From: Akkermansia muciniphila | GTDB taxonomy: Bacteria > Verrucomicrobiota > Verrucomicrobiia > Limisphaerales > SXTU01 | Assembly (NCBI GenBank): GCA_945874145.1 | Contig: CAMCFN010000012.1 | Coordinates: 1 to 64,000, forward strand | DNA: 64,000 nucleotides | Direction: 5' to 3' | In this document: one piece after another, positions 1 through 64,000 of the stretch | Layout of the letters: each line of letters starts with the position of its first letter | Position numbering within the stretch: position 1 is the stretch's first letter | Position numbers and translations under genes: made by a program | Notes under the pieces: generated by a model | Database searches by the model: none | The model's input: only the letters and a program-made list of their open reading frames with translations | Told to the model about the DNA's origin: nothing

Positions 1-258
1 TGGCGCGTGGAGACGGTCTATGTCACCGGGCAGCGGCATTTCAACGATTTGCCCAATGCGCTCGCGCAAAACACCTATGCCGTGGTGAACACGAAGTTGA
101 GCTACCAGTGGAAGAATCTCACCACCTACGCGGCGGTGAATAACCTGCTCGACCGACTCTACGAGCAGTTCCCGACCTACAACGCCTTCGCCAAGGCATT
201 GCGGCACAACCCCGCGCCGGGCATCAACTTCCGCGTCGGTGTGACGGCGACGTTCTGA
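1..258 (+). CDS. TonB-dependent receptor, C-terminal fragment (5' truncated by window)
   Basis: The frame is open from base 1 to a TGA at 256-258, so only the last 85 codons are present. The segment reads as the final beta-strands of an outer-membrane barrel. It has an alternating pattern, a 'YAAVNNLLDRLYEQF' stretch that resembles the 'NLFDkkY' strand common near the end of TonB-dependent receptors, and a C-terminal 'FRVGVTATF' ending in phenylalanine, which is the usual outer-membrane assembly signal. The family imports siderophores, cobalamin or glycans using TonB energy. The substrate cannot be judged because the plug domain and most of the barrel lie outside the window. Confidence 0.75.
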   Translation, partial: WRVETVYVTGQRHFNDLPNALAQNTYAVVNTKLSYQWKNLTTYAAVNNLLDRLYEQFPTYNAFAKALRHNPAPGINFRVGVTATF

Positions 259-282
259 ACCGCTGCTGGTCGCGCGAAGGCC

Positions 283-570
283 ATGAAGGGGGCCAAAGCT
301 GATGGAAAATGCTTCGCCAACTGCGAGGACTTCGCGCGACACTCTTTTCACTTCATGAGCCGCCACGCGGAAAAGAAGCGCTGCCCCGAATGTGGGGCGG
401 AGTTTCAGTGCCTCGCCCACTGCGGCGCGAACACTTGCTGGTGCATGGAGCTGCCCCGCCTCCCGATGCCTACGGATGCATCGGCGGACTGCCTTTGCCC
501 CGCGTGCCTGCGTGCCCGCATCAAGCTGGAAGTGCAGCGCCCGAAGCCAGCTTGTAGCGGCGGGCTGTGA
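283..570 (+). CDS. Cysteine-rich CWC family protein
   Basis: This small soluble protein has a dense cysteine pattern: CPECGAEFQC, then CGANTCWC, then CLCPAC. It matches the small cysteine-rich CWC family, in which the CWC triplet and paired CxxC motifs suggest metal binding. The role of the family is unknown. The ORF track starts at 283, but the conserved part begins at the internal Met at 355 (MSRHAEKKRCPECG), so the real protein may be 71 residues. Its last codons (CSGGL-stop) are encoded by a palindromic repeat that also holds the stop codon of the converging rsuA gene. Confidence 0.65.
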   Translation: MKGAKADGKCFANCEDFARHSFHFMSRHAEKKRCPECGAEFQCLAHCGANTCWCMELPRLPMPTDASADCLCPACLRARIKLEVQRPKPACSGGL

Positions 571-580
571 CGCCGCTACA
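553..580. repeat. REP-like hairpin / bidirectional terminator between CWC gene and rsuA
   Basis: A perfect 10-bp stem (TGTAGCGGCG / CGCCGCTACA) encloses an 8-base loop. The loop contains the TGA of the CWC gene, and the right arm contains the TAG of rsuA on the other strand. The core TGTAGCGGCGGGCTGTGAC recurs with one change beside the trpG stop near 25640, so this is a repeat family and not only a local terminator. There is no U-tract. A role in ending converging transcripts is inferred. Confidence 0.6.
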
Positions 581-1274
581 GCGCAAGTTTGCGCCATTGG
601 CCCACGGGCAAGTCTCCCAGTTCAAATTCTCCGAAGCGGCTGCGGTGCAGGCGCGTGACTATGCAGCCTTGGGTGGCGAACATGCGCTTCACTTGATGGT
701 ATTTGCCCTCGGTCAATTCCACCCGGGCTTCGCGGGCGCTGATGATTTCCAACTTCGCGGGCAGGCAGGGCTTTGGTTCCTCCTCCAGCCGCAGTTCGCC
801 AGAGGCAAACAGGGCGATGAGCTTGGGGTCCAAGTCGCGGTCCACGGTGACTTCGTATAGTTTCGGCACATGGTGCTTCGGCGAAGTCCAGCGATGCACG
901 AGGTCGCCCCGGTCGGTGATGATGAGCACGCCGGTGGCATCCTTATCGAGGCGGCCGACGGTGGTGACCGGCGGGTTGCGCTTGAGCCAGCGGGCGGGCA
1001 GCAGGTCGAAAACGCGCTGGCCCTCGCGTTCGTCGTGTGAACAGACGCAGCCGGCCGGTTTGTGGAACATGACGAGGATGCCCTCGGGGGATTCCAGCGG
1101 TTCGCCATCCACGACCACTTCTTCGGGCAGAAACTTTTCATCGGCGGCCTTCACCACTTGTCCGCGTACCTGGATGCGGCCACCGCGCGCCCATAGCCGG
1201 GCTTCGCTGCGGCTGCAATAGCCGCACGAGGAGAGCAACTGGTCGAGGCGGCGGCGTGGGGGAGTTTTCGGCAC
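576..1274 (-). CDS. rsuA: 16S rRNA pseudouridine synthase (RsuA-type)
   Basis: The 232-residue protein has an N-terminal S4 RNA-binding domain (RRRLDQLLSSCGYCSRSEAR, residues 7-55). The catalytic domain carries GRLDKDATGVLIITDRGDL, with Asp of the RLD motif as nucleophile, and HRWTSPKHHVPKLYEV. The 'HR-TSPKHH-KxY' string is typical of RsuA, which makes the single pseudouridine in helix 18 of 16S rRNA. RluB/E/F relatives modify 23S rRNA and are the alternative. Length is normal. The TAG stop lies in the REP-like hairpin shared with the converging CWC gene. Confidence 0.88.
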   Translation of the reverse strand: MPKTPPRRRLDQLLSSCGYCSRSEARLWARGGRIQVRGQVVKAADEKFLPEEVVVDGEPLESPEGILVMFHKPAGCVCSHDEREGQRVFDLLPARWLKRNPPVTTVGRLDKDATGVLIITDRGDLVHRWTSPKHHVPKLYEVTVDRDLDPKLIALFASGELRLEEEPKPCLPAKLEIISAREARVELTEGKYHQVKRMFATQGCIVTRLHRSRFGEFELGDLPVGQWRKLAL

Positions 1275-1353
1275 GGCAAGGTTTTATGGCCAAACGCTGT
1301 GCGTGCCAACTCTTCCCGCAGTCGGTTTGCCGAACCAACAGCCGAAGTGCCAA

Positions 1354-1373
1354 GGCGGACAGGAGTGCCCGCC
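1354..1373. repeat. REP-like palindrome downstream of the alpha/beta hydrolase
   Basis: GGCGGACAGGAGTGCCCGCC folds into a short stem (one A/C mismatch) with a GGAG loop. It sits just 3' of the minus-strand hydrolase stop. Two relatives occur inside the pseudouridine synthase/methyltransferase fusion gene (28534-28553 and 28586-28605). The first of these, read on the minus strand, matches at 18 of 20 positions. It may act as a terminator or transcript stabiliser. Confidence 0.55.
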
Positions 1374-1377
1374 TGAC

Positions 1378-2487
1378 TCACGGCTTCAGGTGCGTGCGGA
1401 AGAGCTGATAGGCTTTTTCTCGCATCGCCTCGGGGAAGTCGTGGTCGCAATCCGGATGCTCCACGATGAGGTGATTCGGCTTCCCCAGCAGACGATAAAC
1501 CGGCGCGGCAGCGGCGGCCACGCGGTCCACGCTGTCCCACTTGAAGTTGGAGTCCTTCATCGGCGCGGCGATGAAGCAGACACGCGGCGCGAGTGCCCCG
1601 ACCATTTCGTGGAAGTCGAAAGGAATTTCCTCCAGCCGACCGCGATAGCCGGCGAGCTTGAGCATGTAACGGGTCTGGCACCAGCCTTTCTCCGCCTCCC
1701 AAACTTTCGGGTTCCCGCTCATGTAGTCGAGGTAAGAGTCCAGCCCGCAGCTCGAAACGATGACCTTGATCCGGGCATCAAATACACCGGTGTAAACGGC
1801 ATTGTGCCCGCCAAGCGAATGGCCGATCGCTCCGAACCCCGACTTCGCATTCACAAAGGGCAGGGACTCCAGCAGGTCGAGGCCGCGGAGATTGTCCCAC
1901 ACGGCTTTGAGCGTGCCGCTTTCCCACCCGAGCGCCTTGAGATCGGGCTGGTAGTTGGCGAGCAGCGGATAGGCGGGGGCAAGGGTAACGAAGCCGCGCT
2001 CGGCCAGTTCGCTGGCGTATTGGCGGTTGGGCTTCCCGCCGAGGCCCACGACGACCTTGTGCCCGATGGTGTTCTCCGTCGGGTGCAGACAGAGAATCCC
2101 GGCGGCTTTGCGCTTGCCGGCCAAGGCATCTTTGGGCACGAGCAGATAGGCTGGCACGCGGCCGCCCGGCTCACTTTGGTAGGTAATGAGCTGTCGCACA
2201 TAGGGGCCGCAATCCGTCTCCTCCTCAATCTTCATCTCCAGCGCGCAACGCTTCTCCGCGCCTGGCAGGATGCCCATGACGCGCTCCATGCCGCGCGCGA
2301 TCTCCGCGCGGCGGCGTTCCCAGTCCTTGGCGGATTTCACCTTGCTGGCATTGCCCGCCACGTCGCGATAAACCAGCAAGTTGGTGCGTTCCAAGCGCGG
2401 TAAGCCGACGGGCGGCAGGTTGTCAGCGGCGACGGTGAACTGGATGCCTCCGAGGACGACGCATACGACGAGCAATAAGTGGAACAT
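1378..2487 (-). CDS. Secreted alpha/beta hydrolase (dienelactone hydrolase / acetyl-xylan esterase-like)
   Basis: The 369-residue protein has a signal peptide (MFHLLLVVCVVLGGIQFTVAA). The alpha/beta hydrolase core shows the nucleophile elbow GHSLGGH (Ser near residue 225) and a C-terminal 'HPDCDHDFPEA' that supplies the catalytic histidine. An upstream strand 'GILCLHPTE' fits the oxyanion-hole region. Families with this layout hydrolyse ester bonds, including acetyl groups on plant polysaccharides. The substrate cannot be read from sequence. It stands alone, with rsuA downstream on the same strand and the ABC genes divergent. Confidence 0.75.
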   Translation of the reverse strand: MFHLLLVVCVVLGGIQFTVAADNLPPVGLPRLERTNLLVYRDVAGNASKVKSAKDWERRRAEIARGMERVMGILPGAEKRCALEMKIEEETDCGPYVRQLITYQSEPGGRVPAYLLVPKDALAGKRKAAGILCLHPTENTIGHKVVVGLGGKPNRQYASELAERGFVTLAPAYPLLANYQPDLKALGWESGTLKAVWDNLRGLDLLESLPFVNAKSGFGAIGHSLGGHNAVYTGVFDARIKVIVSSCGLDSYLDYMSGNPKVWEAEKGWCQTRYMLKLAGYRGRLEEIPFDFHEMVGALAPRVCFIAAPMKDSNFKWDSVDRVAAAAAPVYRLLGKPNHLIVEHPDCDHDFPEAMREKAYQLFRTHLKP

Positions 2488-2609
2488 GCCGTTGCTTGTA
2501 ACCGCAGTGACGCCTTTGGAAAAGCGGTTTTCTTCCGACTACAAACGCGGTGTGAGTTTCTGGTTGTTTGAGGAAGTTGATTGGCAAATTCTCTCGAAAT
2601 CACCAGTTC

Positions 2610-3341
2610 ATGCGCATCCAGACTGAAGCCATTTCCAAGAAGTTCTTCGGCACGCCCGCGTTGGTGGACGTATCGCTCGACCTCGCGCCGGGGCAGGCCA
2701 TCGCGGTGCTGGGCTTGAACGGCGCGGGCAAGACCACGCTGCTGCGCTGCCTCAGCGGGCTGGCCACGCCGGACAAGGGCCGCGTGCTCTTCGACGGCGC
2801 GCCGCTCGACCGCGAGTCTGAGGCGCAGCGCCGCCGGCTGCACTTCATGCCGGACTTCCCGGCGTTGTTCTCCGCCCACTCCATCCTGCGCAATGTCTCG
2901 GCGATGATGCGGCTTTACGAACGCGACGAACCGGGCGCGGAACGGCAGATCGTGGCCTGGCTCGATGAGTTCGACCTGCTGCCGCTCATCCGCAAGCCGC
3001 TCTCCTCCCTCTCGCGCGGTCAGGCTTACAAGGCCAGCCTCATCGGACTGCTCGCCGCTGACCCGGAAGTGTGGCTGCTGGACTAGCCGTTCGCCTCCGG
3101 CATGGACCCGCAAGGGCTGGGCGCGTTCCGCGCGCAGGCGCAGGCGGCGGTAAAACGCGGGCGGACCATCCTCTACACGACGCAGATTCTCGACGTGGTG
3201 GAACGCTTCTCCGACCGCGTGCTGGTGCTGGACAAGGGCCGCCTGGTGGCAAACGCGCCGCTGGCGGAACTGCGCCGGGACACCGGCCCGACCACACCCG
3301 CGCTGGAAGCCTTGTTCCGGGAACTCCGCGCCCCCGCCTGA
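2610..3341 (+). pseudogene. ABC transporter ATP-binding subunit with in-frame amber codon at the Walker-B glutamate
   Basis: The reading frame carries a full ABC ATPase: Walker A GLNGAGKTT (near residues 35-43), signature LSRGQ, Walker B EVWLLD, D-loop ASGMDP, then a C-terminal part to 3341. Codon 159 (3084-3086) is TAG where the catalytic glutamate should follow LLD (LLD-stop-PFASGMDP). One base (GAG to TAG) explains it. The frame stays open for another 255 bases with sensible sequence. The H-loop position reads Q (YTTQILDVVE) where His is usual. The start chosen is ATG 2610, because the upstream residues are not family-like. Either this is a recent loss-of-function allele or a sequencing error. 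The permease follows 3 bases later. Confidence 0.75.
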
Positions 3342-3344
3342 CGC

Positions 3345-5099
3345 ATGCAACTGCACTCGCTAGCATTCGAGCAGGCGCTGCACGCGGCAGCCCGGGTGGA
3401 GTTGCGCAAGTCGCCGGAGAAATGGCGGAGGTATCTCTGGACTTACCTGTCGAATCCGCCGGGATGGGCAGTGGGTCTGCCGCTGCTGTTGGCGCTCCTG
3501 GTGATTTTGGTGCTACTGCTCAAATTCACGGGGCCACTGCCGCGCGGAGCGGCCACGTCAGAGCCGTTCCCGATCCAGGTCCGGCTGATGATTGAACTCG
3601 TGCTGACGTATTCGCTCTGTCTGGGTGGGCCATTCGCGGTAACCCTCAAGCGGTTGCTCGTCGCGCCTGAACAACGGCTTCCAGTGAACCATCGGCGCTT
3701 GTTCGATGCCTGCATCACCAGTCATTGCCGTGGCATCTTGGTGTTGTGTCCGATGATCCTCGGACCGGCCGGCTTCATCCTGGGCGTGGTGGGATGGGGC
3801 TATGCGGAAACACTCGTCTGGCAGTCGGCCTTGGCGGCCAGTTTCCTGCACGCGGTCAGTCTGTTCTCGTTGGGCTTGGCGCTTTCCTGCCGCGCGGCAA
3901 GCCGTCCGGCAGAGCCCTATCAGGCGCCCAATTCGCTACGGGGACTGCCAGTCGTGGCCAGCATCTTCAGTTCCTTTATCCTCACGTGGAATTTGCCACG
4001 CCTGATGGACGCCGAGACGCTCGCGATTTGGATTCACCCCATTTACGCATCGCTGCCGGGTGGTTGGACGGGCGAACTGTATTTCAACAGCTTGGAGGCT
4101 GGCCAACTGACCTTTTCGGTGGCGCTGCTTCCTACCGCACTGCTCTTGCTGATGGCTCCGTGGTGGCACCGGAGCTTGCGCGCCAGGTTCATTAACCTCG
4201 CGCCGGACCACCAGTTCGTCCTGCTGCCCGACGAGGTGCAGGTGGAGTGGACTCGCGCGCAGGCGGAGGCGGACTTGCGTCGTCGGTTGGACTCGCCGGC
4301 GGCGTGGTGGCAGGCGGGCTGGGTGGAGTGGCTCGTCGGGCGGGTGCTCACGCCCAAGCAGCGGGAACTCGCGGAACTCATGCTGCCGCTCCCGCCGGGT
4401 TGGTCCACCGCACTCCGGGATTTCACTGGCTGGATCGTCGCGCTGCTGGGCATCGGTTGGTTTCTGCAAACCCAACAGTCGCTGTTTTGCCTGCTTCCCT
4501 ACCTCCTTGCGACCGGCTTGTTGGTGTTCCACGGGTATGGTCTCAATCTGGACGCCGGACGCGCGGGGATGCCAGTCCAACTGCCGGTGTCGGTCTGGGA
4601 CTACACGCGGGTGTGGATGAAAGTGGTGTGGGTGCGGTCGCTCTGCGTGGCATCAGTCTATGTGCTGGCCGCTATCTTCTGGGGAACGGTGTTAAAACGC
4701 CTGCCTGTCACACCCGCACTCGTCTGCCTGACCGCGTGGTTGATCGGACCGGCGCTCGCAGCGCAGAAGCCCCTGTTCCGGGTGCTCGGGGCTGCCCGTC
4801 CGACGCGGTGGTGGCAGCGGGGTTGGACCTTGCTTGCAATCACTGTGTTGCTCGGCACGCTGGTGCTGCCGTTGGTAGTTGTTTCCCTCAGCCTGCGCGG
4901 CCACTTCCCGCGCGCGCCCTACGCAATGGCGATTTTTGGCGTGGGCCTGCATGTCCTGCTCTTGCTGGTGAACTGGTCGTTTGCGAAGCAGTTTTTCGAC
5001 CTGGCAAGTTCAGGGGGACTCATTGTCGTCAATCCCCGGCGAGGTCACCCTGTCTCCTTGGGGGACCAAGCCCCGACACCGACGGCTCAAGTGCCTTGA
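3345..5099 (+). CDS. Large multi-spanning membrane protein, probable ABC-2-type permease
   Basis: The 584-residue protein has about ten or more hydrophobic segments (for example PLLLALLVILVLLL near 45, MILGPAGFILGVVGWGY near 140, FTGWIVALLGIGWFL near 365, TLLAITVLLGTLVLPLVVVSL near 500). It is separated by a hydrophilic, Arg/Glu-rich cytosolic stretch around residues 290-345. It begins 3 bases after the ABC ATPase frame, so the two form a two-gene exporter operon. No family signature beyond topology is recognisable. The call as permease rests on the pairing. If the ATPase is dead, this subunit has no obvious local motor. Confidence 0.65.
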   Translation: MQLHSLAFEQALHAAARVELRKSPEKWRRYLWTYLSNPPGWAVGLPLLLALLVILVLLLKFTGPLPRGAATSEPFPIQVRLMIELVLTYSLCLGGPFAVTLKRLLVAPEQRLPVNHRRLFDACITSHCRGILVLCPMILGPAGFILGVVGWGYAETLVWQSALAASFLHAVSLFSLGLALSCRAASRPAEPYQAPNSLRGLPVVASIFSSFILTWNLPRLMDAETLAIWIHPIYASLPGGWTGELYFNSLEAGQLTFSVALLPTALLLLMAPWWHRSLRARFINLAPDHQFVLLPDEVQVEWTRAQAEADLRRRLDSPAAWWQAGWVEWLVGRVLTPKQRELAELMLPLPPGWSTALRDFTGWIVALLGIGWFLQTQQSLFCLLPYLLATGLLVFHGYGLNLDAGRAGMPVQLPVSVWDYTRVWMKVVWVRSLCVASVYVLAAIFWGTVLKRLPVTPALVCLTAWLIGPALAAQKPLFRVLGAARPTRWWQRGWTLLAITVLLGTLVLPLVVVSLSLRGHFPRAPYAMAIFGVGLHVLLLLVNWSFAKQFFDLASSGGLIVVNPRRGHPVSLGDQAPTPTAQVP

Positions 5100-5140
5100 T
5101 GCCTTCAGCGGGGAGCCAAAGAAACGGCCTGGCAAGGCGG

Positions 5141-5785
5141 CTACGGTTGCGCGGCCCGGTAGAATACCTGCCCCAGCTTGTTGCTGTGGACGCCTTCCAC
5201 GCGGCCGTCGCTGAAGACGAGGTTGCCGCTGTCATCGTGGCGGTTGGTGCTCCAAAACGGGCGATAGCCGATGGGCGAACCGCCCGAGGGCAGCCACGCG
5301 ATGTTGTTGTCGCCCGACAGGATGGTGTTGTGGTTGTTGCGGCGCGGGCGGACGGCGGTGAAGTAGCTGACGTTTGTGCCGCGCACCTGTGCGAAGCTGG
5401 AGGGTCCGCGCAGGTCGCGGTCCCGCGGGCAGATGAGGATTTTGGTGCTGCCGAGATTGTTGGAAGCGATGATGAACGGCCGGATGTCGCGGGCAATGAG
5501 ACCGCCAGGCTGGAAAGTGTTGGCGGGGATGGGAGCGCAGCCGCCTTGTGGCGCGGGCACTTGCTGAGGGAAGCGGCCGTCGTTCGACTCCGCGTAGCTG
5601 ATGAGCCCCAGGCCAACGCCTTTGAGATTGTTGCTGCAAAAAGTCTGAAAGCCCTTGCTCTTGGCTTTCATGATCGCGGGCATCAGAAGCGAAATGAGAA
5701 TCGCAATGATGAGCGTAGCCACCATGGTTTCCACCAAGGTGAAAGCTAGCCATGCGCGCTTTCGATTAGGAAGCGGTGGTTTCAA
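5141..5785 (-). CDS. Prepilin-type N-terminal cleavage/methylation protein
   Basis: The 214-residue protein starts at TTG (no ATG is in frame before the leader). The type III signal is RKRAWLA|FTLVETMVATLIIAILISLLMP, with Ala instead of Gly before the cleaved Phe and Glu at +5. Its C-terminal region 'VFSDGRVEGVHSNKLGQVF' resembles the DG tail of the H-x9-DG pseudopilins common in Planctomycetes and Verrucomicrobia. It would be processed by the prepilin peptidase at 29.9-31.0 kb and join a pilus or type II-like pseudopilus. It is monocistronic, and its function beyond assembly is unknown. Confidence 0.8.
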   Translation of the reverse strand: MKPPLPNRKRAWLAFTLVETMVATLIIAILISLLMPAIMKAKSKGFQTFCSNNLKGVGLGLISYAESNDGRFPQQVPAPQGGCAPIPANTFQPGGLIARDIRPFIIASNNLGSTKILICPRDRDLRGPSSFAQVRGTNVSYFTAVRPRRNNHNTILSGDNNIAWLPSGGSPIGYRPFWSTNRHDDSGNLVFSDGRVEGVHSNKLGQVFYRAAQP

Positions 5786-5986
5786 CGCGCCTCAGCAAAC
5801 GCTCTCCACTCCGGCGCGTCAAGGCGGGGGGTGTAAAGAAACGCTAAGCGGGCACGGAGCGCGCCTGTGTGCGCAGCACCGGACGCAGCGCTTGGAATAG
5901 CTCCACGGCCTCCGGTTCGGCAGCGGTGGTGGGGCGTGGTCGCTGCGGTTGGTCTGCGACACAGCCGCGCCCCAATGTCTCTGGGT

Positions 5987-7018
5987 TCAGCTCCGCGCGG
6001 AGATTTCCAGCATCCGCTCCATGGGCACGCGGGCTTGGGCGAGAATGTCCGCTGGCAGTTCCAAATGCGGGGTGCGTTCTTGCATGCAGTCGCGCAGCTT
6101 CTCCAGCGTGTTCATCTTCATGTAGCGGCACTCGCTGCAACGGCAGTTGTCGGTGGGCATCCGCATCACGTCATAGACCGGGGCGCAGAGGAATTCCTTG
6201 CCCGGGCATTCCTTCCGCATCCGGTGGATGATGCCCGACTCGGTGACGATGACGAAGCGCTTCGCCGGGCTGCTCTTGCAATGGGTGATCATCTTCTCCG
6301 TCGAGCAGACCACGTCGGCCAGCTCGCGCACCTCGCGGAGGCTCTCGGGATGGACAACGATCTCCGCGTCCGGATAAGCCGCGCGCGCGCGGATGATGTT
6401 GTCGCGCTGGAACTCGACGTGAGCGTAACAGTTGCCGCGCCACAAGGTCATCGGGCGGCCGGTCTGTTCCATGACCCACTGGCCGAGGTTCTCGTCCGGC
6501 ACGAAGAGGAGGTCGCGGTCCTTGGGCGCGGCGTTGACGATCTTGAGCGCGTTGCCGCTGGTGACAATCACATCGCTCAACGCCTTCACCGCTGCCGAGC
6601 AGTTGATGTAGGCGATGGTGTAGAAGTTCGGGTTGGTGGCTTGCAACGCGGCCAGCTTGGGCGCGGGGCAGCTTTCTTCGAGGGAACAACCGGCATTGAG
6701 GTCGGGCAGCAAGACGAGCTTGCCGGGATTAAGAATCTTCGCCGTCTCCGCCATGAAGTGGACACCACAGAAGACGATGACATCCGCGCTGGTGCCCGCT
6801 GCCTGTTGGGCTAGGCCGAGCGAATCGCCCACGAAGTCTGCCACGTCCTGAATTTCCGGCACCTGATAGTTGTGCGCGAGGATGACGGCGTTGAGTTGGC
6901 GCTTGAGGGCGAGAATCTCCGCCACGAGCGCGGCCGTTTCGGAGCCGGGCCGGGGGCCGCGAAACTGCGGCAGCGTCAGGTTGGCGCTACGGGGTTGGGC
7001 TTCGGCCAAGTCAATCAT
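5987..7018 (-). CDS. nadA: Quinolinate synthase NadA
   Basis: NadA condenses iminoaspartate with dihydroxyacetone phosphate to quinolinate in de novo NAD synthesis, using a [4Fe-4S] cluster. The sequence shows LAHNYQVPEIQDVADFVGDS, CGVHFMAETAKILNP, a cysteine in DLNAGCSLEESCP, 'HPES' and the C-terminal CRCSECRYMKMNTLEKL. These fit NadA, including conserved cluster cysteines. The start chosen is MIDLAEAQ (343 residues); the track ORF adds 18 unconserved residues. No nadB or nadC is adjacent. Prepilin genes lie on both sides on the same strand. Confidence 0.93.
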   Translation of the reverse strand: MIDLAEAQPRSANLTLPQFRGPRPGSETAALVAEILALKRQLNAVILAHNYQVPEIQDVADFVGDSLGLAQQAAGTSADVIVFCGVHFMAETAKILNPGKLVLLPDLNAGCSLEESCPAPKLAALQATNPNFYTIAYINCSAAVKALSDVIVTSGNALKIVNAAPKDRDLLFVPDENLGQWVMEQTGRPMTLWRGNCYAHVEFQRDNIIRARAAYPDAEIVVHPESLREVRELADVVCSTEKMITHCKSSPAKRFVIVTESGIIHRMRKECPGKEFLCAPVYDVMRMPTDNCRCSECRYMKMNTLEKLRDCMQERTPHLELPADILAQARVPMERMLEISARS

Positions 7019-7084
7019 GTGGCAGACGCTAAGGCTGCCGAAGGGGTGCGTCAACGCAGGCGAACCAGCCACTTCGGTCGGGGG

Positions 7085-7939
7085 TCAGAACGGAGCCCAA
7101 GCGTTGTGCCGATACCGGAAATACATCCATTGGTAGGTCGTGTTGCCGGCCGGATTGGGCAACGCGGCGAAGAACGTGCCGGCGGTCGATGCATTGAGTA
7201 TGGTTGAATCCTCCCACCGGTGAACCTCTCCGTGGCCGTCCGCGAAGCCTACGCTGCTGGCGTTGACATGATATACGGCGAACGAGTCCACCCACGCCGG
7301 ATTGGGCTGCACGTCCATCACCCACTCCCCCCAATTAAAGCCGCGCGGATCTCCCTCTTCCACGAACACCAGGGAGTCCACGGGATGGGTGATCTCCGTG
7401 GCACGCCGATAGGGTGATTGCGGTCCGAATTGCCAACCGTTGCCGGCGGCATTCATCCCGTTCACCTTCGAGTAGCTGTCGTAACCCCAGCCGCCACCCG
7501 CCCCGGTGCCCAACCGTTTGGTGGTGCGTTTGTCGCCCGGACAGTTGTAGGTCTTGAGGTTGGGAGTGTAACGGTAGAGCAGGCCGGCTTGAATGCCGCG
7601 CTGCACATATTGCAGCGCGGTATCCGTGGAAATGGCCAGGGTTGAAAAGGTGGGCGCGCTGGTGATCGTCGCCCCCATCGCATCGATCGCTCCGGGCCAG
7701 AACCCGGCTCCGCTGCCGCCGGGCAGTAACTTGTCGTCATGGTCTCCGGCATAAAGCGTGAAGCCAATGGCCAGTTGCTTCTGATTGTTCAGACAGGTGG
7801 CCCCGATGGTCTTGCTCTTGGCCTTGCCCAAGACCGGCAGGAGCATCCCCGCCAAAATCGCGATGATGGCGATGACGACGAGCAGCTCAATGAGGGTGAA
7901 AGCGAATGCCGCCGGCCGGTTGGATGCGGATGTCTTCAT
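7085..7939 (-). CDS. Prepilin-type protein with H-x9-DG motif
   Basis: The 284-residue protein has the leader [34 protein letters not shown], followed by 'ATCLNNQKQLAIGFTLYAGDHDDKLLPGG'. It has the family's C-terminal motif HVNASSVGFADG (His, nine residues, DG). This is a typical Planctomycetes-Verrucomicrobiota pseudopilin-like protein, with an N-terminal helix for membrane insertion and a globular exported domain. Cleavage occurs after Ala, not Gly. It lies upstream of nadA on the same strand (66 bases before the nadA start), but no functional link is evident. Confidence 0.88.
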   Translation of the reverse strand: MKTSASNRPAAFAFTLIELLVVIAIIAILAGMLLPVLGKAKSKTIGATCLNNQKQLAIGFTLYAGDHDDKLLPGGSGAGFWPGAIDAMGATITSAPTFSTLAISTDTALQYVQRGIQAGLLYRYTPNLKTYNCPGDKRTTKRLGTGAGGGWGYDSYSKVNGMNAAGNGWQFGPQSPYRRATEITHPVDSLVFVEEGDPRGFNWGEWVMDVQPNPAWVDSFAVYHVNASSVGFADGHGEVHRWEDSTILNASTAGTFFAALPNPAGNTTYQWMYFRYRHNAWAPF

Positions 7940-8119
7940 CGCTCGCGTGGACTGGTGCTAAAGTGGTTACAGGGTGAAAGCGTGGTCAAAGTAGCAGCGT
8001 CCTAATCTGCTGCAATAGTTTGTTTTCTGATCGGAAAGTATTCGGGATGAGGCTTTCCGCGCCGGTTCGGGAGGGATTCCCCCTCGACAAGCCCGTCGTG
8101 CTTTCCCACTCTTTGCGCC

Positions 8120-9067
8120 ATGTCGAAACCTGCTTTGGGACGCGGTCTGAGCGCGTTGCTGGGTGGTGGGGCCGCGTCTGTGAAGGCCGCCTCGCCCGCT
8201 CCGGTGCTCGCGCCCGCGGCCGCGGTGCCGCCAGTCCCCGCGCCGGTTGCGCCCGCTGGCGAACAGGTTCGGCCCATGCCTATCCAGCGCGTCCGGCCGT
8301 GCGCGTTCCAGCCGCGCAAAGATTTTGCGGAGGACGCCCTCCGGGAGTTGGCGGATTCCATCAAGGCTCAAGGCATCCTCTCACCGCTGATCGTCCGGCC
8401 CTTGGGCGATGACTTTGAACTCATTGCCGGCGAACGCCGCTGGCGGGCCGCGCAACTGGTCGGGCTCAAAACGGTTCCAGTCATCGTCCGTGAAGCGGAC
8501 GATCGCACCGTAGTGGAGTTGGCGCTCATCGAGAACCTGCAGCGCGAGAACCTCAATCCGATTGAGGAAGCGCTCGGCTACGCGCAACTCATCGAGCAGT
8601 TCCAGCTCACGCAGGAAACCGCCGCCGCGAAGGTCGGCAAGAGCCGCGCCGTCGTCGCCAACGCGCTGCGTCTGCTCAAGCTCGCGCCCGAGCTGCAAGG
8701 CTACCTGCGGCACAGCCAGCTCTCCGTCGGCCACGCCAAGGTCATCCTCGGCCTGTCCGGGGCGGCGGAGCAGAAGCTGGCCGTCGAGCGCGTTTTCAAG
8801 GACGGCCTGAACGTCCGCCAGACCGAGGATCTGGTCGCCCGCCTCCAGCAGTCCAGCACGCAGGCTCCGGCCAAGGCCGCCAGCGGCAGCAAGCCCGCCG
8901 TGCCGCGCGATGTGCATGTGGCCAGTCTGGAAACCAAGTTACAGGAACGCTTCGGCACCAAAGTCGCCCTGCGTTATCGCAAGGGCAAAGGCGCGGTGGA
9001 AATCCGCTTCTTTAACGACGACGACCTCGACCGCATCCTGCAAATCGCGGGTGTGAAAGTTGATTAG
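8120..9067 (+). CDS. parB: Chromosome partitioning protein ParB
   Basis: The 315-residue protein starts MSKPALGRGLSALLGG, the ParA-stimulating N-terminus typical of ParB/Spo0J. An Ala/Pro-rich linker follows. Then come the ParB/Srx-like CTPase region (FQPRKDF...ADSIKAQGILSPLIVRP), the GERRWRAAQLVG box, ENLQRENLNPIEEA, and a helix-turn-helix for parS (TAAAKVGKSRAVVANALRLLKL). The C-terminal dimerisation segment ends in LDRILQIAGVKVD. No parA gene lies next to it, and no clear parS palindrome was noticed. The start has no Shine-Dalgarno sequence (TTTGCGCC-ATG). Confidence 0.95.
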   Translation: MSKPALGRGLSALLGGGAASVKAASPAPVLAPAAAVPPVPAPVAPAGEQVRPMPIQRVRPCAFQPRKDFAEDALRELADSIKAQGILSPLIVRPLGDDFELIAGERRWRAAQLVGLKTVPVIVREADDRTVVELALIENLQRENLNPIEEALGYAQLIEQFQLTQETAAAKVGKSRAVVANALRLLKLAPELQGYLRHSQLSVGHAKVILGLSGAAEQKLAVERVFKDGLNVRQTEDLVARLQQSSTQAPAKAASGSKPAVPRDVHVASLETKLQERFGTKVALRYRKGKGAVEIRFFNDDDLDRILQIAGVKVD

Positions 9068-9187
9068 CCGCGAAAGAGCACAAAGAGCGCAAACAGAGAA
9101 TGGCTCTGCATCTAACAGCTTCCTCGGTTCAACCGGCCGCCGCCGCTTCCTTCGGCCTTCTTTGCGTCCTCTGTGCCCTTTCGCAGC
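9067..9187. repeat. Imperfect long inverted repeat (GCGAAAG-type) between parB and def
   Basis: Arms 9067-9093 and 9161-9187 pair at 22 of 27 positions across a 67-base spacer that contains Pro/Arg-like GC-rich sequence. The left arm overlaps the end of parB. Similar A-rich, GCGAAA-containing arms are seen near 14.2-14.4 kb, 33.5-33.6 kb and, more weakly, 60 kb, which suggests a dispersed element. There is no coding capacity. It could give the parB and def transcripts a shared structured end. Confidence 0.5.
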
Positions 9188-9206
9188 CAAGTCCTGATTA
9201 TCCAAG

Positions 9207-9782
9207 ATGAAACTCCCCGTCTGCAAATACGGTGATCCCATCCTCCGCAAGAAGGGTGCGCTGGTCACTGAAGTCACCCCGGAAATCCGCCAGCTCATCG
9301 CGGACATGTTCGAGACGATGGAGGCTCACCACGGCGTAGGCCTCGCTGCGCAGCAGATCGGCCAGGCTCTCCAGCTCACCGTGATCGACATCCGGCCCAT
9401 TGAGGACCGTCCCTCCACGCTGGAATTGGACGGGAAACCCGCCGACCCCAAGTCCATCATGCCGCTTGTGCTGCTCAATCCGGTCGTGAATCCCGTCGGG
9501 GTGCCCGAGGCCGGCTCGGAAGGCTGCCTGAGCTTCCCGAAACTCTATGGCGAGATTGAGCGCCCCGAGTCCGTGGACGTGACGGCGACGAACGACAAGG
9601 GGGAGGCGCTTTCCTTCCGCTGTGGCGGTCTGCTGGCACGCTGCATTCAGCACGAAGTCGATCATCTCCACGGCATCCTCTTCATCGACCGCATGGACCG
9701 GGCCACGAAAGAGGATTTGAAGCTGGATCTGGATGATCTTCAGGCTGCGACCAAGGCGGCTTTGAAGAAGAGGAAGAAATAG
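9207..9782 (+). CDS. def: Peptide deformylase
   Basis: Peptide deformylase removes the formyl group from initiator Met using Fe2+ or Zn2+. All three motifs are present: GVGLAAQQIG (motif 1, near residue 46), EGCLSFP (motif 2, metal Cys) and QHEVDHLHG (motif 3, two metal His and catalytic Glu). The protein has 191 residues, normal for the family, with a short Lys-rich tail (KAALKKRKK). No methionyl-tRNA formyltransferase gene (fmt), its usual partner, is in the window. The gene is preceded by a long imperfect inverted repeat and lacks a Shine-Dalgarno sequence. Confidence 0.95.
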   Translation: MKLPVCKYGDPILRKKGALVTEVTPEIRQLIADMFETMEAHHGVGLAAQQIGQALQLTVIDIRPIEDRPSTLELDGKPADPKSIMPLVLLNPVVNPVGVPEAGSEGCLSFPKLYGEIERPESVDVTATNDKGEALSFRCGGLLARCIQHEVDHLHGILFIDRMDRATKEDLKLDLDDLQAATKAALKKRKK

Positions 9783-9804
9783 CCCGGAGCGGTGCCGTTT
9801 AAGC

Positions 9805-9820
9805 GCGGCGTTCACGCCGC
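9805..9820. terminator. Hairpin downstream of def
   Basis: GCGGCGTTCACGCCGC forms a 7-bp GC stem with a two-base turn, 23 bases after the def stop. There is no U-tract. It lies in the 180-base gap between converging def and the minus-strand prepilin gene. Confidence 0.4.
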
Positions 9821-9904
9821 AGAAACATTCGTTCTTCTACAGCACTCGCTTTCACCATGCGGGCAACGCGGACATTCCCTCACTCCGGTGCCAATAACGT
9901 TGCT

Positions 9905-9920
9905 GCGGCCTGAAGGCCGC
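9905..9920. terminator. Hairpin GCGGCCT-GA-AGGCCGC between def and the prepilin gene
   Basis: A perfect 7-bp GC stem is followed by GCTCCGG. It is the second hairpin in the def/prepilin gap. It resembles the CGCAGCCTGAAGCCTGCGG string at 32718-32736 beside the exonuclease gene, so it may be a REP-type repeat that also serves as a terminator. Confidence 0.4.
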
Positions 9921-9962
9921 GCTCCGGCTGGCGCCAGCCGCATCAGCAGTCCAGCGGGCCGC

Positions 9963-10655
9963 TTACGGTGCGGTGTCGAGTGTGGCCCAGAGCTGATCTT
10001 GCGCGGCATTGCAGGCTGGCCCAACCGAGATGCACAGCCCCAGTGGTCCGTCAAAGACCGCCCGGCGCGTCCACTTCACCGAGCCATCCACGAAGGCCAC
10101 ATTTACGCCGTTCACGTGCCGGGAATCCACCCGGGCGGGCTGGCCCACGCCATCCGCCAGCAACGCCGTGTTGGGCGGGCCTTCCAGACGCGGCCAAGGG
10201 TCCGGTGTGTCGTTGAGCGCCCAATCCACCACCGGTCGGGCCGCGTAGCCGCCCTGCACGTTGGTCCCCGCGATCCCAGGCGGCCACGGGTTAGCGAAAG
10301 TGTTGAAGGCCTGGGTGGGGGCGCGTTCTGCCGGACAGTAGAGCACGCTCGGAGCGCTCAACAGACCTTCCGTGTAAAGTCGTCCGAAGAGGACAAACTT
10401 ATCCGCCGTGCCGCTGTAAACCATCGTGTTGAATTGCTTGCGTCCGTCGCGATAGCCCAACGGCACGGTGTTGTCGTTGTCCAAGGCGAAGGTTTGTTCG
10501 AGGAGATACACCTGCCGCAGGTTGCTTGCGCACTTGGCTCCGAGGCCCTTGTGTTTTGCCTTGGCGAGAGCCGGCAGGAGCAGCCCCGCCAGGATCGCGA
10601 TGATGGCGATGACCACGAGCAGCTCGATCAGCGTGAAGGCGCGGCGAGCGTTCAT
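9963..10655 (-). CDS. Prepilin-type protein with H-x9-DG motif, translationally coupled to the quinoprotein fusion gene
   Basis: The 230-residue protein has the very short leader [34 protein letters not shown] and the motif [12 protein letters not shown] (His-x9-DG). The middle part has '[16 protein letters not shown]', a possible small disulfide or metal region. Its ATG overlaps the TGA of the upstream 1230-residue fusion gene by four bases (ATGA), so it is the last gene of a six-gene minus-strand run. This links a pseudopilin to a catabolic operon. Whether it assembles or acts as a membrane anchor is unknown. Confidence 0.85.
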
Positions 10656-13600
10656 TTCCCCGGCAGCGCAAACGCCACGTAGGCATCGCCCGTCGGGCCG
10701 CCGAGCTTGCCTCCGCCACTCGCGGCAATGACCACGAACTGCCGACCGTTCACCTCATAGGTCGCTGGCGGTGCGTAGCCTCCCCACGGCAACTTCGCCG
10801 ACCACAGCTCCGCACCTGTCTCGGAGTCAAACGCGCGCAGCTTGCCGTCCTTGGTGCCGGCGCAGAAGATCAGCCCACCGGCGGTAACAATGGCACCGCC
10901 GAAATTCTCCGTGCCCGTTTTCGGAACCCCCTGACGCGTCAGCTCCTCGTGCTCGCCCAACGGCACCTTCCACAGCAGCTTTCCGGTGTTGAGGTCGAGG
11001 CAGTTCAGCGTGCCCCACGGTGGTTTGCAGGCGGGATAACCCTCGGGGTCGAGGAACCGGGTGAAGGAGTTCTGTGTGAATTGCGGGCGCTCGGGCCGGA
11101 CCTTGGGCGCGGTCTCCGCCAGCACCGGCACATCACGCACAAACAAAAAATCCAGCAACGCATTGAGATCGGGTTCGCTCATCGGCGGCGCGACGGGCAT
11201 CAAGCCCCGGCCGGTCTTGAGCAGCGCCACCACGTCAGCGTCTTTCAAGCGATGCTGCAGCCCGCGCAACGGTGGCGCCACGCCGATGCCGTTGCGGTTC
11301 GTGCCGTGGCACTGGGCGCAGGTGAGTTCGTAGAGTTGCTGGCCGCGCGTCGGCGGGGCCTTGGGGTCGCGCTTGGGCTCGTCCCAGTTGATGAGCGACA
11401 TCACCCACGGCACTTCGTTCGCGCTGACGTAGAGCCGTCCGGTCGTCGGGTCCGTGCAGGCACCGGTCCATTCCGCGCCGCCGTGGACACCGTAGAACAC
11501 CGTCACCTTTCGGTCGCTCACGGGCAGAAACCAGCCGAACTGCGCGCTTTTGAGCCGCTCCAGCGCCCATTCGCGCACCTCGGGCGTGCGCGTGGGGGCA
11601 TCCGCCAGCGTGTATTCCTGTCGCGCGAAGGGCTGCGGCAGTTCCAAGTCCGCCTGATACGGAGCCGTCAATTCACCTGGCACCGTGCTCGTGGGCGCGC
11701 GGCGCAGGCGGAAGGGGAACACCGGCTTGCCGTTCACGCGGTCGAGCAGCAACGTGTTGCCCGTCTTGCTCACCGCCGCGACCACATCCACGCGCCGCCC
11801 ATCGCGTGTGATGGTCGAGAGCACCGGCGGGGCAGGTAGATCGAGATCCCAGATGTCGTGCGGGATTTCCTGAAAATGCCAAAGCCGATTCCCGGTGCGG
11901 ACATCCAGCGCGACGAGGCAGTTGGCGAACAAGTTGTCCCCGCGATGGCTCATGCCAAGGAAGTTTGGTTTCGGCGATCCCGTGGTGATGAAGGCGATGC
12001 CGCGCTGCTCATCCAGCGCCATGCCACCCCAGCAATTCGCGCCGTTGGATTCCGTGCGATCCCAAGTGGCGTAACCAAACTCGCCGGGTTGCGGCACCGT
12101 GTGAAAGGTCCAGCGTTGCGCCCCGGTCACCGCGTCGAACGCCCACACATCCTTCTCAAAACCCGGCACCACAATCGTGCGCTCGAAGATGGCCGGGCCC
12201 GCTGTCGCAGCACCGAAGCCGCCCGGAGCGGGGCCCGGCAGCGTCACCCGGCCCGCCGTGCCAAACCCCGGCACGAGCTTGCCCGTCTGCGGGTCCAGAG
12301 CGTGCAGGTATTTGCCGGCGCAGAAGAAAAGCCGTTCTCCCGCACCCTCCTGTCCAGCCCACCACATCAGCCCCCGGAACGCAGGCCTGCTCTCGGGTTT
12401 GAAGCGCCACCGCTCAACGCCCGTCGCCGCCTCCACGGCGACGATGTGATGCCCCGCCGTCGGGGCAAACATCACGCCGCGCACGATTATGGGGTTGCAT
12501 TGGATGTTCCCCGCACCGTCCTTTGAGTTATACGTCCAGGCGGGCTGGAGGTTCTTCACGTTGCTCCGGTTGATCTGCGTCAACGCGGAGAAACGGGAGG
12601 AACCGCCATCGCCGTGCGAGCGGGTCCAGGTGCGGAACGTCTCGGTTTTCGGGAACCCGTTGTGTGGCGTGAGTTCGTCCGCGCGGGCGGCGGGAATGGT
12701 TTGGTAAGGCGGAAGCTTCGCACGAGCGGCCGCGTCTTCCACCGCCCAGTAATCCACCTTCGGGCCGGTGGCGGCGGGCTTGTCCCGCGCTGCTGGCAAC
12801 GTGTCGAAGTTCCACAAACCGACCGTGCGCTCATCCTGCTTCAGCGGCTCCGCAGCCACGCCTGCGATGTCCCGCGCACCACGGGAAATCCGCACGTCGT
12901 CCACCAAACCATCGCAACCCAGACCGCCTTCCACCAGTCTGCCAAACGCCAGCTCGCCGGGCTTCGGCGTGCCGGTGAGCGGGCGGAGCGGCGCCTCGCG
13001 GGCAAGCTTCCCGTCCACAAACAGCCGCACGCGGGCGGGCTCAATCACCGCCGCCAGCGCATGCCACTGGCCGTCGGCGATGTCCGCCTGCGTTTTGAAT
13101 TCCCCGCCCCGTCCGGGCAGATAAAGGCTGAACACCCCGCTGCCGGTGTAGCTGTAAAGCTCCCAATGCTCCGCCGAAGCCTTGGAGTCGCTGGCGATGA
13201 GGATATTGAACCCGCGTTTGGAAGCCACTTTGGCCCGGCATTCGATGGTGAGCGGCAACGTGCGGTATTCAGGCTTGCCCTCTACCACCATTCCCCCGGC
13301 CAGGGCATGGCCAAACTCCTTCGCGACCGAGGGTTGCCCGGTGCTGGCGACCGGGTTGGCGGCAACTGTCGGCGACGGCAAGTCGCCGGCGCGGGGTGCG
13401 TTGTGGGTGCGGAACTTTGGCTTCGGTCCGGCGGGTTTGCCGTCAAGTTGCGGCCGCAGCCAGTCGAGCCCGTCCAGGTTGTCCTGAAGCCGCTGCTCCG
13501 CATCGTCGTTGGTGTGGCCGATGATGCCGATGGGGCCGCGATAGCCGGAAGCGCGGATGACTTTGAGCAGGCCGAGGTCGAGGTCGCCCGCGCCGAGCGG

Positions 13601-14344
13601 CAGGATTTTCTGCCCCTTCTTGTCACCGCCCGCGACCATGCCGTTGAGGTTTAGGCAATGTAGATAGGGGATCATCGTCTTGAGCGCGACGGGGAAGCGG
13701 TCGAGGTGGTCGTGGCCGTGGTGGAGGTTGTAAACGACGCCCACATGCGCCGCGCCGTGCTCCTCGCGGAGGAGCTTGGCGACGGCGACCATGTTCTCCG
13801 GCTCGCCGGCCCAGCCGCCGTGATTGTAAATCGTAAGCCGGCACCCGGCCTTGCGTGTGCGCTCGACCACCGGCAGCAACTGCTTGGCCGCGAGTTGGAC
13901 GCGCTCTTCGTTGGTGGGCGCAGCGGGCGAGCCCATCATGACCCAGATTTGCGGGTGCAGTCCGTGCTTCGCGAACAGCCGATACGCCTCGTCGTGCTGC
14001 GACCAGAACGCGAAGTAATCCAGCTTGTGCTTCTGGTATTCCAAAATCTCCTGCTCGAACGTCGGCACATGCTCCGCACGCCAGTCGTAGGCCACCTTGG
14101 TGAAGCCGAGCTTGGCGACCATCTCCGCGCGCTCGGCGGGTCCGCGCTTTTTGGAATCGAACGGCACGATGCACCAAGCCACCAAGTTCGTGCGGGCGAA
14201 GAGCTGGACTTCGGCGGCCCGGGAGGAGAAGCCCGCGAAACACGCGAAATACACTAAAAGAAGCCTGAAAATGGCGCTTTTGGACGAGTGAAGGGTGCGG
14301 TTATGGTCGGTTGGAGATATCCAGTGAGAATTGAAGGCGTTCAT
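10652..14344 (-). CDS. Exported fusion: sugar-isomerase-like TIM barrel + LamG-like domain + PQQ quinoprotein with inserted cytochrome c
   Basis: In 1230 residues four modules follow a signal peptide ([21 protein letters not shown]). Residues ~45-325 form a xylose-isomerase/AP-endonuclease-like TIM barrel ([25 protein letters not shown]). Residues ~350-530 form a LamG/concanavalin-like sandwich ([28 protein letters not shown]). Residues ~590-1230 form a PQQ-dependent dehydrogenase propeller ([30 protein letters not shown]). A heme-binding CAQCH at ~1009 sits in an inserted cytochrome c domain, with a likely Met ligand in GLMPVAPPM. Membrane-free glucose- or alcohol-type quinoproteins pass electrons to such a heme. 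Joining sugar isomerisation, binding and oxidation in one exported chain is unusual. The substrate is unknown. Confidence 0.85.
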
Positions 14345-14378
14345 GTTCGTTGAGTGTGCTCCGTGTGTTTAGTGGGCA
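14231..14378. repeat. Imperfect inverted repeat spanning the start of the fusion gene
   Basis: The left arm begins with GCCCGCGAAACACGCGAAA (14231-14249), identical over 19 bases to 33505-33523. The right arm, 14352-14378, pairs with it at about 19 of 27 positions. Read on the minus strand, the left arm encodes the hydrophobic core of the fusion protein's signal peptide, and the right arm holds the TAA of the upstream amidohydrolase. The element thus contributes coding sequence on both sides of the gene junction. Confidence 0.5.
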
Positions 14379-15649
14379 AATTCCTTTGTGGCCAGCCGGC
14401 CGGCCTTCAGCACGCCGCCTTGCAGCACGGCGAGGATGTTTTGCCGGTCTTCCAGCAGCGCGATGTTTTTCACGACATCCCCATCTACCACGAGCACGTC
14501 GGCGAGCTTGCCGGACTCCAGCGTGCCGAGGTCCGCGCTGCGGCCCATGATCTCCGCGCCGGTCTTGGTGGCGCACTTGAGGGTGTCCAGCGGGCTGAAA
14601 CCGACATACTTCACGAAGAAGCTCAGCTCCTTCGCGTAGTCCCCGTGGGGGTTCCAACCAAAGCCATAATCGCCACCCATGCCGATGCGGCCGCCCGCCT
14701 TGAGGATTTTCCGGTAGCTGGCCGCGCCGCCTTCAAGGGTTTCCTGATGCCCTTCAATCACGCGCTGCGGCAGGCCAAACTCCTTGCCGCGCACGACGCT
14801 GGCCTGCTCGAAGTAAAGACCCGGCACCACGGGCACATCGCGCTTCAGCAGCAGCTCCAGCCCTTCGTCATCGATGAAGGTCGCGTGCTCGATGCTGTCG
14901 TAGCCGGCGCGCAACGCGTTCTTGATGCCCTCGGTTGCCCGGCAGTGGCCGGTGACCTTGAGCTTGTGGTTGTGTGCGGTGGCGACGACGGCGTGCATCT
15001 CCTCGAAGGTCATGCACAGCGTGTGATGGTCGTTCTGATCGGGCCATGCGGCATCGCCGGTCGGATACGTCTTCACCCACTCGACGCCGTCCTTCACCAA
15101 CGCACGCACGGCCTTGCGCGCGTCCTCCACGCCGTTGATGCAGAACACAAGCCCGTCCATGCCGATCTTGCGGAAGTCGGGGTTCCAGTCCATCAGCCCG
15201 CCCGCGCTGCAAATCTCGCGGCCGCTGGCGACCAGGCGCGGGCCGGGGATGAGATCCTCCTCGAGGGCCTTCTTCAGCCACACGTCGCAGTTGAAGAGGC
15301 AACCGCCCGAGCGGGCGGCCGTGTAGCCGCATTCGAGCGCTAGCTTGCAGTTCACCGATGCGAGCAACGAGACGTATTCGACGGGATACTTGATGTCGAG
15401 GTCTTCGAGCTTCTCGATGTTGAAATAGGTTGCGTGGTAATGCGCCTCGACGAGGCCGGGCATGATGGTGCCGCCGCGCGCGTCAATGCGCCGCGCCTCG
15501 GCTGGCATGGCCGGCGCGCCGACGGCCGGGCCGGCGTAGTGGATGCGGCCATTTTCGATGACCAGCGCCGCGTCAGACACGGGCGGTGCGCCGGTGCCGT
15601 CGAAGAGCTGACCGTTGGAAACGATCGTGGTGCCGGTGGCTGTTTTCAT
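14369..15649 (-). CDS. Amidohydrolase-superfamily metal-dependent hydrolase
   Basis: The 426-residue protein shows the superfamily layout. A small N-terminal beta-sandwich (GTTIVSNGQLFDGTG...GTIMPGLVEAHYHA) carries the HxH metal pair at about residues 70-72. Further metal/catalytic histidines are in KVTGHCRA and DSIEHATF, and a late Asp is in IGMGGDYGFG. The C-terminal 'LESGKLADVLVVDGD' closes the sandwich. It is closest in look to imidazolonepropionase/prolidase-like members, which hydrolyse cyclic amides or dipeptides, but the substrate is not determined. There is no signal peptide, so it is cytosolic. It lies 24 bases upstream of the quinoprotein fusion. Confidence 0.82.
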   Translation of the reverse strand: MKTATGTTIVSNGQLFDGTGAPPVSDAALVIENGRIHYAGPAVGAPAMPAEARRIDARGGTIMPGLVEAHYHATYFNIEKLEDLDIKYPVEYVSLLASVNCKLALECGYTAARSGGCLFNCDVWLKKALEEDLIPGPRLVASGREICSAGGLMDWNPDFRKIGMDGLVFCINGVEDARKAVRALVKDGVEWVKTYPTGDAAWPDQNDHHTLCMTFEEMHAVVATAHNHKLKVTGHCRATEGIKNALRAGYDSIEHATFIDDEGLELLLKRDVPVVPGLYFEQASVVRGKEFGLPQRVIEGHQETLEGGAASYRKILKAGGRIGMGGDYGFGWNPHGDYAKELSFFVKYVGFSPLDTLKCATKTGAEIMGRSADLGTLESGKLADVLVVDGDVVKNIALLEDRQNILAVLQGGVLKAGRLATKEFAH

Positions 15650-15716
15650 GCGGATGTTGAACGGGAGTGGCCGCTGTAGTCGCGGTGGCTGATTGCGTGC
15701 GAGGGTTGGCTGACGG

Positions 15717-17081
15717 TTACAAGCTCCAGCCCTTGCGATACGCGCGCTGGATGAAGGGCGTGGCCTCCGGGGCGTTCTTCGCGCGAAGATTCACCGGGTC
15801 CCACTCCAGTTTTTTGCCCACGCGGAACGCGACGTTGCCGAGGTGGTTCGCCTCGGTGAGCCAGCCGGAATACTCGAAGTTCGCGCTGGGCTGGGTGCCG
15901 TTCTTGCAGGCCGTGAGCCAGTCATCGTAGTGGCTCTTCACGCGCGGAATGGTCGGCTCGGGGCGCTTGAAGTCGGCGAAGTCCTTCTCCGGCAGGAGCA
16001 CGTGCTTGCCGTAGTCGGAGAGCAGCATGCCCTTGTCGCCGACGAAGAGATGGCCGTTGCCCCACTGCGGGATTTTGTTTTCCGTCCACAGCTTCGGTTT
16101 GTCCTCGCCCTGATACCAAGTGAGCTTCACCGGTGGCATACCGTCACGCGCGCCATACTCATAGGTCGCGTGCATGGAGGCGGGGGCGATTTCCTTGTGC
16201 GCGGGCGGGCCGAAGCCCTCGACCGTCAGCGGAGCCTTGAGCTTGAGCGCCCAGAAGGGCAGGTCGTTCCAGTGCGAGCCCAGATCACTCATCGTGCCGT
16301 TGCCGAAGTCCCACCAGCGATACCACTTGGGGCCGGGGAAATAGACCTCGTTGAAAGGCCGTTCCGGCGCGGGGCCCAGCCACAAGTCCCAGTCCAGCCC
16401 GGCGGGAATCGGGGACGCTTCCTTCGGCCGGTCGGTCACATTGACAATGTCCTTGTTGCGCGCCGCCGCCTCCGCGCTCTGCAAGCCCCACGCGCGCGAG
16501 ACCCACACATGCGCTTCGCGCACGCCGCCGATGGCTCCAGCTTGGATTAACTCGACCACGCGCCGGTAGTTCTCGGTCGCGTGAATCTGGATGCCCATCT
16601 GCGTGGCGAGTTTGGGATTTGCGGCGGCGGCTTCGCGGACCTTGCGGGCCTCGTAGATGTTATAGGTGAGGGGCTTTTCGCAATACACATGCTTGCCGGC
16701 CTTTAGGGCCATCATCGTGGCGAAGGCGTGCGTGTGTTCGCAGGTGCTCACCACCACGGCGTCGTAGTCCTTCGCGTGGTCGAAGAGCTTGCGAAAGTCG
16801 GTGAAGGTCGCGGCCTGCGGATGCTTGGCCTTCGCGGCATCGAGGTTGCGCTGGTTCACATCGCACAGCGCGGCGATGTATTCGGTCTGCGCGACGCCGC
16901 CCATGTTCGCCCCGCCGCGGCCACCGGAGCCGATGATGGCGACCGAGAGCTTGTCATTCGGATTCCGCGCACTGAGGAGGGCGGGGAAGCCCAACGCGGC
17001 ACTGGCAGCGAGGGTCGCCTTGGCAAAGCGCCGACGTGAAATGACGGGAGATGAAGTGGCGGACGGGCGGATGGCTTTCAT
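15717..17081 (-). CDS. Gfo/Idh/MocA family oxidoreductase, Tat-exported
   Basis: The protein begins with a twin-arginine signal ([24 protein letters not shown]). The Rossmann fold follows ([17 protein letters not shown]), then CEKPLTYN, whose lysine belongs to the family's catalytic EKP motif, and the C-terminal substrate domain. Such exported members in this phylum are thought to act on sugars or glycosides with a tightly bound NAD(P). The start chosen is MKAIRPSA; the track ORF adds 8 residues. A SGNH hydrolase gene lies just upstream and the amidohydrolase gene downstream. A second paralogue starts the same run of genes. Confidence 0.87.
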
Positions 17082-17112
17082 GCCCGCAGTTTGAAGCCAA
17101 CTCAACGCGGGG

Positions 17113-18294
17113 TCAACGCGCGGCCTTCATCCGGTCGCGCTCGGCCAGCCGCCACTTGAGCCACGAGTAGAAGCTCGTGCCGATCTGCTGGTAGCCGGTA
17201 GCATTCGGATGCACCGCGTTGTTGTCGGGATACCCGCCAACGATGTCGAGATTCAGCTCGGTTGGGACGATGAAAATGCCTTCCGCCTCGCGCCCGCCGA
17301 AGTGCGCGAGCTGCCGCTCCACCAGCCGATGTTGCACGGCCCGCCAGTTGGCGCGGGTGTATTGCTGCTTGTAGTTCGCCACGAACGCGGCGTCGCGGAT
17401 GTTCCCCGGCGTCGTAAGTCCGACGCCCAGTTCAGCGCGGGGCGCGGCCTGATGGAAGGCGGCGAGCAGGAGGTCGGCTTGCTGGAGCATCTGCGTGATG
17501 CCGGCGTCGAGCGCGGCGGGATCGTCGGCCTTGAGGCGGAAGCAGTCGTTGATGCCGAGCAGGAAAGTAACGAAGTCCGGCGCGCGTCCGCCGCAGTGTT
17601 TCGCGATGTAGTTGGCGACATCGAGCTGCGGTTTCCCCTGCGGGCCGGTGGCGGCGACGAACGGACTACTGTTCGTGTAGCCGGGCATGGGGCGCTCGGG
17701 GTTGAACAGCGTGTTGAACCGGCTCCATGTCCACCCACCGTAGCCTTCATGCGCGACGTTCGTGGCCGCGCTGGCTGGCCGGTGCGTGCCCAGCATCCGC
17801 CATTTTGGATTTCCCGGCAGGGCCAGCAAGCGGGCCATCTCGTTCGGATAAGCCGATGCGTGCGTGAGGCTGTCCCCGACGAGGAGCAGTGCGATGTCCT
17901 GCTCCTTGCCCGCGTTCGGTGGCACCACGTGGACCACGGTCTGGGCGTGTTCTGGAACCCCGGCTGAAGCCTGGCTTGCCCGGATCGCCAATGGATGTCG
18001 GCCCACTTGGGCGGTCGTGGCCGTCAATGTCCAGCGGTTGGAAAGCGTCTGGCCGATGCCGCACTCAACCGCGAAGGCGGGAGTGGCCTCCGGCTTGGCG
18101 AGCACGACATTCGCGAAGTGCAGATTCATCGGCACGCCGGGCACGGCGTAAACCGTCGGTGGCAACGTGAGGCGTAATCCTCTCGCCGGAGGCGTAATGA
18201 CCGCCTTCGGAGTCTGCGCGGGAAGCGACGCGACGAAGCCGAGGCACAGCCCGACGAACAGTCGGCGCAGCGACAGCCAAGGATGAGTCTTCAT
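17113..18294 (-). CDS. Secreted SGNH/GDSL hydrolase
   Basis: The 393-residue protein has a signal peptide ([23 protein letters not shown]). An N-terminal domain of about 110 residues is likely beta-rich. The SGNH hydrolase domain follows: [14 protein letters not shown] (Ser block I), LLGINDCF (Asn block III) and [16 protein letters not shown] (His block V). In block V the residue three before the His is Asn, not the usual Asp, with an Asp five before. Whether the triad is intact is uncertain. Members deacetylate or de-esterify carbohydrates. It sits 18 bases after the upstream Gfo/Idh/MocA gene, which suggests cotranscription. Confidence 0.82.
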
Positions 18295-18312
18295 GGTGTG
18301 AGTATCTGCGGG

Positions 18313-19596
18313 TCAGACCAACGGTGTCTTGCCCGGCTCGGCGGGTTTCGGCTCCGGCAGCTTCATGTCCCAAGTCAGCTTCTCTGGCATCGTGGCGAGC
18401 TTGGATTTCATCGCAAAGTCCCATGTCACTTCCTTGCCGGTGTAGGCGCTCATACGGCCCATGATGCCCATCATCGTGCTTTGCGCCATGCGCTGGCCGT
18501 CATTCGGCGTCTTGCCCGCGCGCAAGTCGGCGAAGAACTCATCGTGCTCGACCTGATGCGACACGGGCTTCTCGCCTTCGTAACGCCAGTTCATCGCGCC
18601 CGTTATCTTCGCGCTGCCCCAGCCGAGTTCGCACTTGCCCTTGGTGCCGATGAGCACGTCGCGATGCTCGTTGTGGCAGCCGTTCTGGTAACGCGTCTTG
18701 AGGAAGGCCAGCACGCCGTTGTCCCACTCGTAGGTCACGTCCCACTGGTCGAACGCATCGCCGATGGTGCCTTGATGCCGCGCGCCGCTGGCGTGGCATT
18801 TCGTGGGCGGCACGTCGCGCATCGCCCACGCGACTTTGTCAATGCTGTGGGCGGTGACTTCGAGGATGAAGTCGCCGGAAAGCCAGACGAAGTAGTGCCA
18901 GTTGCGGAGCTGCCATTCAAGGTCGGTCTGCCCGGGCTTGCGCACGCCGTCGAAGCGCGCGAGGCGGTTGCTCATGCGCGTGGAGTAGATGGAAACAATC
19001 TCCCCAATCGCGCCGTCCTGCACCCGCTGCATCGCGGCGCGGTAGGGCGATTCGAAGCGGAAGTTGAACCCCGCGCGGATGGCGAGGTTCTTTTCCTTCG
19101 CGAGCCGCGTGGACTCCAGCACCGAGCGGATGCCTGCCGGGTCCACGGCCATTGGCTTCTCGCAGAAGACGTGCTTCCCCGCCTCGATGGCCGCGCGCAG
19201 ATGGAACGGGCGAAAGCCGCCGGGCGTGGTGAGCAGCACCACATCCACGCCACTTTGGAGCACCTTCTGATAGGCGTCCAAGCCGGTGAACTGCCGTGAC
19301 TCCGCGACATTCACGCGGGTCGGATCTTTCTCGAACTGCTTCTTAAGGGACTGCTGGCTGCTCTCGATCTGCGTCTGGAAGACATCGCCCATCGCGTAAA
19401 GCTCCACGTTGCTGTCCGCCGTGAGCGCCTGCGCCGCCGCGCCGGTGCCGCGCCCGCCGCAGCCGATGAGGCCGATGCGAAGTTTGTCGCTGCGATTGGC
19501 AGCGTGAAGAATCGCGGGGGCGGCCAGCGTGGCGGCGGAACCGGCGGCTAGAAAGCGACGGCGGGAGGCAACGGACGGAAGCGCGTTGATTTGCAT
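18313..19596 (-). CDS. Gfo/Idh/MocA family oxidoreductase, Tat-exported (first gene of the run)
   Basis: The 427-residue protein has a twin-arginine signal (SRRRFLAAGSAATLAAPAILHA). The Rossmann motif LRIGLIGCGGRGTGAAAQ is followed by CEKPMAVD (EKP motif) and a C-terminal domain including WHYFVWLSGDFILE and HSIDKVAWAM. It is a paralogue of the gene two positions downstream (15.7-17.1 kb) and differs in the substrate-binding half. It lies at the head of the minus-strand run and is divergent from the second SGNH hydrolase gene across a 221-base gap that should hold both promoters. Confidence 0.87.
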   Translation of the reverse strand: MQINALPSVASRRRFLAAGSAATLAAPAILHAANRSDKLRIGLIGCGGRGTGAAAQALTADSNVELYAMGDVFQTQIESSQQSLKKQFEKDPTRVNVAESRQFTGLDAYQKVLQSGVDVVLLTTPGGFRPFHLRAAIEAGKHVFCEKPMAVDPAGIRSVLESTRLAKEKNLAIRAGFNFRFESPYRAAMQRVQDGAIGEIVSIYSTRMSNRLARFDGVRKPGQTDLEWQLRNWHYFVWLSGDFILEVTAHSIDKVAWAMRDVPPTKCHASGARHQGTIGDAFDQWDVTYEWDNGVLAFLKTRYQNGCHNEHRDVLIGTKGKCELGWGSAKITGAMNWRYEGEKPVSHQVEHDEFFADLRAGKTPNDGQRMAQSTMMGIMGRMSAYTGKEVTWDFAMKSKLATMPEKLTWDMKLPEPKPAEPGKTPLV

Positions 19597-19705
19597 GGAC
19601 CGAAATTACGCCGACGCATCCGCTGTGTGAAGTCTCCGCACGCTCAGCCGGTGCGGTGCAGTTGAAGTTGGCGTTCCGTTTAACCCAGGTCCACGTCGTC
19701 ATTGG

Positions 19706-19735
19706 GATGATGCCTTGCGTGATGATGCCTTGCGT
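19706..19735 (+). repeat. Perfect tandem duplication, 2 x 15 bp, in a divergent intergenic region
   Basis: GATGATGCCTTGCGT is repeated twice head to tail without mismatch in the 221-base region between the divergent Gfo/Idh/MocA and SGNH genes. It could be a double regulator site or a replication-slippage duplication. No clear -35/-10 pair was recognised beside it. Confidence 0.6.
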
Positions 19736-19817
19736 TGACGTCCGCACCGGGGTTTCCGACACTGAGCACGTCAACCATGTGCCAATCAACCGCCACCACG
19801 GCTCGTTCTGTCATTCC

Positions 19818-20939
19818 ATGAAATCTGCTCTCCTGCTTGCCCTGTTCTGCACGACTGCCGCCTTCGCCCAACAACCCGCGTCCAAGCCTGCGCCTCCAAA
19901 GGCGGCCGCTTCCGCGATTCCCGCCGACACCGCGTGGCATGATGTCACCAAGTGGGGCGTCGAGGGCCGCGCTTGGGGCGATCAAGAGCGCAAGCGCTGG
20001 TTCGACCGCCTGCCCGCCAAGGCCGAAGGCAAGGTCACGCCTGCCGTCTGGGGCCTGAGCCGCGACAGCGCCGGCATGATGGTGCGCTTCAAGACCGATG
20101 CGCCGACGATTTACACCCGCTACGTCCTGTCGAAAACCAACCTCGGCATGCCGCACATGCCCGCGACTGGTGTCAGTGGTCTCGATCTTTATGCCCGCAA
20201 CGACAAGGGCCAGTGGCGCTGGGTGCAGGTGACGCGGCCTTCCACGCCCAAGGTGGAGACCACCCTCATCAGCGGCCTTGCCCCGGGGCTGCGCGAATAC
20301 GCCGCCTACCTGCCGCTTTACAACGGCATCGAATCGCTGGAAATCGGCGTGCCCCCGGGCGCGAAGTTCGAGGGCCTTGCGCCCCGCACTGAGAAGCCCA
20401 TCGTCTTCTATGGCACCTCGATCACGCATGGTGCCTGCGCTTCGCGGCCCGGCATGGTGCACACGGCGATTCTCGGACGGCGGTTTGATCGCCCGGTGTT
20501 GAACATCGGTTTCTCCGGCAACGGGCGCATGGACACCGCTGTCGGCGAACTGCTCACCGAGGTGGACGCGGCCGTGTATGTGATTGATTGCCTGCCGAAC
20601 ATGAGCCCCGCCGATGTGACGGCCAAGTGCGTGCCGCTCGTGAAGCTGCTCCGCGCCGCGCGGCCCAACACGCCCATCGTCCTTGTGGAGGACCGCCGTT
20701 TCACCAATGACTGGATCACGCCGGCGAAGTCCAAGTTCCATGACGAGAACCACGCGGCCCTGCGCAAGGCATTCGAGCAGCTCCAGAAAGACGGCGTCAC
20801 CGGGCTGCACTATATCGGCGGTGATCATCTCTACGGCGACGACACCGAGGGGGCCACCGACGCCTCCCACGCCAGCGATCTCGGCTTCATGCGGCAGGCG
20901 GACATCTTCGAGCCGGTGCTGCGCAAGGTTGTGCGCTGA
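19818..20939 (+). CDS. Secreted SGNH/GDSL hydrolase with N-terminal jelly-roll domain
   Basis: The 373-residue protein starts at ATG 19818, because only there does a signal peptide begin (MKSALLLALFCTTAAFA|QQP). An N-terminal beta-sandwich of about 170 residues (MVRFKTDAPTIYTRYVLSKTNL, DLYARNDKGQWRWV) precedes the SGNH domain: FYGTSITHGACASRPGM (Ser), a Gly/Asn block NIGFSGNGRMD, and DASHASDLGF with an intact Asp-x-x-His. This two-domain build matches hydrolases seen in polysaccharide-use gene sets. It is probably an acetylesterase on glycans. It is not close in sequence to the 17.1-18.3 kb SGNH protein. Confidence 0.83.
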   Translation: MKSALLLALFCTTAAFAQQPASKPAPPKAAASAIPADTAWHDVTKWGVEGRAWGDQERKRWFDRLPAKAEGKVTPAVWGLSRDSAGMMVRFKTDAPTIYTRYVLSKTNLGMPHMPATGVSGLDLYARNDKGQWRWVQVTRPSTPKVETTLISGLAPGLREYAAYLPLYNGIESLEIGVPPGAKFEGLAPRTEKPIVFYGTSITHGACASRPGMVHTAILGRRFDRPVLNIGFSGNGRMDTAVGELLTEVDAAVYVIDCLPNMSPADVTAKCVPLVKLLRAARPNTPIVLVEDRRFTNDWITPAKSKFHDENHAALRKAFEQLQKDGVTGLHYIGGDHLYGDDTEGATDASHASDLGFMRQADIFEPVLRKVVR

Positions 20940-21043
20940 TCGCCAAGGCGACGCTGCGGCTCACCGGGTGGTTGCTGACGGGCGAAACTGTCAGCACGAG
21001 CGTGACGTGGGCTTTCCGCCCAGCGTTCCGTTTCCTCCATCAC

Positions 21044-22465
21044 TCAGGCCAAAATCTTCTCCACCACCCGGCCGTGCACATCCGTGAGCCGCTGGTCGCG
21101 GCCGCCGAAGCGGAAGGTGAGGTGCTCGTGATGCAGGCCGAGCTGGTGGAGAATCGTCGCATGGAGGTCGTGGATGTCCACGCGGTGCTCGACGGCGCTC
21201 ATGCCCATTTCGTCCGTGGTGCCGTAGGTCATCCCGCCACGCACGCCGCCGCCGGCCATGAAGATGGTGTAGCCGCTGACGTGGTGGTCGCGGCCGTCGG
21301 TGCCGGAGGAATGAGGCGTGCGGCCCATCTCGCCGGCCCAAAGGATGAACGTCTCGTCGAGCAGGCCGCGCGCTTTCAGGTCGCGGATGAGCGCGGCCAC
21401 GGGCTGGTCGGTGATGCGGGCGTTCTCCTCGTGGCGTCGGCGTAAGTCCCCGTGCTGGTCCCACGGTGAATTGTTCCCGTGAGTGTTCGGGCAGGTGATT
21501 TCGATGAACCGCACGCCCGCCTCGACCATGCGCCGCGCCCGCAGGCATTGCAGCGCATAGAACTTGTCGAAGTCATTCGCGCGGTCCACGCCGTAGAGGC
21601 GGAGCGTCTCGGCGCTCTCGCCAGTCACGTCGCAGAGCGAGGGCACGAGCGACTGCATCCGCGCGGCGGTCTCGTAATTCTTGATGGCCGACTCGATGGC
21701 GTCGGAGCCGCCGAGGTCCCTCGCGGTGGCGGAGTCTTGTTCGCGGAGGAAGTCCAGCTTCGCGCGCTGCAACGCGGCAGGGTCGGCGGGCGTGATGTTG
21801 TCCACGGGTCGGCCCTTCGCGCGGACGGGCGTGGCCTGATGCGTCGCGGGGAGGAACGAGCTGGCGAAGTTCTGCGAGCCGCCGTTGGGCACCCAGTCGT
21901 TGTTGAGCAGCATGTAGCTCGGAAGCTGTTCGTTTTCCGTGCCGAGGCCGTAGGAAACCCACGAGCCGAGGCTCGGGGCCGCGCCAATGCTGCGGCCCGT
22001 GTGGAGTAACAGGCTCTGCGCCCCGTGCAACGGCGTCTCGCCGACCATCGAGCGCACGACGCAAAGTTCATCCGCGACGCCTGCGATGTGCGGCAGCAGG
22101 TCGCTCACCCAGAGACCGGACTGCCCGCGCTGTTTGAACTCCCACAGGTTCTTCAGCCACTTCCGGTTTGCGCTGACGCTTTGGGAAAGCTCGTCGGCGC
22201 GCCACTGGGCGGGCTGGCCGTGGCGCTTCGTCAGCTCGGGCTTGGGGTCGAAGGTGTCCACATGCGAGACGCCGCCGTCCATGAAGAGGAAAATGACGTG
22301 CTTCGCGCGCGGGGCGAAATGCGACAGGGGACGACGCGCTTCGACACCGGCAAGACGGTTCGCCAGCCCAGCGAAGGCCAGCCAGCCTATGCCCATGCTG
22401 GACTGCTGAAGAAAACTTCTGCGCGTGGCGGCGGGAGCGATACGACCGGGACAAAGTGAGTTCAT
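21044..22465 (-). CDS. DUF1501 domain protein (sulfatase-like fold, Tat leader)
   Basis: The protein (about 473 residues) has a Tat-like leader (ATRRSFLQQSSMGIGWLAFAGLANRL). Hallmarks of DUF1501 follow: KHVIFLFMDGGVSHVDTFDPKPEL, LLPHIAGVADELCVVRSM, GAQSLLLHTGR, GVRFIEITCPNTHG...WDQHGDLRRRH, WAGEMGRTPHSSGTDGRDHHVSGYTIFMAGGGVRGG. The metal-site Asp and His pattern resembles alkaline phosphatase/sulfatase folds. It pairs with the upstream DUF1549/DUF1553 gene, the arrangement found hundreds of times in Planctomycetes and Verrucomicrobia. The function is unproven; links to polysaccharide degradation have been proposed. MNSLCPGR is taken as start, with a GAGG seven bases before it. Confidence 0.9.
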   Translation of the reverse strand: MNSLCPGRIAPAATRRSFLQQSSMGIGWLAFAGLANRLAGVEARRPLSHFAPRAKHVIFLFMDGGVSHVDTFDPKPELTKRHGQPAQWRADELSQSVSANRKWLKNLWEFKQRGQSGLWVSDLLPHIAGVADELCVVRSMVGETPLHGAQSLLLHTGRSIGAAPSLGSWVSYGLGTENEQLPSYMLLNNDWVPNGGSQNFASSFLPATHQATPVRAKGRPVDNITPADPAALQRAKLDFLREQDSATARDLGGSDAIESAIKNYETAARMQSLVPSLCDVTGESAETLRLYGVDRANDFDKFYALQCLRARRMVEAGVRFIEITCPNTHGNNSPWDQHGDLRRRHEENARITDQPVAALIRDLKARGLLDETFILWAGEMGRTPHSSGTDGRDHHVSGYTIFMAGGGVRGGMTYGTTDEMGMSAVEHRVDIHDLHATILHQLGLHHEHLTFRFGGRDQRLTDVHGRVVEKILA

Positions 22466-22478
22466 GGCGACGCCTCGT

Positions 22479-25400
22479 TCAGTGGACATAGATGAACTCC
22501 TTCACGTTGAACAGCGCGTGCGCCACATCCTGCCAGACCGACTGGCAGGCCATGAGCGCACCGGGCGCGAGGCCGTGCAGCTCCGCCGAGCGACCTGCCA
22601 ACTTCACGAGTCGCGATAGTTCCTCTTCGCGTGGCGGACGGCCCAGCGCGGTGGTGAACATCGCCTTAGCTCGCACTTCTGGCGTTGACGCGCCGTCCTT
22701 GAGCACGCGGTCGCCCCAGTGCTTCGCCATCGCGATGACGAACGGGTCGTTGAGCAATGCGAGCGCCTGGTCGGGGACGTTGGTCACGTCGCGCTTGCCG
22801 GTGGTCAGCTTGGGAATCGGCTGGTTGAAGAGCGCGAGGAACTTGGGCGGCTCCATCAAGGTCATTTTCAAGTAGAGACTGCGGCGACCGAGGCCGTCGA
22901 GCGGGCCGCTGAACAGGCGCTTGGCCGCGTCCTGCGCGGTGCGATAGGGGTCAATCGGTTCGCCGCCGAGCGCAGGATCGAGGCGGCCGGACACGGCGAG
23001 CAGCGCGTCGCGAATGGACTCGGCGTCGAGGCGTTGCTGGGGGAAGTGATGCCACAGGCGGTTCTCCGCATCCTGGGTGAGGGCCGCCGCGCTCGTCGTG
23101 CTGGCCTGCCGCCACGTGGCGGACGTGACCATGAGGCGAACGAGTTTCTTGAGCGACCAGCCCTCGGCCACGAAGCGCGCGGCGAGGTAGTCGAGCAGCT
23201 CGGGATGAACCGGCTTCTCGCCAAGGTGGCCGAAGTCGTCCGGCGTGCGCACAAGACCTTCGCCGAAGAGGTGCAGCCAGACGCGGTTCACGAACACGCG
23301 CGCGGTGAGCGGGTTCGTGTCGCTGGCGATGCTGCGGGCGAGTTCGAGCCGGCCGCTGGAACCAAGCGCGTCGCGTGGGGCCGGGCCGCCGAGCAGCCGG
23401 ATGTTGCCGCGCGGCACGGCGTCGGCGAACTCGGTGTAGGCACCGCGCACGCTGAGGCGCTCGTCACGAGCCTCGTTCCAATCGTCCGCCGAGCCGATGG
23501 TGCGGTCGGGCTGGAGACGCTTCTCAGTCGCGCGGTAGGTGGCCACGAGCTGCGCGAGCGTGGCGTTGGTCGCTTCGTTCGGCAGCCACTTCGCGGCGAG
23601 GGCCTCGTTGAGCAAGCGCACGTCCTCGCTGTCGCAGCGGTCCTCAGCCCAGCGCGTGACAGCGGCGAGCAACGCGTCGGCAAAGCGCGCGGCGAGTTTT
23701 TCCCTCGACTCGGGCGCGGCCTCGCTGGCGAAGAGCGGGGCGAAACGCGCGAGCTCATCCTGCGGGGCCTTGCCGGCGGCGTGCTGGTAAACGCGCGTGA
23801 GGCCAAACCACGAGCGCTCGTCGGCCACGTCGCTTTCCTTTAAGCCGCCGTAGCCGGTGCGCGGCGGGAAGTAGTTGTTCAGCGACTTGGTGGCGAATTC
23901 GAGATAGACGCGGCGGGCGCGGCTGGTGTCGCTGCCGCCGGCGAGCTTGTCGAAGTTGCCGGCGGTGAGCGTGAGCCAGCCGGGCGTGGGCTGGTTGAGA
24001 AAGGCGAGGCGCTCGGAGTGAAACGCCTGGTCCACGATGAACGCGCGCGCGGCGTGCCGCCCGGCCGCGTAGCCGACGGAGAAAGTCATCGCCGTCTCGG
24101 GCGGAAAGAGCGGGCTGCGCACCGCGCCGGCGAGCCGCTGTGACCACACATGCGACCAGCGGCCAGCGGGAAGGAGCTGCGCAAGCGCGGCGTCGCCTTC
24201 GTCGGCTACGACCGGTTCGCCGTCACGGACGAGGCCGTGCTTCATGCCGGAGCCATCCCAGTGCCAGCTGCACTCCATTCCCGCGCGGGTGAAGTCGGCG
24301 ACCAGGGCGAGGTTCGTCTGGTTGGCGGCGACCCGCTTCTCACGCTCGCGCTGAAACTCCTCGCGCAGCTTGGGCCATGCGGTGGCGAGGGCGACGGCGT
24401 TGGTCGAGCGCGGCAGCGTTTGCCGCCAGAGCGACGCGAGCGAGTCGGGGAAGACGGGCGAGGATTTTTCTTCGGCGGGCAGCGCGGTGAGCTTCGTCAG
24501 CAGCGGCTCGCGGGAGTTGAGCCAGAGTTTCGCCAACTCGGCGCGGAGGGCCTGCTTGTGTCGGCGCAGTTCGGTAATCACCGCTTCGTTCGCGTCCACT
24601 GCGTCCACGCAGCGCACGCCCCAGCGCGTGCTCATGAAGATGCCGGCGAGCGCGTAGTAGTCGCGCTGGGAAATGGCGTCGAGCTTGTGGTCGTGGCATT
24701 GCGCGCAGGCGACGGTGGTGCCGAGAAAGCCCTTGCCGACCGTATCAATGATGTTCGCGATAGCCTCCTGCGTGACGCCTTCGGCAGCCGCGTTGTCGCC
24801 GTGCCGACGCTCGCCGAGGCGCAGGGCCATGGGGCCGAGGAGACTTTCGTTCAAGCCGCTGCGCGGGTCCACCCGAGGCGGGAGGAGGTCGCCCGCGAGT
24901 TGTTCGAGGATGAGTTGTTTAAACGGCACGTCGGCGTTGAAGGCGCGGACGAGGTAGTCGCGGTAGCGCCACGCGTGCTTCGCGGGCGCGTCCCACTCGT
25001 AGCCATGCGTGTCCGAGTAGTGGGCGACATCCATCCAGTGCCGCGCCCAGCGCTCGCCGAAGTGCGGGCTGGCCAGCAGCGAGTCCACGAGCGCGTCGAA
25101 GGCGTGCGGAGATTTGTCCGCCGTGAATTTCTCCACGTCTTCCGGCTTCGGCGGCAGCCCCGTGAGGGCGAAGCTCAGTCGGCGGGCGAGCGAGCGTGCG
25201 TCCGCTTCTGGCGCGGGTTGGAGCGAAGCCTTTTCGAGTCCGGCTAGGATGAAGCGGTCGAGGTCCGTGCGGCACCAAGCGGACTGCTTCACCGCCGGCG
25301 GACTTGCTGGGCGGACGGGTTGGAGGCTCCACCAAGCCAGGCGCTTCTGGAACACCGCTTCTGGCGCGCCATCGGCCGCCATCGTGCGCGAACCCGCCAG

Positions 25401-25550
25401 CCCGAGGGCGGTCACGAGCACGAACAAGATGGCAGTGGGCGGCACGGTCTGAATCTTCGCGTGGACGATTTGTGTTTGCGTCAACCACCCGCGCCAAGTG
25501 GCGGCTGGCGGCTGAGTCGGCGTATTGGACGAGACTGGCCCCGGTTTCAT
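22479..25550 (-). CDS. DUF1549/DUF1553 (PSCyt2/PSD1) surface protein
   Basis: The 1023-residue protein has a hydrophobic leader (PTAILFVLVTALGLAGSRTMA, near residues 37-58). DUF1549 spans about residues 85-310 (TDLDRFILAGLEK, FGERWARHWMDVAHYSDTHGYEWD, and CAQCHDHKLDAISQRDYYALAG). In the last string CxxCH could bind heme, but in this family it is part of the domain. A long insert of about 250 residues (WSHVWSQRLAG...LEFATKSLNNYF) may be a carbohydrate-binding-like sandwich. DUF1553 closes the protein from about 735 (VNRVWLHLFGEGLVRTPDDFG, LKKLVRLMVTSATWRQ, LDAESIRDALLAVSGRLD). It is the upstream partner of the DUF1501 gene, 13 bases apart. The biochemical role is unknown. Confidence 0.88.
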   Translation of the reverse strand: MKPGPVSSNTPTQPPAATWRGWLTQTQIVHAKIQTVPPTAILFVLVTALGLAGSRTMAADGAPEAVFQKRLAWWSLQPVRPASPPAVKQSAWCRTDLDRFILAGLEKASLQPAPEADARSLARRLSFALTGLPPKPEDVEKFTADKSPHAFDALVDSLLASPHFGERWARHWMDVAHYSDTHGYEWDAPAKHAWRYRDYLVRAFNADVPFKQLILEQLAGDLLPPRVDPRSGLNESLLGPMALRLGERRHGDNAAAEGVTQEAIANIIDTVGKGFLGTTVACAQCHDHKLDAISQRDYYALAGIFMSTRWGVRCVDAVDANEAVITELRRHKQALRAELAKLWLNSREPLLTKLTALPAEEKSSPVFPDSLASLWRQTLPRSTNAVALATAWPKLREEFQREREKRVAANQTNLALVADFTRAGMECSWHWDGSGMKHGLVRDGEPVVADEGDAALAQLLPAGRWSHVWSQRLAGAVRSPLFPPETAMTFSVGYAAGRHAARAFIVDQAFHSERLAFLNQPTPGWLTLTAGNFDKLAGGSDTSRARRVYLEFATKSLNNYFPPRTGYGGLKESDVADERSWFGLTRVYQHAAGKAPQDELARFAPLFASEAAPESREKLAARFADALLAAVTRWAEDRCDSEDVRLLNEALAAKWLPNEATNATLAQLVATYRATEKRLQPDRTIGSADDWNEARDERLSVRGAYTEFADAVPRGNIRLLGGPAPRDALGSSGRLELARSIASDTNPLTARVFVNRVWLHLFGEGLVRTPDDFGHLGEKPVHPELLDYLAARFVAEGWSLKKLVRLMVTSATWRQASTTSAAALTQDAENRLWHHFPQQRLDAESIRDALLAVSGRLDPALGGEPIDPYRTAQDAAKRLFSGPLDGLGRRSLYLKMTLMEPPKFLALFNQPIPKLTTGKRDVTNVPDQALALLNDPFVIAMAKHWGDRVLKDGASTPEVRAKAMFTTALGRPPREEELSRLVKLAGRSAELHGLAPGALMACQSVWQDVAHALFNVKEFIYVH

Positions 25551-25627
25551 TGCGGAGCGATGGGAAAATTCGGGAGAGAATCAACGAACGTGATGGCACC
25601 AAGAGTTTTGGCTGCGCGGGCGCAACC

Positions 25628-25649
25628 CGGCGGTCACAGACCGCCGCTA
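25628..25649. repeat. REP-like hairpin at the trpG/pabA stop
   Basis: CGGCGGTC-ACA-GACCGCCG is an 8-bp stem with a 3-base loop. Read on the minus strand it continues TGTAGCGGCGGTCTGTGAC, differing by one base from the repeat at 553-571. The TAG of trpG is the 'GTAGCG' of the repeat, as for rsuA. It likely forms the 3' end of the trpG transcript. Confidence 0.6.
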
Positions 25650-26222
25650 CAGGCGCATTTGCAGCCGGAGGAAGTTCTGCATGATCTGGCGGCCGTTTTC
25701 CGTGAGGATGCTCTCTGGGTGAAACTGGACGCCCCAGATGGGCAGTTCGCGGTGCCGCACTCCCATGATCTCGCCCTCCTCGGTCTCGGCGGTGATTTCC
25801 AAGCAGGCGGGCAAGGTGTCGCGCTTGATGACCAGCGAGTGGTAGCGGGTGGCGTTGAAGGGATTAGGCATGCCGGCGAAGAGATCCTCGCCGTTGTGGC
25901 GGATGGGGGAGGTCTTCCCGTGCATCATGCGGTAGTTCACCACCACTTCCGCGCCGAAGGTGTGACCGATGCACTGGTGGCCTAGGCAGACGCCGAAGAG
26001 CGGGAGCCGGGGGCCAAAGGTGCGGATGATGTCGTTGGAGAGACCGGCTTCACGGGGCGAGCACGGGCCCGGCGAGACCAGAATGCGCTCGGGGTGGAGG
26101 TCGTGGATTTGATCAAGCGTGACCTCGTCGTTGCGGACCACGCGGAGGTCGGCCTTCAACTCGCCCAGATACTGGACGAGGTTGAAGGTGAACGAATCGT
26201 AGTTGTCTATGACCAGAATCAT
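25647..26222 (-). CDS. trpG: Anthranilate/aminodeoxychorismate synthase glutamine amidotransferase subunit
   Basis: The 191-residue class I glutamine amidotransferase starts at [22 protein letters not shown], the exact N-terminus expected for TrpG/PabA. The longer track ORF adds 31 unconserved residues. It has the oxyanion segment '[19 protein letters not shown]', the nucleophile in [14 protein letters not shown] (Cys near 79) and the His/Glu pair in QFHPES. It supplies ammonia to chorismate for tryptophan or folate synthesis. No TrpE/PabB gene is adjacent, so it may serve both pathways. It is divergent from the ExeA-like ATPase gene. Confidence 0.9.
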
Positions 26223-26364
26223 CGTCGGACAGGGGGGAAGGTAGTGATCCCCGGCGGGTTTGGGAACATGAAAACCGGACGACGACGGGCCGGCCCCCGG
26301 TTTTACCGCGTGCATTTCTGAGCTTTCCTGCGAGCCTGCGTTTCAGTAATAATTCAGTCAAACC

Positions 26365-27180
26365 GTGTATCTCAACTACTACGGACTGCGCGAGCCGCCG
26401 TTCAACATCAACCCGAACCCGCGGCTCCTGTTCTACAGCGCGAAGCATCGCGAGGCGTTGAACCATCTGCTTTACGGCATTCGGGAGCGCAAGGGTTTCG
26501 TGCAGCTCACCGGGGAGGTCGGGGCAGGGAAGACGACGATTTGCCGGGCTTTGCTGGAGCATTTAGGCCCTAACTACGCCACCGCCCTGATCCTCAATCC
26601 GGTGCTGAATGCAGACCAGTTGATCAAGGCCATTGCCATGGAATTTGGCCTGCAGGTCAAAGGGTTTGACCGGCTCGATACCGTGGCCGCGCTCAACCAG
26701 TTCCTGCTCGATCAAGTCATGCGCGGCCATGACGCCGTGCTGATCATTGATGAGGCGCAGGATCTCACGCCCGACTTGTTGGAACAGGTGCGGCTGCTCT
26801 CCAACCTCGAAACCGACGACCGGAAGCTGCTGCAAATCGTCTTGCTGGGGCAGCCCGAGCTGCGCGACCGCTTGAACAAGCACGAGCTCCGCCAGCTCCG
26901 CCAGCGCATCACGGTTCGCTACCATCTTGCACCGCTGACACCGCGCGAAGTCGGCCAATACATCCAGCACCGCTTGGTGGCGTGTGGGGCCAATGGCTCG
27001 CCTTATTTCAGCGCCCCGGCAGTCTGGCGCATCCACCGCTACAGCGGCGGCATCCCGCGCCTGGTCAACGCCGTGTCGGACAAGTGCCTGCTGGCGGCGT
27101 TCGTGCAAAAGCGCGATCGTGTGGACTATCGCATGGTGGGCACCGCCATCCGAGAGCTGGAAGGATTGATTCGGGTATGA
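26365..27180 (+). CDS. ExeA/GspA-like AAA ATPase of the secretion apparatus
   Basis: The 271-residue protein starts at GTG (VYLNYYGLREPPFNINPNPRLLFYSAKHREAL), the canonical opening of ExeA/GspA-type ATPases. It has Walker A LTGEVGAGKTT (near residue 50), Walker B AVLIIDEAQDL (near 128), sensor-like LLGQPELRDRL and RLVNAVSDKCLLAAF. In Aeromonas, ExeA with ExeB inserts the type II secretin into the cell wall. Here the next gene is a GspB/ExeB-like protein overlapping by ATGA, so the pair is conserved. No peptidoglycan-binding C-terminal extension is present. Confidence 0.88.
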   Translation: MYLNYYGLREPPFNINPNPRLLFYSAKHREALNHLLYGIRERKGFVQLTGEVGAGKTTICRALLEHLGPNYATALILNPVLNADQLIKAIAMEFGLQVKGFDRLDTVAALNQFLLDQVMRGHDAVLIIDEAQDLTPDLLEQVRLLSNLETDDRKLLQIVLLGQPELRDRLNKHELRQLRQRITVRYHLAPLTPREVGQYIQHRLVACGANGSPYFSAPAVWRIHRYSGGIPRLVNAVSDKCLLAAFVQKRDRVDYRMVGTAIRELEGLIRV

Positions 27181-28070
27181 GCCTGATCAACGAAGCCCTC
27201 AAGCGAGCGAGCGAGGCGCAGGTGCAGACCTCGGAGCCGCCGTCTGGGGCTCCCGCACGGTCACGCGCTCCCAAAGGGGTGAATGACCTGCCGATGCCGA
27301 TGATGCCCGTGGCTGCGCCGTCACGGGTGGTCTGGCTGCCGGTCGTGGGGATTGGGTTGATCATCTTTCTGCTGCTGACCGCGTCCGGTTTTTTCTTTTG
27401 GAAATGGTGGGAAGAGCGGCGGGCCTGGGTGCCATACGCCGAGACGCCCCCTGATCCGGAGCCGGAAGCGCCCGTCGGCCCGGTCACGATTCGGCCCACC
27501 CTTCCCAAAGAGCCGCCAAAGGTGGCTGCGACCAATCCGCCAGTGGCGGTTGTTCCATCGGTTCCCATCGTGCCGCCCGCCCCGCCCACCACCAACCCGC
27601 CGGTAGTTACACCGCTGAATCCTCCGCCGGTGGTGCCGCCGCCCAAGGTCGCCCTGGTCCCGCTGCCCCCACCCACGCCGACGCCTCCCTCCGTTGCCAT
27701 AGTCCCCCCGCCGGTTGCTCCCGTCATTCCTGTCCCGCCGACCAATCCCCCCGTAGTTCGGGTGGCCGTAAACACCCTGACCAATTCGCCTTCCCCGGTG
27801 CCGCCTCCGACTGTCCGCGTGCCCCCGACTGTTCCGCCGGCCACAACGAAAAAGGGTGATCCGCCAGTCGTCAAAGTCGCCGAAGTCCAATTTCCTGACC
27901 TGAAACTCCAAGGCATCATCAAGGGCAAAAAGAAAGTCACGGTCTTGGTGAACGGCAAGACTATCACCTTGGGCGACCGCATCGACGGGGCGACGCTGAT
28001 GAAGATCGATAGCGAAAGCGTGGTGTTCGAGAAATCTGGTGCGCACAGGGAGGTTTACCTCCTGCGATGA
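27177..28070 (+). CDS. GspB/ExeB-like bitopic protein with Pro-rich linker
   Basis: The 297-residue protein starts at ATG 27177, overlapping the ATPase stop (ATGA). It opens MSLINEALKRASEAQ, as GspB-type proteins do. One membrane helix (VVWLPVVGIGLIIFLLLTASGFFFW, residues ~43-67) is followed by a long Pro/Val/Thr-rich periplasmic linker (to ~235). A C-terminal folded domain (FPDLKLQGIIKGKKKVTVLVNGKTITLGD...VVFEKSGAHREVYLLR) resembles the small beta domain of GspB/GspC/PilP. It likely links ATPase, peptidoglycan and secretin. The linker is unusually long and low in complexity. Confidence 0.78.
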   Translation: MSLINEALKRASEAQVQTSEPPSGAPARSRAPKGVNDLPMPMMPVAAPSRVVWLPVVGIGLIIFLLLTASGFFFWKWWEERRAWVPYAETPPDPEPEAPVGPVTIRPTLPKEPPKVAATNPPVAVVPSVPIVPPAPPTTNPPVVTPLNPPPVVPPPKVALVPLPPPTPTPPSVAIVPPPVAPVIPVPPTNPPVVRVAVNTLTNSPSPVPPPTVRVPPTVPPATTKKGDPPVVKVAEVQFPDLKLQGIIKGKKKVTVLVNGKTITLGDRIDGATLMKIDSESVVFEKSGAHREVYLLR

Positions 28071-28082
28071 GGCTGAACCAGC

Positions 28083-29780
28083 GTGGGGCGTTCCAACGGC
28101 GGTCGCGGTTCGGCCCCTGACTTCAACTGCCTTGTGAATCCTCCCTGTGTTCTGTTTGAAGACGAGCATTTGCTGGTCGTGAACAAACCGGCGGGCTGGA
28201 ACACCCATGCCCCCGCGCCGTTCGCTGGCGAGGGGATTTACGACTGGCTGCGCTACCGTGAGCCGCGCTGGGCGGACCTCGCCATCATCCACCGGCTCGA
28301 CAAGGAAACCAGCGGCGTCCTCGTCTTTGGGAAAACGCCGCTCGCGAACAAGTCGCTCACGGAACAGTTCGAGCAGCGCAAGGTGAGCAAGCGCTACCTG
28401 CTGGTCACTGACCGGCCCCGGCCGAAGAACGAACTGGTGGTGCGCAGCAACATTGCGCGGGATGGCGAGCGCTACGTCAGCGTGCGGTCTGGCACGGGCG
28501 GGGACCCGGCGGAAACGCGTTTCACCGTCGTAAGGGGGGCACTCCTGTCCTCCAAGCCGGGTGAAACTTTGGTTGCCCAGGGCTGCGGGGACAAGAGTGT
28601 CCCCGGCACAGAAATTGCCGCCGAGCCCCGCACGGGTCGCACGCACCAAATCCGCGTCCACGCCGCAGCGAATGGCTTCCCGATTCTGGGCGACACGCTC
28701 TATGGAGGCACCCCGGCGGCACGCGTGTTTCTTCACGCGCAGGCGATCACCTTCGCCCATCCTGCCAGCGGCGCTGCGGTCACCTTCGAGGCCCCCGGGG
28801 ATATGGCGGAAGCACCGCGATTCGCGCTGCGGGGCGCGCTGATGGAAGCCTCAACCACCGATGCCTGTCGCCTGTTGCACGGTTCGGCGGATGGCCGGCC
28901 GGGCTGGCAGGTGGAGCGGCTGGGGGAGTTTTTGCTCTCGCAGTCGGAGAGTGCGCTCACCGAGGCGCAGCGGGAGCAACTTGCCGCCTGGCTACAACAG
29001 CTTCATCTGCGCGGCGCGTATCACAAGCACCTCGATCGCCGGGTGCGGCAGGCGAAGGTGGCGCAAGCCTCGCCGCAACAGGTGCTGGGTGACGCCGCTC
29101 CTGAGCGCTTCACCGTCCGCGAGAACGGGCTGCAATTCGAACTGAGCTTCACCGAGGGCTACAGCTACGGCCTCTTTCTGGACCAGCGCGACAACCGCCG
29201 CCGCCTGCTCACCGGTCACGTCGCCGCCGGCTTTTCACTCCGCGTTCCGCCTTCCGAGTTTCGCGTTCTGAACGCCTTCGCCTACACCTGCGGCTTTTCC
29301 GTCGCGGCGGCGAAGGGCGGCGCGCACACGACCAGCCTCGACCTCTCGAAGAAATATCTGGAGTGGGGCCGCCGGAACTTCGCGCTGAACGGGCTGGACC
29401 CGGCGGCGCACGACTTCATCTACGGCGATGTGTTCGACTGGCTGCGGCGGCTAGCGAAGAAGGGGCGGCAGTTCGACGCCGTGCTGCTGGACCCGCCGAC
29501 GTTCTCGCAAGCGAAGGAGAGCGGGGTCTTCCGCGTGGAGCGAGATTACGGCCGACTGGTGGCGCTCGTGCTGCCGCTGCTGAAGCCGGGGGGAATCCTC
29601 TTTGCCTCGACCAATTGCGCCACGCTGCCACCGGAGGACTTTCTGGCGGTCATCGAGCGGGAGATTCGCTCGGCCGGACGGCACCTCGCGCAGCAGCATT
29701 ACTTTCCGCAACCACCGGATTTTCCGATCACGCGCTACGAGCCGGCCTACTTGAAAACCGTGTGGCTGCGGGTGAGTTGA
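28083..29780 (+). CDS. Fusion: RluA-type pseudouridine synthase + RlmI-like rRNA methyltransferase
   Basis: The start is GTG 28083, 12 bases after the GspB-like gene; a later GTG at 28134 is also possible. Residues ~15-260 are an RluA-type synthase (VVNKPAGWNTHAP, IIHRLDKETSGVLVF with catalytic Asp near 72, RTGRTHQIRVHAAANGFPILGDTLYGG). Residues ~330-565 are a class I SAM methyltransferase like RlmI/RlmK (GLFLDQRDNRRRL, NAFAYTCGFSVAAAKGGAHTTSLDLS, LLDPPTFSQ, and Cys in STNCA). The chain probably makes two marks on 23S rRNA. Between FTVV and AEPRTGRTHQ an extra ~20 residues are encoded by two REP-like palindromes. Confidence 0.87.
   Translation: MGRSNGGRGSAPDFNCLVNPPCVLFEDEHLLVVNKPAGWNTHAPAPFAGEGIYDWLRYREPRWADLAIIHRLDKETSGVLVFGKTPLANKSLTEQFEQRKVSKRYLLVTDRPRPKNELVVRSNIARDGERYVSVRSGTGGDPAETRFTVVRGALLSSKPGETLVAQGCGDKSVPGTEIAAEPRTGRTHQIRVHAAANGFPILGDTLYGGTPAARVFLHAQAITFAHPASGAAVTFEAPGDMAEAPRFALRGALMEASTTDACRLLHGSADGRPGWQVERLGEFLLSQSESALTEAQREQLAAWLQQLHLRGAYHKHLDRRVRQAKVAQASPQQVLGDAAPERFTVRENGLQFELSFTEGYSYGLFLDQRDNRRRLLTGHVAAGFSLRVPPSEFRVLNAFAYTCGFSVAAAKGGAHTTSLDLSKKYLEWGRRNFALNGLDPAAHDFIYGDVFDWLRRLAKKGRQFDAVLLDPPTFSQAKESGVFRVERDYGRLVALVLPLLKPGGILFASTNCATLPPEDFLAVIEREIRSAGRHLAQQHYFPQPPDFPITRYEPAYLKTVWLRVS
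28534..28605. repeat. Pair of inverted REP-like palindromes inside the pseudouridine synthase fusion gene
   Basis: GGGGGGCACTCCTGTCCTCC (28534-28553) and CGGGGACAAGAGTGTCCCCG (28586-28605) are related to GGCGGACAGGAGTGCCCGCC at 1354. Their loop bases (CTCCT versus AGAG) show that they face each other, as in paired REP elements. They keep the frame and code for the extra residues VRGALLSSKPGETLVAQG and on, in an otherwise compact catalytic domain. Confidence 0.6.
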
Positions 29781-29785
29781 GGCTT

Positions 29786-29880
29786 GTGCCGGCGACTTGC
29801 AGTCGCCGCGTTGCGGGTGGCATGCACGGAGGCATTTCCCCTGTTGTGCGCCTTGGACGGCGACTGCAAGTCGCCGGCAC
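29786..29880. repeat. Perfect 23-bp inverted repeat, each arm itself a hairpin
   Basis: Arms 29786-29808 and 29858-29880 are exact reverse complements, 49 bases apart. Each arm contains GGCGACTTGCAGTCGCC, a 7-bp stem with a TGC loop. The element fills the gap between the converging methyltransferase-fusion and prepilin peptidase genes, ending one base before the latter's stop. It has the form of a paired REP (BIME) or small mobile palindrome, and can act as a bidirectional terminator. Confidence 0.65.
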
Positions 29881-30981
29881 TCACCGATTTTCCAGCCAGT
29901 GCAGAATTCTCCCCTGGCCAAACATCCAGATGACCGCCGCCAGCGCGATGTAGGGGCCGTAGGGAATGCGGGCGGACCACTCCCGGCGCTTGCAGAGGAT
30001 CAGCGTCACTCCCACAAACGACCCGATGAACGCGCTGGCCGTCAGCGAGAAGAGCACCGCCTCCCAGCCAAGAAATGCGCCAATGGCCGACATGAACTTC
30101 ACGTCGCCGAAGCCCATCGCCTCGCGTGGCAGCGAGAGTTGATCAGTCACCGCTTCCAGGTGGTGAACGGTGGTGGGGTCGAAGGTTTCCTCGCCGATGC
30201 GCAGGCTCGCCGGCGAGAGCCGCACGTCCACGTTCCAGAAGCAACGGTCCACCATTTCGAGCCGCGTGGCGTGGAAACGCACGCTGTCGCTGTCGCGGTA
30301 AAACAGCTCCTCGTAAGGCACCTGCTCGTCAGGCAGCCGCAGTTCGTTCTCGGTGAAAATGATTTGCGATTGCGGCGGCAGCGCCACCTTTTGTTGCCCG
30401 AAGAGCAGCTTGCCAAGTCGCAGAATGCCATAGACCAGGCCCCAGCCCACCACGGCCCCGATCGCGGCGGCCTTGAGGCCTTCCGCCGCCTTGGTGGCCC
30501 CGTGGATTTCCGGGAAGAAGCCGGACGCCAGCACGCCCACCGCTATCCCGCCCAAGGTGATTTCATCCGGGATGATGAAGTGCTCGAAGTCAATGAGCGT
30601 GGCGACAATGAAGCCGGCCAGCACCACGCAATACGCGATGGGCACGACGAATGACTTGCCGCCAAACGCCAGCCAGCAAGCGAGAAAGGCCAGTCCCGTG
30701 AACAGCTCGACGCCGAAGTAGCGCGGCGAGATGGGCGCGCTGCAATTCGCGCACTGCCCGCGCAGCCAGAGCCAGGTGACCAGCGGGATGTTGAGGTAGA
30801 ACGGGATTTGATACTTGCAGTGCGGGCAGTGCGACGGCGGCGTGACCACGCTCAAACCGATGGGCATCCGGTGAATGCACACGTTGAGAAAACTGCCCAC
30901 CAGACAGCCGAACACGAAGAACCAGAACGACCAGAAATGAAACGGCACGGCGGCCAACGTGGATGGCTCAGGCGGTGCCAT
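29881..30981 (-). CDS. pilD: Prepilin peptidase / N-methyltransferase (A24A family) with large internal insert
   Basis: The 366-residue protein has the N-terminal methyltransferase-type region (FFVFGCLVGSFLNVCIHRMP) and the zinc pair CPHCK...CANC. Catalytic aspartates are in TLIDFEHFIIPDEIT and GFGDVKFM. Several helices span the membrane. Between the helix after LKAAAIGAVVGWGLVYGILRL and GFGDVK there is about 95 extra hydrophilic residues, where the family normally has a short loop. It should cut and methylate the prepilins at 5.1, 7.1, 10.0 and 63.9 kb. Its start lies inside the end of aroE (14-base overlap), so the two are cotranscribed. Confidence 0.92.
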   Translation of the reverse strand: MAPPEPSTLAAVPFHFWSFWFFVFGCLVGSFLNVCIHRMPIGLSVVTPPSHCPHCKYQIPFYLNIPLVTWLWLRGQCANCSAPISPRYFGVELFTGLAFLACWLAFGGKSFVVPIAYCVVLAGFIVATLIDFEHFIIPDEITLGGIAVGVLASGFFPEIHGATKAAEGLKAAAIGAVVGWGLVYGILRLGKLLFGQQKVALPPQSQIIFTENELRLPDEQVPYEELFYRDSDSVRFHATRLEMVDRCFWNVDVRLSPASLRIGEETFDPTTVHHLEAVTDQLSLPREAMGFGDVKFMSAIGAFLGWEAVLFSLTASAFIGSFVGVTLILCKRREWSARIPYGPYIALAAVIWMFGQGRILHWLENR

Positions 30982-31888
30982 AAACGTTCTTGAGCAGCGC
31001 CGCGCGCATGACCTCCACCGGCACCGGCTGGCCGGTCCAGATCTCCAGCGCCTTCGCGCCCTGATAAAGCAACATGCCGACGCCGTTCGCGACCTTGCAA
31101 CCGGCTGCCTTCGCTGCGCGGAGCAAGGGCGTCTCAGCGGGGCGGTAAATCATGTCATAGACCGCGCGTGCTCGCGGCAGCGGGAAGGCGACTTCATCCA
31201 GCGGCGAACCGTCCTCCGGCTTGAGTCCGAGCGAAGTGGCGTTGAGCAGCAGGTCCACGGTGGACTTCGGGTAGCCGACCTCCGTGCGCACGGCGGGATG
31301 GCGGGTGCGGATTTCCGCCGCCACTTCCTCCGCCTTGCTAGCGGTGCGGTTCACGAGGAACAGCTCGGCGACTCCTTCTGCGGCGAGTTTCAGCGCGGCG
31401 GTGCGGCCCGCACCGCCTGCCCCGAGCAGCAGCACCCGGGCACCGCGCAGTTCGCAGCCGAGATCTTCCCGCAGCGAGCGCGTGATGGCGTCGGCGTCGG
31501 TGTTGAAGCCCACAGAGCGCAGCTCGTGAATCTGGTCCGGGGGGAGTTGCGCCAGCGGCTGCCATTCGCCGGCCGGGTTGCGGGCCTCGAAGCGCACGGT
31601 GTTCACCGCGCCCCACGTCTGCGCGGAGGCATCGAGCATGTCCACCATGTCCACGGCCAGGAGCTTGTGCGGGACGGTGAGATTGAGGCCGATGAACTTC
31701 ATCGCCTGCGCGCCGGCGATGGCCTCGCGCAGCCGCGTGGGATGGACATCAAAGGCCAGGTAACGCCAGTCGAGGCCGAGCTGCGCGAGCGCGGCGTTGT
31801 GCATCGCGGGGGAGGCGGAGTGCTTCACCGGATGGCCATAGACCGCGCAAAAGCGCGTGCTGGCGCGGAGTTCAGCCGGTTCGGACAC
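30968..31888 (-). CDS. aroE: Shikimate dehydrogenase
   Basis: It reduces 3-dehydroshikimate with NADPH in aromatic amino-acid synthesis. Motifs are VYGHPVKHSASPAMHNAAL (substrate Ser pair), LNLTVPHK (catalytic Lys), VLLLGAGGAGRTAALKLA (NADP glycine loop), LVNRT, LLLNATSLGL, and MLLYQGAKALEIWTG at the C-terminus. The start is set at GTG 31888 (VSEPAELRASTRFCAVYG, 306 residues) because the longer ORF to 31972 adds residues unlike the family. Either start gives a somewhat long protein. It overlaps the prepilin peptidase start. Confidence 0.9.
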   Translation of the reverse strand: MSEPAELRASTRFCAVYGHPVKHSASPAMHNAALAQLGLDWRYLAFDVHPTRLREAIAGAQAMKFIGLNLTVPHKLLAVDMVDMLDASAQTWGAVNTVRFEARNPAGEWQPLAQLPPDQIHELRSVGFNTDADAITRSLREDLGCELRGARVLLLGAGGAGRTAALKLAAEGVAELFLVNRTASKAEEVAAEIRTRHPAVRTEVGYPKSTVDLLLNATSLGLKPEDGSPLDEVAFPLPRARAVYDMIYRPAETPLLRAAKAAGCKVANGVGMLLYQGAKALEIWTGQPVPVEVMRAALLKNVYGTA

Positions 31889-31972
31889 GCGGCGGACGAT
31901 AGAAGCGGGGCCGCGAAGTTCAAAGGCGAAACTTGGCAATGGCACGGAAGCAATTTGACATTCGGATCTCAA

Positions 31973-32325
31973 CGGCCGAACCCCCTCGCCCTGCGACGCA
32001 GGAGTGGGGAGAGGGATGGGGAGAGGGGAGTTTTATGTGAGTGTGAGGTGGTGGAATCACAGCCAAGCACCTCCTCTCCCCGGCCCTCTCCTCCATTCCA
32101 TGGAGGAGAGGGAGAAGACCGCGCGTCGCCGTCGGACGATGCGGTCATCGGTTTGCGCTCAGGTGACTCGCGCAGCGGGAAAATCTCCACACTCCACAGC
32201 CCGAGGGGCGGCACCGCCCGCGACTCTGGGCTGGACTGGAAAGTCGGCCCGCAATAAAACCGTGACGAACAATAAAGCCGCAGGAACTGCGGTTCAGTAA
32301 CAAGTTAGGCGACTTCGCACGCTTT
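31973..32325. other. Non-coding 353-base region with purine/pyrimidine-biased repeats
   Basis: No credible gene is present. The stretch 32008-32112 has GGGGAGAGGG-type purine runs that can pair with the later CCTCTCC runs, ending in the perfect hairpin at 32084-32112. Further on, CCGCAG-GAA-CTGCGG (32278-32292) is another small hairpin, just before the start of the small exported protein gene. The promoters of aroE (minus) and of that gene (plus) should both lie here. None is clear by eye. Confidence 0.5.
32084..32112. repeat. Perfect 13-bp hairpin CCCTCTCCTCCAT/ATGGAGGAGAGGG
   Basis: A 13-bp stem with a TCC loop lies in the aroE upstream region. It is flanked by other CT-rich and GA-rich runs, which gives a larger imperfect structure from about 32008. 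No open frame or U-tract accompanies it, so it is more likely a dispersed repeat than a terminator. Confidence 0.6.
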
Positions 32326-32625
32326 ATGAAAAGACTACTCGCACTCTTAGTTGTATTGGTCGCTTGCGGCGTCGTATTTGCCCGCAACATTGGATACATC
32401 CGCACACGTCCGCCGCGTCTCTCGCTTGGCGCAGCTTATCCGCTAGCGGTGCAGGCGCTGGGCAAAGCAACGAACGAGTTCCATTGCACTGACGCGAGTC
32501 TCCAGCTTGCGCTTTCACCAGACGGCGAGTGGTTGTTTACTTTTTGGAATACCACCGGCACGCGCAAATTCGTGACGGTTGAGTTCGGAGGGAAGACTCA
32601 CGTTGAGGATATTGTTATCCGATGA
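32326..32625 (+). CDS. Small exported or membrane-anchored protein of unknown function
   Basis: The 99-residue ORF starts MKRLLALLVVLVACGVVFARNIGYIRT: two basic residues and a 17-residue hydrophobic core, so it is a signal peptide or single anchor. The rest is a small domain (LSLGAAYPLAVQALG, LQLALSPDGEWLFTFWNTTG, KFVTVEFGGKTHVEDIVIR) with alternating beta-like hydrophobicity. The 'SPDGEW-FTF' phrase and length resemble PepSY-like or other small beta-sheet proteins, but no family is certain. It stands alone between two structured intergenic regions. Confidence 0.6.
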   Translation: MKRLLALLVVLVACGVVFARNIGYIRTRPPRLSLGAAYPLAVQALGKATNEFHCTDASLQLALSPDGEWLFTFWNTTGTRKFVTVEFGGKTHVEDIVIR

Positions 32626-32644
32626 CGCTGCCAAACCATGCGCG

Positions 32645-32704
32645 CAGCGAGCCCGGCGAGAGCGTCGTGGTTGCAATCCACGCGTCCCGTGCGCCGGCTC
32701 GCTG
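32645..32704. terminator. Nested stem-loop between the small exported protein and the exonuclease gene
   Basis: CAGCGAGCC(C)GGCG at 32645-32658 pairs with CGCCGGCTCGCTG at 32692-32704 with one bulged C. Inside, CGTGG/CCACG adds a second stem. It lies 20 bases after the plus-strand stop and 34 before the minus-strand stop, so it is well placed to end both converging transcripts. A CGCAGCCTGAAGCCTGCGG string follows at 32718. Confidence 0.5.
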
Positions 32705-32737
32705 AGCTTGGGGCGCTTCGCAGCCTGAAGCCTGCGG

Positions 32738-33451
32738 CTACTTGATGCCCGCCAGCCGGTCCTTCCAAATCTTGTGGAGCAGCACGGTGGCGCGCACGTC
32801 GCGGAGGCAGTAGTCGGCGATTTCCTTGTGGCGGCCTTCCTCCATCATGTTCGTCACGTCCATGCCGGTGACGCCGTGGCTTTTCGGCGACTCGATGCCG
32901 AAGGCCTTGCAGTAGAAATCCAGGTTGAACTTCCGCGCCGCGCCGTCGCGTCCGCTCACGCCGTAGAAGGTGAGCTGCTCGGCGAGGTCGCAGTGCGGGT
33001 CGGTGGCATAGCGGTAGCCGAGCCAGTCCTTGCGCGCGATGGGGACGTTCAGTTGCGCCGAGCGCAGGTAGAGGAACGGCACGTCGAAGCCGCGCCCGTT
33101 GAAGGTGACAACTTGCTGGTAGTGCTTGGCGGCGTCCCAGAAGGCGGTGAGCAGCTCATGCTCGTCCGCGCACGGCACGAACTCCACCGGCCCGGCCTCG
33201 GCGTCGTCCTCGAAGTCCTCGGCCTGAAAAAGCACCTGCCCGCGCTGCGTCTCGGCGTTGAGCATGGCGATGCACACGACCTGCGCGGTGAAGGGCCAGA
33301 GGCTGAAGAGCCGGGCGATCTCCTCGCGCTTGGCGGGCTGTTGTTCCTCGGGAAGTTTCGCCGCCTCGCGGAAGAGGTATTCCTGCTGCACCTCGTCGAA
33401 CATCTCGACGGGCAGGCGCGAGGTCTCAATGTCGAAGACGAGGGTGGCCAT
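32738..33451 (-). CDS. Predicted 3'-5' exonuclease (PolB-like DEDDy)
   Basis: The 237-residue protein starts MATLVFDIETSRLP, where DIE supplies the first two metal-binding acids (Exo I). Exo II is VVTFNGRGFDVPFLYLRSAQ. Exo III is YCLRDVRATVLLHKIW, with the Y-x3-D spacing of DEDDy enzymes. It also has 'CAMLNAETQRG'-like strands and YRYATDPHCDLAEQL. This matches the predicted 3'-5' exonucleases related to the proofreading domain of PolB. The track ORF adds 8 residues before this Met. A role in DNA repair or RNA trimming is possible; no partner gene is next to it. Confidence 0.83.
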   Translation of the reverse strand: MATLVFDIETSRLPVEMFDEVQQEYLFREAAKLPEEQQPAKREEIARLFSLWPFTAQVVCIAMLNAETQRGQVLFQAEDFEDDAEAGPVEFVPCADEHELLTAFWDAAKHYQQVVTFNGRGFDVPFLYLRSAQLNVPIARKDWLGYRYATDPHCDLAEQLTFYGVSGRDGAARKFNLDFYCKAFGIESPKSHGVTGMDVTNMMEEGRHKEIADYCLRDVRATVLLHKIWKDRLAGIK

Positions 33452-33504
33452 AGCGTTGGCGGATGGTTTGCGCACCGGGCGAAGTTTTCAATCCGAAAGC
33501 CGGA

Positions 33505-33622
33505 GCCCGCGAAACACGCGAAAGGACGCGAAAATCAAACGGGTTCATCGTCATGCAAAACGATGAGCACAACCTCGCAGCCGGCAGTTTCTGCTTTCGA
33601 ATGTTTCGCGTGTTTGGCGGGC
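33505..33622. repeat. Imperfect inverted repeat with GCCCGCGAAACACGCGAAA core
   Basis: The left arm (33505-33523) and the reverse complement of 33604-33622 agree at 18 of 19 positions. The left arm is identical over 19 bases to 14231-14249. It lies in the 228-base region between the divergently placed exonuclease start and the TIM-barrel gene stop. A TIM-barrel terminator may be part of the GGAAGCCCTCGCGGACTTCC hairpin that follows at 33636-33655. Confidence 0.5.
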
Positions 33623-33635
33623 AAAACAAAAGAGG

Positions 33636-33655
33636 AAGCCCTCGCGGACTTCCTC
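33636..33655. terminator. Hairpin GGAAGCCCTCGCGGACTTCC downstream of the TIM-barrel gene
   Basis: GGAAG/CTTCC, with further partial pairing around CCTCGCGG, forms a stem-loop about 25 bases 3' of the minus-strand TIM-barrel stop. GAGAGGAAG...CTTCCTCTC extends the stem, and TTTTGTTTTG is found beyond it on the minus strand, like an intrinsic terminator with a T-rich tail (AAAACAAAAGA on the plus strand). Confidence 0.6.
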
Positions 33656-33679
33656 TCTTGAAAGCTGGCGGACAATGGA

Positions 33680-34732
<1,053 letters not shown>

Positions 34733-34915
34733 AGTTGTGCGGGTTTGGAAATGCGGCGGGAGGCTGACAAAGCGCGGAGGGACGTTCAATTCCAAAGTGT
34801 GGGTTTGGTCTGGAATCGCGAATGTGAACCGCAGCGTGGTGGGCGAGCCCGTTGATGCGCCACCGTTGGGTGCGGAGGCTTGCGGGCAGGGCGGGGTGGT
34901 GGCCTACTGGCGATG

Positions 34916-35635
34916 ATGAACCTTACGACAGGAGCACCGTTCTCTTACGGCCAGTTGGTGGGCCAAGCGATCGGCGTGGCGCTGCTAGGAGCGTTGTTGG
35001 CCGCCTTGCTGGCGGGGTTGCTGCATCTGGCACTGAATCTGGTCGGCGCGTGGCGGATGCGCCCGGGTGCGGGACAGAAATTTTCCTGGTGGTTCGCGGT
35101 GATGAGTGTCGGACTGGCGGCGGTGGCCGGCGGCGGGGCCGGGTTACAGGTGGGGGCTGGTCGGGCGGTGGTGCCTGTGGCGCGGGAACTCGGGCCGCAG
35201 ATGTTGAAGGATGGATTGGAACAGGGCCTGCGCCGGGCGGGGATCACCAATTTGGCGGCCCTGGACGTGGGGCGGATGCAGGAGTTGCTGGCCCAGGCGG
35301 AGCAAGTGGCTTTGCCACCGCCGGATTTTCCGGGCGCCGACCAGTTGCGGCCCCAAATCGAGGCGGGCCGGGTGAAGCTGCTGGCGGAGGCGCGGGCGTT
35401 TCTCAACGCGCGGGATAAGCAGGGCAAGCTTGCCCTGCCGGAGCTGCTTGCTGCACTGTGGCCGAAGGTTTTCGACGAGTTGGTCGCGGGCGAACGCAAG
35501 TTTCGGCGCGCGGCCATTGTATCCGGGGTGATGTGGGTCGTGGGCATCCAGATGGTGCTTGCACTGGTGTGTTGGGCGATGCGCACGCTTCGCCAACCTG
35601 TCGCCGCTGGACCGCCGATCCTACCGAAAGTCTAA
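34916..35635 (+). CDS. Bitopic/polytopic membrane protein of unknown function
   Basis: About 239 residues from MNLTTGAPF. There are two N-terminal hydrophobic segments ([27 protein letters not shown] and [22 protein letters not shown]). A soluble middle of about 110 residues is rich in Ala, Leu and Glu and probably helical ([20 protein letters not shown]). A third helix is near the end ([22 protein letters not shown]). No family is recognised. It ends 2 bases before the UDP-glucuronate decarboxylase start, so the two are probably cotranscribed. That suggests an envelope or polysaccharide context, by inference only. Confidence 0.65.
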
Positions 35636-35637
35636 CC

Positions 35638-36609
35638 ATGGCCATCAAAGTTAAATCCAAACGTTCCGCCCCCGCCCGTCCCCGTTCGGTTGTCACCGGG
35701 GCAGCGGGATTTCTCGGGTCGCACCTGACCGACTACCTATTGGCAAAGGGCCATCGGGTGGTGGGCATCGACAATCTGGTCACGGGCTCGATTTCGAACA
35801 TTGAGCATCTGGCGGGCAATCAGGATTTCCGCTTCATCCAGCAGGATGTGACGGAGTTTCTGTTTCTGGACGGGCCGGTGGATTACGTGTGGCATTTCGC
35901 ATCCCCGGCCAGCCCCATTGATTACGCGCAACTGCCCATCCAGACGTTGAAGGTTGGCTCACTGGGCACGCACAAGGCGCTGGGGCTGGCCAAGGAAAAG
36001 GGCGCGCGCTTCCTGCTCACCAGCACGAGCGAGATATACGGCGATCCGCTGGTGCATCCCCAGAAGGAGGACTATTGGGGCAATGTGAACACCATTGGCC
36101 CGCGAGGCTGCTACGACGAGTCGAAGCGGTTCGCCGAGGCAATCACGATGGCGTATCACCGCCAGCACGGGCTTCAGACGCGCATCGTGCGGATTTTCAA
36201 CACCTACGGTCCGCGGATGCGGCTCAAGGATGGCCGGGTGGTGCCGGCCTTCGTGAGTCAGGCACTGCGGAACAAGCCGATCACGGTGTTCGGTGAAGGC
36301 AAGCAGACGCGCAGCTTTTGCTACTGCTCGGACCTCATCGAGGGCATTTACCGGCTGATGATGAGCGATTACCACCTGCCGGTGAACATCGGCAATCCGC
36401 ACGAGATGACGGTGCTGGAGTTCGCCAAGGAAATCATCAAGGGCACCGGTTCCAAGAGCAAAATCGCCTACCAGCCGTTGCCGCAGGACGACCCCAAACA
36501 ACGCAAGCCGGACATCACCCTAGCGCGCACGCTTCTGAAGTGGGAACCCAAGGTGGCGTTGGCGGATGGGTTGGTGCGGACAATTGAGTATTTCCGTCAG
36601 AAAGTCTGA
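35638..36609 (+). CDS. UDP-glucuronate decarboxylase (UDP-xylose synthase)
   Basis: The 323-residue extended SDR enzyme starts at ATG 35638. It has the NAD glycine loop [13 protein letters not shown], the active-site Thr/Ser region [17 protein letters not shown], the signature [19 protein letters not shown] with the YxxxK catalytic pair, and [10 protein letters not shown]. The '[24 protein letters not shown]' set is specific to UDP-xylose synthases, which convert UDP-glucuronate to UDP-xylose for surface glycans. The usual Gly before Lys in CYDEGKR is Ser here. Position between a membrane protein and the pilus operon fits cell-surface work. Confidence 0.92.
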
Positions 36610-36858
36610 ACGAGAGAGCGGGCTGTTTCGCAATCGTCAGCCGCTATCGGCGATAGCTGCGGTGCCAATCAAGTTCTTCCCGCTTTCAACCCCACTTGTG
36701 CCTACGGTCTTTCCCGCATCGCCGACTTCGGAAAATGTTTTAGTGTTTGACCCATCCAGACGCATCCGATACCAACGCGGCGCAAAGTCCGCCGTTTTTC
36801 ACCCTGATTGCCGGGGTTTGCCCGCGATGGGGAATGAGAACGTGAAAATTTGAGGGCG
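36610..36858. other. 249-base leader of the pilM operon
   Basis: No gene is present. It holds GCTATC-GGC-GATAGC (36643-36657), a small hairpin that could end the decarboxylase transcript. A TTGACC at 36747 lies upstream of a weak GATACC, 15 bases apart; this is below what I would call a promoter. The promoter of the pilus-like operon should be here. Confidence 0.4.
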
Positions 36859-38757
36859 ATGTTAAAGTCTAAGTCATTTCTCTGCATTGATTTCGGTGCC
36901 GCGACGATAAAGGTCGCGGAGTTCGAGCCTAATGAGACCGGCTCGCTCCGGCTCAGGAACTACGCGCTGCGCAGCATGGGGCAGGCAGGCTTGGTGGAGG
37001 AGAACCGTGAACTGGTGGTGCTCGAGTGCCTGAAGGAGATTCTCACGGCGGGCGTGCAGGGGCCGTTCGAGGCGCGCCGAATCAATGTTTGCGCGCCTGG
37101 TTTCCAAGTTTTCTCCAAGTTTGTAAAGCTGCCTGCCACCGACCCCGGCAAGGTTTCCCAAATCATCCAATACGAGGCGCAGCAGAATGTGCCATTCCCC
37201 TTGGAAGAGGTCATCTGGGACTACCAAATTCTCGGGAGCGCCCCCAGCGGCGAGTTGGAAGTCCTATTGGTCGCCATCAAAAACGACGTCGTTGAAAGCC
37301 TTTTCCGGGTGGGCGAGCAGGCGAATTTGAACCTGCATCTGGTGGACGTGTCCTCGGCTGCCCTGTGCAATGCCTATCGCTTCAACTACGGTGACGCCGA
37401 GGGCTGCGTCATGCTGCTCGACATTGGTGCCCGGAGCAGCAACCTGCTCTTTTTTGAATCTGGCCGGGTGTATTCCCGCTCCATCAACATCGGGGCAAAC
37501 TCCATCACGCTGGACTTTGCCAATGAGGTGAAGATGAAGTGGGATGAAGCCGAAAAGATGAAGATCGAGGAGGGCTTTGTCAGCTTGGGCGGTGCCTACG
37601 AGGAGCCCAGCAATCCCCAGCAGGCACTCATCTCGAAGATCGCGCGGCAGGTCATGACCCGCCTGCACATCCAGATGAACCAGACGATCCAGTTTTATCG
37701 TGGTCAGCAGGGGGGATCGGTTCCGACGAAACTGTATTTGGCCGGCGGGGCTTCGCTGCTGCCCTACACGGCTCAGTTCTTTGCGGAAAAACTCAACCTT
37801 CCGGTTGATTACTTCAATCCGTTCCGCAACATCCAGATTGATCCGGCGGTCAATCTAGAGGAAATGGCGCGGGTGGCCCACCAGTTCGGCGAAGTGGTCG
37901 GCTTGGGCATCCGCAATCTGGCCGAGTGCCCGGTGGAGCTCAACTTGATGCCCGCCAGCCATCTGAAGCAGCAGCAACTAGGGGCGAAGGCGATTTACTT
38001 TGTGGCATCCGTGCTGTGCCTGCTCGGGACGTTGCTGGCCTTTGGGTGGTTCTTTGGCTGGATGACCACCAAGAAAGCGGCAGCGATGGCGGAAACCCGG
38101 GCCAAGATCGAGCCGCTCAAGCAAAATAAAATCAAACTGGAGGCTGCCATTGCTGAAAATGTGGCTACTACGAATCTGGTCGTGCAGTTTCAGGACATCA
38201 TCACCGATCGCTCTACCTGGCCTGATTTGATCGCTGGCATTCAAGCCATCCTGGTTGCGGCCCAGACCAACCATGGGATCAAGCCTGAGGTGGCCACGGG
38301 CACCGAAGGCAGCACCAACACCGTGAACGACGTGGTGGCAGCGGTGTGGATAGAAAAAATGGAGCCTGGAACCGCTGTGGCCCAAAGCTCATCGACTGGA
38401 GCTGGTCGCCGGCCCCCTGCCGGCGGAATGGATGCAGCTGGAGGCATGGCTCCGCCCGGCATGGCTCCGCCCGGCATGGCTCCGCCCGGTTTTCCTGGCG
38501 GCTTGCCGGGGCAACCAGTCGCGGTTGGCCCTAAGGAAATTGGGTTTCTCAGCCTGAACTGCCGGGCCTTGAATCTTGTGCGTTACACCGCCAATGCCAA
38601 CAACGTGTTCGTGAACAATCTGCATACGAACTTCACGGCCGCCACCAATCTCTTTGAACCTGCGGGCACCGCGCTTGCCGCCGCGATTGAAGACACGACC
38701 AATCACACCTTCGGGTTCAGTATCGTGCTCCAACTGAAGAAGCCGATACGGTTCTAA
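36859..38757 (+). CDS. PilM-like actin-fold protein fused to a PilN-like region (Amuc_1101-like)
   Basis: The 632-residue protein starts at ATG 36859 (MLKSKSFLCIDFGAATIKVAEF). The first ~365 residues are a PilM/FtsA-like ATPase: phosphate loops DFGAATIKVAE and LLDIGARSSNLLFF, and LYLAGGASLLP. Then come one membrane helix (residues ~377-400), a coiled-coil-like Lys/Glu stretch and a periplasmic domain (DRSTWPDLIAGIQAIL), as in PilN. A PilM-sized protein is ~350 residues, so this is PilM plus PilN in one chain. Three perfect 15-base repeats code GMAPP x3 near residue 530. It is first in an operon with the Amuc_1100-, Amuc_1099- and secretin-like genes. Confidence 0.87.
   Translation: MLKSKSFLCIDFGAATIKVAEFEPNETGSLRLRNYALRSMGQAGLVEENRELVVLECLKEILTAGVQGPFEARRINVCAPGFQVFSKFVKLPATDPGKVSQIIQYEAQQNVPFPLEEVIWDYQILGSAPSGELEVLLVAIKNDVVESLFRVGEQANLNLHLVDVSSAALCNAYRFNYGDAEGCVMLLDIGARSSNLLFFESGRVYSRSINIGANSITLDFANEVKMKWDEAEKMKIEEGFVSLGGAYEEPSNPQQALISKIARQVMTRLHIQMNQTIQFYRGQQGGSVPTKLYLAGGASLLPYTAQFFAEKLNLPVDYFNPFRNIQIDPAVNLEEMARVAHQFGEVVGLGIRNLAECPVELNLMPASHLKQQQLGAKAIYFVASVLCLLGTLLAFGWFFGWMTTKKAAAMAETRAKIEPLKQNKIKLEAAIAENVATTNLVVQFQDIITDRSTWPDLIAGIQAILVAAQTNHGIKPEVATGTEGSTNTVNDVVAAVWIEKMEPGTAVAQSSSTGAGRRPPAGGMDAAGGMAPPGMAPPGMAPPGFPGGLPGQPVAVGPKEIGFLSLNCRALNLVRYTANANNVFVNNLHTNFTAATNLFEPAGTALAAAIEDTTNHTFGFSIVLQLKKPIRF
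38443..38487 (+). repeat. Perfect tandem repeat 3 x 15 bp in the pilM-like gene
   Basis: GGCATGGCTCCGCCC is repeated three times without a mismatch, coding for GMAPP units in the periplasmic part. In-frame copy-number changes would alter the linker length, so this site may vary among strains. Confidence 0.85.
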
Positions 38758-38769
38758 CCCGGCGCACCT

Positions 38770-39831
38770 ATGCTTTGGATTAAACGCAATCTAGTGCTGG
38801 TGATCGGAATCGTGGTCTCCGTGGGCCTCCTGAGTGGGGCCGGTTACTACCTCTACGATAATTTTTTTGACAACGACGATCAGGAGGTTCAGCTCGCTCA
38901 GTTAAAAGGGGAAATCGATCAGCTCAAGACCGGGATTTATCCGAGCGACGAAAATATCAGCATGGTGAAGAGCAACACCGTTTTGGCTGAGGCCTTCATG
39001 GCGGACACGAGCCGCCTGCTGGCGGCGGAGCCATATAAGCCAATTGCAGCGGTTACCCTGCACAACCAGCTCCCCACCATCATTGATCGCCTCCGCCGGG
39101 ATGCCACCAATGCCGGCATTGAGCTGCCCCCCAACTATCAGTTCACCTTTGGCGAGATCAAGCGCCAGGCCAGCATTTTTCCCTATCAAGTCGAGCCTTT
39201 GGTCAATCAGTTATCCGAGATCGGGGCGATTTGTGGAGTGATATTTAATGCCAAGGTTCGGGCGCTGGATGGTCTGCAACGCGTCAGCGCCTACAATGGT
39301 GACCCCGGCGGTCCTGATCTGCTAACTGATTTGGGGCAGCGCACCAACGCTTTGGCCACGAACGCAACCATTCTCATGACGCCTTATCGGATTGTCTTCC
39401 GGGCGTTTTCTAGCGAGCTGTCCGCAGTGTTGAACGGCTTTTCAAGCGCGAAGGAGTTTATGGTGGTCCGGCAAGTTGACGTGGATTCAGGGGCCGCCGG
39501 ACCCGCCATGCCTCCGGGGGGCATGGCGGGTCCGGAGTCTATGATGAATCCCTTTGGCACTCCAGGTGCCGCACCGATGCGTCTGCCCGGAGCCCCTGCT
39601 CCTGGGGCACCGCCCGCCCCCGGAGCTTCACCGATGGGTGCGCCGATTGCTGGTGCAGGAGCGCCTCGCCCTGGGTTTCCTGCTCGTCCTGGCATGGCCG
39701 CAACGACTCCCCCGTCAAAATCAACTCTTGTTCCACTACTTGATGAAAAGCCGTTGCGCGTGACGCTGGTGCTGGATGTGATTAAAGTGGTTCGACGTGC
39801 GCCGTCCTCGGGCGGTGTGCCGACCAAGTGA
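38770..39831 (+). CDS. Amuc_1100-like pilus-associated protein (PilO-like)
   Basis: The 353-residue protein has one N-terminal membrane helix (LVLVIGIVVSVGLLSGAGYYLY), a coiled-coil-like segment (EVQLAQLKGEIDQLKTGIYPSDENISMVKSN cut to short motifs) and an alpha/beta periplasmic part (IIDRLRRDATNAGIELPPNYQFTFGEIKR). The order PilM-this-next-secretin and the helix, coil and ferredoxin-like build match Akkermansia Amuc_1100, a PilO-like protein known for signalling to host TLR2. A Pro/Gly/Ala/Met-rich tail (~240-330) is extra. It contains a perfect 16-bp hairpin in its gene. It is 12 bases after the PilM-like gene. Confidence 0.8.
   Translation: MLWIKRNLVLVIGIVVSVGLLSGAGYYLYDNFFDNDDQEVQLAQLKGEIDQLKTGIYPSDENISMVKSNTVLAEAFMADTSRLLAAEPYKPIAAVTLHNQLPTIIDRLRRDATNAGIELPPNYQFTFGEIKRQASIFPYQVEPLVNQLSEIGAICGVIFNAKVRALDGLQRVSAYNGDPGGPDLLTDLGQRTNALATNATILMTPYRIVFRAFSSELSAVLNGFSSAKEFMVVRQVDVDSGAAGPAMPPGGMAGPESMMNPFGTPGAAPMRLPGAPAPGAPPAPGASPMGAPIAGAGAPRPGFPARPGMAATTPPSKSTLVPLLDEKPLRVTLVLDVIKVVRRAPSSGGVPTK
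39497..39535 (+). repeat. Strong intragenic hairpin, 16-bp perfect stem
   Basis: CCGGACCCGCCATGCC (39497-39512) pairs exactly with GGCATGGCGGGTCCGG (39520-39535) around a TCCGGGG loop, in the linker part of the Amuc_1100-like gene. There is no U-tract. It could slow ribosomes or mark an RNA processing site between the upstream and downstream parts of the operon. It may also be an inserted palindrome. Confidence 0.75.
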
Positions 39832-39835
39832 CCTC

Positions 39836-40702
39836 ATGGAATTCCTTAAGAATCACTACGAGAAGATCGCCCTGAGCGTGGTCCTGCTGCTCATGGCCAC
39901 TGCTGCCGTGCTGTTGGTGTTCCAAGTGGGCTCCGTGGAGCAGGATCTGGGTGCGTTCCGGAACTTGGTCGTGGAAACTGGGGGGCAGCCCGTCGAAAAA
40001 CCCAATCCGCTGCGCTACACCGCCATCCTCAGCAATGCCCAACCGCCCGCCGTTAATCTCGGGAAAGCACACAAAGTTTTTAATCCCGAGCGCTGGTTGG
40101 TGGACACCAATGGCACCCTCATCAGTGGCAAAGATGTGGGCGTTCCCAAGCTGCAGGTGGTGGAGATTATGCCCATGCAGCTAAAGCTCGAACTCGTTGT
40201 CAGCGGCAGCGCCGAGCGGCAAAGCTATCTAGTCAACATTACCCGGGAGTATGCCGTGAAGACGCTGGATCAGCGGCCCACCAAACGGAGCATCAGTTTG
40301 AATTCCACCAACTTCTTGGACACTCCGAGCAAGCTTCGGTTTATCGTTGCACGGGCCATTGATGGCCCGCCGGACAATCCCACCGTGGTCTTGGACTATC
40401 AGGAGCCGGGCAAGGAACTACAGAAAATCAGTTTGACCAAGGAAAAGCCCTTTAGCGCAGTGGTAGAGTATGGCGCGAAGTTGTTCTATCCGGTGGAAAA
40501 GATCGCCTTCCCCACTCCGAATCCGTTACGTAAAGAGCTGGTTTGGGAGCGCAAAGACTCGCCCTTGATCTTCGCCGGGGACACGAACATTGTCGTTGAA
40601 ATCACGGCCAGCAACGTGGTAGTCAAGGCCGTCTCAAATGATAAGACCACCACGATTCCATTGTCGGGTGCCCCGCCCGCTCCGGGTTCCCCCAAACCAT
40701 GA
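39836..40702 (+). CDS. Amuc_1099-like pilus-system protein
   Basis: The 288-residue protein starts at ATG 39836 (MEFLKNHYEKIALSVVLLLMATAAVLLVFQ), an N-in membrane anchor. It then has a soluble periplasmic domain of ~250 residues, mostly beta-like, with PAVNLGKAHKVFNPERWLVDTNG and repeated VVxxxS strands. No classical pilus family is recognised. The call rests on order (third of four, directly before the secretin) and on N-anchor build, matching Amuc_1099 of Akkermansia. It could be a PilP-like link between inner-membrane proteins and the secretin. It is 4 bases after the Amuc_1100-like gene. Confidence 0.7.
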   Translation: MEFLKNHYEKIALSVVLLLMATAAVLLVFQVGSVEQDLGAFRNLVVETGGQPVEKPNPLRYTAILSNAQPPAVNLGKAHKVFNPERWLVDTNGTLISGKDVGVPKLQVVEIMPMQLKLELVVSGSAERQSYLVNITREYAVKTLDQRPTKRSISLNSTNFLDTPSKLRFIVARAIDGPPDNPTVVLDYQEPGKELQKISLTKEKPFSAVVEYGAKLFYPVEKIAFPTPNPLRKELVWERKDSPLIFAGDTNIVVEITASNVVVKAVSNDKTTTIPLSGAPPAPGSPKP

Positions 40703-40739
40703 ATCGCGGCAGACTGAAGGCCGGTAATCGTCCCCTCTC

Positions 40740-43523
40740 ATGAAGAACAGTATTCTCGTAGGCGCCTTGGTGTGTCTGACTGCGATGTCGGGTTGGTCTG
40801 CCCCGGCTGCGATTGATCCAGTGGCCATTGCTGAGGAGGAAGCATTGCGCCGTCAGGAGCGCAAATTGGTGATGGAAGAGAACCTTCAGCGGGCCAAGCG
40901 TTTGCAAAAGGAGAAAGACTACGCCAACGCCGCCAAGCTTTACGAGGAGGCAGTAGGCCACGCCAAGTTGCTGGGCGGGGTGGCTGCCGTGACCCAGCCG
41001 TATCAGGAAGCGATTGCGGGATTGACCTACTGCCGCATCCAGATAGCTGTGGGGTTGCAGGAAAAATACGAATTCAAGCAGGCGGCGGCCGAGGTGGAAA
41101 AGATTTTCCCGTTCGACCCTCAGAGCACCGATGCGGACAAGTTCAAGCGGTTCAACGAACGGGTTGAGTTTGCGCACAAAGGTCGGCTGCCCAGCCAGCA
41201 GGCCGTAACCCGCAAGCCGGAGCTGATGGAAGAGCGAGCCGCTACCATGCGTCTAGTGCGGGATGGGCAGGTTTATTACGAACTGCGTGAGTATGGCGAG
41301 GCGAAGAAGCGACTTGAAGAAGCCCTTGAAAAGGATCCTATCAATGACGCGGCCTACTACTATCTCCGGCTCATCATGGAAGCTGAATTTGAGGAGGAAG
41401 CCCGGAAGCGTGAACGCACTTATGGTTCCCGCGTGGTAGAGGTCAGCAAGAAGTGGAACGAGCGCACCCGCAAGGACTTGCCTATTCCCAATCCCTACTA
41501 CAAGACGAACTCGGAGGTGCCGGGTCTCACCCATTCCAGCAAAGGAGCGCAATACATCAATCGCAAGCTGGACGAGATTCGGATTCCCGAAGTGGTCTTT
41601 GAGGGGTTGCCGCTGAAGGACGTCGTAGACAAGTTGATTGCCGACGTCAAAAAATATGACCCGGACAAGAAGGGCCTCAATTTCCTCATCAACAATATCG
41701 CCTTCGACTTCATCTCGGCCAATGCCACCGGGCCAGGTGGCGGTGCCGCGCCGGCCGCGCCTGCGGCACCCTTGCTTGACCCCATGGGCAATCCCATAGC
41801 GCCGGCGGGCGGCGCGGGAACCTCCAAGCCTGACATCCTCACCGCATTGATCAACATACCCAACATCTTGTCTGACCTAAGTTTGCGTGAGACGTTGGAT
41901 GTGATTTGTAAAACAGCGGACGTCAAGATGCCCGATGGTCGCACTGCTGGGTTGAAGTTTTCCGTCGAAGAATATGCCATCACTTTCACCCCCAAGCTTC
42001 CCGAGCAGGCCATGCTTTTCTCGCGCATCTTCCGGGTGAATCCTGACACTTTTGTGCAGGGGTTGCAGAGCGTGGTGTCCCAGCCCATCCAATCAGTGAC
42101 TTCAAGCGCTGGTGGTCAGGGTGGTCAAGGCGGTCAACAAGGCGGTCAACAAGGCGGTCAACAAGGCGGCCAACAGGGTGGCCAGCAAGGCGGTGGCGGT
42201 GCTGGTTTTTCGATTGCCGGCGTGTCTGTAGCGGGTGGTGGTCAGGGCGGCGGCGGAGGCGGCGGCGCGGGCGGTGGCGGTTTGGCGGGTGTCACCTCCA
42301 CCAATCTGACCTCGGCCATTAACTCGCAAGTTCGTTCCTACTTTTCCGCTGCGGGCGTCTCCAACTTGGGGGTGACGAACGGGCCGGATGCCACGCAGGT
42401 GTTCTTCAACGACCGCAATGGTTTGTTGCTGGTCCGGGCTTCGCTTCAGGATTTGGATATCATTCAGCAGGCCATCGAGTTGCTCAATGTGGTTCCTCCA
42501 CAGGTGCTGGTTGAGTCCCGGTTTGCGGAAATCAACCAGAACGATAGCAAGGCTTTGGGTTTCGATTGGTTTTGGGGCAACACCTTGGCCAATCCTCTGA
42601 ACATACAGGGTGGCACGGCGCCCTCTTATCAAGGGGTTCCCTCTCGGGCCAATCCGCTCGGAACCTTCCCTTCCCCTGCATCCCCCATACCGGCTTTGGC
42701 TTCCGATGGCAATTTGACCAGCGGCGTGCTCTCGCGCAACAACGCCCCTGCCTTGATGACGCTTTCGGGCATTCTGACCGATCCTCAATTCCGCGTGGTC
42801 ATCCGGGCACTGGAGCAGCGGGATGGCACGGACGTGTTGTCTGCTCCCAAGGTCATCACCGTCAGCGGGCGGCAGGCGCAGATTCAGGTGACCGACATTC
42901 GGACTATCATCACCGGCATTACTGTCGGGCAGAACACTGCTGGTGCTGGCGGCGGCGGTGCTGCTGGTGGTGGTGCTGCCGGCGGCGGCGCGATTGGTTC
43001 AACTATCACTCCGATTGTTCAGGCTCTGCCCACCGGCCCTGTGTTGGACGTGCTGCCGACGGTCGCAGCCGACGGTTACACCATCAACATGGCGCTAATT
43101 CCCTCGATCACCCAGTTCATCGGCTACGATGCGGTGCCTCCCGAGTTCGCTGGTGCCATTCAGGCGCAGTCAGTCGGCTCTGGCACCGTTGGTGTGTCTC
43201 TGACCGCAACCGTTCCGCTCCCGCGCACGCGAGTGCGTCAAGTGGTCACCCAATGCGTGGTTTGGGACGCCCAGACGGTCATGCTTGGCGGGCTGATTTC
43301 GGAGGATATCATCAACATCAAAGATCGTGTGCCAGTCTTGGGCGATTTGCCTTTGGTGGGCCGGCTCTTCCGCAGCGAGCAGAAGACCAACCAGAAAAAG
43401 AACCTCGTCATCTTCGTCACTCCCACCATCATCGACCCTGCGGGAAATCGGGTGCATACGGATGAGGAGATGCCCTTTATTTTGGCGAATACTCCCCCCC
43501 AGCCGGCGGTTGTGCGTCCTTAG
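40740..43523 (+). CDS. Secretin of the pilus/type II family with N-terminal TPR-like region (Amuc_1098-like)
   Basis: The 927-residue outer-membrane channel protein has a signal peptide (MKNSILVGALVCLTAMSGWSA). A Lys/Glu-rich helical TPR-like region (~45-240) is followed by N-domains (PEVVFEGLPLKDVVDKLI; LRETLDVICKTADVKMP), a Gly/Gln-rich linker (~458-525), and a NolW-type domain with 'VLVESRFAEIN' (~585). The secretin core ends in VPVLGDLPLVGRLF (~863-876) and KNLVIFVTPTIIDP. A secretin of this type forms the ring for pilus or substrate exit. Its size is large because of the TPR part and linkers. It is last of the four-gene pilus set. Confidence 0.92.
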   Translation: MKNSILVGALVCLTAMSGWSAPAAIDPVAIAEEEALRRQERKLVMEENLQRAKRLQKEKDYANAAKLYEEAVGHAKLLGGVAAVTQPYQEAIAGLTYCRIQIAVGLQEKYEFKQAAAEVEKIFPFDPQSTDADKFKRFNERVEFAHKGRLPSQQAVTRKPELMEERAATMRLVRDGQVYYELREYGEAKKRLEEALEKDPINDAAYYYLRLIMEAEFEEEARKRERTYGSRVVEVSKKWNERTRKDLPIPNPYYKTNSEVPGLTHSSKGAQYINRKLDEIRIPEVVFEGLPLKDVVDKLIADVKKYDPDKKGLNFLINNIAFDFISANATGPGGGAAPAAPAAPLLDPMGNPIAPAGGAGTSKPDILTALINIPNILSDLSLRETLDVICKTADVKMPDGRTAGLKFSVEEYAITFTPKLPEQAMLFSRIFRVNPDTFVQGLQSVVSQPIQSVTSSAGGQGGQGGQQGGQQGGQQGGQQGGQQGGGGAGFSIAGVSVAGGGQGGGGGGGAGGGGLAGVTSTNLTSAINSQVRSYFSAAGVSNLGVTNGPDATQVFFNDRNGLLLVRASLQDLDIIQQAIELLNVVPPQVLVESRFAEINQNDSKALGFDWFWGNTLANPLNIQGGTAPSYQGVPSRANPLGTFPSPASPIPALASDGNLTSGVLSRNNAPALMTLSGILTDPQFRVVIRALEQRDGTDVLSAPKVITVSGRQAQIQVTDIRTIITGITVGQNTAGAGGGGAAGGGAAGGGAIGSTITPIVQALPTGPVLDVLPTVAADGYTINMALIPSITQFIGYDAVPPEFAGAIQAQSVGSGTVGVSLTATVPLPRTRVRQVVTQCVVWDAQTVMLGGLISEDIINIKDRVPVLGDLPLVGRLFRSEQKTNQKKNLVIFVTPTIIDPAGNRVHTDEEMPFILANTPPQPAVVRP
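42111..42195 (+). repeat. Tandem 12-bp repeats coding GGQQ units in the secretin gene
   Basis: CAAGGCGGTCAA-type units recur about seven times, some perfect and some with synonymous changes, coding a Gly/Gln linker. A Gly-rich, Gln-free stretch follows (GGGQGGGGGG). Length variation is likely. Confidence 0.8.
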
Positions 43524-43543
43524 TCCCGCCCGCTTCGCCCCCG

Positions 43544-44479
43544 GTGCCGACTGACTCCAATTCTGGGCGCTTGTCCGCCTTGCAGCTCCCTGCCGGAGAT
43601 CGGTTGCTGGTCGTGGACGGTCATGCCTATGCCTACCGTGCATTCCATGCGATCCGGCAGCTTAACTCACCCGATGGCGCTCCGACCAACGCCATCTATG
43701 GGTTCATCAAGATGTTGGGTAAGCTGCGGTTGCTCACAGCGCCATCCCACCTGCTGGTGATCTGGGATGGCGGTCTTTCGGCGGAACGAACCAAGGCTCA
43801 CGCCAGTTACAAAGCGCAGCGCCCGCCGATGCCGGAGGGTTTGGCGCAGCAATTTGATGAGATTATCGAGTATTTACGCGCGGCGGGTATCGCCTCGTGG
43901 TGTCAGGACGGTGCAGAGGCGGACGATCGAATCGCTGCTGTGGCGCGACAGGCGGTGGCCGGCGGTGCGAGCGTGATCATCGCCAGCTCGGACAAAGATT
44001 TCATGCAATTGGTCAACTCCCGGATTGGGCTGATCAACCCCAATGACCGTATCGAGCGTATCTGGACAGACGCCGAGGTGGTGGCAAAGGCCGGAGTTCG
44101 TCCGGATCAAATCGTGGATTGGCTCAGCTTGATCGGCGACAGCGTGGACAATATCCCCGGGGTGCGAGGAATCGGGCCCAAGACGGCAACTGAATTGCTG
44201 GTGCAGTTTGGGACCATCGAAGTGCTTTTCCAGCGGCTGGAGGAAGTGAGCTCCGACCGGCTGCGAGCCAGCCTGGCTGGTGCCCGAGATGACCTGCGTC
44301 GGAATCAGGAACTCATCCGACTTCGGGAGGAGGTCGGCGGCGAGTTTGCGCTGGCGGACGCCCGGCTAGGCGACGAGGACCAAGTTAAACTGACGGAGTT
44401 GTTTCGGCGCTGGGGGTTTCGTTCGATGCAGAGCGAATTGGCCGCCCGTCAGGAATCCATGCAAGGCCAGCTTTTATGA
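43544..44479 (+). CDS. Stand-alone 5'-3' exonuclease (DNA polymerase I N-domain-like)
   Basis: The 311-residue protein starts at GTG 43544. It has the flap-endonuclease N-domain: LLVVDGHAYAYRAFHA (metal Asp), WDGGLSAERTKAHASYKAQRPPMP, GAEADDRIAAVA and IIASSDKDFMQLV. The H3TH motif is DWLSLIGDSVDNIPGVRGIGPKTATELL (~195-225). There is no polymerase part, so it is the free-standing 5'-3' exonuclease/flap-endonuclease. It would remove RNA primers or flaps. It lies 20 bases after the secretin stop and likely shares its transcript, with no functional link apparent. Confidence 0.9.
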   Translation: MPTDSNSGRLSALQLPAGDRLLVVDGHAYAYRAFHAIRQLNSPDGAPTNAIYGFIKMLGKLRLLTAPSHLLVIWDGGLSAERTKAHASYKAQRPPMPEGLAQQFDEIIEYLRAAGIASWCQDGAEADDRIAAVARQAVAGGASVIIASSDKDFMQLVNSRIGLINPNDRIERIWTDAEVVAKAGVRPDQIVDWLSLIGDSVDNIPGVRGIGPKTATELLVQFGTIEVLFQRLEEVSSDRLRASLAGARDDLRRNQELIRLREEVGGEFALADARLGDEDQVKLTELFRRWGFRSMQSELAARQESMQGQLL

Positions 44480-44575
44480 GCCAGAAAGCCAACCTAGCAA
44501 ACGGTAAAATATGGGCATTCCATGCGCAATTCTCGGTAGTAATCCGTAGGTTCAACGGGCAAGAAAACGTGGACA

Positions 44576-44604
44576 TTGCCGGGTCGCTTTGTTAGTCCTA
44601 ATAC
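44576..44604 (+). promoter_or_regulatory. Candidate sigma-70-type promoter of the exported-protein operon
   Basis: TTGCCG (44576-44581) and TAATAC (44599-44604) stand 17 bases apart. Transcription would then begin near base 44611, which is the A of the ATG, so the mRNA would be leaderless. There is no Shine-Dalgarno sequence before this ATG. This rests on visual matching only. Confidence 0.3.
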
Positions 44605-44610
44605 AAACGT

Positions 44611-46512
44611 ATGCCGTCCTTTTTTAGAGCACTCGCAAGCTTGCTTGCTCTGCTCCCCGTCTTCGCCGGGAGCACGGACGCGTTTGCGCAGTCGGATTAC
44701 ACCCGGCAGGCCGGGGAATATGCCTTGTCGGGTGCGTTACCGGGCGACCAAACCCGCCCTGCGCTCGCCTTTGGTCCAACTGGTGGCTACGTGGTCTGGC
44801 AGGACAATGTAACGGACGGGGATGGCAGTGGCATCAGCGCGCAGCGGCTTAATGATAATCTTTCTGGCACGCTTGCCCCGTTCAGGGTCAACCAAGTGGC
44901 GGCGGGCTATCAGGAGTTTCCGCAGGTCGCCGTGCTTCCCAACGGAGGGGCGGTTTTTGTCTGGCAGGGCGGCACGCTGGGTTTCCAAAAGGTCTTCGCG
45001 CGCTTCATGAATGCGTATGGGACCTTTGCGACCGATGATATTTTGGTCGGTGCGGACACGAATCAGCCCAGCCTACATCCGGCCGTGGCGGTGCTGACGA
45101 GCGGGGACGTGGTTGTGGTCTGGAGCCGCATGGAAGGGGATGGTCATCTACAGGGTATTTGTGCGCGCCGCTTGTCTTCCGCTGGTGCGTTGTTGGGGCC
45201 GGAATGGGTGGTGAATCAGTCCACCACTTACAATCAGAGCAAGCCGGCCATCGCTGCCTTGGCCGGGGGCGGCTTTGCGGTGGCGTGGGTGTCAGAGTCG
45301 GTCAGGGGCAGTGATCCGCTGGTGACCGAAGGCGGAAGTGACGCGATTGCGGTGGATGTTTTGGCCCGTCGTTATGATGCTGTTGCCCAACCTGTGGCTG
45401 GTGAATTCAAGGTGAACACCCAGACGCACCTCTGCAATCATCCAGCCGTGGCCCCGACAGCGGCCGGTGGATTTACCGTGGTCTGGGAACAGCGCGATGC
45501 GATGGTGCGGACCAACGGGCTGGACGTGCTAGCGCGAACTTACGATAGCAACGGGGCACCGGTCGCCGCACCGGTGCTGGTGAATGCAACCGTATATGGA
45601 GATCAATACGCACCTCGCGTGGCGGTTCATGCCGAGACGCATCTGGTGGTGTGGACCAGCTTGGGGCAAGACGGCTCGTATGAGGGGGTGTATGGCCGGG
45701 CGCTGACGGCTTCAGGCTCGCCGACTGGAAGTGAATTCCTCGTGAACACCACTACTTTGAACCGGCAGGATCATCCGGTGGTGGCGGCCGACAGCAACGG
45801 ACGTCTGTTGGTGGTTTGGTCAAGCTTCGCCGGGGTTGCTGCTGGGGTTGACCTTTATGCCCAGCGTTATGCATCCGCACAACCGGTGCCCACCCCCGCC
45901 GCACCACGGGTGAATGCCCTCAACCACTCGAGGTTGGTAATTTCCTGGGCGGAACTGGCGGGTTACGACCTCCAGCATTATGCGGTTTATGTGGATGCCA
46001 ATCCGGTTCCTTTGGTGGTCACCGAACAGATGGTGGTGATTACCAATTTGCTGGCCGGCAGCGAACATAGCGTTCGCATGGAATATGTGTTGCGGGATGG
46101 CCGGCGTTCCGCGCTCTCTGCGGCCGCAGTCGGAACCACTTGGGGGGATGATTTTAACTTCGATGGCTTGCCCGACGATTGGCAGGCCCGCTTTTGGGGG
46201 GCAAACCCAGTTCGGTGGCCAGCGGGCAATGTGGACAGTGATGGTGACGGTGCGAGTAATTTGCAGGAGTTTCTAGCCGGGACGGACCCGATGAACCAAG
46301 GCAGCGCGCTCCGTTTGGGCATGACGCGCAACGGGCAAGGCCTGTGGCTTAACTGGAACACGGAGCCGGGGTTGGTATACCAGGTGCAGGTCTCAACCAA
46401 TGCCTTCGACTGGCAGGCCTTGGGCAAGTCTCGATTTGCTCCCGGTGCCACGGATGCGCTGGCCGTTGGTGGCAGCGATGTGCGTCTGTATCGAATCATT
46501 CGAATGAGATGA
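44611..46512 (+). CDS. Exported repeat protein, propeller-like repeats plus FN3, Ca-loop and C-terminal YQVQVSTN module
   Basis: The 633-residue protein has a signal peptide (LASLLALLPVFAGSTDAFA). About seven repeats each contain a V-V-W-type strand (VVWQD, FVWQG, VVWSR, VAWVS, VVWEQ, VVWTS, VVWSS) over residues ~45-420, which suggests a seven-bladed propeller-like fold. A fibronectin-like domain follows (~430-515), then a Ca-binding loop DSDGDGASNLQEFLAGTDP. The C-terminal module reads WLNWNTEPGLVYQVQVSTN...LYRII and is shared with two downstream proteins. It is the first of four exported proteins; the next gene overlaps by ATGA. Function is unknown; secreted sensor or adhesin is possible. 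Confidence 0.75.
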   Translation: MPSFFRALASLLALLPVFAGSTDAFAQSDYTRQAGEYALSGALPGDQTRPALAFGPTGGYVVWQDNVTDGDGSGISAQRLNDNLSGTLAPFRVNQVAAGYQEFPQVAVLPNGGAVFVWQGGTLGFQKVFARFMNAYGTFATDDILVGADTNQPSLHPAVAVLTSGDVVVVWSRMEGDGHLQGICARRLSSAGALLGPEWVVNQSTTYNQSKPAIAALAGGGFAVAWVSESVRGSDPLVTEGGSDAIAVDVLARRYDAVAQPVAGEFKVNTQTHLCNHPAVAPTAAGGFTVVWEQRDAMVRTNGLDVLARTYDSNGAPVAAPVLVNATVYGDQYAPRVAVHAETHLVVWTSLGQDGSYEGVYGRALTASGSPTGSEFLVNTTTLNRQDHPVVAADSNGRLLVVWSSFAGVAAGVDLYAQRYASAQPVPTPAAPRVNALNHSRLVISWAELAGYDLQHYAVYVDANPVPLVVTEQMVVITNLLAGSEHSVRMEYVLRDGRRSALSAAAVGTTWGDDFNFDGLPDDWQARFWGANPVRWPAGNVDSDGDGASNLQEFLAGTDPMNQGSALRLGMTRNGQGLWLNWNTEPGLVYQVQVSTNAFDWQALGKSRFAPGATDALAVGGSDVRLYRIIRMR

Positions 46513-47957
46513 ACCCGACCATGCGATATCTCTTCACAACGCTGCTGGGGCTGGTCGTGCTGCTGGGCCTCGTTTCCTCAGGCCGGGCTTTTTCGCTGAT
46601 GGGGCCGCCCGCTACTTGGCAGACTTCCGCGATTGGATACAACCTTACGGCTGATGTGGGCGCTCCCATGAATCTAAGCGAGGAGTATCGCATCACGATG
46701 CCAACTCTGAATTACGGCTTTGATGCGACCTTTCTGAACTTCTTCGGGTCGAATGGAGTGGCGGCTGTGCAGGCGGCCATGACCATCCTGAACAACATCC
46801 CTGATGTCCGAACGATGAGCTACACATTGACCGAATTTCCACTGCAAGGGGTGGGGCCGGCCAACAGCACTGCGGCCAATCTGCAAATCCGGGATTTGAA
46901 GTCGGCCACGCTTTCCACTGTGCTGGGCCAGATGGGGTTAGCCAGCCCGGAACGTTGGGTGTTCTCTCTCCGGGACCGCATCGTGGTGGGGAATGTGACA
47001 AACTACATCGTCATTCAGCGCAATTTCGATCCTGTGAATTGGAATCCCACCAACACTGTCAATGGGGTGCTTTACACCTACACCGTTCGTGACCCGGTGC
47101 CCAACCAGCTTACTACTTACTCGGATGCGGTCGAGTCACCGGCGGATGGCCGAACCGTGAACCCGTTCTTGTCGGTGGCGGGCGTGGATGATGGCGGCGG
47201 GTTGAGAGCAGGTCAGTTCTTTACCAGTCTGACCCGGGATGATTTTGGAGCGCTGCGCTATCTGCTTCGGTTCAATAACGTCAATACTGAGCAAATAACG
47301 CTTGGCACGGCCGGGATTGGCGGCAGCGGTCTTACCTTGGTGCCGTTTGAATCCCCCTACAGCTTCCCGAGTGGCACAAATACAACTAATTCGCTCGGCA
47401 CCAATACCCCTGTTGCTCTTGCACGTCGGCCAGGGATCGGAAAAGTATCGTTTCGTTCGCTTTCTATTGATTCGTTGCTGGGTATTAACATTTTGCCGGT
47501 GACGAATCGCTACACAGATGCTTACTACCATCCCACCAATTTTTATCTCACTAACCAGACCCTGCAACGGGTGTCCACTTTGCCGGACATCCTGTTTTCT
47601 GCCGGGGATATTTCCGCGGGGCAGCTTACCAACGGGGCGACGCTGTCTCGTCCTACCAGCACGCGGTGGATAAACAATGCAGCGCTCCCGGGCAATAGTT
47701 CTCTGGGAGGAACGGGAAATAATCCCGGGCCGGGGGTGATTCCTGAAGGCGATGGCACAAGCGTCGCGATTCCCATCATATTCGACACCTTGGGGCCAGC
47801 GCGCATCAATTTTCAAAGCGGCGGTGCCCGGTTTTTGGATGAGCGCAGCGCTCGACTCAACGGGGTTTGGGGATTCTTTGACACCACGACCATTTATTCC
47901 GTGTTTCCAGACGGATTGACCATTCAGGCTCTGGAACGACAACTCTACGGACCATGA
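46509..47957 (+). CDS. Exported protein of unknown function
   Basis: The 482-residue protein starts inside the previous stop (ATGA). A signal peptide runs MRYLFTTLLGLVVLLGLVSSGRAFS. The mature part is rich in Asn, Thr and Gly and has many aromatic strands (NLSEEYRITMPTLNYGFDATF, YIVIQRNFDPVNWNPTNTVNGVLYTYTV). 'GFDATFLNFFGSNGVAAVQAAMTILNNIP' looks like a helix typical of exported enzymes with a metalloprotease-like organisation, but no HExxH is present. No family is recognised. It lacks the shared YxVQxSTN tail found in its neighbours. It overlaps the next gene by ATGA as well, so the three are tightly coupled. Confidence 0.7.
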   Translation: MNPTMRYLFTTLLGLVVLLGLVSSGRAFSLMGPPATWQTSAIGYNLTADVGAPMNLSEEYRITMPTLNYGFDATFLNFFGSNGVAAVQAAMTILNNIPDVRTMSYTLTEFPLQGVGPANSTAANLQIRDLKSATLSTVLGQMGLASPERWVFSLRDRIVVGNVTNYIVIQRNFDPVNWNPTNTVNGVLYTYTVRDPVPNQLTTYSDAVESPADGRTVNPFLSVAGVDDGGGLRAGQFFTSLTRDDFGALRYLLRFNNVNTEQITLGTAGIGGSGLTLVPFESPYSFPSGTNTTNSLGTNTPVALARRPGIGKVSFRSLSIDSLLGINILPVTNRYTDAYYHPTNFYLTNQTLQRVSTLPDILFSAGDISAGQLTNGATLSRPTSTRWINNAALPGNSSLGGTGNNPGPGVIPEGDGTSVAIPIIFDTLGPARINFQSGGARFLDERSARLNGVWGFFDTTTIYSVFPDGLTIQALERQLYGP

Positions 47958-50950
47958 GGCCGGCATTCAAACAAAGGAGCGGGCGCTTGTCTGGAGACGA
48001 AAAGTGTCCGGCGATTCGAGGCCTTGGCGTTTGGCAGAAACGCCTAGCTACGTTCCTAGTCGCGCTCACGCTCGCCTTGAGTAGGGTTGGTTCGGTGCAA
48101 GGGACGGTTCTAGTCTTTACCAACTTATCAGATGTCACGAACCCGCAGATTGATGCTACCACTGTGGTAAACATCGGCACGATCAACGCCGTCAGTTCAA
48201 TTTTCGGTGGCCAGTCCCTGTTCCAGGCGATCAACAATCTAAATTTCACCAACACGATCAGCGGCAGGATGGTGGGGGATGTGGGCTTCCAACTGGAGTT
48301 TACCACAAACACCTCCCGGTTCTTTGCCAACAGCATCGTAAATCAAGGGGTCATCACGGCTCCCACCATCCTGCTCTCGGCAACTAACCTGATAAACTCC
48401 GGCGAGCTGAGGGGAGAGGATCTGCTCGAACTTAAAGGGCAGGATATTACTTTAACGCGTTCCATTTTGTCTGCTTCCGGCGCGGGTTCCTCTAGCTCTG
48501 GATTCCGTTCGGTGGATACCAACGGAGTGGTGACCTATCGAAACCCGAGTTCTGTCGTTGATCTTTATTGGGGGGCAGGGACGGGGGATGTGATGACCGC
48601 GTCCTCTGCTGGTTCACTGTTCTTGCCATCGCTTGATTCTCTAGGGTTTGGTTTTCGCCCTCCGCAAGTTTCGTCCCCTTCCCATGAGGTCCAATCCGTG
48701 CAGGCGGGGCTCGGGGCATTGACTGCTTTCCAGCGAATCACCGGAACTAACTTTCTCTCCTACGTCCGCACCAACCGGCAAGGCACCAATCTCAATATCC
48801 AAGTAGTTTTGGTGCAGACTAACCGTGCAGCTACGAATCTTTCCGTGGATGTGCGTTTTACCTCTGGCTTTGGTGCGAATGGTTTTGCTGGCAACGTTCC
48901 GTTGCTGAGATTTAGCACCTTAGGCACGGACATAACAACTGGCACATCTTACACCAACAGCCTGTTTTTCCTCGACCGGATCAACACGCTGACCAACGCG
49001 AATCTATCTGCCAACCTTCAGGGGGGATCCTCACGCCCGGCGGCGTATGAGTTGATTCGCAGCACCTTCTTGGATGCCAATTTTGTGCCGGGTGGTGGGC
49101 TCACAACCAACGAAAGCATTGCCAACATTGCCTATTATCAGAATGGATACGTGTTGGACACCGTCACCAATCACAGCTATGCGGCTTGGCAGGCAGGGGT
49201 GGGCAATGCTGCTTTGATACAACCGGGGGCCGCCAACTATCTTCCTCATTTGGATGATCCTACAAATTTCGCAGGCCGGGTAGATATTATCGCGAACAAT
49301 CTCAATCTGAACTTGGCTCGTATCAGCGCAGACAATTTGGTCAGCATCCGTGCGACGAATCTTAGCAGTAGCGCGGGGACTCTGATTGATGCCCCCTTCA
49401 TCCAGATCAACATCGCCAATACCAACACCACGCTTACGTTGACGAACTTCTCAACGACTGAGGTTGCTCGACCTAACGGGACCATGTCCTTTTATAGCAC
49501 GGTCTGGACAAACTCCGTTACCAATACGCCCATTCAGCTAAATTTACGCTATCATGTGCTCATCGTGGACGCCTCACTACTGAGCGGAATTTCGCCGGTA
49601 ACATTGCAGGAATTCTCGGCTCGTGGCACCAACGTCATCATCAATAACATCTTGAATATAGGGCGGCTCATCCAGGTGGATTCGCCGGCTGTAACCTTCA
49701 GCTCCTCAAGTTCTTTGAGCCTGCCCTTGTTGGGGGCCACCAATCTTGGCGCTGTGAATTTCCCTAATCTGACACACTTCACCAATCTGGGCACGATCAC
49801 TGTGCCATTTCAGTGTGTGTTTGGCAGCGACCGGCCCACGGCAATCACCTACTTCGCACAGCGAGGTTCAATGGTGGCTAACAGCATCAGCATCAGGGCG
49901 ACTGAATATGAAAGTTCTGGAACAAACGCCACCCGGTCTTTGGCCAGCGGAGCAGCTGCTTCTGGAGGGCCGATTTCCATCACGGCTGATTCCGCCAAAT
50001 TTGATGGCGGAGCCGTTGGCGGTTTGCTTTCGGCGGGGGGCAGCATTTTGCTGGCCGGCAATGACATCAAGCTAAGGAGTCATCAGGTGACTACTGCGGG
50101 CACGCTGATTCTCAGTCCCACCAATTCGCTCACGGATGCCGGGTTCAGCGGCACCAACCGGGTTAATTGTGCCTTGGGTTTCTACCTCACGGTCAAGCCT
50201 CGGCTTGGAGATTTGTTGGGCACCACAATTTACACTACAGCACCATTTAACCGTGACGTGCCACATGTGTGGGCTGGCACCAATCTCGGGGTAACGGTGG
50301 CGGGTTACTCCAACAACGCTGCTTTAGGCCGGCTGCTTTTGGACACGGGCACCAATCTCTTTTCGCAGAATCGGCTGGTCTTTGGCGGCGCTGGGATCAA
50401 CAACGCCCTCTACGTGGATTATTTGGAATTGGCAGGGACGCTCACAAATGAGTTGGCTTCGCACCTCCTTATAGAAAGCAACTTGACCATATATTTTGCG
50501 AACGCCAATCTTCCTGTGGAGGCTTTGGACGGGCAGTTTGATGGGCGTTTGCGTTGGGTGCGTGATTACGCCGGACTCAACACAGGCGTTGATGTTAGGC
50601 TGGCGGATGGCCAAACAGTGAAGGTAAATGTGGCCAAGCTGAGTAGTTTGGTGCTCGATTCGGACGGCGACGGAACGGTGAATGGCAGCGATCTGAGCCC
50701 TTTCGACGGTGTTGTTGTGGACAGTCAGGTGATGTTCACCAATGTTCCTCCGCTTACTGCATTTCTGCGATGGGAGGCAGCAGCGCAGACAATCTATCAG
50801 GTGGCAGTGAACACTAATTTGCTCACCAGTGGATTCAACTTTCTCGCTAACATCACCAACACCTCATCAACGAATCGAATCATCATTTTCTCGGAGGTCG
50901 TTCCCGCAGGAAGCACGGAGCGCTACTACCGTGTTTCGTATCAACCTTGA
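47954..50950 (+). CDS. Large exported beta-rich protein, adhesin-like, with C-terminal module
   Basis: The 998-residue protein has a late signal peptide (WQKRLATFLVALTLALSRVGSVQG, after ~27 hydrophilic residues). It is a beta-rich chain with many Asn/Thr-rich short strands (NLINSGELRGEDLLELKGQDITLTRS; NIILNIGRL-like repeats near 560), resembling the beta-helix of filamentous haemagglutinin-like adhesins. A Ca-loop DSDGDGTVNGSDLSPFD lies near residue 905. The C-terminal module TIYQVAVNTN...ERYYRVSYQP follows. It overlaps the gene before it by ATGA and is followed, nine bases later, by the subtilase. Role as surface filament or adhesin is inferred. Confidence 0.7.
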   Translation: MRPAFKQRSGRLSGDEKCPAIRGLGVWQKRLATFLVALTLALSRVGSVQGTVLVFTNLSDVTNPQIDATTVVNIGTINAVSSIFGGQSLFQAINNLNFTNTISGRMVGDVGFQLEFTTNTSRFFANSIVNQGVITAPTILLSATNLINSGELRGEDLLELKGQDITLTRSILSASGAGSSSSGFRSVDTNGVVTYRNPSSVVDLYWGAGTGDVMTASSAGSLFLPSLDSLGFGFRPPQVSSPSHEVQSVQAGLGALTAFQRITGTNFLSYVRTNRQGTNLNIQVVLVQTNRAATNLSVDVRFTSGFGANGFAGNVPLLRFSTLGTDITTGTSYTNSLFFLDRINTLTNANLSANLQGGSSRPAAYELIRSTFLDANFVPGGGLTTNESIANIAYYQNGYVLDTVTNHSYAAWQAGVGNAALIQPGAANYLPHLDDPTNFAGRVDIIANNLNLNLARISADNLVSIRATNLSSSAGTLIDAPFIQINIANTNTTLTLTNFSTTEVARPNGTMSFYSTVWTNSVTNTPIQLNLRYHVLIVDASLLSGISPVTLQEFSARGTNVIINNILNIGRLIQVDSPAVTFSSSSSLSLPLLGATNLGAVNFPNLTHFTNLGTITVPFQCVFGSDRPTAITYFAQRGSMVANSISIRATEYESSGTNATRSLASGAAASGGPISITADSAKFDGGAVGGLLSAGGSILLAGNDIKLRSHQVTTAGTLILSPTNSLTDAGFSGTNRVNCALGFYLTVKPRLGDLLGTTIYTTAPFNRDVPHVWAGTNLGVTVAGYSNNAALGRLLLDTGTNLFSQNRLVFGGAGINNALYVDYLELAGTLTNELASHLLIESNLTIYFANANLPVEALDGQFDGRLRWVRDYAGLNTGVDVRLADGQTVKVNVAKLSSLVLDSDGDGTVNGSDLSPFDGVVVDSQVMFTNVPPLTAFLRWEAAAQTIYQVAVNTNLLTSGFNFLANITNTSSTNRIIIFSEVVPAGSTERYYRVSYQP

Positions 50951-50959
50951 TCACGCTAA

Positions 50960-53900
50960 ATGGCAGAAATATTTAAGCATTGTGAACGGTTGGGGCAGAG
51001 CCTGTTCCAGCTAGCCCAAGGTCGGCGTTCGATCCATAGGTTTACCGTCTTGTTCATTCTCTGCGGGGTTGGGCTGCTGGGGGCTCAAGACGCTCGGGTG
51101 CCGTTTATCATGCTGGATGGCAAGCGGGTTCACCCGACGAGCGTGCTGGTCAAATACGGTCCTCGGGTCACGGCAGCCAACTTGAGAGCGACCCTTCAAA
51201 CAGCAAATTTAAGAATCATCAAGGAACTGGCTGCCCCAGCAAGGTGGGCTGTCTTGGATGCTTTGCCGCAAGCCCCTGTCGTGCCCGCAGGAGAGGAGGC
51301 CAGAGTCCTGCGCGACCAGATCGAACAGCTTCGCCTGTCGGGGCAGTTCGAGCTTGTGGAGCCAGATTTTGTCCGCCAGTTGACCTTGCTCCCGCCGGAC
51401 ACATTTTTTCAGGATGGCACGCTTTGGGGCCTGCGAAACACCGGACAATTTGGCGGGGTGATAGGCGCGGATATCAACGTCACAAACGCGTGGGATATCA
51501 CGGTTGGCAGCACGAATATCATTATCGCCGTGCTGGACTCGGGGATTCGCTATGACCATGTGGACCTTGCGAGCCAGATGTGGCGCAATCCCGGGGAGAT
51601 TCCTGGAGACGCTATAGATAATGACGGAGATGGCTATGTGGACAATGTCTTCGGCATTAATGCTCTCACAGGGTCGGGAGATCCGAACGACGATAACGGC
51701 CACGGGACACACGTTGCTGGAACAATCGGGGCCTCGGCCAACAATGGTCAGTCGCATGTTGGAGTAGTTTGGAATACGCGACTGATGGCGCTCAAGGCGG
51801 CGGATCGGTTTGGTTTTTTGACTTCGAGCGCCGTAATTACGGCGGTGGATTTCGCCATTTCGAAGGGAGTAAAAATCATCAACGCCAGCTTTGGTGGCTA
51901 CTTCTTCTCCCAAGCGGAGTTTGATGCTTTCCTGCGAGCTAGAAATGCAGGTATCTTGGTGGTCGCGGCAGCTGGCAATGATGGGGTGAACACGGACCTT
52001 CAGCCGCATTACCCATCTTCTTTCCAACTGGATAATATTATCTCGGTGGCTGCTTTAGATCGCAGAGATGGCATTGCCAGCTTCTCAAACTTTGGGCGCA
52101 CGAGCGTCCACTTGGGCGCACCTGGAGTGGAAATTAATTCCACCTACAACTCCTCTCCGACCAGCTACCAGCAATTGGACGGGACCAGCATGGCTGCACC
52201 GCATGTGGCGGGGGTGGCGGGCCTAGTCTTTTCGCTCACAACCAACATCACAGCCAGCGAGGTCCGCAACCGCATTCTTTTTACGACGACACCCGTTTCC
52301 GCATTGGCTACGAACACGATACAGAGCGGCAGAGTTAATGCGCATCGAGCTTTAACTACCGTTGATGACAACCTGCTCGAAGTTTTGGTGACGCCTGCCC
52401 CTGGCAGCACTTTGCTCGCCGGGGCCACGATCTCGTTTACCGTCGAGGTAAGTGATCTGCTGCCGGTGAACAATGCAACTGTCATCGGCTCCATCCCTGG
52501 AATCTTTACCAATCAAGTTTTTCTAAATACGGGGGTGAATCCCGACTTGGTGGCGGGGGATAATCGCCACACCTTCAGCGTCAATGTGCCGGCCATTGCA
52601 ACAAATAGCCTGCAGCTTTCCTTGAGTATCAGCGCGCCAGGCAAGACTAATTACGCGAATACCTTTACCTACAGAACTGCCCCCATACCCTCTAATGACA
52701 ATTTTCCTCCAACTGCCAAGGTGCCCGACAACGGAGGCATTATTTTGGGCGACAATACTTTTGCAACTCTTCAATCGGGGGAACCACTGCACGCCGGGGT
52801 CGCAGGGGTGGCTCGTTCCATCTGGTGGAACTGGGCACCCACCAACTCTGGCCCAGTGCTCGTGGACACGGCAGGAAGTTCGTTCGATACCGTGGTGGCA
52901 GTCTATACCAATGCGTTCCAGACCACTGCTTTGGGCAATCTCAATCTGGTGCGAGCAACCAATGATGTCGGGAATATTCTGCAAGGGTTCGTAACATTTA
53001 CAGCCGCTGCCGGAACCACCTATCGCATTGCCGTTGCCAGCGCTTCAACCAACAGTTCAGGGGAGGTTCGGCTCCGCGTTCTCTTTGGGGCCGATCCTGA
53101 TACCCAAGCCCCGATGGTTGCGATAACCAACTTGGTCAGCGGCCCCCAGTCGATTGGCAATCCTCCCAGTGGCTTGATATTGACCAACGCCCAACTAATC
53201 CTCTCCGGCACTGCGGTTGACCCCGCCACCAATGCCATTGGCGTGCGCCAAGTGCAGGTCCGTCTTAACAACGGCTTGGCGGTTTCGGCCACTGGAACCA
53301 CCAACTGGACCGCTCCGCTGTTCCTCAGTCCCGGAACCAATGTGATCCAGATTTCAGCTGCGGATTTCTCCGGTAACGTGTCCGCCCCCATCACATTCCA
53401 AGTGAACTACCGTGTCTTTGACCCGTTTAACGATGTGCTGGCTAATGCTCTTGAATTAGCCGGCAATCTTGGTGCGGTGGTAACTAACAATTTCAACGCG
53501 ACCACTGAGCCAGGCGAGCCCTTTCATGTTGGCAAGCAGGGTGGTAAATCTGTCTGGTATTTCTTCACGCCTGCCTCCGACGGCTTGCTGTTTCTTACCA
53601 CCTCCAACTCAACGTTTGACACCCTTTTGGCCGTCTACACGGGCAGTCGCGTGGATCGCCTCACCTCGGTCAGCGCTAACGACGACGCCCCTTCCCTCGG
53701 TGCCGTGCATAGCGACATCTATCAGGCGGTGCGGGCAGGCGTAAGATATTATGTGGCTGTGGACGGATTGGCGGGAGCTTCTGGACAAATTATTCTCTCC
53801 TACTCATTTACGGCGCTTCCGATTTATCAGTTGACCGTGAATTCCACCACCGGCGGCATCGCATTTCCCAATTCTGGAACGTATGTAAGTAATGCGACAG

Positions 53901-54730
53901 TGGACGTTACTGCGGTCGCGTCCAACGGGTTTAATTTTGTGACTTGGCAGGGAGATCAGTTGTCCCTCGACAATCCGTTGCGGTTATTCGTGAACAAGCC
54001 AACCACGCTCACGGCGGTCTTTGCGCCTCGTTTTCTGGCGGACGATTTTGAGACGGGGTTACTGCGCGCCAGTCGTGGCTGGGCGACGAATTCCATCACT
54101 AACTCACCCGGCGCTGCAGCTTGGTTCGTTGCGGCGGTCAACGCTCAAACCACAAATGCAAGTCAGGGCAGTCTTTTCCATGCGCGGGCAGGGGGCATCA
54201 CCCATGGGCAGACCACGGTGCTGAGGCTGGTGTCTGCCACTCGCGCGGGGAACGCATCCTTCGCCTATCGTGTCAGCAGTGAGGCGTTTGGACTGAACGG
54301 GGGAGACTTCTTTGAGTTCTACTTAAACGGTGTCCGCCAAGTGCGGACGAATGGCGAGAGTGGGTGGCAGACGCACAGCTTTAACGTGACCGCACGCACT
54401 AATGTTCTTGAGTGGCATTACATCAAGGATTCGAATAACAGTGAAAATCTGGATGCCGTATTTGTGGATAATCTGGATCTGCCAATTGTGGAGCCAGTGA
54501 ATCCTGCGGTGGTGGTTCGCTTCAGCACCAATGCGGTCCAACTGCTAAACGGAGGTTTGCAGTTGAGAATTGAAGGTCAGTCCAATCAGGTTTATCGCGT
54601 GCAGGCGTCCAGTGATCTCGCCAACTGGGTGGATGTTTCGACCAATTTTGCTCCTTACGGTTTGATTCAGTTCGCAGAGCCGCAGGCGATTACGAATTCC
54701 AGCCGCTATTATCGGGTCGTCGCACCCTGA
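50960..54730 (+). CDS. Subtilisin-like serine protease (S8) with PPC-like repeats and C-terminal module
   Basis: The 1256-residue protein has a signal/anchor (IHRFTVLFILCGVGLLGA) and an N-terminal propeptide-like region (VLVKYGPRVTAANLRATL). The S8 catalytic domain has Asp in IIIAVLDSGIRYDHVDL (~193), His in NGHGTHVAGTIG (~250) and Ser in GTSMAAPHVAGVAGL (~410). Two repeated PPC-like domains (VARSIWWNWAPT...SSFDTVVAVYTN and GKSVWYFFTPA...STFDTLLAVYTG) follow, then an InlB-type repeat (SGTYVSNATVDVTAVASNGFNFVTWQG) and the shared tail QVYRVQASSDLANW...RYYRV. It could mature its three co-encoded neighbours or act on foreign protein. Confidence 0.9.
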   Translation: MAEIFKHCERLGQSLFQLAQGRRSIHRFTVLFILCGVGLLGAQDARVPFIMLDGKRVHPTSVLVKYGPRVTAANLRATLQTANLRIIKELAAPARWAVLDALPQAPVVPAGEEARVLRDQIEQLRLSGQFELVEPDFVRQLTLLPPDTFFQDGTLWGLRNTGQFGGVIGADINVTNAWDITVGSTNIIIAVLDSGIRYDHVDLASQMWRNPGEIPGDAIDNDGDGYVDNVFGINALTGSGDPNDDNGHGTHVAGTIGASANNGQSHVGVVWNTRLMALKAADRFGFLTSSAVITAVDFAISKGVKIINASFGGYFFSQAEFDAFLRARNAGILVVAAAGNDGVNTDLQPHYPSSFQLDNIISVAALDRRDGIASFSNFGRTSVHLGAPGVEINSTYNSSPTSYQQLDGTSMAAPHVAGVAGLVFSLTTNITASEVRNRILFTTTPVSALATNTIQSGRVNAHRALTTVDDNLLEVLVTPAPGSTLLAGATISFTVEVSDLLPVNNATVIGSIPGIFTNQVFLNTGVNPDLVAGDNRHTFSVNVPAIATNSLQLSLSISAPGKTNYANTFTYRTAPIPSNDNFPPTAKVPDNGGIILGDNTFATLQSGEPLHAGVAGVARSIWWNWAPTNSGPVLVDTAGSSFDTVVAVYTNAFQTTALGNLNLVRATNDVGNILQGFVTFTAAAGTTYRIAVASASTNSSGEVRLRVLFGADPDTQAPMVAITNLVSGPQSIGNPPSGLILTNAQLILSGTAVDPATNAIGVRQVQVRLNNGLAVSATGTTNWTAPLFLSPGTNVIQISAADFSGNVSAPITFQVNYRVFDPFNDVLANALELAGNLGAVVTNNFNATTEPGEPFHVGKQGGKSVWYFFTPASDGLLFLTTSNSTFDTLLAVYTGSRVDRLTSVSANDDAPSLGAVHSDIYQAVRAGVRYYVAVDGLAGASGQIILSYSFTALPIYQLTVNSTTGGIAFPNSGTYVSNATVDVTAVASNGFNFVTWQGDQLSLDNPLRLFVNKPTTLTAVFAPRFLADDFETGLLRASRGWATNSITNSPGAAAWFVAAVNAQTTNASQGSLFHARAGGITHGQTTVLRLVSATRAGNASFAYRVSSEAFGLNGGDFFEFYLNGVRQVRTNGESGWQTHSFNVTARTNVLEWHYIKDSNNSENLDAVFVDNLDLPIVEPVNPAVVVRFSTNAVQLLNGGLQLRIEGQSNQVYRVQASSDLANWVDVSTNFAPYGLIQFAEPQAITNSSRYYRVVAP

Positions 54731-54781
54731 CAGTAGTTCCATTGGGTTCTGTATGCCCAGTTAGGCGGCGTCTGCGATGGC

Positions 54782-56353
54782 TCAAGCCCAATACCGGTAG
54801 TTCACGTCGGGGAAGAGGTTGTCCAGCCATTCAACGTGTGCAAGCCACGGTTCATCTACAGTTGTCGCGGTGAGCATCTCGTGTAGGGCGATGAAGCGCA
54901 GGAGATGGTCTTTCACGCGTTTGCGTGCGTAGTCGGGACTGGTGCCGGTGCGCAGGATGAAGGGCCAGTCGCTGGATTGCGCGAGGAGGAGTTCGCGCGC
55001 GGCCTGGTTCAGCGCGCGGAGGGTGAGGCCACCGGCGTCCGGGTGCGCGCGGGCCAACGCGGTCATGCGGTCCTGCGCCACTGTCAGGTGCGGGAGGATC
55101 CACTCGTTCGTGTGGTTGAGCCAGAGTTTCCAGTAGCCTTCCTCGCCCCAGCTCGACGGGCTGGGGCGAACGATTTGCAGAGTGGGGCCTTCCTTCAGGT
55201 GGTCGCTCGGGGTGACGAGATTGAAATCCTGCTGGTCGTAGTAGGCCTTGCGAATGAAGAGGTCGAGGAACTGCGGACCTTCATACCACCAGTGGCCGAA
55301 CAGCTCAGCATCATACGGGGCGACGATGAGCGCGGAACGGTCCATTAACTCACTGAGCTTACTTGCTTGGTCGCGGCGCGCGGCGAGGAAATGGCTGGCG
55401 TGGTCCTCCACGGCTTGAAGTGCCAGCGCGGGTTCATAGACGGCTTTGTCCGACGTGGGACCGGTGATGCGGTAATACTTGAGGCCGGTGAAACCGCGCA
55501 GATCGGGGTTGGGCAGGTAGGGGCGGACATAGTCGAAGTCGAGGTCATGGCCCACATCGCGGTAAAAGTCGCGGTAGCGCGGGTCACCCGGGTAGCCCTC
55601 GTTGCGGCTCCAAACTTGTTTGGCGGATTCAAGATCGCGGGCAAAGGCGGCAATGCCATTCGGCGTGAGCACGGGGGCGAAGACGCCGTAGCGCGGCCGC
55701 GGGCGGGCGTGCAACAGACCGTGGGTGTCCATGATGAACCACCGGATGTTCGCTTCCTGTAGCACGGCTTCCACGCCCTCGACATAGGCGCATTCCGGCA
55801 GCCAGATGCCGCGCGGGTCGCAGCCGAAGCAGCTCCGGTAGTGGTCGCGCGCGGTGAGGATTTGGGCGCGGATAGAGGGCGGGTGGTTCAGCAACGGCAG
55901 CAGCGCGTGGGTGGCGGCGGTGGTAATGATTTCGAGTCGGCCGGACTCCTGAAACTTGCGGAACGCGCCGACGAGATTCCTTCCGTAGGCGAAGTAGGTG
56001 GCGCGCAGGCTGGTGAGCCGCTGGTGATACATCCACGCCAGCTCACGAAAATCGCGATCCCAATGCGTGCGATGAATCTCCTTTTCCCCGAGTTCCAGCA
56101 GGCCTTCGAGATGCCGCACGTAGCGGTCTTGCAGGAGCGGGTCCAGCAGCATCGCGCAGAGCGTTGGCGAGAGGGTGAGCGTGAGGCGGGTTTGCATCCC
56201 GGCCGCAGCCCAGCCTTCCATGACTTGGATCAGCGGCAGATAGGTCTCGCTGATCGCCTCGAACAGCCAGCTCTCCTCGAGGAAGCGGTCGTGCTCCGGA
56301 TGGCGCACAAAGGGCAGGTGCGCGTGCAGCACAAGGGCGAGGTGGCTTTGCAT
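54782..56353 (-). CDS. GH57 1,4-alpha-glucan branching enzyme
   Basis: The 523-residue protein starts at MQSHLALVLHAHLPFVRHPE; the track ORF adds 26 unlike residues. GH57 motifs are HAHLPFVRHPE, GIWLPECAY (nucleophile Glu near 190) and APYDAELFGHWWYEGPQFL (acid Asp near 350). PSSWGEEGYWKLWLN and the C-terminal domain of ~100 residues match the branching-enzyme subgroup (DUF1957-type). It makes alpha-1,6 branches in glycogen, using retention of configuration. No glycogen synthase is adjacent. An alternative is an amylase-type GH57; the Trp-rich C-terminal region argues for branching. Confidence 0.88.
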   Translation of the reverse strand: MQSHLALVLHAHLPFVRHPEHDRFLEESWLFEAISETYLPLIQVMEGWAAAGMQTRLTLTLSPTLCAMLLDPLLQDRYVRHLEGLLELGEKEIHRTHWDRDFRELAWMYHQRLTSLRATYFAYGRNLVGAFRKFQESGRLEIITTAATHALLPLLNHPPSIRAQILTARDHYRSCFGCDPRGIWLPECAYVEGVEAVLQEANIRWFIMDTHGLLHARPRPRYGVFAPVLTPNGIAAFARDLESAKQVWSRNEGYPGDPRYRDFYRDVGHDLDFDYVRPYLPNPDLRGFTGLKYYRITGPTSDKAVYEPALALQAVEDHASHFLAARRDQASKLSELMDRSALIVAPYDAELFGHWWYEGPQFLDLFIRKAYYDQQDFNLVTPSDHLKEGPTLQIVRPSPSSWGEEGYWKLWLNHTNEWILPHLTVAQDRMTALARAHPDAGGLTLRALNQAARELLLAQSSDWPFILRTGTSPDYARKRVKDHLLRFIALHEMLTATTVDEPWLAHVEWLDNLFPDVNYRYWA

Positions 56354-56414
56354 GGGGGTGATTGAAGCGAAACTTGGCCTGCGGGAAAAGGATTTTGGGC
56401 TGCGCTGGGTTGGT

Positions 56415-58436
56415 TCACTGCGCCCGGCCAAATTTCTTCTCCAGTTCCTTCAGGCTCATCTCGATGAGCGTGGGCCGGCCATGCGGACAGGTGTAGGGCA
56501 TTCGGCAGCGGCGCAGGTCGGACACCAAGTTTTCTAGTTCCGGGCCGGCGAGCGGGTCGTTGGCCTTCACCGCGTGGCGGCAGACGGTCTTGGCAATCAC
56601 GTCCTCGCCGAGGCGCAGTGCGTTGACGCCGTCGCCGGCCGCCTTGAGCGCGTCCACCAGTTCGATCACGAAGCGGCGGGCCGAGGGGAGCTTGGCCATA
56701 GGTGGCAGGGCCTCCAGCAGGAACGTGCGCTCACCAAACTCGCTCAAGCCTACGCCCAGCCGCGCGAGGATGGGCAGGTGCCGGCGGAGAAAGTCCGCGT
56801 CGCGCATGGACAACTCGACGGTCTCCGGCAGCAGCAACCGTTGCGCCGCCGCCTCGCCGCCGGCTTCGAGCCGGTCGAGCATCTGCTCGAAGAGAATCCG
56901 CTCGTGCGCCGCGTGCTGGTCCATGAGCACCAGGCCACGATCACTCTCCAGCACCACGTAGAGCCGGCCAATGACCCCTACGAGCCGCAGCGGAACCGCG
57001 AGGAGCGGGGGGGCGGAAGGCAATGGGGGAGGGGAGAGGGGAGATGGGGTGGTGAGCGCGGCGGGCGGATTGCTGACCGCTGCCGACTGCTGACCACTGA
57101 AGCCCATCGGCAAAGGCGTTTGCTTGGGTGCGCTCGCGGGCCAGTCGGGGATCGGCCGGCCCGGCAGCGACGGAAAGAAGTCGGGCGCGGCGTTGGTGGC
57201 GGCGGGCGTCCCGCCTGCCGTAGAGGGCGGCGTCTCGCTGCCCGGACTCGGACTGCGGAGTGATTCGGTGCGCGATTCCACCGTCGGGGCGTTCTGTCCG
57301 CCGGGCTGGACGCCCGGCTCCACGGCAGGCGGGACGCCTGCCACCGCGGGACCGCTGTGAAAGTTCAGCAGCGTGTCGCGGATGGCCTGCGTGACGAACG
57401 CCCGCACGGCGCGCTCGTGATGAAACTTCACCTCGCGCTTGGCCGGATGGATGTTCACATCCACCTGCGCGGGGTCGAGTTCGAGAAAGAGACAGCACAC
57501 CGGATAGCGGCCCTTCATCAGCGCGGTGTGATAGCCCTCGATGAGCGCGAAGTTGAGCGCGCGGTTCTCGATGGGCCGGCGGTTGACGAAGAGATGTTGA
57601 TCATCCCGGCTGCCGCGCGAGACACCGGGTGCGCCGATGAAGCCCCACAGGCGGATTGCCGATTGCCGATTGCCGGTGGCCGATGGGTCGCCTTCGACTG
57701 CTTCAGGCAATTCCGCGTAAGTGCTGCGCGTGTCCACGGTCAGGAGGTTCAAGTCCGCGCCGTGCAGGGCGCGCAGGCGTTCACGCAACGCGGCGAGCTG
57801 GCCGGCGGGAACGGTGGCCGGCGGGCTGGCGGGGAGCTGGAAAACAGTGCGGCTGTCCGTCGTGAGCGTGAACGCGACCTGCGGATGCGCCAGCGCGGCC
57901 AGCGTGAGGTAGTGGTGGATGTGCGCCCGCTCCGTCTCCTCGCTGCGGAGGAACTTCCGCCGCGCCGGCAGGTTATAGAAGAGCTGCCGCACCTCGATGC
58001 TCGTGCCGCCGGGCGCGCCCGCCGAGCGGACTTCCAGAATTTTGCCACCGTGGACAATCACCTGCGTGGCCTCGGGCGAATCGCTGTCGCGCTCGCGGGT
58101 GGTGAGCGTGAAGCGGCTCACGCTCGCGATGCTTGGCAGCGCCTCGCCGCGAAAGCCCATCGTGGTAATGCGGAACAAATCCTCCGCGCACTGCACCTTG
58201 CTGGTCGCGTGGCGTTCGAGGCAGAGCAACGCGTCATCGCGGCTCATGCCCAGACCGTCATCCGTCACGCGAATCAGGCCGCGCCCCCCGGCCAGCACAT
58301 CCACCGTGATGTGGGCGGCCTGCGCGTCGAGGGCGTTTTCCACCAGCTCCTTAACGACACTGGCCGGCCGCTCCACCACCTCGCCGGCGGCGATTTGATT
58401 GGCGACTTGCTCGGGCAGCAGGCGGATGCGGTTCAT
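56415..58436 (-). CDS. mutL: DNA mismatch repair protein MutL
   Basis: The 673-residue protein starts at MNRIRLLPEQVANQIAAGEVVERPASVVKELVENALDA (track ORF adds 29 residues). GHL ATPase motifs ENALDA, DDGLGM and GFRGEAL are intact. The C-terminal domain has DQHAAHERILFE, fitting the DQHAx2Ex4E metal motif of endonuclease-type MutL, plus CRHAVKAND and CPHGRP, so it should nick DNA itself, in line with absence of MutH. The linker (~345-440) is Pro/Ala-rich and is encoded by palindromic repeats (57205-57342). It sits 83 bases after rtcB on the same strand. Confidence 0.95.
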   Translation of the reverse strand: MNRIRLLPEQVANQIAAGEVVERPASVVKELVENALDAQAAHITVDVLAGGRGLIRVTDDGLGMSRDDALLCLERHATSKVQCAEDLFRITTMGFRGEALPSIASVSRFTLTTRERDSDSPEATQVIVHGGKILEVRSAGAPGGTSIEVRQLFYNLPARRKFLRSEETERAHIHHYLTLAALAHPQVAFTLTTDSRTVFQLPASPPATVPAGQLAALRERLRALHGADLNLLTVDTRSTYAELPEAVEGDPSATGNRQSAIRLWGFIGAPGVSRGSRDDQHLFVNRRPIENRALNFALIEGYHTALMKGRYPVCCLFLELDPAQVDVNIHPAKREVKFHHERAVRAFVTQAIRDTLLNFHSGPAVAGVPPAVEPGVQPGGQNAPTVESRTESLRSPSPGSETPPSTAGGTPAATNAAPDFFPSLPGRPIPDWPASAPKQTPLPMGFSGQQSAAVSNPPAALTTPSPLSPPPLPSAPPLLAVPLRLVGVIGRLYVVLESDRGLVLMDQHAAHERILFEQMLDRLEAGGEAAAQRLLLPETVELSMRDADFLRRHLPILARLGVGLSEFGERTFLLEALPPMAKLPSARRFVIELVDALKAAGDGVNALRLGEDVIAKTVCRHAVKANDPLAGPELENLVSDLRRCRMPYTCPHGRPTLIEMSLKELEKKFGRAQ
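57205..57342. repeat. REP-like palindromes encoding part of the MutL linker
   Basis: GGCGTCCCGCCTGCCGT (57205-57221) and ACGGCAGGCGGGACGCC (57322-57338) are exact inverted copies. The right copy extends to a hairpin GGCAGGCG-GGA-CGCCTGCC (57324-57342). CCGGGC-TGGAC-GCCCGG (57301-57317) is a further stem. All are in frame and code for Gly/Pro/Ala/Thr-rich linker such as TAGGTPA and AGVPPAVEPGVQPGG. Confidence 0.65.
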
Positions 58437-58519
58437 CGCGGTGCGCGAAGTGTCCGCGCAGCCGGGGGAAGCGGGCAAGGCTTTTGCGGGCACGAAAATT
58501 ACGAGCCAGCAGCCCCGAA

Positions 58520-59914
58520 TCAATCCTCCGCCCGCTCCCCGTGCGGAGCCATCTTCACGAGCTTGGGGTCGAACTGGCCGAGGACTTCTACGAGGTCGTT
58601 TTGCGCGGCCATGACCTGGTGGATGTCCTTATAGACCATCGGCACCTCGTCGAGGCCGGCGCTGATGAGGTGGACGCCGGCTTCCCGGAGCACCCGGTTG
58701 ACCTTGTGCCACTCGAAGGTCGCGGTGGCTTTCTTGCGGCTCATCACCCGGCCCGCGCCGTGTGACGCGGACTTGAGCGAAGCCGCGCTGCCCCGCCCGC
58801 GCACGACGAAGCCGGGCGAAGCCATCGAGCCGGGGATGATGCCGAGCACGCCGGCACCGGCGGGCGTCGCGCCTTTGCGATGCACGACGACGTCGCACTC
58901 CTCGCCGCCGATGACGTGGCGTTCCTTCCACGCGAAGTTGTGGTGGTTCTCCAAGTCGAGGAGGACTTGCAGGCGAAGGTGCTCGGCGATGTGCTGGTGG
59001 ATAAGCGCGTGGTTGGCGGCGGCGTAGTGGCCCATCAACTCCATTGCGGCCCAGTATTCCTGACCCTCGGCGGAGTCGAGCGAGAGCCACGCGAGGTGCT
59101 TGTGCTCCTTGGGCAACTCCGGGTGCAGGTCCATCGCGAGCTTGCTGTAGTGCTCGCAGACCGCCGCGCCGGTGCCGCGACTGCCGCTGTGCGAGAGGAG
59201 GGCGACGTATTCGCCGGGGGGCAGGCCGTTGATGGTCTGGCTCGCGGTGAAGATGCCGAACTCGACGAAGTGGTTGCCGCTGCCGCTGGTGCCGAGCTGC
59301 GACCACGCGCGGCCTTTGCGCAGCTTGGTGACGGGGCTGATGTTCCAGTCGGCGTCGAGCACGGCGTGCTGGCGCGGCTGCTCGAAGTGCGCGCCGATGC
59401 CGAAGCGCGTCTCGTCCTCGATGGCCTTGATGAGCCGCTCGCGGCGGCGGTCCAGCTCGCGCACGGGCAAATCGAGCACGGTCATCTTCATGCGACACGC
59501 GATGTCCACGCCGACGGCGTAGGGGATGACGGCGTTGTCGGTGGCGAGCACGCCGCCGATGGGCAGGCCGTAGCCGACGTGCGCGTCCGGCATGAGCGCG
59601 CCCGCGACGGAGATGGGAAGCTGGCAGGCCCGGGCCATCTGGTTGATGGCCTCGGGTTCGAGCCCTTCGCCCCATTGCCGCCACGGGGCGGGGGCTTCTT
59701 GGATCGGGCGATTGGACTTGAGCAACGCATTGGCAAACTCGCCGCGCAGCTTGTCCGTCGTGAAGTCGCCCGGTGCGCGCACGACGGCTTCGACCTCGGC
59801 GGGCAGCTTCAGCTTGTCACCGCCTTTGAGGATGAAGTCCGCGATGAAGGCGATGCCGCGGCGGGTGGCTTCACCGGGCGGGACCCCGAGGGCGATGAGA
59901 TCTTTGGTGTTCAT
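58520..59914 (-). CDS. rtcB: RNA-splicing ligase RtcB
   Basis: The 464-residue protein shows RtcB motifs: MPDAHVGYGLPIGGVLAT, GVDIACRM (metal Cys), GTSGSGNHFVEFG, SHSGSRGTGAAV, VVHRKGATPAG and SHGAGRVMSRKKA (His for guanylylation). Start and end look complete. RtcB joins 2',3'-cyclic phosphate RNA ends to 5'-OH ends using GTP and Mn2+, for example after RNase damage or toxin cleavage. An N-terminal stretch of ~60 residues (LKLPAEVEAVVRAPGDFTTDKLRGEFANALL) precedes the core. No rtcA, rtcR or archease gene is adjacent. The mutL gene follows downstream. Confidence 0.94.
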   Translation of the reverse strand: MNTKDLIALGVPPGEATRRGIAFIADFILKGGDKLKLPAEVEAVVRAPGDFTTDKLRGEFANALLKSNRPIQEAPAPWRQWGEGLEPEAINQMARACQLPISVAGALMPDAHVGYGLPIGGVLATDNAVIPYAVGVDIACRMKMTVLDLPVRELDRRRERLIKAIEDETRFGIGAHFEQPRQHAVLDADWNISPVTKLRKGRAWSQLGTSGSGNHFVEFGIFTASQTINGLPPGEYVALLSHSGSRGTGAAVCEHYSKLAMDLHPELPKEHKHLAWLSLDSAEGQEYWAAMELMGHYAAANHALIHQHIAEHLRLQVLLDLENHHNFAWKERHVIGGEECDVVVHRKGATPAGAGVLGIIPGSMASPGFVVRGRGSAASLKSASHGAGRVMSRKKATATFEWHKVNRVLREAGVHLISAGLDEVPMVYKDIHQVMAAQNDLVEVLGQFDPKLVKMAPHGERAED

Positions 59915-60260
59915 GGTCGTGCGACGGGGCGCGGATAAAACCTAACCAACGGTTGGACCAGGAAAAGACTTTTGCCTTACGCAAAGGATGCGAAGGCCGC
60001 ACCAGGAGAACGGCCAACATGGCTGTTTCCGGTTTACTGTGCGCCCCTTTGCCCTTTTGCGTTAAACGAGCCTCCAGTGCGCAAACCTTGCGCAACATCG
60101 CCTGCTTTGTGCATGGGTTGCTCATTCAATGCAATGCGGCTCGCGGTTTCCGGCCAAAAGCATCAAAGACTGCTTGGCACGGACGTTGCATACCGGTGAG
60201 CATCCGCGCCCGCTGTTGCGAGCGCACAACCGTCAAAAACATAACCCAAGCCAGTTGCAT
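59915..60260. other. Non-coding 346-base region with imperfect inverted repeat
   Basis: No convincing gene. 59976-60000 (CTTACGCAAAGGATGCGAAG-type) and 60041-60065 (CCCTTTGCCCTTTTGCG-type) pair at about 15 of 25 positions and look like a weak relative of the GCGAAA-type inverted repeats at 9.1 and 33.5 kb. The rtcB and small-periplasmic-protein promoters should lie here. Confidence 0.4.
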
Positions 60261-60800
60261 ATGAACAAGCTCGCCCTCTTTGCCGCCGCCGCCCTCGCCC
60301 TGGGCGGCCTCACCGCCACCGCCACCGCGCAGGAGCAGAAGTCGCGCGGCGGGTTTAATCCCGATGAGATGCGCGCCCGCCTGACCGAGCGGATGCGCGA
60401 GTTGCTCGAAGTGAAGAACGAGGACGAGTGGAAGCTGATCTACGCCCGCATTGAGAAGGCGCAGGAAGCCCAGCGTGAAGTCCGCAGCCTGAACGGTGAC
60501 TTCCGCCTGCTTTTCAGCCGCAGCGGCGAGCAGGGTGGCGCGCCTGGTGGTGACCAAGGCGGACGCACTCGCGGTTCTGGTGGCAGTCCCTTCGGGGGCA
60601 CGCCAAATCCGGATGCCGAGGCCTTTTCCAAGGCCGTGCAGAACAAGGCTCCGACCGACGAGTTGAAGCAGCGCATGGCGCGCGTCCGCGAGGCCCGCAA
60701 GAACGCCGAGGCCAAGTATGACAAGGCCGCCGATGACTTGCGCCAGGTGCTCACTGTGCGGCAGGAAGCCACGCTCGTAGCCGTTGGCCTGATCAAGTAA
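60261..60800 (+). CDS. Small secreted/periplasmic helical protein of unknown function
   Basis: The 179-residue protein starts at ATG 60261, which begins a signal peptide (MNKLALFAAAALALGGLTATATA|QEQ). The mature part has two charged helical stretches (DEMRARLTERMRELLEVKNEDEW; RMARVREARKNAEAKYDKAADDL) separated by a Gly-rich linker (GGAPGGDQGGRTRGSGGSP). It ends DLRQVLTVRQEATLVAVGLIK. The pattern recalls small periplasmic helical proteins of the Spy/CpxP kind, by look only. It is 25 bases before the PilB-like gene, so it may belong to the pilus set. Confidence 0.7.
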   Translation: MNKLALFAAAALALGGLTATATAQEQKSRGGFNPDEMRARLTERMRELLEVKNEDEWKLIYARIEKAQEAQREVRSLNGDFRLLFSRSGEQGGAPGGDQGGRTRGSGGSPFGGTPNPDAEAFSKAVQNKAPTDELKQRMARVREARKNAEAKYDKAADDLRQVLTVRQEATLVAVGLIK

Positions 60801-60825
60801 TCGCGTTCGCAACCGGGAAACAGGG

Positions 60826-62562
60826 ATGAGCCAACTGACCACCACCGACACGGCGTTGCGGGAGTTGCTGGAGCGGATGATTTCCGACCGGCAGCTCTCG
60901 CCGCTGGACGCGCAGACCTTCGCCAAGCAAGGCGGCACCGCCACCGAGGACGCCGCGCTCCGTTGGCTCGCGAAGGAATACGACGTGCCGTTCACCGCGC
61001 TCGACGCCGTCGAGCCGGACCGCCAGGTGCTCTCTCTGTTTCCCGCGCGGGTGCTGCTGAAGGAGCATCTCCTCCCGCTCAAGCGCACCAACGGCTGCGT
61101 GGAAATCGCCACCAGCCGACTCTTTGCCACGCAGGGCCTCGACGCGCTCAAGGCCATGACGGGCCTTTCGCTCAAGCCTGTCCTCGCGCCCACCGAATCC
61201 ATCCAGCGCGAGATGAAAAAGCATCTCGGCGTCGGCGCGGACACCATCGGCACGCTGAACGAGGAGGCCGGCCTCGAAGTCGTGCAGGAAGGCATCGCGG
61301 ACGACGACCTCGACAGCGCCGCCGAGGACGCGAGCATCATCCGCTTCGTGAACCAGGTGCTGCGTGACGCCATCGAGCTGCGCGCGTCGGACGTTCACCT
61401 CGAACCCTTCGAGGACGAGTTCCGCATCCGCTACCGCATTGACGGCGACTTGCAGGAAGTCCCCGTCCCGCCGTCGTTGAAGCGCTTTCAGCCCGCCATT
61501 GTCTCGCGCGTCAAAATCCTTTCGCATCTGAACATCGCCGAGAAGCGCGTGCCGCAGGATGGCCGCATCAAAATCCGCGTGGACACGCACGAGGTGGACA
61601 TCCGCGTCTCCATCATCCCGATGCTGCACGGCGAGGCCGTCGTGATGCGTTTGCTGCGCCAGAACTCGAAGCTGCGCGGCATGGGCGACCTCGGCATGAA
61701 CCAACGCGAGCTGGAATGCTTTCGGCGCGTCGTCCAGCTCCCGCACGGCATCGTGCTCGTCACCGGCCCCACCGGCTCCGGCAAGACCTCGACGCTCTAC
61801 ACCGCGCTGAACGAAATCAACGACCACGTCCGCAAAATCATCACCATCGAAGACCCCGTTGAGTATCAGCTCAAGGGCGTAAACCAGATTCAGGTCAACG
61901 AGAAGTCCGGCCTCACCTTCGCGCGCGGGCTGCGCTCGATTCTCCGGCATGACCCGGATGTGGTGCTCATCGGCGAAATCCGCGACCACGAGACGGCGCA
62001 GATTGCCGTGCAGGCGTCACTGACCGGGCACTTGGTTTTCTCCACGCTCCACACGAACGACGCGCCCGGTGCGATTACCCGTCTCGTGGACATGGGCGTT
62101 GAACCCTATCTCGTCGCCAGTTCGCTGGAAGCCGTCCTCGCCCAGCGTCTCGTGCGGGTGCTCTGCACGCATTGCAAGGTCGTGGACGACTCGCCCACGG
62201 CCGCCACTTACAAGACCAAGCTCGGCATTCCGCTGAACCACAAGATTTACAAGTCCGTCGGTTGCCGCGAGTGCCGCAACACGGGCTTCCACGGGCGCAA
62301 CGCCATCTTCGAGTGGATGGACACCAACGTGGAAATTCGGCAGTTGATTCTGCAAAACACCTCCGCCGACAAACTCCGCGACGCCGCCCTCCGCAACGGA
62401 ATGCGCACCCTGGCGGAAGACGGCTGGCGGCTCGTGCGGCAGGGCGCCACGACCGTCGAGGAAGTCCTGAGTGTCACGACCGCGAAGGAAGTTTCCCGCA
62501 CCAGTGTGGACGAGAAGGACGACGGCGGCGAAACGGCGGCGGAACTGGCCGTGGCGCGTTAA
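60826..62562 (+). CDS. pilB: GspE/PilB-type assembly ATPase
   Basis: The 578-residue ATPase has an N-terminal MshEN-like domain (ISDRQLSPLDAQTFAKQGG; DVPFTALDAVEPDRQVLSLFP). The secretion NTPase core has Walker A LVTGPTGSGKTSTLYTALNE, the Asp box (IITIEDPVEYQ), Walker B (DPDVVLIGEIRD) and the His box (HLVFSTLHTNDA). A four-Cys zinc site (CTHCK...CRECRNTG) lies at ~445-485. It powers pilus extension or type II secretion; PilB and GspE cannot be told apart here. It is followed 2 bases later by the PilC/GspF gene. No PilT retraction ATPase is in the window. Confidence 0.92.
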   Translation: MSQLTTTDTALRELLERMISDRQLSPLDAQTFAKQGGTATEDAALRWLAKEYDVPFTALDAVEPDRQVLSLFPARVLLKEHLLPLKRTNGCVEIATSRLFATQGLDALKAMTGLSLKPVLAPTESIQREMKKHLGVGADTIGTLNEEAGLEVVQEGIADDDLDSAAEDASIIRFVNQVLRDAIELRASDVHLEPFEDEFRIRYRIDGDLQEVPVPPSLKRFQPAIVSRVKILSHLNIAEKRVPQDGRIKIRVDTHEVDIRVSIIPMLHGEAVVMRLLRQNSKLRGMGDLGMNQRELECFRRVVQLPHGIVLVTGPTGSGKTSTLYTALNEINDHVRKIITIEDPVEYQLKGVNQIQVNEKSGLTFARGLRSILRHDPDVVLIGEIRDHETAQIAVQASLTGHLVFSTLHTNDAPGAITRLVDMGVEPYLVASSLEAVLAQRLVRVLCTHCKVVDDSPTAATYKTKLGIPLNHKIYKSVGCRECRNTGFHGRNAIFEWMDTNVEIRQLILQNTSADKLRDAALRNGMRTLAEDGWRLVRQGATTVEEVLSVTTAKEVSRTSVDEKDDGGETAAELAVAR

Positions 62563-62564
62563 CC

Positions 62565-63893
62565 ATGACGACCTTCCAATATCGTGCGTTGCAGCCGAAC
62601 GGTTCCGTTGCCGAGGGCATCCTCGAAGCGAACGGCCGGCAGGAAGCCTTCAAGCAGATGGAGTCGCGCGGCCTGCGGCCCATCAACCTGACTGAGCGCG
62701 GTGCCGGCAGCACCAAGACCATCACCGCTCCGTCCAAGCCCGCGGCGAAAGAAGCCAAGGTGCCCGCGAAGGCTCCGGCCAAAGACGCTTCTCTGAAAGC
62801 CGCGAAAGCCGCCGCGAACGTCCCTGCGCCCACCAGCTTCAGCCTCGGCACGCCGAAGATTTCTGCGCGGATGCTGGAGAACTTCACGCGCCTGCTCTCC
62901 AGCTTGCTGGCGGCGGGCGTGCCCTTGAGCCGCGCGCTCGTCATCCTCCAACGCGAGGCCTCCAGTCCCGTTGCGCAGGCGAAGTGGAAGGAAGTTCACG
63001 ACCTCGTCGTGGACGGCATGACGCTCGCCGACGCGATGGCGAAGTCGCCGGACGTTTTCCCGCGCGTCTATGTCGCGATGGTCGAGGCCGGTGAGACCGG
63101 TGGCTTCCTCGACGTGGTGCTCGCGCAAATCGCCGACTTCCAGGCCAGCGAGAAGGAGATGAAGGGCAAGGTCATGACCGCGATGTTGTATCCGGCCATC
63201 CTGCTCGCGCTCGCGCTGGGCGTGCTGGTCTTCCTGCTCGTGTTCTTCATCCCGCGCTTCCAGCTCGTGTTCCAGGGCTTCGGCGCGAAGCTCCCGCTGC
63301 TCACGCAGATGATTATCGGCGCGAGCGAAGTGTTGCGCAGTTACGGCGTGCTGTTGCTGCTCGGCCTGTTTATCGGCGGCTACCTCGCACGGAACTGGGT
63401 GACCTCCCCGACGGGCCGCCGCGCGTGGGAAGGCTTCATCCTGAAAGTGCCGACCATCGGCAGCCTCGTGGCGCAGTTCGCCATGTCACGCTTCTGCCGG
63501 ATGCTGGGCACGCTCCTCGGCGCGGGCGTGCCGCTCATCGCCTGCCTGAACGTCGCTCGCCGCTCCATCGGCAACCAGATTCTCGTGGACGCCGTGGCGC
63601 ACTCGATTGACCGCGTGAAGGAAGGCAAGGCGCTCGGCCCGAGCCTCGGCGACTGCCGCGTGCTCTTCAGCGGCTCGACCTTGGAAATGATTTCCGTCGC
63701 CGAGGAGAGCGGCAAGCTGGACGGCGAACTTATCCGCATCGCCAACGTGACCGAGGGCGACCTGGACCGGCAGTTGAAGACGGCGGTGGCGATGGCCGAG
63801 CCGCTGATGCTCTTCGTTATCGCCGCCTTCATCGGCACCATCTTCATTGGCATGGTCATCCCGATTTTCACCCTGCAGGAGCACATCAAGTAA
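62565..63893 (+). CDS. pilC: PilC/GspF inner-membrane platform protein
   Basis: The 442-residue protein starts at ATG 62565 (MTTFQYRALQPNGSVAEGILEANGRQEAFKQMESRGL). An Ala/Lys-rich linker of ~70 residues (APSKPAAKEAKVPAKAPAKD) is followed by two repeats of the GspF domain: residues ~100-220 (FTRLLSSLLAAGVPLSRALVIL...VEAGETGGFLDVVL) and ~305-430 (FCRMLGTLLGAGVPLIACLNVA...SVAEESGKLDGEL). Three hydrophobic helices are included (MLYPAILLALALGVLVFLLVFFIP; MLFVIAAFIGTIFIGMVIPIF). It anchors the ATPase and the pilus base. The track ORF from 62172 is a false extension across the PilB gene. Confidence 0.92.
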   Translation: MTTFQYRALQPNGSVAEGILEANGRQEAFKQMESRGLRPINLTERGAGSTKTITAPSKPAAKEAKVPAKAPAKDASLKAAKAAANVPAPTSFSLGTPKISARMLENFTRLLSSLLAAGVPLSRALVILQREASSPVAQAKWKEVHDLVVDGMTLADAMAKSPDVFPRVYVAMVEAGETGGFLDVVLAQIADFQASEKEMKGKVMTAMLYPAILLALALGVLVFLLVFFIPRFQLVFQGFGAKLPLLTQMIIGASEVLRSYGVLLLLGLFIGGYLARNWVTSPTGRRAWEGFILKVPTIGSLVAQFAMSRFCRMLGTLLGAGVPLIACLNVARRSIGNQILVDAVAHSIDRVKEGKALGPSLGDCRVLFSGSTLEMISVAEESGKLDGELIRIANVTEGDLDRQLKTAVAMAEPLMLFVIAAFIGTIFIGMVIPIFTLQEHIK

Positions 63894-63912
63894 CTCTCAA
63901 CTCGCAATCAAC

Positions 63913-64000
63913 ATGAACATCCCCATCACCGAAACTCGAAACCCAAAACTCCAAACCCGGAACGGCCTGCGCGGCTTCACGCTCATCGAGCTGCTGCTCG
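63913..64000 (+). CDS. Prepilin (major or minor), N-terminal fragment cut by window end
   Basis: An open frame begins at ATG 63913 (MNIPITETRNPKLQTRNGLRG|FTLIELLL). It is cut by the end of the window. It has a 21-residue leader ending in Gly, the classical residue before cleavage, unlike the Ala in the three other prepilins here. The position 19 bases after PilC suggests that this is the main pilin or pseudopilin of the machine. Confidence 0.8.
   Translation, partial: MNIPITETRNPKLQTRNGLRGFTLIELLL

Follow-up and report, generated by a model that had tools for sequence, protein, structure and literature searches.

A C-terminal tail of exported proteins in Verrucomicrobiota and an order-level extension of a pilus-like secretin locus

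The stretch of 64,000 nucleotides analyzed here (the window) carries, downstream of a secretin gene, four genes for exported proteins (A to D), three of which end alike. This raises the question what the shared end does and how these proteins relate to the secretin. The original prediction was a possible new sorting system, in which the shared end would be the signal, the secretin a candidate exit and the subtilase encoded by gene D a candidate processing protease. The reading frames of 633, 482, 998 and 1256 aa were confirmed at their predicted positions (Table 1), as was the tight spacing: the genes overlap in ATGA at 46509 and at 47954, and 9 bases lie between C and D, which starts at 50960. 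The ends of A, C and D match as described (YQVQVSTN...LYRIIRMR, YQVAVNTN...RYYRVSYQP and YRVQASSD...RYYRVVAP, each followed by the stop). For B, a structure was predicted with low confidence (pLDDT 46.5).

Table 1. Features of the window discussed in the text.
Feature	Coordinates	Strand	Description
PilM-like protein (Amuc_1101 family)	36850..38757	+	NF045709 5.9e-135, below cut-off; TIGR01175 over cut-off
Amuc_1100-like protein	38770..39831	+	NF038287 4.2e-13, below cut-off; same position in relatives
Amuc_1099-like protein	39797..40702	+	weak NF042425 match, E 0.015; position conserved
Secretin, Amuc_1098-like	40740..43523	+	PF00263 6.8e-31; NF042912 8.4e-98, below cut-off
Stand-alone 5'-3' exonuclease	43544..44479	+	PF02739 7.5e-46, PF01367 1.4e-25; facultative in relatives
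Gene A	44611..46512	+	exported, 633 aa; repeat body, EF-hand-like/TSP3 segment, C-terminal tail
Tail module of A	46312..46509	+	tail alignment and profile
Gene B	46509..47957	+	exported, 482 aa; no family in Pfam search, no tail; order-specific
Gene C	47954..50950	+	exported, 998 aa; no family in Pfam search; tail
Tail module of C	50723..50947	+	tail alignment and profile
Gene D	50960..54730	+	1256 aa; subtilase head, InlB-like and glucodextranase-B-like body, tail; PF00082 6.2e-52, PF18998 8e-11
Tail module of D	54503..54727	+	tail alignment and profile; AlphaFold pLDDT 85.6
GspE-type ATPase, first T2SS gene	60826..62562	+	PF00437 2e-135, PF05157 1.7e-15; candidate alternative exit

To characterize the shared end, the tails of A, C and D were compared and used for profile searches. 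They form a module of about 70 residues; the alignments span 71-82 columns, and identity to the first tail is 25% for the second and 29% for the third. Among the 261 frames of the window (stop to stop, at least 100 aa, both strands) only A, C and D matched the motif. With a profile of the three tails, 13 further copies were detected in the genome of origin, a draft of 4.58 Mb that is 82% complete, and all of them reach the C-terminus. Chance likeness of the three tails is thereby excluded, and the repeated C-terminal module is real. With a 16-sequence profile, the number of matches in the same genome was 25 at E < 0.001, rising to 30 at E < 0.1, and a 50-sequence profile found 14-116 copies in each of 17 order-mates (17/17, E ≤ 1e-5). 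In the phylum, 108 of 289 Verrucomicrobiota genomes carried the tail (up to 20 candidates scored per genome), so that the expectation of a tail style common in the phylum was borne out. The sequence is highly divergent, with a mean column identity of 22%. Weak matches in two genomes (G161 and G284) were discarded as they look like ordinary FN3 cross-matches. At G000:C13:55000-66500 (L088), three tailed NHL-repeat proteins lie within 10 kb. Elsewhere in the window, an open reading frame on the minus strand (5144-5791) ends in ..RHDDSGNLVFSDGRVEGV..FYRAAQP and recalls H-X9-DG prepilin-type proteins.

The position of the tail within its carriers was analyzed in 80 copies (21 from the own genome, 29 from the phylum and 30 from the order). 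At most eight residues separate the tail from the stop in 75 of them, and about five are internal; terminal copies were used to build the profiles, which do not encode the stop, and the C-terminal bias could be somewhat overstated. Among further order copies with lower scores 19/20 were terminal, the twentieth meeting no stop in the fetched stretch; for weaker matches outside the order the count was 16/23, and several of the exceptions resemble ordinary FN3. FN3 domains (PF00041) of the order-mates, in contrast, were terminal in only 4 of 30 cases (Fisher p = 3e-16 against the tail), and a tail-like motif stands at the end of 6 of these 30 FN3-bearing proteins. In the own genome the tail is carried by P-domain subtilases (S8), a matrixin-like protease, a feruloyl-esterase-like hydrolase, NHL, RCC1 and galactose-oxidase-like propellers, and Ig and Calx-beta proteins. 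A signal peptide was recognized in most carriers with a complete start; this assignment rests on inspection, as a crude N-terminal hydrophobicity score was non-discriminating (19 of 32 other open reading frames of the window pass). The tail is thus strongly biased towards the C-terminus and occurs on diverse exported proteins, as characterizes a C-terminal sorting domain, and a C-terminal sorting role of the tail as such is possible.

Subsequently, we aimed to understand the fold of the tail. In searches of Pfam and NCBIfam, none of 50 tails gave a match near a curated cut-off or a match to Pfam fn3 (PF00041). An AlphaFold2 model of the tail is a beta-sandwich (mean pLDDT 85.6) with five main strands, the last of which is the RYYRV motif, and a fold search of the PDB returned only weak Ig/FN3/discoidin-like matches, none at E ≤ 0.001. 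Weak similarity was also found to F5/8-type sandwiches. In hhalign, the tail aligned with FN3 domains from the order at a probability of 92% (E 5e-7), and since the alignment ends at strand F, the last strand of FN3 (G) has no counterpart in the tail. The evidence for this missing strand is a profile alignment together with a model built from 50 sequences, and preceding residues may fill the edge; only if they leave it unfilled may the last edge strand of the tail be exposed. A literature search gave no description of the tail in the parts of the publications that were accessible. The tail is a previously unmodelled family and deserves a family of its own.

The second part of the question concerns the operon and its neighborhood. 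The product of Amuc_1098 in Akkermansia is an outer-membrane secretin of the PilQ type (PMC4960237) and belongs to a pilus-like cluster (PMC5332112). In the window, the gene order PilM-1100-1099-secretin is present with the corresponding family matches, which lie below the equivalog cut-offs and are weak for 1099. Of 97 relatives, mostly order-mates, 80 were found to hold B; among 288 genomes sampled from other orders it was not detected, and a scan of the contig collection with B yielded two loci only. In 20 order-mate contexts, selected for holding B, the secretin gene is followed by A, B and C in every case (20/20), and PilM and the 1100/1099-like genes precede the secretin wherever the contig reaches, the 1100-like gene being unmatched in L137. 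As A-B-C stand beside the secretin in all contexts, A-B-C(-D) extends the PilM/1100/1099/secretin (type IV pilus-like) locus at the level of the order, a finding that is independent of the tail. The predicted link between secretin and operon therefore stands for the neighborhood of A-B-C; it does not extend to the tail, which is phylum-wide, whereas no B turned up beyond the order. Contrary to the prediction, the secretin gene is not directly upstream of gene A: an exonuclease gene (similar to the N-terminal region of DNA polymerase I) intervenes, as in about 12 of the 20 order-mates, A adjoining the secretin gene elsewhere. The products of A-B-C-D are probably surface proteins working with the pilus-like machine.

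Within the operon, the tail and the fourth gene are less constant than A-B-C. Orthologues of A occur in all 20 contexts and carry the tail in 17; it is absent from A in L139, L140 and L143, and from C in at least two of these, so that the tail is not essential to the operon proteins. The genomes with a tail-less A hold 52-108 tails elsewhere. Mean identity among A orthologues is 55% in the tail and 54% in the body, and in L134 and L136 the FN3-like linker and the EF-hand of A are lost while the tail is kept. No large gene stands at the D position in L134, L144 and L145, and the reading of this position in L143 is confounded, as a wrong frame was taken for its C gene. Where a large D-position gene is complete and recognized, it is closed by the tail (11/11). 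The head is of the S8 type in the tested genus-mates and in L146 and of the M36 type (fungalysin) in L139, and no protease was recognized in the heads of L135, L141 and L142; the InlB-like body is common to all. The subtilase can hence hardly be a dedicated processing protease, since an M36 head or no protease replaces it while body and tail stay. The D position (L129, L133, L135, L139, L141, L142, L146) presents swappable heads on one body plus tail at a conserved locus. In L137, it is occupied by a tailed protein of 1863 residues that has no detectable similarity to D.

To relate tail and secretin, both were scored in the 289 genomes: 106 hold secretin and tail, 164 secretin only, 2 tail only and 17 neither. 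Tails are commoner with a secretin hit (106/270) than without one (2/19; Fisher p 0.013, uncorrected for phylogeny), and to this extent the predicted correlation was recovered; it is nearly uninformative, however, since 270 of 289 genomes pass the secretin threshold of E 1e-20, which probably catches other secretins too, and 164 of these lack the tail. Six genomes of g3, taken as Akkermansia-type from very strong NF042912 scores, have the secretin and not a single tail copy. Conversely, G258 holds 15 tails with no Amuc_1098-type match; its GspD gene adjoins GspE. The other tail-only genome, G108, has three weak tail copies and a broken gspD in its T2SS locus. There (L273, G108:C6:68000-77000), gspD contains stop codons; the genome is 1.7 Mb in size and 99% complete. 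T2SS presence was read in these two genomes and in the own genome, where a cluster of GspE, F, G, J, K, a PilM/GspL-like protein and GspD runs from 60826 past the window end (L270, G000:C12:60000-79384). In this cluster gspD is apparently split over two open reading frames, and a histidine kinase and a sulfatase follow the T2SS genes. Taken together, the tail is not specific to the neighboring secretin, and a secretin-specific sorting system is unlikely.

Among the explanations considered, we tentatively favor the one in which the tail, a C-terminal module found across the phylum, serves surface targeting or retention and A-B-C-D is a separate order-level extension of the pilus-like locus. For the tail itself, surface targeting or retention is the first choice and a structural end-cap a close second. 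The latter reading, which is well possible, takes the tail as an end-cap or a weak ligand-binding accessory domain that was spread by shuffling, has no sorting role and stands last because its final strand is a natural end. The relation to FN3 and, weakly, to F5/8-type sandwiches, the dispensability for A and C in certain lineages, the very divergent sequence and the few internal copies are all consistent with an end-cap, but plain FN3 is rarely terminal in the order, some FN3-bearing proteins themselves end in a tail-like motif, and the tail is retained when heads or neighboring domains disappear or are exchanged.

The system of the original prediction, in which the tailed proteins leave through the adjacent Amuc_1098-like secretin and have their tails trimmed by the subtilase, is quite improbable: 164 genomes, g3 among them, with the secretin but no tail, tails without an Amuc_1098-type match in G258, the near-universal secretin hit, the unconserved protease head of D and the tail-less operon proteins argue against it, whereas the invariable synteny of A-B-C and the secretin locus (20/20) and the uncorrected co-occurrence with the tail are in its favor. 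That the tail is a signal of the T9SS or exosortase type appears very improbable. It shares with such signals the terminal position on many exported proteins, and the T9SS C-terminal domain (CTD) is a C-terminal beta-sandwich as well (PMC4804311); yet none of 50 tails matched Pfam or NCBIfam models for T9SS or PEP-CTERM, and for TIGR04183/Por_Secre_tail this holds at E up to 1. A transmembrane segment with a basic end, as expected for exosortase, is absent from the tails, which are soluble beta-sandwiches ending in RFYRV and a few residues. SprA was detected in none of 58 relatives, a weak test since the controls were silent too.

Under the favored reading of surface targeting or retention, the tail may direct proteins to the cell surface or hold them there. 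The cargo would be exported by Sec and then fold, and its terminal sandwich would be recognized by an envelope component or by a further copy of the tail, plausibly by pairing with the exposed last strand (RFYRV). The tailed cargo would more likely leave through the T2SS of the genome than through the neighboring secretin. A dedicated machine or partner of the tail was not found. It is rather unlikely, though conceivable, that the tail represents a new class of signal, namely an FN3-derived C-terminal domain without the last strand that is read at the outer membrane through strand completion, phylum-wide and on up to about 100 proteins per genome. To our knowledge, it is poorly understood how Verrucomicrobiota place their large exported proteomes at the surface, and the tail as defined here, which is absent from Pfam and NCBIfam, is a handle that marks candidate surface proteins. 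The coupling of A-B-C-D to the Amuc_1098-like locus in turn suggests dedicated partners for the pilus-like machine outside the studied gut lineages.

Several known systems resemble the tail or the locus in part. With FN3 (PF00041) the tail shares the profile alignment up to strand F and a similar model fold, but it stops after this strand, ends the protein (75/80 copies against 4/30) and is missed by the Pfam fn3 model. Pilin subunits of chaperone-usher systems have an incomplete Ig fold that lacks the last strand; the likeness to the tail, an Ig-like sandwich without last strand, is an analogy only. Like the T9SS CTD (TIGR04183/Por_Secre_tail), the tail is a C-terminal beta-sandwich of about 70-90 residues on many unrelated Sec-exported proteins; it differs in the missing sequence match, in the phylum and, by the weak test above, in the lack of SprA. 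PEP-CTERM, MYXO-CTERM and GlyGly-CTERM tags are likewise paralogous C-terminal tags with dozens of copies per genome, and they consist of a short motif, a transmembrane helix and a basic tail (PMC1569441, PMC3237569, PMC11980579), while the tail described here is a folded soluble domain. The locus, finally, corresponds to the pilus-like Amuc_1098-1102 locus of Akkermansia in the four genes that match Amuc_1101, 1100, 1099 and 1098, and differs from it by the added, order-specific A-B-C-D, of which B was not found in Akkermansia-type genomes.
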